From a virus: 21,452 nt of DNA. Below are positions 1 to 21,452 of this stretch, piece after piece. Position numbers and translations under genes: made by a program. How positions within the stretch are numbered: position 1 is the stretch's first letter; each line of letters starts with the position of its first letter. The DNA is taken from positions 1-21,452 of IMG/VR virus record IMGVR_UViG_3300033153_012186. One strand, given 5' to 3'. The notes below the pieces were generated by a model. That model made no database searches and was not told the DNA's origin. It saw only the letters and a program-made list of their open reading frames with translations.

Positions 1-183
1 GTAATTGCTGTCGTAGTGTTGCAGTTAAAATGGCCTGGGTGAGGGCCGACGCCGAAGCGACGGTGCACCAGGGACTTACAGGCGATGTGTTTTTTTAATC
101 ACCTGATGCCACTGGAGGGACACGTAGCGTGTTTGGGATTATATGTGTAAAACCCCAACCTATATTGCATAAAACGGGGGTGA

Positions 184-209
184 GCGGGATTGGGCGGGAT
201 TGGGCGGGA
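184..209 (+). repeat. GCGGGATTGG tandem repeat, potential G-quadruplex
   Basis: The 10-nt unit GCGGGATTGG occurs 2.6 times head to tail. Read as DNA it gives five GGG tracts separated by ATT or C, which satisfies the standard G-quadruplex pattern (four or more G3 tracts, loops of 1-7 nt). Function unknown. Confidence 0.7.
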
Positions 210-350
210 GAAAGTGGGATTTCGGGGCTGTTAAGGAAGATTTGATGGGTGGGGCTGGGACCATATCAAGCCGTTGCTAAATTGCACAGACGGGGCTCAG
301 GAGGGCCGCTGTTGCGTTGGAAATTGCAATCAGGGTCTTTGGGGCAGTGG

Positions 351-380
351 GCGTTTAATTGCGTTTAACGGGCGTTAAAA
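351..380 (+). repeat. Three 10-bp phased GTTTAA-type repeats
   Basis: Three consecutive 10-nt blocks, GCGTTTAATT, GCGTTTAACG and GGCGTTAAAA, place TTAA at 355, 365 and 375, exactly one helical turn apart. The same TTAA-containing motif recurs in five phased copies at 16800-16847 upstream of the small terminase gene. This suggests a binding site for one protein on one face of the helix; that is inference. Confidence 0.6.
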
Positions 381-596
381 ACCGCGATTTGGGGTGTTCG
401 AATTAGGTAAAATCAGGTTTGGTGAGTCCGCGCCGTTGCGGACATCGGACATGCTTGCGGACATGGTTTTTGGGGCTCACGAGATCAGCGCGCAAAAATA
501 GCGGCCCGAATCCCGGGTTTCTTGTTCCCAGTTTCAGTTCCACTCGTCCTTATTAAGATGTCATATTGTAATCCGGCACACGATTTGCACACCGGT

Positions 597-1382
597 TTAC
601 CATCGTCTTGGCAATGGATAATTTGCTATCACAAGCTCTGATCTATCCTGGGTCTTGGGGCTTTTGACGCGGGAGACGGTATATTTTACCGCCACCTTCA
701 AGCGAGGCAGACCCTTGTACAATTTTCTAATATCCCGATGGTCATTGATGCTTAGCAGAAATTTGCCCTTGATAGATTTCAATGTCTCAGCCAGTTGCTG
801 GTGGTTGGTCCAGGCGAAACCATCTCTGTATCCGCTTGTCTGCCAGTAAGGTGGGTCACAATAAAAGACTGTGTGTGGGCGATCGTAACGGGCGATCAGG
901 TCGGCAAAGTCCAGGTTTTCGATTATGACACCGTCAAGCCTTCTATGACAGCGACGTATAGCGGCGAAGGCGGATCGTTTATAGTGAGCCTTGCCGGTTG
1001 TGCCATAACCGAAGCTGCTGCTCCGTGTTCCACCCCTGCCGCCAAAGGCGGCCTTGAGGATGAACCACGTCCGAGCGGCCTTCTGGATGTCGGTCAGGCC
1101 GGGCTGGGACTTGAAATCATCGAAGTTTTTGCGGCTGTGCGTGATCAGTGAAAGCTGCCTGAGGAATTCGCGACGATGGTGCTGAATCACTCTAAACAAC
1201 GTAACCAGCTCATCATTGACGTCGTTGAGTATCTCGGTTCTGGAGGGGGGCTTGGCAAAAAGCAGATTGGCTGCACCGGCGAACACCTCGACATAGCAGC
1301 GATGATCAGGTAGTAATTGACAAAGCCGGGCGGCCATCTTAGACTTGCCACCCATCCATGGGAAGAAACTATAAGAAGGCAT
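597..1382 (-). CDS. D12-class DNA adenine-N6 methyltransferase (Dam-like)
   Basis: Predicted to methylate adenine N6 in phage or host DNA using S-adenosylmethionine. In the 261-aa form starting at ATG 1382, PWMGGKSK (residues 8-15) is the N-terminal AdoMet-binding motif, VEVFAGAANLLFAK (31-44) is motif I, ND (53-54) follows it, and DPPYW (176-180) is the catalytic motif IV; this order is typical of the D12/Dam family and the length is normal. The frame stays open up to a TTG at 1526, but the extra 48 residues have no family similarity and no ribosome site. ATG 1382 has AAGGAA about 12 nt upstream, so it is preferred. It is the last gene of the late operon and follows a tail gene. Likely jobs are protection from host restriction or epigenetic control; the target site cannot be read from sequence. 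Confidence 0.9.
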   Translation of the reverse strand: MPSYSFFPWMGGKSKMAARLCQLLPDHRCYVEVFAGAANLLFAKPPSRTEILNDVNDELVTLFRVIQHHRREFLRQLSLITHSRKNFDDFKSQPGLTDIQKAARTWFILKAAFGGRGGTRSSSFGYGTTGKAHYKRSAFAAIRRCHRRLDGVIIENLDFADLIARYDRPHTVFYCDPPYWQTSGYRDGFAWTNHQQLAETLKSIKGKFLLSINDHRDIRKLYKGLPRLKVAVKYTVSRVKSPKTQDRSELVIANYPLPRRW

Positions 1383-1524
1383 AGTTGCAGTCCGTTCCTT
1401 CGATGATTTTTGTTTATCAATGGAGTTTGCCGGCGTGTTAAATCCATGCAGTGGCAGCTGCGTGTGAGCAGTTAATTCGATGATCTGCTCGCGTCGGCGA
1501 TCCTTTGTTTTGTTATCATAATCC

Positions 1525-1539
1525 AATTGTCAAAGAGCA
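1525..1539 (-). promoter_or_regulatory. Possible -35 motif copy upstream of the methylase
   Basis: On the minus strand this reads TGCTCTTTGACAATT and contains a consensus TTGACA, between the last tail gene and the methylase. No convincing -10 box lies 16-18 nt downstream. Near-identical motifs lie at 18450-18463 and 20339-20353. Confidence 0.3.
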
Positions 1540-1541
1540 TT

Positions 1542-2018
1542 TTATACCGCGACGTCCAAAGTCAGGACGTCGGTCGTTTTATTGTAGCTGTTTTTGACCA
1601 GGCCAGCGGGTTTGGGCGGGGCGGAATGAACGGTGAGCTCCACCTCGCCGGGCGTGCCGGTGTGCCGGTTACCGCTGGCATCATAGACGGCATAACCGAA
1701 CAGATATGTGCCACACGCGTCGATCTCCACCATCTCGGCAATAACCGCTGTGCCCAGACCAAAGGGATGCAGCCCATAAGGGAGCCGGCCATAACCAGGG
1801 ACGCGGCTGGCCCAGGCCTGGCCAAACGGGTGCTTGCCAAACGGAGCAAGCCCATAGCCGAATATGCCGCCGCCATTGGGGAACAGCTCATGTCTGCGGC
1901 CGCTGATGGGGTTGTCGTAATCCACTTCGCCAGTACCGCCATTACCACAGAGCCTGGCGTAATCGCCACAGCGATACCCACTGGGAACCGCAAACTTGAT
2001 TGTAACTTTAGCCGCCAT
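1542..2018 (-). CDS. Gly/aromatic-rich tail protein with C-terminal fibronectin-III-like domain
   Basis: 158-aa protein, probable tail-tip or adhesion structural protein. The middle is rich in short Gly-aromatic-Pro units (GYGLAPFG, HPFGQA, GYGRLPYG, HPFGLG), which suggests an extended structural segment. The C-terminal third (EIDACGTYLFGYAVYDASGN and following, ending in APPKPAGL) looks like one fibronectin type III domain, common in phage tail proteins. Start is placed at ATG 2018, preceded by AAAGGT; an upstream ATG at 2045 in the same frame has no better ribosome site. It is the last recognisable tail gene, so it is the best candidate in the tail module for a host-contact protein, although it is short for that role. 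Family not identified. Confidence 0.65.
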   Translation of the reverse strand: MAAKVTIKFAVPSGYRCGDYARLCGNGGTGEVDYDNPISGRRHELFPNGGGIFGYGLAPFGKHPFGQAWASRVPGYGRLPYGLHPFGLGTAVIAEMVEIDACGTYLFGYAVYDASGNRHTGTPGEVELTVHSAPPKPAGLVKNSYNKTTDVLTLDVAV

Positions 2019-2037
2019 ACAAAAGACCTTTAACGGG

Positions 2038-2427
2038 TTATACAAGCGCCCTTAAACGGGCGATAAAATCGACAAAAACATAACCCGACGACAAATGATA
2101 TATCTTGCCCTGGCCGTCGGGGACCAATTGAAACTGCTCAAAAAGGACGTTGTAATAAGTATCGTTTCCGAAGGTATAATCTGCGGCGTCGGCGAAATTG
2201 TAAGATTCGATGGCGGCTATGGCAGCGGCCATGTTGGCGCGTGCGGCGGCATAGCTGGCGCCGGAGGCGCGGAGGCGACCGGTGACGATGATCGCATAGC
2301 CGCCGGAGCCGAGGTGCATCGCGGTCAGGCCATGAGAGCCAACGAAGTGGGCGTATTGCCGGATGGGCAGCCGGGGTTGGGGCGAAACCCTAATCTCAGA
2401 GCCAAATATAGTAGTCAGGTCAGGCAT
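2038..2427 (-). CDS. Putative distal tail/baseplate protein
   Basis: 129-aa soluble protein directly after the tape-measure gene, overlapping its end by 8 nt. It starts with a mixed beta-type N-terminus, has an Ala-rich helix in the middle (AAARANMAAAIAAIESYNF), and ends with an aromatic-rich beta segment (YHLSSGYVFVDFIARL). No family can be named from the sequence. The position right after the tape measure is where distal-tail or tail-tip proteins sit in siphoviruses, so that role is inferred from context only. Confidence 0.6.
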   Translation of the reverse strand: MPDLTTIFGSEIRVSPQPRLPIRQYAHFVGSHGLTAMHLGSGGYAIIVTGRLRASGASYAAARANMAAAIAAIESYNFADAADYTFGNDTYYNVLFEQFQLVPDGQGKIYHLSSGYVFVDFIARLRALV

Positions 2428-3973
2428 GGTTTACCCACTCCTCCCCAACTCGCGGGCCGATGTCACTGCTGCCCACGGCAGGATGATTGTGCGTACTGTA
2501 ATCATAGTGGATTGAGACCGGTCCGCCGATTGGCTGGGCTGGTTCGGCCGGGGGCTGTTCTTCCTGTGGGGTTGTGAGTGCGGGAAAATCTTTGAGGTCA
2601 CCAGATGACCATGGGAACATTGTAGTTGGTGAGACACCCATCATCTCCAGGGCACGAACAGCCCCATACCCAATCTTTTTACGAACCGGAGACCACTCCT
2701 GCTTAAAACCTTTAACCTCCACCGCCTTCTCTATTAGCTTCCACCGCAATGCTTCGGTGTCCTGGCCTTTCAGGTTCTCGCTCATGACATTCAATTGCTG
2801 GAAGTGGTCATACAACCGAGCCATTTCATCCTGGCCAAGCAATTCCTCGATGCCTGTACGGGCCAGGTCGATGTCGCCGCGATTTACGGCTACAACTCTT
2901 GAGACGGTCCGCATCATCGCTGCAGGGTCCTTAAGCATGTCAAGCAGGAGCGATGATCCCTCGCGGCCTGCAAGCTGCTCGGCCTGGCCAAGGCCAAACT
3001 TACCCGACTTCCGTGCTGCTGAAAGCAAGCCCATCTTCTGAAAGAACGGCATCTTCGGATCGATGCCAAGGCCTTCGATTATCTTGGCGGATTCCGGCGT
3101 GCCTTTGCCCTGCAGCCCCAAAAACAGGGCCTGGAGTCCCGTTGTCGCGACTGCCGCATTTGAGGTTTGTGTGGTCGCATACGCCCAAAGACCTGCGGCC
3201 TCTGGGCCGGTCAGATCGCCGGCCATCCCGGTAGGAAGGAATCTGGGCATATAGCTTGCCACGTCGGCCCCACCGCCACCGGCCTCTGTGATTGTCTGCT
3301 TGAGTATGTTCTGGATTCGGTTTGCGTCGGTCTGGCCTGTTTTTTTTGCATAAAGCGTAAACATATCGACGAGGGTATCAAGGGGCATCTCCGGGTCGGT
3401 GCGGCCAAGCTCCAGTGCCTCTTGCAAGATAGACTTGCGCGTCTGGGGACTGAGGGCTCCGGACTTACTTCGCAGATTATACCAGGCATCGGCGACTTCC
3501 TCGAAGGGTCGCCGCCCGAACTCGGCGTAGGCCTCTACTTCTTTACGGACATCAGGCTTTTCCTTGAAAAGATCGCCAAGGTGCTGTAAGCGAAGTAGTT
3601 TCTCTGCCTGGCGTATGGCGGCTTCGGCGTTTTTGTCAATCTCCTCCGTGTTCGCCCGAAAAGCCGCCGTTACCACACGAACAGCAGTGGCAATCGCGAC
3701 TAGTTTAATTAACAATTTACTAAAGGCAGAGGCTAACATGCCCGCTTTACCGCCGGTCCGTTTAGCGGCGTTGCCGAGGCCGTCAACATCGCCGGCGGCT
3801 CTGCCGGCGGCTCGGCCTGTCTTATCAATTCCCTTCGAGCCGCTATCGGCCTTGCGGCCGGCTTCGGCGGTCTTATCGCCGACAGACTTTGCGCTTTTAG
3901 ACAGGCCGTCGAGCTTCCGTTTGGCCTGCTCGTCGCCTTGGGCTTCAATGTGTATATCAATGTCTTTTGCCAT
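2420..3973 (-). CDS. Tail tape measure protein
   Basis: 517-aa protein that should set tail length and be ejected with the DNA. The N-terminal 75 residues are Lys/Ala/Gly-rich and helical, with repeated GRAAGRAAG and KRTGGK segments. A hydrophobic stretch at residues 79-105 (MLASAFSKLLIKLVAIATAV) may be membrane-active. A long, mostly helical body follows, and a Pro/Gln-rich linker precedes the C-terminus. This architecture and the position after the tail-tube gene fit TP901-type tape measures. At 517 aa it is short for the family, implying a short tail. Only 12 nt separate it from the tube gene, so no tail-assembly chaperone pair lies between them, which is unusual for a siphovirus. Confidence 0.8.
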   Translation of the reverse strand: MAKDIDIHIEAQGDEQAKRKLDGLSKSAKSVGDKTAEAGRKADSGSKGIDKTGRAAGRAAGDVDGLGNAAKRTGGKAGMLASAFSKLLIKLVAIATAVRVVTAAFRANTEEIDKNAEAAIRQAEKLLRLQHLGDLFKEKPDVRKEVEAYAEFGRRPFEEVADAWYNLRSKSGALSPQTRKSILQEALELGRTDPEMPLDTLVDMFTLYAKKTGQTDANRIQNILKQTITEAGGGGADVASYMPRFLPTGMAGDLTGPEAAGLWAYATTQTSNAAVATTGLQALFLGLQGKGTPESAKIIEGLGIDPKMPFFQKMGLLSAARKSGKFGLGQAEQLAGREGSSLLLDMLKDPAAMMRTVSRVVAVNRGDIDLARTGIEELLGQDEMARLYDHFQQLNVMSENLKGQDTEALRWKLIEKAVEVKGFKQEWSPVRKKIGYGAVRALEMMGVSPTTMFPWSSGDLKDFPALTTPQEEQPPAEPAQPIGGPVSIHYDYSTHNHPAVGSSDIGPRVGEEWVNHA

Positions 3974-3985
3974 ACCTGCTCTCCG

Positions 3986-4927
3986 TTATGCGATCGTTAT
4001 AATCTTGTTTGCGCCTGCGAGAGTCAGTTGCGCCTCCATATCAAAGTTGGCAACATCGAAGGCGGCGGTATAGTCGGTGTACTCCTTGCCGGAGCCGGCG
4101 TTTGGGCGGATGGAGCCGAAGTCAACGCCATTGATAGTTATCACTTTGTCGGCCCCGCCGAAGCCCTGGGCGACGGTGATGACGAGCTGCTCGTTGGTCG
4201 TATTCAACAGCAGGTCCTGACACTTGATCCGCGCCGACACAGCGCCTATCTCGGCGTCCTGGAAGGTGATTGAGCCGGAGGCATTTAGCCCGTCGAGCTT
4301 GGCGTCAACGGCGGTATAGCCAACGTCGCTGTCATTACAGGCCTTTGCCAGAGGCAGGACAATGCCAAAGTCAAAGGCGGTGACGTGGTAGATGTCGATG
4401 TCGTCCGCAGGGTCTGCGGCGGCAGTGTCCTTAAACGCCGTGCTCTTGACACGGTAGCCGCCGCGAGCGGCGGGAATATACGTCGGGGCCGCCTGATCGT
4501 CGGTCTGGGTCCACATATCGGCGACGCCCTTGGTTTCGTCGGCGGCCATGCACTCGAACGCTGCGCGGACGGTCATGTAGCCCTTTTGCGACAGGGACAG
4601 CCGGACATCATAGATGACGGGGTTGGTGATTGTGTGTTTGATGTACTCTTTGTCTTCCTCAACACTGCCGCCCTTGTGCTCATAAAAAATATACGTATCG
4701 GCGGCGCCGGTCAACAGGTCAATTATTTTAGACCAATCCTGGCTGACAATCTCGCCGCGTACATACTGTATCTCCTTATCTTTTACAGCGACCTGCAGGC
4801 CGTCGGGCGATGAACGCAGGATGTTGTCGAAGCCCGAGTCAATAACGGCGGTCATCAGCCCACCGTCATTGACGCCGTTGATTACTACTGCCTGTGGCGA
4901 ATAGACTCTTTTGTTTACTGTTGCCAT
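3986..4927 (-). CDS. Probable major tail (tube) protein
   Basis: 313-aa beta-rich acidic protein between the tail-terminator-like gene and the tape measure, the normal place of the tube protein. The N-terminal half (YSPQAVVINGV, then alternating strands through IYDVRLSLSQKGYMTVRAAF) resembles tube-type beta sandwiches. The C-terminal quarter (residues about 220-313) is a second beta-rich block ending LTLAGANKIITI and may be an added Ig-like domain; the length exceeds that of many tube proteins. Start ATG 4927 with AGAGGGT upstream. Assignment rests on position, size and composition rather than a decisive motif. Confidence 0.65.
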   Translation of the reverse strand: MATVNKRVYSPQAVVINGVNDGGLMTAVIDSGFDNILRSSPDGLQVAVKDKEIQYVRGEIVSQDWSKIIDLLTGAADTYIFYEHKGGSVEEDKEYIKHTITNPVIYDVRLSLSQKGYMTVRAAFECMAADETKGVADMWTQTDDQAAPTYIPAARGGYRVKSTAFKDTAAADPADDIDIYHVTAFDFGIVLPLAKACNDSDVGYTAVDAKLDGLNASGSITFQDAEIGAVSARIKCQDLLLNTTNEQLVITVAQGFGGADKVITINGVDFGSIRPNAGSGKEYTDYTAAFDVANFDMEAQLTLAGANKIITIA

Positions 4928-4941
4928 GATTTTACCCTCTT

Positions 4942-5415
4942 TTAATCTGTCATTAAATTAACGTTAAAGTTTAGTTGAACGGCGCTTATTTTCGCGGCAT
5001 CGACGACTTTTGTTGTGCCAACGTATCTGATGTTGTCGCACGTCAATCCATTGCCGGGATGCTTCCGGTCCAGGGCGGCGATAACCAACTCTTCCAGCAT
5101 GTTCGTGCCGAGTGAATCCGCATCTCCACAACGGGCGACGCCAGCCTGTAATGAGACCTGGCCAACCATCACAGCGTACTCCAGGACGCGGCGAAGGTCA
5201 CCATCGCCTTCGCGTCCCGCATAGTCGGGTATGTAGCCGACAAAAGCGAACGGGGCGTATCGGGTGAACGACTCGGCGCCGGCATTGACAGCGGATACCT
5301 GACCGGTCCAGATGGCGGCGGTCCGGAAGACAGACGCGTCGTTATACGACAGGGCCGCGAGTACATCGGCTATGTATTGCTCGATTTGTGATGCTACCGA
5401 TCCATCGTTTGCCAC
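4942..5415 (-). CDS. Tail terminator-like protein (Mu gp37/DUF1834-like)
   Basis: 157-aa protein expected to cap the tail tube and join it to the head. It opens with an amphipathic helix (VASQIEQYIADVLAALSY) followed by alternating beta strands and a central loop (YIPDYAGREGDGDLRR), the pattern of small tail-terminator proteins. It sits between the gp10-like connector and the tube protein, exactly where terminators are found in HK97- and Mu-like phages. Two nucleotides separate it from the upstream gene's end. Family name is inferred from fold pattern and position. Confidence 0.55.
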   Translation of the reverse strand: MANDGSVASQIEQYIADVLAALSYNDASVFRTAAIWTGQVSAVNAGAESFTRYAPFAFVGYIPDYAGREGDGDLRRVLEYAVMVGQVSLQAGVARCGDADSLGTNMLEELVIAALDRKHPGNGLTCDNIRYVGTTKVVDAAKISAVQLNFNVNLMTD

Positions 5416-5417
5416 AG

Positions 5418-6008
5418 TCAGTCTCCTATAGCCCCGTCAACCCGCCGCTGGATCGCGGCGGTCATACTGTCGGTTGATTCCATAACACCATCGGCCAGTG
5501 CGCTGCTGCCCTGGACGAGTACTTCTTTGACCAGGGTAAACAGCGGGCGGAACCTGCCACGTTTTCCCTGCTTGCGGCCAAAAAGCAATCGGCCTTTTGT
5601 CTTAACGAAAAAACCATCATCGACCTGCCTCGGCGATGAAAAACGCGCAACGCCCGACGGGGTGAGGTTTTCGCCGACGGGAATACACAGGAATTTCGCG
5701 TTACGCGGGCGGATTGTCATTTGCTCATCGCCGAGAATCCATTTGTACTTATCAACGGCAGAGCCGGGCCGGACGCCGACGACACCGGCCATAGGCCCTT
5801 CCATCCAGCCGTCAACGGCCTTGGCCAGGTTGCCTGTGCGTCTCTTAAGCGCCTGATTGGTCAGGTAATTTTCCGAGACGTTGTTGGCGGCGATGCCGAC
5901 GGCATCGGACAGTCCCTGCGAGACGGCGGCGCAGATCGCCAGGCCCATCGAGCCAAGCTGCTCGACAGTTCGATCATAACCGGGGCCCATCTGGATCAGG
6001 AGCTTCAC
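5418..6008 (-). CDS. HK97 gp10-like tail-completion/head-tail joining protein
   Basis: 196-aa protein. The start is GTG at 6008, with a strong AGGAGG eight nt upstream; it overlaps the preceding connector gene's stop (GTGA). A long Ala-rich helix (residues about 22-48) is followed by basic beta segments (LLFGRKQGKRGRF) and a C-terminal helix, similar to gp10-type proteins. Larger than the usual 110-150 aa because of an insertion between the helices. Located directly after the gp6-like connector, as in HK97-like phages. Confidence 0.6.
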   Translation of the reverse strand: MKLLIQMGPGYDRTVEQLGSMGLAICAAVSQGLSDAVGIAANNVSENYLTNQALKRRTGNLAKAVDGWMEGPMAGVVGVRPGSAVDKYKWILGDEQMTIRPRNAKFLCIPVGENLTPSGVARFSSPRQVDDGFFVKTKGRLLFGRKQGKRGRFRPLFTLVKEVLVQGSSALADGVMESTDSMTAAIQRRVDGAIGD

Positions 6009-6640
6009 AGGGTTGTCCTCCTGTATTTTTTAAGCGTTGCCTTGACCAACGGCAACAGGTCGATCTTTTCATTTTTTTGCATCGCGCTGCCGTCGAATGT
6101 GACGGAGGACAGGCCGATGTCGTCTTTGCGCTTATAGACCAGGCACACCTGTTGGATGGCTGCCTCGCGAAGATCGTCGGGCAATTGATGTTCGCCGTCG
6201 CCTGGCGTCACACCGGCGGCGCAGTAACCGCCGCGATAGATGATCTGGACGCTGTCGGGGAATTGACTCCACGCCACATACATACGCATGATAACGCCGT
6301 TGTTGCCATCGTTAAGGATGCGGTAGTCGGTGTTGGCAGTCATAGCGGTGGCGGAGGCGAAGTTGTAACTGTATGACTCTTTGAGCGTAGCAATCGCGAT
6401 CAGCGGGTAACGCCTAACCTGCAAGTAATCACCGACACCGGAGTAGTATTCGGTGACGTCCTGTGCCGGAGCGATCAGCGGGCGGTCACAGTATGTCTCA
6501 AACATTGAGGTCACACCAGAGATGACGTCGCCGATTATGTCGTCGGAGTCCGTATTGACTATGCCGAGCCTGGCCTTGATGTCATCCAGCGTGCAGAGCC
6601 ACGCGGTTGAGCCGGATTGAGGTGTACCCGTGATTGCCAT
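6005..6640 (-). CDS. Head-tail connector protein (HK97 gp6/Phage_connect-like)
   Basis: 211-aa adaptor expected to form a ring under the portal. The N-terminus LDDIKARLGI, the acidic pair before a helix (DSDDIIGDVISGVTSMFETYCDRPL), and the later beta block and LPDDLREAAIQQVCLVYKRK helix are characteristic of gp6-like connectors. Start ATG 6640 overlaps the stop of the upstream gene (TAATG), indicating translational coupling. The next gene overlaps its stop. Confidence 0.8.
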   Translation of the reverse strand: MAITGTPQSGSTAWLCTLDDIKARLGIVNTDSDDIIGDVISGVTSMFETYCDRPLIAPAQDVTEYYSGVGDYLQVRRYPLIAIATLKESYSYNFASATAMTANTDYRILNDGNNGVIMRMYVAWSQFPDSVQIIYRGGYCAAGVTPGDGEHQLPDDLREAAIQQVCLVYKRKDDIGLSSVTFDGSAMQKNEKIDLLPLVKATLKKYRRTTL

Positions 6641-7296
6641 TATTCTACCGTGACCTCCATTGTATCGGGGCCGTAATAGCCCTGTTTACAGTAATAAAGT
6701 GTGTAGGTTGCCGGGTCGAGGTGCATCGAGTTTACCCAGCGGCCATCGACATCAGTGTGAGTCGTCGCCTTGACGAAGGCCGAACCATAATTGCCGGCGT
6801 CATAATCGCTCTTGAGGTACGCGATGATGACGGCGTTATCGATACCGACGCCGCCGGCGGTCTTATAGGCCAGGGCATCGGTGCCGCCGTAATCATGATC
6901 GACGATAACAGAGCCTATGCCGGCCGGGGCGTCGACGAGCTGCACATCGATCGTGGCGGTTAAAACCGCCGGGGCGGCACTACCGTCTTCAATTATTATC
7001 GACACGGCAGTTGCTCCATCCGCGAATACCGCGTCCGGCAGATCAACACGATAATATCCGTGTCCAATCTCGATGGCCTTGTTGTCCGCATGATCATCTG
7101 TCAGGGCGGTTAACGCGGTCAGATCAACTTTGCCGCTTATGGTTACATCCGCATCGTTCTCGACACGAATGTAGTATAAGTCCAGGTCTGTTATGGTAAC
7201 GCCAGTTTCCAAATCTCCAGTAGTGTTGCTGCGCAGCTTTATTGGCAGAGACACATCCATCGACGACTTCTGTATTTGCAATACGCCCTGGTTCAT
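6640..7296 (-). CDS. Ig-like beta-sandwich structural protein
   Basis: 218-aa acidic beta-rich protein, probably virion-associated. The N-terminal half (SLPIKLRSNTTGDLETGVTI, then a strand-rich block ending ATIDVQLVDAP) looks like one Ig-like domain. The C-terminal part (IIAYLKSDYDAGNYGSAFVK through ATYTLYYCKQGYYGPDTMEV) resembles a carboxypeptidase-regulatory/CnaB-type sandwich, in which extracellular proteins carry surface modules. It overlaps its neighbours by ATGA and TAATG junctions. Such domains decorate heads or tails of phages; which structure it binds is not evident. Confidence 0.6.
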   Translation of the reverse strand: MNQGVLQIQKSSMDVSLPIKLRSNTTGDLETGVTITDLDLYYIRVENDADVTISGKVDLTALTALTDDHADNKAIEIGHGYYRVDLPDAVFADGATAVSIIIEDGSAAPAVLTATIDVQLVDAPAGIGSVIVDHDYGGTDALAYKTAGGVGIDNAVIIAYLKSDYDAGNYGSAFVKATTHTDVDGRWVNSMHLDPATYTLYYCKQGYYGPDTMEVTVE

Positions 7297-8774
7297 CTTG
7301 CCCCCATCAAAAGAGATTTACGCTGCCACGCGCCTATACTCACAAAACCGTCATCCGGGGCCGGTCGGCCCGTGTTGAGACATGGGCTGCCAGGACGAAG
7401 CCGAAAATCGCTGCCGGCGGCGTTGATGAATTTTGGATCCACTTTAATCGAGTGAGAACCGATAATCGGCTCCATCCCGCCGGAATAATCGTTTTTGACA
7501 GGATCATCCAACGGGTCACCGTTAACATCAACGATACAGTTGTAATCGTTATAAGCGATAGTTCCACCGTTGGCCCCGACCAATATCCCGTGTCCATCCG
7601 CCTGTATGACCATGATGTTGTTGTAAGCAGTTACGATACCGGCGGCATTCCCCACCCATACCCCCGCTGTAGATTGATTATAGAATACATTATTCTTAAC
7701 AAGAGCAATTCCAGCGGCACGTATACCATAAACTCCACCAATAATTATATTGCCGATAAAGGTTCCGACGACACCGTTTTGTATTCCTACCGTCCCGGAA
7801 GCCGTAGATGAGGGGGTCTGCCATACGCAATCTATTGACGAGCTTCCTGTGGCAAGATTGAGTAAAAGCACGGCACAATCATCTCCATTCGCACAGCCTA
7901 TAAACCGTGCTGCACCGCCGGTAGTAAGGACCTGATAGACACTATCGAACCTGCAGTTTATAACGGTTAATCCCTCCGGAGTGTTTGGCGGATAAATTGC
8001 ATCTTCAGGTGAACTATTCGCTTCTGTATTGTACAGATACAAATTCCGCAGCACCACATTATCCGCACCGTCGATGGTAATGACGGGATACGCACCACCG
8101 TCAGCATCCAGCTTGACAAACCCCGTTGCCGAAATTCCATCGTTGTACGAATCTATCGGGGATTGATAATATGCCCCGCCATAATCCATATCACCTTGCA
8201 GCATCGCCGCATCACTCGGAGGATTGGTGTTGTACCCGATGATGTGCAGCTTTGTATTTTTAGTAACCGACCCAGCGCTTGTAATGCTGACAGTCGCTCC
8301 CGGAGTCTCATCCTTGTTCGTAAGAATAGATACGTCATAATCAGAGGCATCTGTGTTATCAACGGCATGTTGCAGAGTATCGAACGCACCGCCAAGATTG
8401 CAGATAGTTAAAGTGTTGTCATCATCGTTTCCCAAAGCTGTATCGATAGTAACAGTACCCGGCCCAACACTTAGAATTTCGTATCTGCCACTTATAACCT
8501 CAGCTCCTTCCATATACAGCACCATTCCCGGCACAGCATAAAGAAAATCATCTTCTGATGCTTCGGTGATAACTCCGGTAGTTGTGTTGTATGATGCACC
8601 CGGTGAGGTACCTATTGGTGCGCCATTGGCACCCATAAGATAATCAAGGATACCTTGTCCTGCATATGTATCGTAAAAGGCCTTGGTACATCCCCCAGCC
8701 TTACTGTTACCAGCCTTCGTACCTATACCGCCTACGAAGAAAACCGTTTCCTTAGTTGCGAATACCTCAGCCAT
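7293..8774 (-). CDS. Right-handed parallel beta-helix protein
   Basis: 493-aa protein with short repeated strands typical of a right-handed beta-helix: NVVLRNLYLYN, LTVINCRFDSV, ARFIGCANGDD, GTFIGNIIIGGVYGIRAAG, ALVKNNVFYN, IVTAYNNIMV, TIAYNDYNCI. The C-terminal tail DFRLRPGSPCLNTG is the motif that ends many pectate-lyase-like or choice-of-anchor beta-helix proteins. No signal peptide. Such proteins bind or cleave polysaccharide; in phages they are usually tailspikes. Here the gene is embedded in the head/connector block, coupled to both neighbours (TAATG and ATGA), so it could instead be a capsid-attached appendage. The region has lower GC than flanking genes, suggesting separate acquisition. 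Confidence 0.8.
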   Translation of the reverse strand: MAEVFATKETVFFVGGIGTKAGNSKAGGCTKAFYDTYAGQGILDYLMGANGAPIGTSPGASYNTTTGVITEASEDDFLYAVPGMVLYMEGAEVISGRYEILSVGPGTVTIDTALGNDDDNTLTICNLGGAFDTLQHAVDNTDASDYDVSILTNKDETPGATVSITSAGSVTKNTKLHIIGYNTNPPSDAAMLQGDMDYGGAYYQSPIDSYNDGISATGFVKLDADGGAYPVITIDGADNVVLRNLYLYNTEANSSPEDAIYPPNTPEGLTVINCRFDSVYQVLTTGGAARFIGCANGDDCAVLLLNLATGSSSIDCVWQTPSSTASGTVGIQNGVVGTFIGNIIIGGVYGIRAAGIALVKNNVFYNQSTAGVWVGNAAGIVTAYNNIMVIQADGHGILVGANGGTIAYNDYNCIVDVNGDPLDDPVKNDYSGGMEPIIGSHSIKVDPKFINAAGSDFRLRPGSPCLNTGRPAPDDGFVSIGAWQRKSLLMGAR

Positions 8775-9097
8775 TAGTCCACATCCTCCGGCCTGCCTTT
8801 AAGCCATAAAGTAACGCATGGTTTGCCACTCTGCCGGGTTATCTCGGCCTCGATGTCGGGGAAGTTTGCCCGCAGCCAGTCCCACGCCTGTGTCTTTAAC
8901 CGCTGGAGGTTTTCTTCGTCCTCCATACGCTGGGCACGCCGCAGCAGGAGGGCCTTCACCTTTTTGATAAACGTTGCCGACAATTTCGCGTCTGGAAACT
9001 GGTCCCTAATCTGCTGGGCCGTAACTCCGGCAAGCTGCTGATAAGACAAATTAGAATGCCTCTCGATGAGCTGCTTTGTTTTTGATGCCACACTCAT
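8774..9097 (-). CDS. Small helical protein of unknown function
   Basis: 107-aa protein starting at ATG 9097 (AGAGAT upstream). Residues about 14-48 (LSYQQLAGVTAQQIRDQF and following) resemble a helix-turn-helix-like bundle; a basic helix (KALLLRRAQRM) follows, then an acidic C-terminus. Stop overlaps the start of the beta-helix gene. It might be a nucleic-acid-binding or chaperone protein for the downstream gene; neither is supported by a motif. Confidence 0.5.
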   Translation of the reverse strand: MSVASKTKQLIERHSNLSYQQLAGVTAQQIRDQFPDAKLSATFIKKVKALLLRRAQRMEDEENLQRLKTQAWDWLRANFPDIEAEITRQSGKPCVTLWLKGRPEDVD

Positions 9098-9154
9098 TGT
9101 CAATCTCTTTTACGTCACTATTTCGTTTTATAACTGCCGTCCGGGTGAAGCTGC

Positions 9155-9715
9155 TTATTCTTTGGTGTCTGCGTCTGCTTCTGCTTCGACCGGGGTGGCT
9201 TCTTCTGTTTTGGTTTGTCCATCTGCATCATGATCCTCAACTTTCACGTCGGCCTTGCCGGGTTTGAGTTTTTCGATCTGCCCTGCGAGCCCGTCGCGTA
9301 CCCTCTGCGACTCATCGATGTCGATCTGCCGCAGTTCGATATCTATGTTGCACACCTCAATCTGATATTCAGCTTTTCTTTGCAGCAGGGCGAGGAGTTT
9401 GCTCTTCTTTTTGCACTTCGAGAGTTTGTCGACGAACTCCACAAGTTCTGCTTTTTGCTTTAGAAGCAGCTTGCGACCTTCGAAGTCTTTGGCCAGGACA
9501 TTATCCACCACGGCAAGCTGTTCCTGAAGCTGTGTGAGCTTTACCAGTGCCTTGTCTATGCGGGCGTCCTGGGGGGCAGGGACCTTTTTGTATTTGAGTT
9601 TGCCGGCCTTGCGGAGCTTCTTGGCGACGGGACCAGCAACCTGTTGCCTGACGCCCTTGAGAAACGTTCCTTCGGGACCTACATAACTGTTTTGTGGTAT
9701 GATCCACGTCTTCAT
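9155..9715 (-). CDS. Coiled-coil protein with basic N-terminus and acidic tail
   Basis: 186-aa protein from ATG 9715 (GGAG upstream); the frame extends to 9763 but that part overlaps the terminator-like hairpin. The N-terminus has MKTWIIPQNSYVGPEGTFLKG and then a lysine-rich region; residues about 60-160 form long charged helices likely to be coiled coil; the last 30 residues are Asp/Glu/Ala-rich. Gene order (after the capsid and its neighbour) suggests a head-associated or assembly protein, but no family was recognised. Confidence 0.55.
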   Translation of the reverse strand: MKTWIIPQNSYVGPEGTFLKGVRQQVAGPVAKKLRKAGKLKYKKVPAPQDARIDKALVKLTQLQEQLAVVDNVLAKDFEGRKLLLKQKAELVEFVDKLSKCKKKSKLLALLQRKAEYQIEVCNIDIELRQIDIDESQRVRDGLAGQIEKLKPGKADVKVEDHDADGQTKTEEATPVEAEADADTKE

Positions 9716-9761
9716 TTTAATTCTCCATTTCTGTCTTTTGACGCCAAAGTTTCTTTTGGCC

Positions 9762-9795
9762 AAAATACCCGCCCGCCGCGTGACGGGCGGGTATT
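9762..9795 (-). terminator. Terminator-like hairpin inside the late operon
   Basis: A perfect 12-bp stem (AATACCCGCCCG at 9764-9775, CGGGCGGGTATT at 9784-9795, 8-nt loop) is followed on the minus strand by TTTT (9762-9765). It lies between the stop at 9820 and the next start at 9715. Leaky termination here would make head genes more abundant than downstream genes. Confidence 0.6.
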
Positions 9796-9819
9796 GCTGT
9801 GATCTCGTTCATTTAACAC

Positions 9820-10281
9820 TTACGCCTCGATGATCTCGGCCAGTCCCATACCGGCGGCGTTTTCCGGCGACACATCAGCCGGGAATCCGATTGCATTGAT
9901 ACACAGAAAACTCGACGTGCCGGAACCATCGCCGGCGGTCGGGGCCTGCACACGCATGTACCGCTTGTGGCTCTTAGACAGATCCACATGGATGCCGTAC
10001 ATCTTGTTGTCGTCGGTTGCGCTGATCACCGCAGCCAGTGCAGCGTCGGCGACGGCGGTGTAGGTGCCGTCTGACGTGTCACACTCTTCGACCAGCGGCG
10101 GTGTCGTGGCCGCTGTGCTGCCAATCGCCGCCGCCAGCGACCCGGCCGTCAGGAGAAACAGAACAGAGCCGAGGCCCTGCGTGTCGATGTATGTGTTATT
10201 AGCAAAGGCGGTGTCATCTACGCCTTGCGGGCTCAGCAGCCGGGTGAATTTGGCTGCCTTAAGTAAAGCTCGTGCGTCCAT
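9820..10281 (-). CDS. Small structural protein next to the capsid (possible decoration protein)
   Basis: 153-aa beta-rich protein starting at ATG 10281 with AAGGA seven nt upstream; an upstream in-frame start lacks support. Sequence MDARALLKAAKFTRLL leads into a strand-rich body (LGSVLFLLTAGSLAAAIG, MYGIHVDLSKSHKRYMRVQA). Position directly downstream of the major capsid gene is where decoration or head-completion proteins are often found. No family motif recognised, so function is inferred from position. Confidence 0.55.
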   Translation of the reverse strand: MDARALLKAAKFTRLLSPQGVDDTAFANNTYIDTQGLGSVLFLLTAGSLAAAIGSTAATTPPLVEECDTSDGTYTAVADAALAAVISATDDNKMYGIHVDLSKSHKRYMRVQAPTAGDGSGTSSFLCINAIGFPADVSPENAAGMGLAEIIEA

Positions 10282-10339
10282 TTGATATCCTTTCTGACAA
10301 GTAACAACTATCAATTATCATTCGCGACAAAATCAACCT

Positions 10340-10365
10340 GGCTCCCCGGTAGACGCCGGGGCGCC
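10340..10365 (-). other. Intergenic hairpin after the capsid gene
   Basis: GGC-t-CCCCGG / CCGGGG-c-GCC stem with a 6-nt loop and one mismatch, in the gap between the capsid stop (10377) and the next gene. No T-run on either strand, so it is more likely an mRNA-stabilising or processing structure than a terminator. Confidence 0.4.
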
Positions 10366-10376
10366 GGATGTAAAAC

Positions 10377-11786
10377 TTACGATGCGGCGGTAGCCAGGGC
10401 GCAGATCGGACCTGCCTCGGGGGCGTCCGCATCCGCTGCGGTGCCGACGCCGTGGACATTAATGGCCACACGCTGCTTGCCACGGATCGCCAAAAGGCCC
10501 TGGTCGAAGTATCTCTGATCGCTCTCGGCGATCTCGACGCCGCCACGCGTGCCGAGGTAAGAGCCCATCGTCAGATTGCCGAAGATTGCGCATATCGTGC
10601 TGATGGCTGTGGCCTTGGGCATGACCTGGACAAACTCCACAGGGTAGGACAGCCAGTTCTTCTCGCGGACGCCTGCGCCGTTGATTACCTCCATCGCGGT
10701 CGCTCCGGACTGGGCCAGTGCCAGCTTGACCATTATGGTCGCGTAGAAGTAGCGATGTACAAACCACTTGGCACGTCCATCATCAGCGATCTCCGGCAGG
10801 ACGCCGACGACCTTCTCGAAGTCGCCGATAACCAACTCGCCAAACGTATCACCGGAGCCGACGATCCGGCCGTAGATATTGGTCAGGTCCGAGTCAACCG
10901 CATTTAGTGCACCAACGATGCCGGTGTGGCCGAAATAGGTGCTTGTGCCATCTCCGAGGAAGCCGCACATATCCTCCTGCTTGCCAAAGGCCTGCAGTAT
11001 CTGGCCGCCGATCAGCTCGCCTATGGCTATGGCCGAGTCGGCCTCCAGGTCCAGGCCGATTGCCGTAAGGGTCAGCCATGTCTTGGAAAGGAGGTTAAGG
11101 ACGGCGATCGTCGGGGCACTCTGCGTGATCGTTCCACCCTCACCGGGGCAATACACGGTCAGGCCGCTCGACAGCTTCGGAACCATCGACGAGGACGAGC
11201 CCATCGGATAGACGGTCGTATTCGCACGGAACTTGCTGTAACGCTCCTGGATGGCGATCAGGTTGGGGATTGTCTCGATAGACACCAGGGCACTTCCTCC
11301 GGTCATGGATGAGCCGGTCATGGCCTTGACATCCTTGGTGTCGAAGTTGATGGACTTGCCATCTTCGTTGAGCCAGTTAACATCGATGCCCATGTCATCT
11401 AATATCTTGAGGGCCTTGGTAGCCTTGCCGGCTGCACGTCCGGCGCCTGCCAGGACAAACAGGCCGAAAATCTTGGCATCGTGCGGCGAACGGAAGATGC
11501 CATTCCATCCACCATCTTGGTCCTTAAGTGCCTCGTAATCGTTGCGGCCAAGCCGCTTGAGTTGCTTGGTCATGTTGGCAGCAAGCTCTTTGACCTCTTC
11601 CATGGTCGCGGCAACTTCCTGCTGCCTCTCCTGGAGCTGGGCAACGGCTGCCTTATCGGTCTCGATCCTTTCATCGATCAGGTCGAGAACCTCCTGTTTC
11701 GACGCCTTGTTATTCTTGATGTCCTCGAGACCCTTTTCAATCTTGTCACAGGTCTCTTGTAATTTTTTTTCTACTGGTTCTGGCAT
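10377..11786 (-). CDS. HK97-type major capsid protein with N-terminal scaffold domain
   Basis: 469-aa protein forming the capsid shell. Residues 1-82 are a highly charged coiled coil (VEKKLQETCDKIEKGLEDIK and following), equivalent to the delta/scaffold domain that the protease removes. After a linker, GSALVSIETIPNLIAIQERYSKFR, VPKLSSGLTVYCPGEGGTI and KTWLTLTAIGLDLEADSAIA match the N-arm, E-loop and spine-helix order of HK97 capsids, and GFLGDGTSTYFGHTGI is the conserved G-rich loop seen in the family. Start ATG 11786 with GGAGG; two nt from the protease stop. Expected partner: the protease at 11789. Confidence 0.92.
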   Translation of the reverse strand: MPEPVEKKLQETCDKIEKGLEDIKNNKASKQEVLDLIDERIETDKAAVAQLQERQQEVAATMEEVKELAANMTKQLKRLGRNDYEALKDQDGGWNGIFRSPHDAKIFGLFVLAGAGRAAGKATKALKILDDMGIDVNWLNEDGKSINFDTKDVKAMTGSSMTGGSALVSIETIPNLIAIQERYSKFRANTTVYPMGSSSSMVPKLSSGLTVYCPGEGGTITQSAPTIAVLNLLSKTWLTLTAIGLDLEADSAIAIGELIGGQILQAFGKQEDMCGFLGDGTSTYFGHTGIVGALNAVDSDLTNIYGRIVGSGDTFGELVIGDFEKVVGVLPEIADDGRAKWFVHRYFYATIMVKLALAQSGATAMEVINGAGVREKNWLSYPVEFVQVMPKATAISTICAIFGNLTMGSYLGTRGGVEIAESDQRYFDQGLLAIRGKQRVAINVHGVGTAADADAPEAGPICALATAAS

Positions 11787-11788
11787 AA

Positions 11789-12568
11789 TCAGCCTCCATA
11801 AGAATTGATTAGTGTTTGCAGTTTATCCAACAGTTGTCCGGGCTTTTCCATATCGCCGGCGGATGGTTCGGAGGGGCTGCCGGACAGCTCGCCAAACTCC
11901 GCCAATTCGCCGGAATCGATAATCAACATGTCTTTCACCTCATCAATGCTTGCCTCGATACGGGAGGCGAAATTGTCGAGGGAAGTTTTTATCTCAGTTA
12001 CGAGTGAGTCCTTCGAGGACTTGAGGCCATCCTGCTCCGGTTGTTGCTGGAGCCAGGCGAAGTCTTTGATCTTCGAGAGGGCCTGTCGGTTGGAGCCGAC
12101 GGGAACGCAGGATATTTCATAAAGCTCTATCTTGGTGATCACAAAGAGCCGTCGCTCCTTGACAACCTCTTCGTGGCCCTCCAGCGTGCGGAATCCGATA
12201 GAGACCGCTCGCATATGCTTATCGCGATAGAGCTGCCAGTACTCCTCACCGAGGGCTGTCTTGGCAAAGACCAGATCCATCTCCGAATGATGCTTAAGCG
12301 CGCGAAACGAGTCGGTATCCCACGAGCCGATGACCGGGGACGATCCATTGCTGAGCCTGTGCTGGTGACAGGCCAGAGCGGTTGGATTTTTTGCAAAATC
12401 CTTCATGGCCTCCACTACCGCCGAGACCTCTACCCGCTCGTCGTCACGGTCAACCTTGTCGGATGAAATAATAAAACGCACTGACCGTCGCTCTTCATTG
12501 ATCGCATCTTTCACGTCGGCGACAAACGCCAGAAAATGCTTCATAGTTTCTGTTTCAAAATTAGGCAT
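11789..12568 (-). CDS. HK97-family prohead protease
   Basis: 259-aa serine protease that cleaves the capsid scaffold during head maturation. From ATG 12568 (AGGAG upstream), RFIISSDKVDRDDERV (31-46) is the family's N-terminal strand, LACHQHRL contains the likely catalytic His (68 or 70), HMRAVSIGFR the likely catalytic Ser123, and ELYEISCVPVGSNRQA (148-163) is the strongly conserved substrate-strand motif. The C-terminal 90 residues are acidic and helical and may act as an assembly tether. Sits between portal and capsid, the normal HK97 order. Confidence 0.92.
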   Translation of the reverse strand: MPNFETETMKHFLAFVADVKDAINEERRSVRFIISSDKVDRDDERVEVSAVVEAMKDFAKNPTALACHQHRLSNGSSPVIGSWDTDSFRALKHHSEMDLVFAKTALGEEYWQLYRDKHMRAVSIGFRTLEGHEEVVKERRLFVITKIELYEISCVPVGSNRQALSKIKDFAWLQQQPEQDGLKSSKDSLVTEIKTSLDNFASRIEASIDEVKDMLIIDSGELAEFGELSGSPSEPSAGDMEKPGQLLDKLQTLINSYGG

Positions 12569-12578
12569 AATTGCACTC

Positions 12579-14879
12579 CTATGCGACAAAAGATTTCATT
12601 TCGTAATAGCTAAAAAACTTGACCGTGTCGTAATAATCCAGGTCAAGGGATTTGCCCGCCACGTACCGGGCGATGGCCATACAGCGGCAGTTGGCAATAT
12701 TGGCAGCGGAACCTGCCGGATCGCCTGGATACATAAGCCTCTCACCGCCGACGGTAAACGGCTGGTCTATCGGGATGCCGGCGGCGGAGTCGGCCTCGGC
12801 CTGCCTGTGCGTATCCCGAACGTTGCTGTCCCGGCTTGTCAGCCATGACCTGGTTTCGACGCCGCTGGACTTCATGCCTTCATGACGCCCCGTCGATACA
12901 GCGCCGGACGTCTGCGTGCGGGCGATCCCCCTCGCCCGGTTATGCTTGATGCCCAGCGCGTCGGTCAGACGCCCGGTCAGGTCCTTGAGCCCTTCTCCCT
13001 TTTCAAGACCTGTCTTCAACTGCCGGGCGACTCGGTCCTGCGTCGTCTTGTTGATCTTGGTGATCTTGTGCGAGCTGACGGTAATCGCCCGCCTGACGGC
13101 CGGGCTGAGCTTTGCCTGGCGGACTGCGGCTTCGAGGTCATCGCCGGTAAGTCCGGCGATCTCGATGATCGACTGGCGGATGCCAAGCTCGGCGCCCCTC
13201 TCGCAAAATGTTTTGTTGATGACCTTGATTTTTCCACTCTCAACTTTCATGTCAAAGACCACACGGGCGATTATATCGTTGGCGCTTTTTGCGCCTTTTT
13301 GCTCCAGGGCCTTCGCGAGCTTGTCGGTGAGGATACGTCGTTGCCGCTGCAGGTATGAGCGGACGGCGGCGGTGTATTCTTTTTCCAGGCCCACCCACGA
13401 GACAGTCCACTTGCGCCAGATTCGCAACTTTTGCTGCTCGGTGTCTTTTTTAACAACAGAAGGCTCGGCCTGTTTAACGTACTTGCCTTCGTCTTCATCT
13501 TCATCGCTTTCACCTTCCGGCAGCGATGGGCCGAGAACCGCGTCGATGCCGCCTTCAAGGGCGAACTTCGCGGGGACCAGTCCCATAGATACCCACCAGT
13601 CGTCGCCCCACGGCACATGCTCAAACGGCAGGTCGAATGCGTCGATGCACTGATTAAGAGGCACACCTCTTTCGGTGTACTTCAGCACTTTTTCCGCACG
13701 CTCGCGGACCATTTCCTGCATCGTCGGATGATCCTCGATCGCGAACCAGGCGAACAGGTTTTGCCCGGACTGCAACGATTTTATTTTTGCCGCCCGATAC
13801 GACGACTTACGTGTTAGAGATCGCTGGGACGAACAATAGCTTCGGGATTGGGCAGGGGTGACGGCCTTGTACCCCCGGCTGCGGTGTCTGAAGCGGCTCA
13901 GGATGCCGTCGGTGACATGCTCTGCGATAAATGACAGGGTAGGAGCGATGGTGTTGGCGATAAACCGCTGCTGGGCCGGACCGTGCGAGTACTGGGCCTC
14001 GGAGTTGAGGCCGACGATCTCCGGCGGCACACCCATAAGGGCACATATCTCGGCGGCATCGAATTTACGCAGCTCGATCATCTCCATCTCAGCCATAGTC
14101 TGGGCCAGCCTTTTAAGGTCGGCACCGCCGGTCATCAGGCATGTCTTGCCAGCATTATGGGCGCCTTTGTGACGCGACTCGAACTGGCTGATTAACATGC
14201 GCCTTTCGTCGTCGCCCAGCGAGCCGGGGACGGTTATCAGATTGCCGATCTTGCCGCCGTTGGCCAGGGCAGCCTCGTTGAGCAACGATGCCTGATATGA
14301 ACTGGAGATCGCGATCTTGCCGGCGGTCGTCGGGCCGATGCCGCGATAGGCATCGTACGGATTATAATCGACGAGCGGGTGCACATCTTCCAGGAACAGA
14401 GGGATGCGGTCTCCGCCGGGCAACCGGAGCATGTAGCCAACGAGTTCGCCGCGACGGATGACGGGTTTTAGCTGGTCCTTGCCGACGACGAGGATGGACG
14501 TCGGACGGACTATGTCGATGTCGGCAAATACCCAATACACCTCCCGGTCCAGGGCCAGGTAGCCGGCTGTCTCGCTAATGAAAGTTGTAAAAGACATCTT
14601 CGGGTTGCGGAACAACAGATCATACGCCTCGCCCGATTCGACGATCTTATCGGCCTCAGTCGAGATCATCATCTGAACGGAGCGACACGCCTTGATCACC
14701 TCGTTAACGCAAATATAAAGCCAGCTTGTCTGGGCGTACGGCAGGGGCGGTCGATTGGGCGTTGCTCCGTCGAGGTCCAATCCACGGTCCCAGGGCTGGG
14801 CAAGAGCACTTAGACTAATCTGGCCGTCCTTGGCGGTCTGGTCTGCCTGGTCTTTTGTTTTAGCGTCATCCATAGTCAT
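12579..14879 (-). CDS. Portal protein fused to Mu gpF-like head morphogenesis domain
   Basis: 766 aa, far longer than a typical portal (400-500 aa). Residues about 45-430 are an HK97-type portal: TSWLYICVNEVIKACRSV, GYLALDREVYWVFADID, the AISSSYQASLLNEAALANGG stem region, and LRKFDAAEICALMGVPPEIV with a downstream conserved Asn-containing loop. After an acidic linker (ESDEDEDEGK), the C-terminal part (about 560-740) is a Mu gpF/SPP1 gp7-type domain: RTQTSGAVSTGRHEG, SRDSNVRDTHR, YPGDPAGSAANIANCRC. In most phages these are separate neighbouring genes. The reading frame is continuous with no stop, so the fusion is genuine in this sequence. Start overlaps the terminase stop (ATGA) and has no strong ribosome site, so translation is probably coupled. 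Confidence 0.9.
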   Translation of the reverse strand: MTMDDAKTKDQADQTAKDGQISLSALAQPWDRGLDLDGATPNRPPLPYAQTSWLYICVNEVIKACRSVQMMISTEADKIVESGEAYDLLFRNPKMSFTTFISETAGYLALDREVYWVFADIDIVRPTSILVVGKDQLKPVIRRGELVGYMLRLPGGDRIPLFLEDVHPLVDYNPYDAYRGIGPTTAGKIAISSSYQASLLNEAALANGGKIGNLITVPGSLGDDERRMLISQFESRHKGAHNAGKTCLMTGGADLKRLAQTMAEMEMIELRKFDAAEICALMGVPPEIVGLNSEAQYSHGPAQQRFIANTIAPTLSFIAEHVTDGILSRFRHRSRGYKAVTPAQSRSYCSSQRSLTRKSSYRAAKIKSLQSGQNLFAWFAIEDHPTMQEMVRERAEKVLKYTERGVPLNQCIDAFDLPFEHVPWGDDWWVSMGLVPAKFALEGGIDAVLGPSLPEGESDEDEDEGKYVKQAEPSVVKKDTEQQKLRIWRKWTVSWVGLEKEYTAAVRSYLQRQRRILTDKLAKALEQKGAKSANDIIARVVFDMKVESGKIKVINKTFCERGAELGIRQSIIEIAGLTGDDLEAAVRQAKLSPAVRRAITVSSHKITKINKTTQDRVARQLKTGLEKGEGLKDLTGRLTDALGIKHNRARGIARTQTSGAVSTGRHEGMKSSGVETRSWLTSRDSNVRDTHRQAEADSAAGIPIDQPFTVGGERLMYPGDPAGSAANIANCRCMAIARYVAGKSLDLDYYDTVKFFSYYEMKSFVA

Positions 14880-16216
14880 AACCAGAGTATTTCCGGCTTA
14901 ACAGGGTTATGGGCGGCTTCACAGACCAGGGCGAATGCCCAAAAGTCGTCAGCGTGCCCTTCCTTTGTAACCGCCGCGTCGTAACGGACATTGCCAGCGG
15001 CGGTGATTGTCTTCTTGATCGCGTGGAAACTCTCGCGCACGGCCATGTCATCCGGCAGGCGGCAACGGCGGTCCTCCATTCGGCTCACCACCAGGGATGC
15101 CAGGTGCTCTTTGATGGGGCCGGTGAACTTGACCTTCTCGATACGATTGGTTCCGACCTTTTTTTGAAGTGATTCCACAAGCATGTCGCCGATACCCGAC
15201 GCGTCGCCGCAACCACGGACAACCTTCGGGTCACTCATTACATCAGTCAGGACCTTTAACTGTGTGTCATACGGACAGGCCTTAAGTGCGATGCGTTTGC
15301 GAATGACTAAGATGTCACCGACCATCTCGGCCTTCCAGATACTCGTCAGGTGTTTCTCGCGGCCAACGTCAAAGCCGACATACTTCGGACCATTGCCTTC
15401 GGTCTCCATACAAAGCGGGTCTTCGCATGCCTGATACAGGTCGTAGGGGATCAGTGTCGATGCCGCCGAGGATGGGATACACATATACTCACGGTTAAAC
15501 GCATCCTGATTGCGGGCCTTGGCTCGGCACTCGGCCAGCAGCCTTTCGCGGGCGTCGGGATCGATGTGGTCCAGTTTGTAAATCTTCTCGGCCAGGCCCT
15601 GGTCGATGGCGACGGTGATCGGCGTGAAGTGATAACTCCACGCCAATGTCCGGGCCTGGGCCCAGGTCAGCTCACCGGCCTCAACACGTTTGACCAGGCT
15701 GACAAGCTTGTCGAACTCGGAACCCTCGGCGTTGCGGGTGGTAAGTATGCTCAGGTCGTAGCCCCACGTGGTAACGGGCGTGGCGGCATCGAGCATCTCG
15801 CCGGGCTTATCATGCCAGTCGAACTCGTCAAGGCATACATCGCCGCCCTTGGACCGAAACCGCCTCGGATTAGATGTCATACAATTAATGCGGCTGCCGC
15901 TGTGCGGGAACCGGGTCACGTAGTTGGTGTATTTTTTGCCCTCGTCATCTACAAGCTGCTCGGAGAAGTGGTCGGCGATGGCATCGACCATCTTGCACCA
16001 TTGCTGGCAGTACAGGCTGAACTCCACAGCCGACGACTCGTCCGCCGAGGAAAACCAGTAGTCCCGTTTTTCACTGCTCAGGTTGCGTCGGCGGACGGCA
16101 CGGTAGCTCTCGGCGTAGGTTGCTCCAATCCGCCGACTCTTGTCCCAGAGCTTGAACCGTCTATCATCCCTGATCCAGTCAACCTGGTACGGCAGGAAGT
16201 AGCCGGTCGGCAACAA
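14876..16216 (-). CDS. Terminase large subunit (Mu gp28-like)
   Basis: 446-aa motor ATPase/nuclease that packages DNA through the portal. FLPYQVDWIRD (7-17) is the typical opening; WDKSRRIGATYAES (24-37) is the gp28-type Walker A replacement lacking a classic GKS; VCLDEFDW (127-134) is Walker B; YVGFDVGREKHLTSIW (279-294) with Asp283, GDASGIG (337-343) with Asp338 and HADDFWAFAL (421-430) are the RNase H-like nuclease metal sites. Start is uncertain: TTG at 16216 (or the next TTG at 16213) with no good ribosome site, and the frame is open further upstream inside the small-subunit gene. Immediately follows the small subunit, as in Mu. Confidence 0.92.
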   Translation of the reverse strand: MLPTGYFLPYQVDWIRDDRRFKLWDKSRRIGATYAESYRAVRRRNLSSEKRDYWFSSADESSAVEFSLYCQQWCKMVDAIADHFSEQLVDDEGKKYTNYVTRFPHSGSRINCMTSNPRRFRSKGGDVCLDEFDWHDKPGEMLDAATPVTTWGYDLSILTTRNAEGSEFDKLVSLVKRVEAGELTWAQARTLAWSYHFTPITVAIDQGLAEKIYKLDHIDPDARERLLAECRAKARNQDAFNREYMCIPSSAASTLIPYDLYQACEDPLCMETEGNGPKYVGFDVGREKHLTSIWKAEMVGDILVIRKRIALKACPYDTQLKVLTDVMSDPKVVRGCGDASGIGDMLVESLQKKVGTNRIEKVKFTGPIKEHLASLVVSRMEDRRCRLPDDMAVRESFHAIKKTITAAGNVRYDAAVTKEGHADDFWAFALVCEAAHNPVKPEILWL

Positions 16217-16230
16217 GTTATCTGTTTTTG

Positions 16231-16797
16231 CTACGATTTTACAATCCCCAACTGTTCGTCGATGATCTCCTGGATCAGTTTCCGGTCAACACCGGCATCG
16301 GTCAGCCTGGCCTTTGTGTTCTTTGCCGCAGCTTCCGCTTTGGCCTTGATCTGAGTGCGGATGTACTTGTCCGCGTTGATGGCGATGGCGGTGCAGTCAC
16401 GCATGGCGGCGGCGACCATCGTCAGGTCCTTGGGCTTTGGATTCTCCATGTCAGACATCAGTTCGATGGCAAGGGCTGTAATCATCTCGGCGGCGGCCTT
16501 CTGAGTAGCAGATGCCTTCTCATCAGTCAGGTCGGCCATGACATCACGGGTGATCACACCGGCCTGCTTCATGCGAGCGAGCGTCCGCATCCGTCCACCA
16601 TAACGGCCGACGGCGGAGCGAGAGATTCTATGGCCCCCACGACGCAGGTAGTCAACGACATCGTCATAAGTCGGATGCCCGTCTGTTTTGCCGACAAAAT
16701 CGTATGGCCATTCATTGTCAATAAGCATGCGCCTGATCGTTGCCAGGACATCGTCAGGCAGTTGATCGATACTCGAATGTGTGCGTCGTTTGCTCAT
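16231..16797 (-). CDS. Terminase small subunit (Mu gp27-like, DUF3486)
   Basis: 188-aa DNA-recognition subunit. SSIDQLPDDVLATIRRMLID near the N-terminus, YDDVVDYLRRGGHRISRSAVGRYGGRMR (about 44-71, a helix-turn-helix whose ISRSAVGRY helix is diagnostic for DUF3486) and a long helical C-terminus match the family. It should bind the packaging start site and recruit the gp28-like motor encoded next. Start ATG 16797 has no Shine-Dalgarno; instead the phased TTAA repeats run right up to it (16800-16847), which may mean that the protein binds and regulates its own gene. Confidence 0.87.
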   Translation of the reverse strand: MSKRRTHSSIDQLPDDVLATIRRMLIDNEWPYDFVGKTDGHPTYDDVVDYLRRGGHRISRSAVGRYGGRMRTLARMKQAGVITRDVMADLTDEKASATQKAAAEMITALAIELMSDMENPKPKDLTMVAAAMRDCTAIAINADKYIRTQIKAKAEAAAKNTKARLTDAGVDRKLIQEIIDEQLGIVKS

Positions 16798-16799
16798 AT

Positions 16800-16847
16800 T
16801 TAACTGCCGGTTAATTGCCCGTTAAAGTTGGTTAATACGCCGGTTAA
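16800..16847 (-). repeat. Five helically phased TTAA(C) boxes upstream of the small terminase gene
   Basis: TTAA occurs at 16800, 16811, 16822, 16832 and 16844, i.e. every 10-12 bp. Most copies sit in a longer motif, read on the minus strand as (A/T)TTAACSGGC. The cluster fills the gap between the gp26-like stop (16844) and the terminase small subunit start (16797). Candidate packaging (pac-type) or operator site. A three-copy version lies at 351-380. Confidence 0.65.
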
Positions 16848-17146
16848 ATCTCGATCGCCGGGTCGTTAATGATGTCGTCGGCGATCTCCTTGCCGGCGGC
16901 GGTAAGCTTTACGAATCGTTTTTTCAGTGCTAACATCCGGTCCACTTCCTCGTTAGGTGCTTCGAGGTAGCCCTTGGCCTTGAGGTAATAGACATCCTTT
17001 TCCAGCAGGCCAATGTCGTAAGCCGGGATCAATCCCAATACGCAGCGATTGAGCGAGGCCATACGCATCGCGTTTGGATAGGTCATATTCAGGGCGTCGA
17101 GGATTACATTACGAGCCTGCTTTTTGGCGTGCACTTCTTTATCCAT
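16844..17146 (-). CDS. Mu gp26-like winged-helix protein
   Basis: 100-aa protein from ATG 17146 (AGGGAG upstream), overlapping the preceding gene by 8 nt. It has a helix (KKQARNVILDALNM), the helical pair MRMASLNRCVLGLIPAYDIG, then LEKDVYYLKAKGYLE and a wing ending FVKLTAAGKEIADD, i.e. the winged-helix pattern of the small protein lying between gp25 and gp27 in Mu-like phages. Its molecular role is not established in Mu-like phages; a regulatory or packaging accessory role is inferred. Confidence 0.75.
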   Translation of the reverse strand: MDKEVHAKKQARNVILDALNMTYPNAMRMASLNRCVLGLIPAYDIGLLEKDVYYLKAKGYLEAPNEEVDRMLALKKRFVKLTAAGKEIADDIINDPAIEI

Positions 17147-17504
17147 TTGATTCTCCCTGGTTTTTCTTTGCCGCCAAATTGGCCCTGGCGATCTCGCGGG
17201 CGATGTTGCCGGCGATCTCCGGCATCCGCTCAACTACCTTAATGCTTGCAGCAAGTGATGCCATTGATGCGGTGACACGATCAAGCTTGCTGCGGGTGTA
17301 AGTCTCGGACCGGACCCACTGCTCGGCACTGACGAAGTCACGCTGGCACTCGCTCTTGCGGTCGGCAAGCCGCTGCTGGCCATCCTCAAGCCTGACGATA
17401 CGGGCGGCCATCCCCTTTAAGTTAAACAAGATCAGCGACGATACGATCGTCGCGGCCAGGCTAAGCATCACACTCATGATGAGGCCGGTTAACTGTAATT
17501 CCAT
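17139..17504 (-). CDS. Mu gp25-like membrane-anchored coiled-coil protein (DUF2730-like)
   Basis: 121-aa protein with an N-terminal transmembrane helix (residues about 7-28, TGLIMSVMLSLAATIVSSL) followed by a charged helix (RIVRLEDGQQRLADRKSECQ) and a second coiled segment. That shape and the place directly before gp26- and gp27-like genes fit the DUF2730 family. It may act in lysis or membrane-associated assembly. Start ATG 17504 preceded by AAAGGA. Confidence 0.7.
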   Translation of the reverse strand: MELQLTGLIMSVMLSLAATIVSSLILFNLKGMAARIVRLEDGQQRLADRKSECQRDFVSAEQWVRSETYTRSKLDRVTASMASLAASIKVVERMPEIAGNIAREIARANLAAKKNQGESNG

Positions 17505-17550
17505 TCCTTTGCCCTTTCTCTGTTAAACGCGAATCAGGGTTGCCGGGCCC

Positions 17551-18264
17551 TTATGCCGCTTTTGGCGCCTTGATGGCTCTTACCATATTACGCGTACTGA
17601 TCGACTGGGCTTTGCCGAGCGTCTCGCGGAAAACGGCTTTCTCCTGGTCGGTGTAGTTGTCGATAAGGACGTCAACGGATTTGATTACATCGACGAGGGT
17701 GTTCATTGTCTGGACGGTGTTTTTCTTTTCGACCCGCTTGCCGCCGATGACACCGACAATGCCGCTGATAGTGGTCAGGATAAGTCCGCCGATCCAGACG
17801 TACATGTTCCACGGGGGCGGCAGTGCGTCACTGATAGCCATCGCCCCGCTGCCATACGCCGCCGCCTCCTCGGCCAGGCCAACATCACCGGTCAGCGTCG
17901 CATCAAGCTGCCCCTGCCAGGCGCCGACCGCCGCATCCACCCTGGTCTTGTCTTCCATGACCCTGGTCAGTTCCTCATTGGCCTTAGCGACCGAGGCGGC
18001 GATCCGGGCCTGCAGATCACTGGTTACGTTTGGATCGGAAAGCAACTGCTCGGCCCGGGTGAGCTGAGCCTGGATCTGCTCAGCCTTGGTGTCCAGCTTA
18101 GCCGACAGCTCGCTTGCCTGACTGATCCATGTATTGAGCGTGGCCAGACGCTGCTGCGAATTCTCACAACCGCCAACCAGAATAACAAACAAAATGAGGA
18201 GACAAGCCGCGAGGGTGCCCAGTGTGATGCCTGCGGTGTTTTTGCGATGTTCGTTCGTTCTCAT
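17551..18264 (-). CDS. Lipoprotein-like membrane protein in the lysis-gene position
   Basis: 237-aa protein, first gene of the late operon. Residues 11-33 form a hydrophobic signal ending in LVGGC, a lipobox with Cys33 as the lipidation site; a long helical segment (about 38-115, coiled-coil-like) follows; WNMYVWIGGLILTTISGIVGVIGG (152-175) is a second membrane helix; the C-terminal 60 residues are basic and soluble. Mu-like phages carry holin, lysozyme and spanin genes here. A lipid-anchored, coiled-coil, membrane-spanning protein could be spanin-like, but the two membrane anchors do not match known spanins. SD is GGGAGG; it shares a 13-nt ATGACAGGGAGGT leader with 19520-19532. Confidence 0.7.
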   Translation of the reverse strand: MRTNEHRKNTAGITLGTLAACLLILFVILVGGCENSQQRLATLNTWISQASELSAKLDTKAEQIQAQLTRAEQLLSDPNVTSDLQARIAASVAKANEELTRVMEDKTRVDAAVGAWQGQLDATLTGDVGLAEEAAAYGSGAMAISDALPPPWNMYVWIGGLILTTISGIVGVIGGKRVEKKNTVQTMNTLVDVIKSVDVLIDNYTDQEKAVFRETLGKAQSISTRNMVRAIKAPKAA

Positions 18265-18350
18265 AATGACCTCCCTGTCATAATTTTGGCCGCGTCATGC
18301 GGCATTCCAAAACTGGCCCCGGCGACGGTCGCCAGGACAGGAGGCGGGAG
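18265..18350 (-). other. 5' leader of the lipoprotein gene with hairpin
   Basis: Minus-strand leader. TTTTG (18284-18288) pairs with CAAAA (18308-18312), with inner GCCGC (18289-18293) pairing GCGGC (18299-18303). Directly 3' in the transcript is ATGACAGGGAGGT (18269-18281), holding the Shine-Dalgarno. No protein-coding signal. Confidence 0.45.
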
Positions 18351-18405
18351 GTCTGTATATGCAGACGGCCCACCAACTGAGTTCAAACACTCAATCGGCG
18401 GGCCG
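18351..18405 (-). other. Paired hairpins in the late-operon leader
   Basis: GTCTG/CAGAC (18351-18355, 18362-18366) and a longer imperfect stem with CGGCCC (18366-18371) against GGGCCG (18400-18405) continuing through CTGAGT/ACTCA to a TCAAAC loop. There is no T-run, so these look like a structured untranslated leader. Confidence 0.4.
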
Positions 18406-18420
18406 TGAATTGACTCGCTC

Positions 18421-18444
18421 GTGACCCCCATAGCGAGGGGTCAC
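18421..18444 (-). promoter_or_regulatory. Perfect dyad overlapping the late promoter
   Basis: GTGACCCC (18421-18428) and GGGGTCAC (18437-18444) form a perfect 8-bp inverted repeat with an 8-bp gap. It covers the -10 position and spacer of the downstream candidate promoter, as an operator would. Confidence 0.45.
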
Positions 18445-18492
18445 TCATTAATTGTCAAGAGCAGTATCGGCGGGGGGAGGGGGAAAAGTCAA
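18430..18492 (-). promoter_or_regulatory. Two tandem candidate late promoters
   Basis: On the minus strand, TTGACT (18487-18492) is followed after 18 bp by GATACT (18463-18468). A consensus TTGACA (18453-18458) is followed after 17 bp by a weak CGCTAT (18430-18435). Both point into the lipoprotein-packaging-head-tail operon, with no other promoter in the gap. Confidence 0.45.
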
Positions 18493-18532
18493 GAAGAATT
18501 TTAATTTTTTTTATGGGGGGCATGATATTTTT

Positions 18533-18565
18533 AAAAAAAACCAGCGACCATCTCCCGATCGCTGG
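18533..18565 (-). terminator. Rho-independent terminator of the PEP-CTERM gene
   Basis: CCAGCGA (18541-18547) pairs perfectly with TCGCTGG (18559-18565). Read on the minus strand the stem is followed at once by eight Ts (18533-18540). It lies about 87 nt past the PEP-CTERM stop and separates that gene from the late promoters. A weaker second copy of the stem (CCAGC/GCTGG) lies at 18579-18602. Confidence 0.8.
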
Positions 18566-18652
18566 CGTGTATAACAGACCAGCAACCCTACAGGATCGCT
18601 GGGGCTTATATGTTTATTGCAGGGAAACCATTAAAAATCCAGACCTAACACC

Positions 18653-19387
18653 TTATATCATAGCATATTTCCTCCTGCGAAGCAACAATCCGCCAAGACC
18701 AAGCAGACAAAGACTCGCTGGCTCAGGGACAGGTTCAAGGACAATACTTGAGGTGCCGCTGAGGACAAACTCATTATTTAACAGGTCTCCATTGGCCAGT
18801 GTGCCGGTCAGAATGCCAGAATTAGTATGCCCCTCCTCGTTGGCACAGAATTCATCGTAACCAACAGGGTACCCATCAATAGCAAAATCGCTGCCGACAA
18901 AAGTTATTGTTACATCGTCGCCTGAAAACAACAGGCGTCCTACGTATATTTTTTCAGCTATAATACCACCAGAAATAGTTATCTGACTATTTTCATAAGC
19001 CATCAAATCTTTATCTATAGTCCCTCCGAAAATATTTACCTGACTAATATCATAAGCAGTTAAATGCCCTCCTATCGTTCCACTGGAAATACTTATCTGA
19101 CTAAGGCTCCAAGCAGACAAATCACCGTCTATCGAACCGCCGGAAATATTTATTCGGCTATCCTCATAAGCTTTTAAGTCACCACTTATCGACCCATCGG
19201 TTAAGAGATTGACAGTAGTAAACTTGTCAAAAAACTGGTTATTTATTACGCTAACCGGTTCTTCAATGGCCCAGTTGATATCGTGGACCAGGCCGTCACT
19301 GATGAGCAGGGCATAGCTGGTTGTCGGGTTCAGGGCTGCGATCACGAAAAACCCTGCCATTGCAATCGTTAGTGTTGTTTTTCTCAT
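18653..19387 (-). CDS. PEP-CTERM sorted, repeat-containing exported protein (phage moron)
   Basis: 244-aa exported protein. N-terminal signal peptide residues 1-27 (RKTTLTIAMAGFFVIAAL core). The body holds four 19-residue repeats with the core pattern DL.AY..SQI.ISGG.I, probably a short beta-solenoid. The C-terminus VPEPASLCLLGLGG followed by LLLRRRK is a textbook PEP-CTERM signal: PEP motif, hydrophobic helix and basic tail, which is recognised by host exosortase. Start ATG 19387 is preceded by GGGGGAAG; an upstream ATG at 19411 would bury that ribosome site. AT-richer than the phage genes around it and followed by its own terminator, as expected of a moron acquired from a host. It probably modifies the lysogen's surface. 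Confidence 0.9.
   Translation of the reverse strand: MRKTTLTIAMAGFFVIAALNPTTSYALLISDGLVHDINWAIEEPVSVINNQFFDKFTTVNLLTDGSISGDLKAYEDSRINISGGSIDGDLSAWSLSQISISSGTIGGHLTAYDISQVNIFGGTIDKDLMAYENSQITISGGIIAEKIYVGRLLFSGDDVTITFVGSDFAIDGYPVGYDEFCANEEGHTNSGILTGTLANGDLLNNEFVLSGTSSIVLEPVPEPASLCLLGLGGLLLRRRKYAMI
18957..19190 (-). repeat. 57-bp coding repeat in the PEP-CTERM gene
   Basis: Equivalent positions recur at 18970, 19027, 19084 and 19141, exactly 57 bp apart, each with GAAATA followed by TTATCTGACT-like sequence and CATAAGC. They encode the four 19-residue repeats. Because units diverge, this is old duplication kept in frame rather than a recent array. Confidence 0.8.
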
Positions 19388-19420
19388 TTTTCTTCCCCCA
19401 AAAATTTTCAAGTTTTTTTA

Positions 19421-19543
19421 TTGCGTGAATTATTCCCCGCCGTATAATTACTGCCAGTTGCCAGGCTCGACACAAACGAAGGCATGGGGGCCGGAGACCG
19501 GGCCAAGGCAACTGGCTTCATGACAGGGAGGTTTATCGTGTCA
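19421..19543 (+). promoter_or_regulatory. Plus-strand promoter and structured leader
   Basis: A perfect -10 TATAAT (19443-19448) has a weak -35 TTGCGT 16 bp upstream. The transcript would begin just before a perfect 10-bp inverted repeat, GCCAGTTGCC (19453-19462) with GGCAACTGGC (19507-19516), enclosing an inner CCGG-AGA-CCGG hairpin (19491-19501). After the closing stem come ATGACAGGGAGGT (19520-19532, Shine-Dalgarno) and GTG (19538). TGACA (19521-19525) can pair with TGTCA (19539-19543) and trap the ribosome site. Riboswitch-like in layout; no known class matched. Confidence 0.5.
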
Positions 19544-19717
19544 AACCCCATTAAATTCACCACAGTGCCAATCTATGATTACGAATGCCAAACTCTTACT
19601 TTTTCCGAGAAGCTTTGGCTGCGGTTTTTCTTGCTTTCTCAAAGAGATCGCGACGCTCTTGAAGGGAAAGCTGTGCCAGTAGCTTCAACGTCTCGGCGTC
19701 CAAAAGAGCTTTTGTGA
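19538..19717 (+). CDS. Possible small protein read from the structured leader, antisense to the regulator gene
   Basis: 59 codons from GTG 19538, seven nt after an AGGGAGG ribosome site (an in-frame ATG at 19520 also exists). The product begins VSNPIKFTTVPIYDYECQ and has no recognised family. More than half of it overlaps, on the opposite strand, the 3' end of the ribbon-helix-helix gene, which looks the more convincing coding sequence. It may be a real small protein, or the transcript may act only as antisense RNA. Confidence 0.3.
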   Translation: MSNPIKFTTVPIYDYECQTLTFSEKLWLRFFLLSQRDRDALEGKAVPVASTSRRPKELL

Positions 19718-19916
19718 GGTATTCATACATATCTTTGGGTGGGGAAGAAAGCACCTTAGCCTGTATCTCGATAGGAAGGGAAAGCCATACGCGCAATGCC
19801 CCCGTTACAGCATCATTTTGAACCTGTTTACGGCTACCTACTTGGCGTTTTAGGTCTGATTTGACATCAGAATCCACCTCAGCCTGTAAGTTTTTCGCAT
19901 TTTTTCTGTAAGCCAT
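19596..19916 (-). CDS. Ribbon-helix-helix-type DNA-binding regulator (predicted)
   Basis: 106-aa basic protein. Residues 9-46 fit the RHH/Arc-CopG pattern: a short strand (NLQAEVD), helix (VKSDLKRQV), turn (GSR) and second helix (VQNDAVTGALRVWLSL). The C-terminal half is helical (LTKALLDAETLKLLAQLS) with a Lys/Ala tail. No Shine-Dalgarno precedes ATG 19916; the upstream sequence is AT-rich with two dyads (19952-19987), and the gene is divergent to the one at 20046. A self-regulating repressor of the switch region is likely but inferred. Confidence 0.65.
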   Translation of the reverse strand: MAYRKNAKNLQAEVDSDVKSDLKRQVGSRKQVQNDAVTGALRVWLSLPIEIQAKVLSSPPKDMYEYLTKALLDAETLKLLAQLSLQERRDLFEKARKTAAKASRKK

Positions 19917-19951
19917 AAATACAGTATATTACTAAGCTTATGTTGTGCCAC

Positions 19952-19987
19952 TTATATCAATTTATATAAATTACAATGAAATTGTAA
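19952..19987. promoter_or_regulatory. Two dyads in the divergent regulator promoter region
   Basis: TTATAT-N6-ATATAA (19952-19969) is followed immediately by TTACAAT-GAA-ATTGTAA (19971-19987), both perfect. They lie between divergent starts at 19916 and 20046 in AT-rich DNA, and are well placed as operators for the ribbon-helix-helix product or another phage repressor. Confidence 0.6.
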
Positions 19988-19996
19988 TAAAATCCT

Positions 19997-20024
19997 TTGA
20001 CTTTGGCCGATAAGGGTGTAAGGT
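19997..20024 (+). promoter_or_regulatory. Candidate promoter for the small plus-strand gene
   Basis: TTGACT (19997-20002) is followed 16 bp later by TAAGGT (20019-20024), a weak -10. It lies 22 bp ahead of the start at 20046 and right beside the dyads. Confidence 0.35.
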
Positions 20025-20045
20025 TTGATTCAGAAGGGAGCTATT

Positions 20046-20288
20046 ATGGCAAACCGAACAGTGCAACGAAAAGGCGGATGGCATGGTGGGCCGGTGAAGA
20101 ACATAAAGCTAAGCTGGGCCCAGAAGGTGGACCGGCCAACACTGGTCATGCTTAACGCAATCACGCCATACCTGTACCGCGACAACCCACACCAGACTGC
20201 GCGTATGCTGCTGCGGCAAAAGTGCGAGGAGGTGGTGCGCGAGCTCGGTATCGATCTGTCAAACACTCAGTCGGCGATGGCCGGCTGA
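20046..20288 (+). CDS. Small basic protein, possibly DNA-binding
   Basis: 80-aa protein with strong ribosome site AAGGGAG and start ATG 20046. Basic N-terminus (NRTVQRKGGWHGG), then VKNIKLSWAQKVDRPTLVML and two helices (LNAITPYL, HQTARMLLRQKCEEVVRELG). The strand-helix-turn-helix pattern could be ribbon-helix-helix-like. Placed divergently from the regulator at 19596 and followed by a strong terminator, so it forms a single-gene unit. Probably part of the early regulatory block (Ner- or Cro-like role), but no family is recognised. Confidence 0.6.
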   Translation: MANRTVQRKGGWHGGPVKNIKLSWAQKVDRPTLVMLNAITPYLYRDNPHQTARMLLRQKCEEVVRELGIDLSNTQSAMAG

Positions 20289-20295
20289 TTAGCCA

Positions 20296-20325
20296 GCCGG
20301 CGGCCATAGCGGGCCGCCGGCTTTT
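20296..20325 (+). terminator. Rho-independent terminator after the small gene
   Basis: GCCGGCGGCC (20296-20305) pairs perfectly with GGCCGCCGGC (20312-20321), 6-nt loop, followed by TTTT (20322-20325). It starts 8 nt after the stop codon at 20288. Confidence 0.85.
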
Positions 20326-20364
20326 AACTGACAAACTGAATTATCAAAGAGCAGGGTAAATGAT

Positions 20365-20820
20365 ATGACCAGGGCGGCGGCAAGAAAAGATAAATCGGCA
20401 GCAATGTTTATCATGGTCGTGATAGGCATCACGATGTTTACAAGCTGCTACCCCGCGCTGGCCCTGCCGAAACCAAATATCGCATCGGTTGTTCTCCTTT
20501 CAAAAAGTCCGGACGGGCGCTTATCCGTGGGCGTCCGTCCGGCACAGCCTCCTCGTTGGAGGCGCCCCCTTACCGGCGGGCGGCTGTGGCTTCTTCAGTT
20601 GCCCGTTGACAGCAATCCTGTCATCCGACAGGCTGACAATAATAACTCTCCCCGGAAAAGGATCTGCGCGGAGTGCACGCCGCGCAGGTCCGTCATTTTT
20701 AGCGGGGGTGACGAGCGAAAATCGTTTTCTTTTTCTTCGCCGCCGGCCCGGGCGGAACAGGGAGCTAATTCCAAACCGTCCGGGCGGCATAGTGTTGAAC
20801 AGCCCGAGGGATCGGGCTGA
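20365..20820 (+). CDS. Doubtful exported protein, or short leader peptide, in the hairpin region
   Basis: Start ATG 20365 lies 9 nt after AGGG, and the first 34 residues look like a signal sequence (AAMFIMVVIGITMFTSCYPA, ending ALA). Beyond residue about 50 the frame is Arg/Pro-rich, overlaps several strong hairpins and shows no protein-like pattern; frames on both strands are open here because of high GC. A genuine short exported peptide at the 5' end is possible; a 151-aa protein is doubtful. Confidence 0.3.
   Translation: MTRAAARKDKSAAMFIMVVIGITMFTSCYPALALPKPNIASVVLLSKSPDGRLSVGVRPAQPPRWRRPLTGGRLWLLQLPVDSNPVIRQADNNNSPRKRICAECTPRRSVIFSGGDERKSFSFSSPPARAEQGANSKPSGRHSVEQPEGSG
20505..20542 (-). 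terminator. Minus-strand terminator-like hairpin
   Basis: CCGGACGGGCGC (20509-20520) pairs with GCGTCCGTCCGG (20531-20542), 12 bp with one G-T. On the minus strand it is followed by ACTTTTTG. This implies a minus-strand transcript ending here, although no convincing gene was found for it. Confidence 0.55.
20547..20819. other. Cluster of strong hairpins without a clear gene
   Basis: In order: GCCTCC/GGAGGC (20547-20563); CCTGTC/GACAGG (20617-20632); a 12-bp stem around GTGCAC (20660-20691), followed on the plus strand by GTCATTTTT and hence possibly a terminator; a 13-bp stem with one bulge (20742-20788); and CAGCCCGA/TCGGGCTG with a GGGA loop (20800-20819). Density is far above that of the rest of the window. 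Confidence 0.6.
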
Positions 20821-20834
20821 GTAACCATAGCTGT

Positions 20835-20918
20835 GGACCGTTCGGCCGGTCCGTGAGCAAAGCCTTGCCGGCTACCAGGCGGAGGGAGCCGCCGGTGCCA
20901 ACGCCGGCCCGGCCGAAC
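20835..20918 (+). ncRNA. Candidate structured RNA/leader before the CII-like gene
   Basis: GTTCGGCCGG (20840-20849) pairs perfectly with CCGGCCGAAC (20909-20918). Inside, GCCGGC (20867-20872) pairs with GCCGGC (20903-20908), and within that ACC(A)GGCGG pairs with CCGCCGGT around an AGGGAG loop. A competing stem, GGACCG/CGGTCC (20835-20852), would break the outer helix. It sits 37 nt upstream of the CII-like start, so it may control that gene. No known RNA family was recognised. Confidence 0.45.
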
Positions 20919-20955
20919 ATTGTTGTGTCAGGTAACATGGATGGAGACGTAAGGT

Positions 20956-21452
20956 ATGGATGCCCGGACGATGGATTACGAGGGTGTGGATATGAGCGAC
21001 GACCATATATTGCTTAGCCAGGTACTGACCGATCACGAGGTGACGGTTAAGCGGCTGGTGACTCTGACGGGGCTGGGACAGGCGACAATCTATCGGTACC
21101 TGGCCGGGGGCGTGCGGATACCGACGGTGATCTGGCGGACGGTGTATAAGCTGACAAGAGATGCGAGGATTACCGAACTGTTTGTCGGCGATGTGCCAAT
21201 GATGCTTGTGCCGATCAATCCGGCGCCGGCAAGCGGCGTAGAGATGGCGGACCTGATAGCCGCCCGCAAAACACAGATCGAGTACGAGGAGGGCGTGCTT
21301 AATATCCTGACCGACGGCAAGATCGATAAGCTTGACCGGCGGGCGGTGGAGCGACTTAAAAAAACATTCCCGGCAATGGTAAGCAGCCTGGCGGGGAACT
21401 ACCAGGCAATAACGGGACAGTACGAGTTAAAAAAAAAAAAAAAAGATGGGAG
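20956..21452 (+). CDS. CII-like phage regulatory protein, 3' end outside the window
   Basis: 165 residues visible with no stop before the edge. The start ATG 20956 follows GGAG by 9 nt; later in-frame ATGs (20971, 20992) have weaker sites. Residues 27-50 (HEVTVKRLVTLTGLGQATIY and on) form a helix-turn-helix. The remainder (VIWRTVYKLTRDARITELFV; EEGVLNILTDGKIDKLDRRA) resembles the CII/CP76 family of phage regulators, which is about 160 aa. It probably controls early or lysogeny genes farther right. The last coding bases are a run of 16 As (21429-21444) encoding Lys repeats, a likely slippage or assembly-sensitive site. Confidence 0.7.
   Translation, partial: MDARTMDYEGVDMSDDHILLSQVLTDHEVTVKRLVTLTGLGQATIYRYLAGGVRIPTVIWRTVYKLTRDARITELFVGDVPMMLVPINPAPASGVEMADLIAARKTQIEYEEGVLNILTDGKIDKLDRRAVERLKKTFPAMVSSLAGNYQAITGQYELKKKKKDG

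Follow-up and report, generated by a model that had tools for sequence, protein, structure and literature searches.

Why would a tailed phage carry a gene for a protein that ends in a PEP-CTERM tail? PEP-CTERM proteins and the exosortase (EpsH) constitute a sorting system of Gram-negative bacteria, described in a paper that does not mention phages (Haft et al. 2006, PMC1569441). The system is widespread and poorly understood, and it is tied to exopolysaccharide, flocs, and biofilm. The question is raised by one gene in a 21,452-base virus record (IMGVR_UViG_3300033153_012186), which was analyzed in its entirety and is referred to here as the window. A sequence-only reading had interpreted this gene as a moron whose product uses the sorting machinery of the host, and as a whole that interpretation is partly supported. 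The explanation that we favor, and regard as fairly likely, is that the gene (below, the cargo gene) is a moron encoding an exosortase-sorted surface protein of a temperate Mu/B3-like phage of Planctomycetota.

The cargo gene is an intact ORF at 18653-19387 on the minus strand and encodes 244 amino acids, comprising a signal peptide, about four to five 19-residue repeats, a conserved C-terminal part, and the PEP-CTERM tail (VPEPASLCLLGLGGLLLRRRK). Translation likely starts at the ATG at 19387, judging from the strong Shine-Dalgarno sequence (GGGGGAAG) ahead of it, while the TTG at 19411 is disfavored; the span 18533-19411 first given for the gene thus takes in the terminator and the leader in addition to the coding sequence. 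A six-frame search matched the tail to the PEP-CTERM profile PF07589 (28.9 bits, E 4.7e-8), and the protein itself scores 24.5 bits, above the Pfam curated cut-off of 20.7. The PEP motif, the hydrophobic stretch, and the basic end are all present. Hydropathy gives two peaks, one at residues 6-19, which we read as the signal peptide (a call made from hydropathy and not from SignalP) and which is followed by a cleavage-like TSYA site, and one at residues 224-236, corresponding to the hydrophobic stretch of the tail; between the two, hydropathy indicates no transmembrane segment. Four repeats of 57 nt (19 amino acids) lie in register at 18958-19160, and the C-terminal part ahead of the tail reads TFVGSDFAIDG...LTGTLANGD. 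Signal peptide, repeats, and complete tail are hence as first described. The proposed beta-solenoid fold of the repeats is plausible but unproved: a single-sequence AlphaFold model shows strands that recur, at pLDDT values near 80-90 for residues 60-120, but its mean pLDDT is 54.5 and a PDB search with this weak model returned no significant match. A PHROGs search gave no family for the protein. Assignment to the flocculation-associated PepA family (NF033554) was rejected, the score being 32.8 bits against a cut-off of 80, over residues 125-247 only.

The gene also has the appearance of an independent unit. It ends in a strong intrinsic terminator of its own at 18540-18566 on the minus strand, in which GCCAGCGATCGGGAGATGGTCGCTGGT forms 11 pairs and is followed by TTTTTTT. 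Its DNA is AT-richer than that of the phage, with a GC content around the gene of 0.42-0.43 vs 0.55-0.59 in most structural genes, and a GC3 of 0.41 vs 0.71-0.72 in g17551 (see below), the large terminase subunit (TerL), and the capsid gene. Both features had been noted from the letters and are borne out. No convincing promoter was found: the candidate upstream of the gene is a weak sigma70-like site (CTGGCA-17-AATAAT, 19429-19457, minus strand) that matches at 9 of 12 positions, in a region with seven sigma70-like sites where 3.8 +/- 1.7 are expected by chance. A 13-mer, ATGACAGGGAGGT, precedes the late block at 18269-18281 (minus strand) and recurs inverted at 19520-19532, between the cargo gene and the next gene to its right. 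A 33-nt repeat on either side of the cargo gene (D2; 18494-18526 and 19401-19433, 73% match) was dismissed as AT-rich and probably due to chance.

What kind of phage carries this gene? The window has a Mu gp27-type small terminase subunit (TerS), a MuF domain, and a B3-like TerL that is 34-36% identical to those of Pseudomonas phage B3 and the Sinorhizobium phages Aussie and StopSmel. On the minus strand, the two terminase subunits occupy 14876-16797 (assigned by profile matches and TerL comparison), a portal-MuF fusion, prohead protease, and HK97-type capsid 10377-14879, and a short minor tail or tape measure protein 2420-3973. To the left of the cargo gene, the first gene of the late block is g17551 (17551-18264, minus strand), a lipoprotein/spanin-like gene with weak matches to Rz-like spanins and homologues at the same place in three relatives (L009, L010, and L014). 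To its right, on the same strand, lies a small basic gene, g19596 (19596-19916), with homologues upstream of a variable slot in L010 and L077 and positional equivalents in further relatives. It is followed on the plus strand by a small divergent gene, g20025 (20025-20288; homologues at the same place in L014, L076, and L077), and by a CII/Cro-like helix-turn-helix regulator, g20956 (20956-21450; homologues in L004, L008, L077, L078, and L092), which reaches the end of the record. The cargo gene had been placed between the late promoter region and the regulator; the two small genes separate it from the latter. The record stops inside the regulator, after which relatives have a Zn-finger gene and then the MuA transposase: L008 has a MuA-type transposase two genes past the regulator (PF02914, PF09299, and PF09039), and MuA-like ORFs are found in L003, L004, L010, L015, and L077. 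Because of the B3-like TerL, the gp27-type TerS, and the MuA gene beyond the regulator in relatives, the gene content identifies the window phage as a Mu/B3-like transposable tailed phage, shown in part by the record, that would be temperate.

Other parts of the window also differ from relatives. An insert at 6640-9763, between g9820 and g6005, is phage-specific, measures about 3.2 kb compared with about 0.7-1.7 kb in relatives, and has a lower GC content of 0.47-0.50; it encodes a 493-amino acid protein (7293-8774) that resembles a parallel beta-helix and is unmatched in relatives. Relatives have a lysozyme/transglycosylase-like gene in the interval that separates the small divergent gene from the regulator. 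No homologue of it was found in this interval of the window (20289-20955), which holds only a GC-rich, hairpin-bearing stretch, and the endolysin of the window phage is therefore missing or elsewhere. The tail end of the record carries a Dam-type N6-adenine methyltransferase gene (PF02086, 597-1526). Rfam and tRNA searches of the window gave no match.

Since the cargo family is chromosomal in Planctomycetota, one may ask whether the gene is a plain chromosomal gene beside a prophage, or whether the record is an assembly chimera. TerL relatives were taken from 16 virus contigs and 17 genome contigs, and the neighbors of the cargo gene on both sides have syntenic homologues in related phages. 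In particular, the order g19596, g20025, g20956 continues to the right as in L010, L014, L076, L077, and L008, with MuA beyond. This synteny places the cargo gene within the phage and not in a host flank. It contradicts a prophage that ends left of 18.5 kb, upholds carriage by a tailed phage, and led us to reject host flank and chimera alike as having practically no chance of being correct.

The position itself is informative. The slot that separates the lipoprotein gene from the small basic gene varies among relatives: it holds a Zn-ribbon plus transmembrane protein in L002, L006, L076, L077, and L085, a Zn-ribbon ORF in L014, a signal-peptide coiled-coil protein in L004/L008 and L010, and small transmembrane proteins in L003/L015 and L005. 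In the relatives examined the slot product is hydrophobic or secreted, and the neighboring small gene lacks a transmembrane segment. The slot appears to accommodate cargo destined for the envelope, of which the PEP-CTERM protein would be the version of the window phage. The commonest occupant in relatives is the small Zn-ribbon plus transmembrane family (MKTQCPxC...; L002:7176-7550, L006:476-1360, L076:2622-3446, L077:7107-7478, L085:7378-7833, and L014 at about 6880-7240), whose members are possibly exclusion proteins. Small membrane proteins of this kind, many with a Zn-ribbon, are what superinfection exclusion would call for, and the cargo protein might likewise serve only in exclusion or receptor masking, with the PEP tail as an inner-membrane anchor and no release by exosortase. 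We consider this improbable. The tail is a full PEP-CTERM signal, including the basic end by which exosortase substrates are defined, whereas a plain transmembrane anchor needs no PEP motif, and other phages keep the motif on unrelated protein bodies (see below).

Is a sorting machine available to such a phage? The closest genome relatives of the window phage (TerL 63-65% identical) are found in metagenome-assembled genomes of Sedimentisphaerales and other Planctomycetota, and the related prophages belong to Planctomycetota (Sedimentisphaerales/Phycisphaerae). Judging from relatives at this level of TerL identity, the host is probably a member of Planctomycetota. All 11 Planctomycetota genomes that contain a related terminase encode exosortase (PF09721), and so do 153 of 161 Sedimentisphaerales genomes; the expectation of a host exosortase is thus supported at the level of the clade. 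No exosortase was found in any of 45 phage records (the window and 44 others). Sorting by the host is therefore the sole visible route. The host clade has many PEP-CTERM genes, and 7 of the 11 genomes encode homologues of the cargo protein. These chromosomal homologues are planctomycete PEP-CTERM proteins; within the same order, they show 37-43% identity along most of the cargo protein. Their neighbors are ordinary genes, e.g., one for an MFS transporter or one that is glycoside-hydrolase-like.

Is the window phage alone in carrying such a gene? At the slot locus, the family is known from one record (n=1). The search for PEP-CTERM signals at the same locus, proposed as a check, gave none among the 16 virus TerL relatives; a single-protein scan found no viral relatives of the cargo; and a strict motif for the solenoid family gave four viral matches, all false, and hence no further viral copy. 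In the INPHARED phages, neither the cargo protein nor any of three further PEP proteins from phages had a match, and a 45-kb prophage record discussed below (L049) had no close DNA match there.

When IMG/VR was scanned with a degenerate nucleotide pattern of the PEP-CTERM tail, 58 stretches matched, 53 of which have an ORF of at least 70 amino acids ending in the PEP motif. The PF07589 cut-off was passed by 38 of 40 contigs rescanned. Phage hallmark genes were present on 25 of the 39 PEP contigs tested (TerL on 21, an HK97 capsid gene without TerL on four), and part of the 58 stretches may be host flanks. For L040, L043, and L049, the IMG/VR record numbers look like those of isolate genomes and not metagenomes. 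In the L057 group, the PEP gene lies directly upstream of TerL. A second planctomycete-type phage lineage, with TerL proteins 42-58% identical, also has PEP-CTERM genes near TerL (terminase neighborhoods L053:260-4001, L142:2120-6134, L044:4740-8368, and L020:4644-5819; in L020 the PEP gene and TerL are on opposite strands, and this record was used for body comparison only). The bodies in this lineage are beta-propeller-like (L053), FGE-sulfatase (L142 and L020), or composed of HAF-type repeats identified by eye (L044), and the three types have essentially the tail alone in common. Pairwise dN/dS values of phage-borne PEP genes are 0.09 (L057/L061), 0.13 (L037/L038), 0.08 (L023/L067), and 0.17 (L023/L026); these other genes, mostly for proteobacterial-type PEP proteins, are under purifying selection. 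A PEP-CTERM family of about 210 amino acids occurs in virus contigs L057, L061, L023, L025, L030, L046, L051, L052, and L056, mostly at 45-58% identity between contigs with some pairs closer, and near TerL in L057; it probably represents phages of Alphaproteobacteria, their putative hosts. Two PEP-CTERM genes per record were seen in L074 (1898-2473 and 4125-4832) and also in L021, L027, L034, L039, L059, L066, and L071.

In L049, the PEP gene sits between tail-like ORFs and the holin and endolysin genes, and L074, a related record, carries a second PEP-CTERM gene close to the lysis genes. Together with the spanin-like gene that the cargo gene adjoins in the window, this arrangement could indicate a protein that aids lysis or joins the particle. 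Such a role strikes us as very unlikely: relatives that share the lysis and head genes lack the cargo gene, its homologues are chromosomal surface-type proteins, and in other phages the PEP genes are beside the terminase and not the lysis genes.

The main rival is a neutral passenger, i.e., a host PEP-CTERM gene that a transposable phage captured recently and for which it has no function. The absence from 16 of 16 terminase relatives, the lack of another viral copy by the strict motif, an AT-richness unlike the phage structural genes, and a host clade rich in PEP-CTERM genes are all as this rival predicts. However, the ORF is intact and retains a Shine-Dalgarno sequence and a terminator, the closest sampled chromosomal homologue is only about 40% identical and so does not point to copying in the very recent past, the slot holds envelope proteins in relatives, and PEP-CTERM cargo recurs in other phages, where it is under purifying selection. 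We judge the passenger unlikely, although less so than the other rivals; it stays the foremost of them because the gene is a single copy, so that selection on it is not measurable.

Phage genes on both sides, absence at the locus in close relatives, and a clear terminator of its own are what a moron would be expected to show. In the explanation that we favor, the accessory slot would house a host-derived gene for a PEP-CTERM surface protein, kept as a self-contained unit. In the lysogen or the infected cell, the Sec pathway of the host would export the product by means of its signal peptide, the tail would retain it in the inner membrane and hand it to the host exosortase, and cleavage would let it pass to the surface of the cell or to its exopolysaccharide layer. 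Export, exosortase handling, and surface delivery are modeled on the PEP-CTERM pathway (PMC1569441), and expression, processing, and surface location of the cargo are put forward by this analogy. PEP-CTERM proteins have an experimentally established role in cell aggregation, as with PepA in floc formation by Aquincola (PMC9850573). The repeat domain would then alter the envelope, most likely in adhesion, aggregation, or the access of competing phages to the surface; which of these benefits the phage, adhesion and aggregation or the blocking of competitors, is our guess.

Unrelated viruses encode tagged proteins too, and therefore some viruses may remodel the host surface through the sorting machine of the host. 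As a general strategy, phages of exosortase-positive bacteria would repeatedly have gained PEP-CTERM cargo, keeping the tail and changing the body, and host exosortase would display it, altering aggregation, exopolysaccharide binding, or adsorption. We advance this wider proposal tentatively, as somewhat less probable than not. Exosortase substrates that are encoded by phages and kept by purifying selection would demonstrate phage exploitation of the system. They would also be a natural set in which unrelated bodies share one type of tail, and would connect prophages with the surface properties and aggregation of environmental bacteria, e.g., Planctomycetota.

How does the locus compare with known systems? 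Like the PEP-CTERM proteins of bacteria (PMC1569441), the cargo protein has a signal peptide, no internal transmembrane segment, a PEP motif, a hydrophobic stretch, and a basic end; it is homologous to chromosomal planctomycete members, and the host clade has exosortase. Unlike them, it is encoded by a phage, in a record without exosortase. The phage resembles the B3-like Mu-type siphophages (B3, Aussie, and StopSmel) in its TerL, gp27-type TerS, and MuF, and in the MuA gene beside the regulator in relatives, but it belongs to a distinct planctomycete-associated group and its PEP protein is unmatched in INPHARED.

Phage morons, or lysogenic-conversion genes, include bor and lom of phage lambda. 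The cargo gene is like them: it is a lone gene of unusual composition that ends in its own terminator, it lies between blocks of phage genes and is not present in close relatives, and its product is predicted to be envelope-bound. It differs in that its sorting would depend on the exosortase pathway, which to our knowledge no described moron uses. In the parts of the open-licence literature that were covered, we found no description of phage-borne PEP-CTERM proteins as a strategy, consistent with the earlier view that it is not an established one; priority is not certain. A precedent is a gene-transfer survey of virus contigs from Yellowstone (PMC11003980), which notes 13 viral proteins of the TIGR03118 type, reported as horizontally acquired, whose C-terminal domain is a putative exosortase-interaction domain. 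Like the cargo protein, they are encoded on virus contigs and have a C-terminal end that would engage exosortase. They belong to another family and, in the sections consulted, are listed in passing without location in a phage genome or mechanism.
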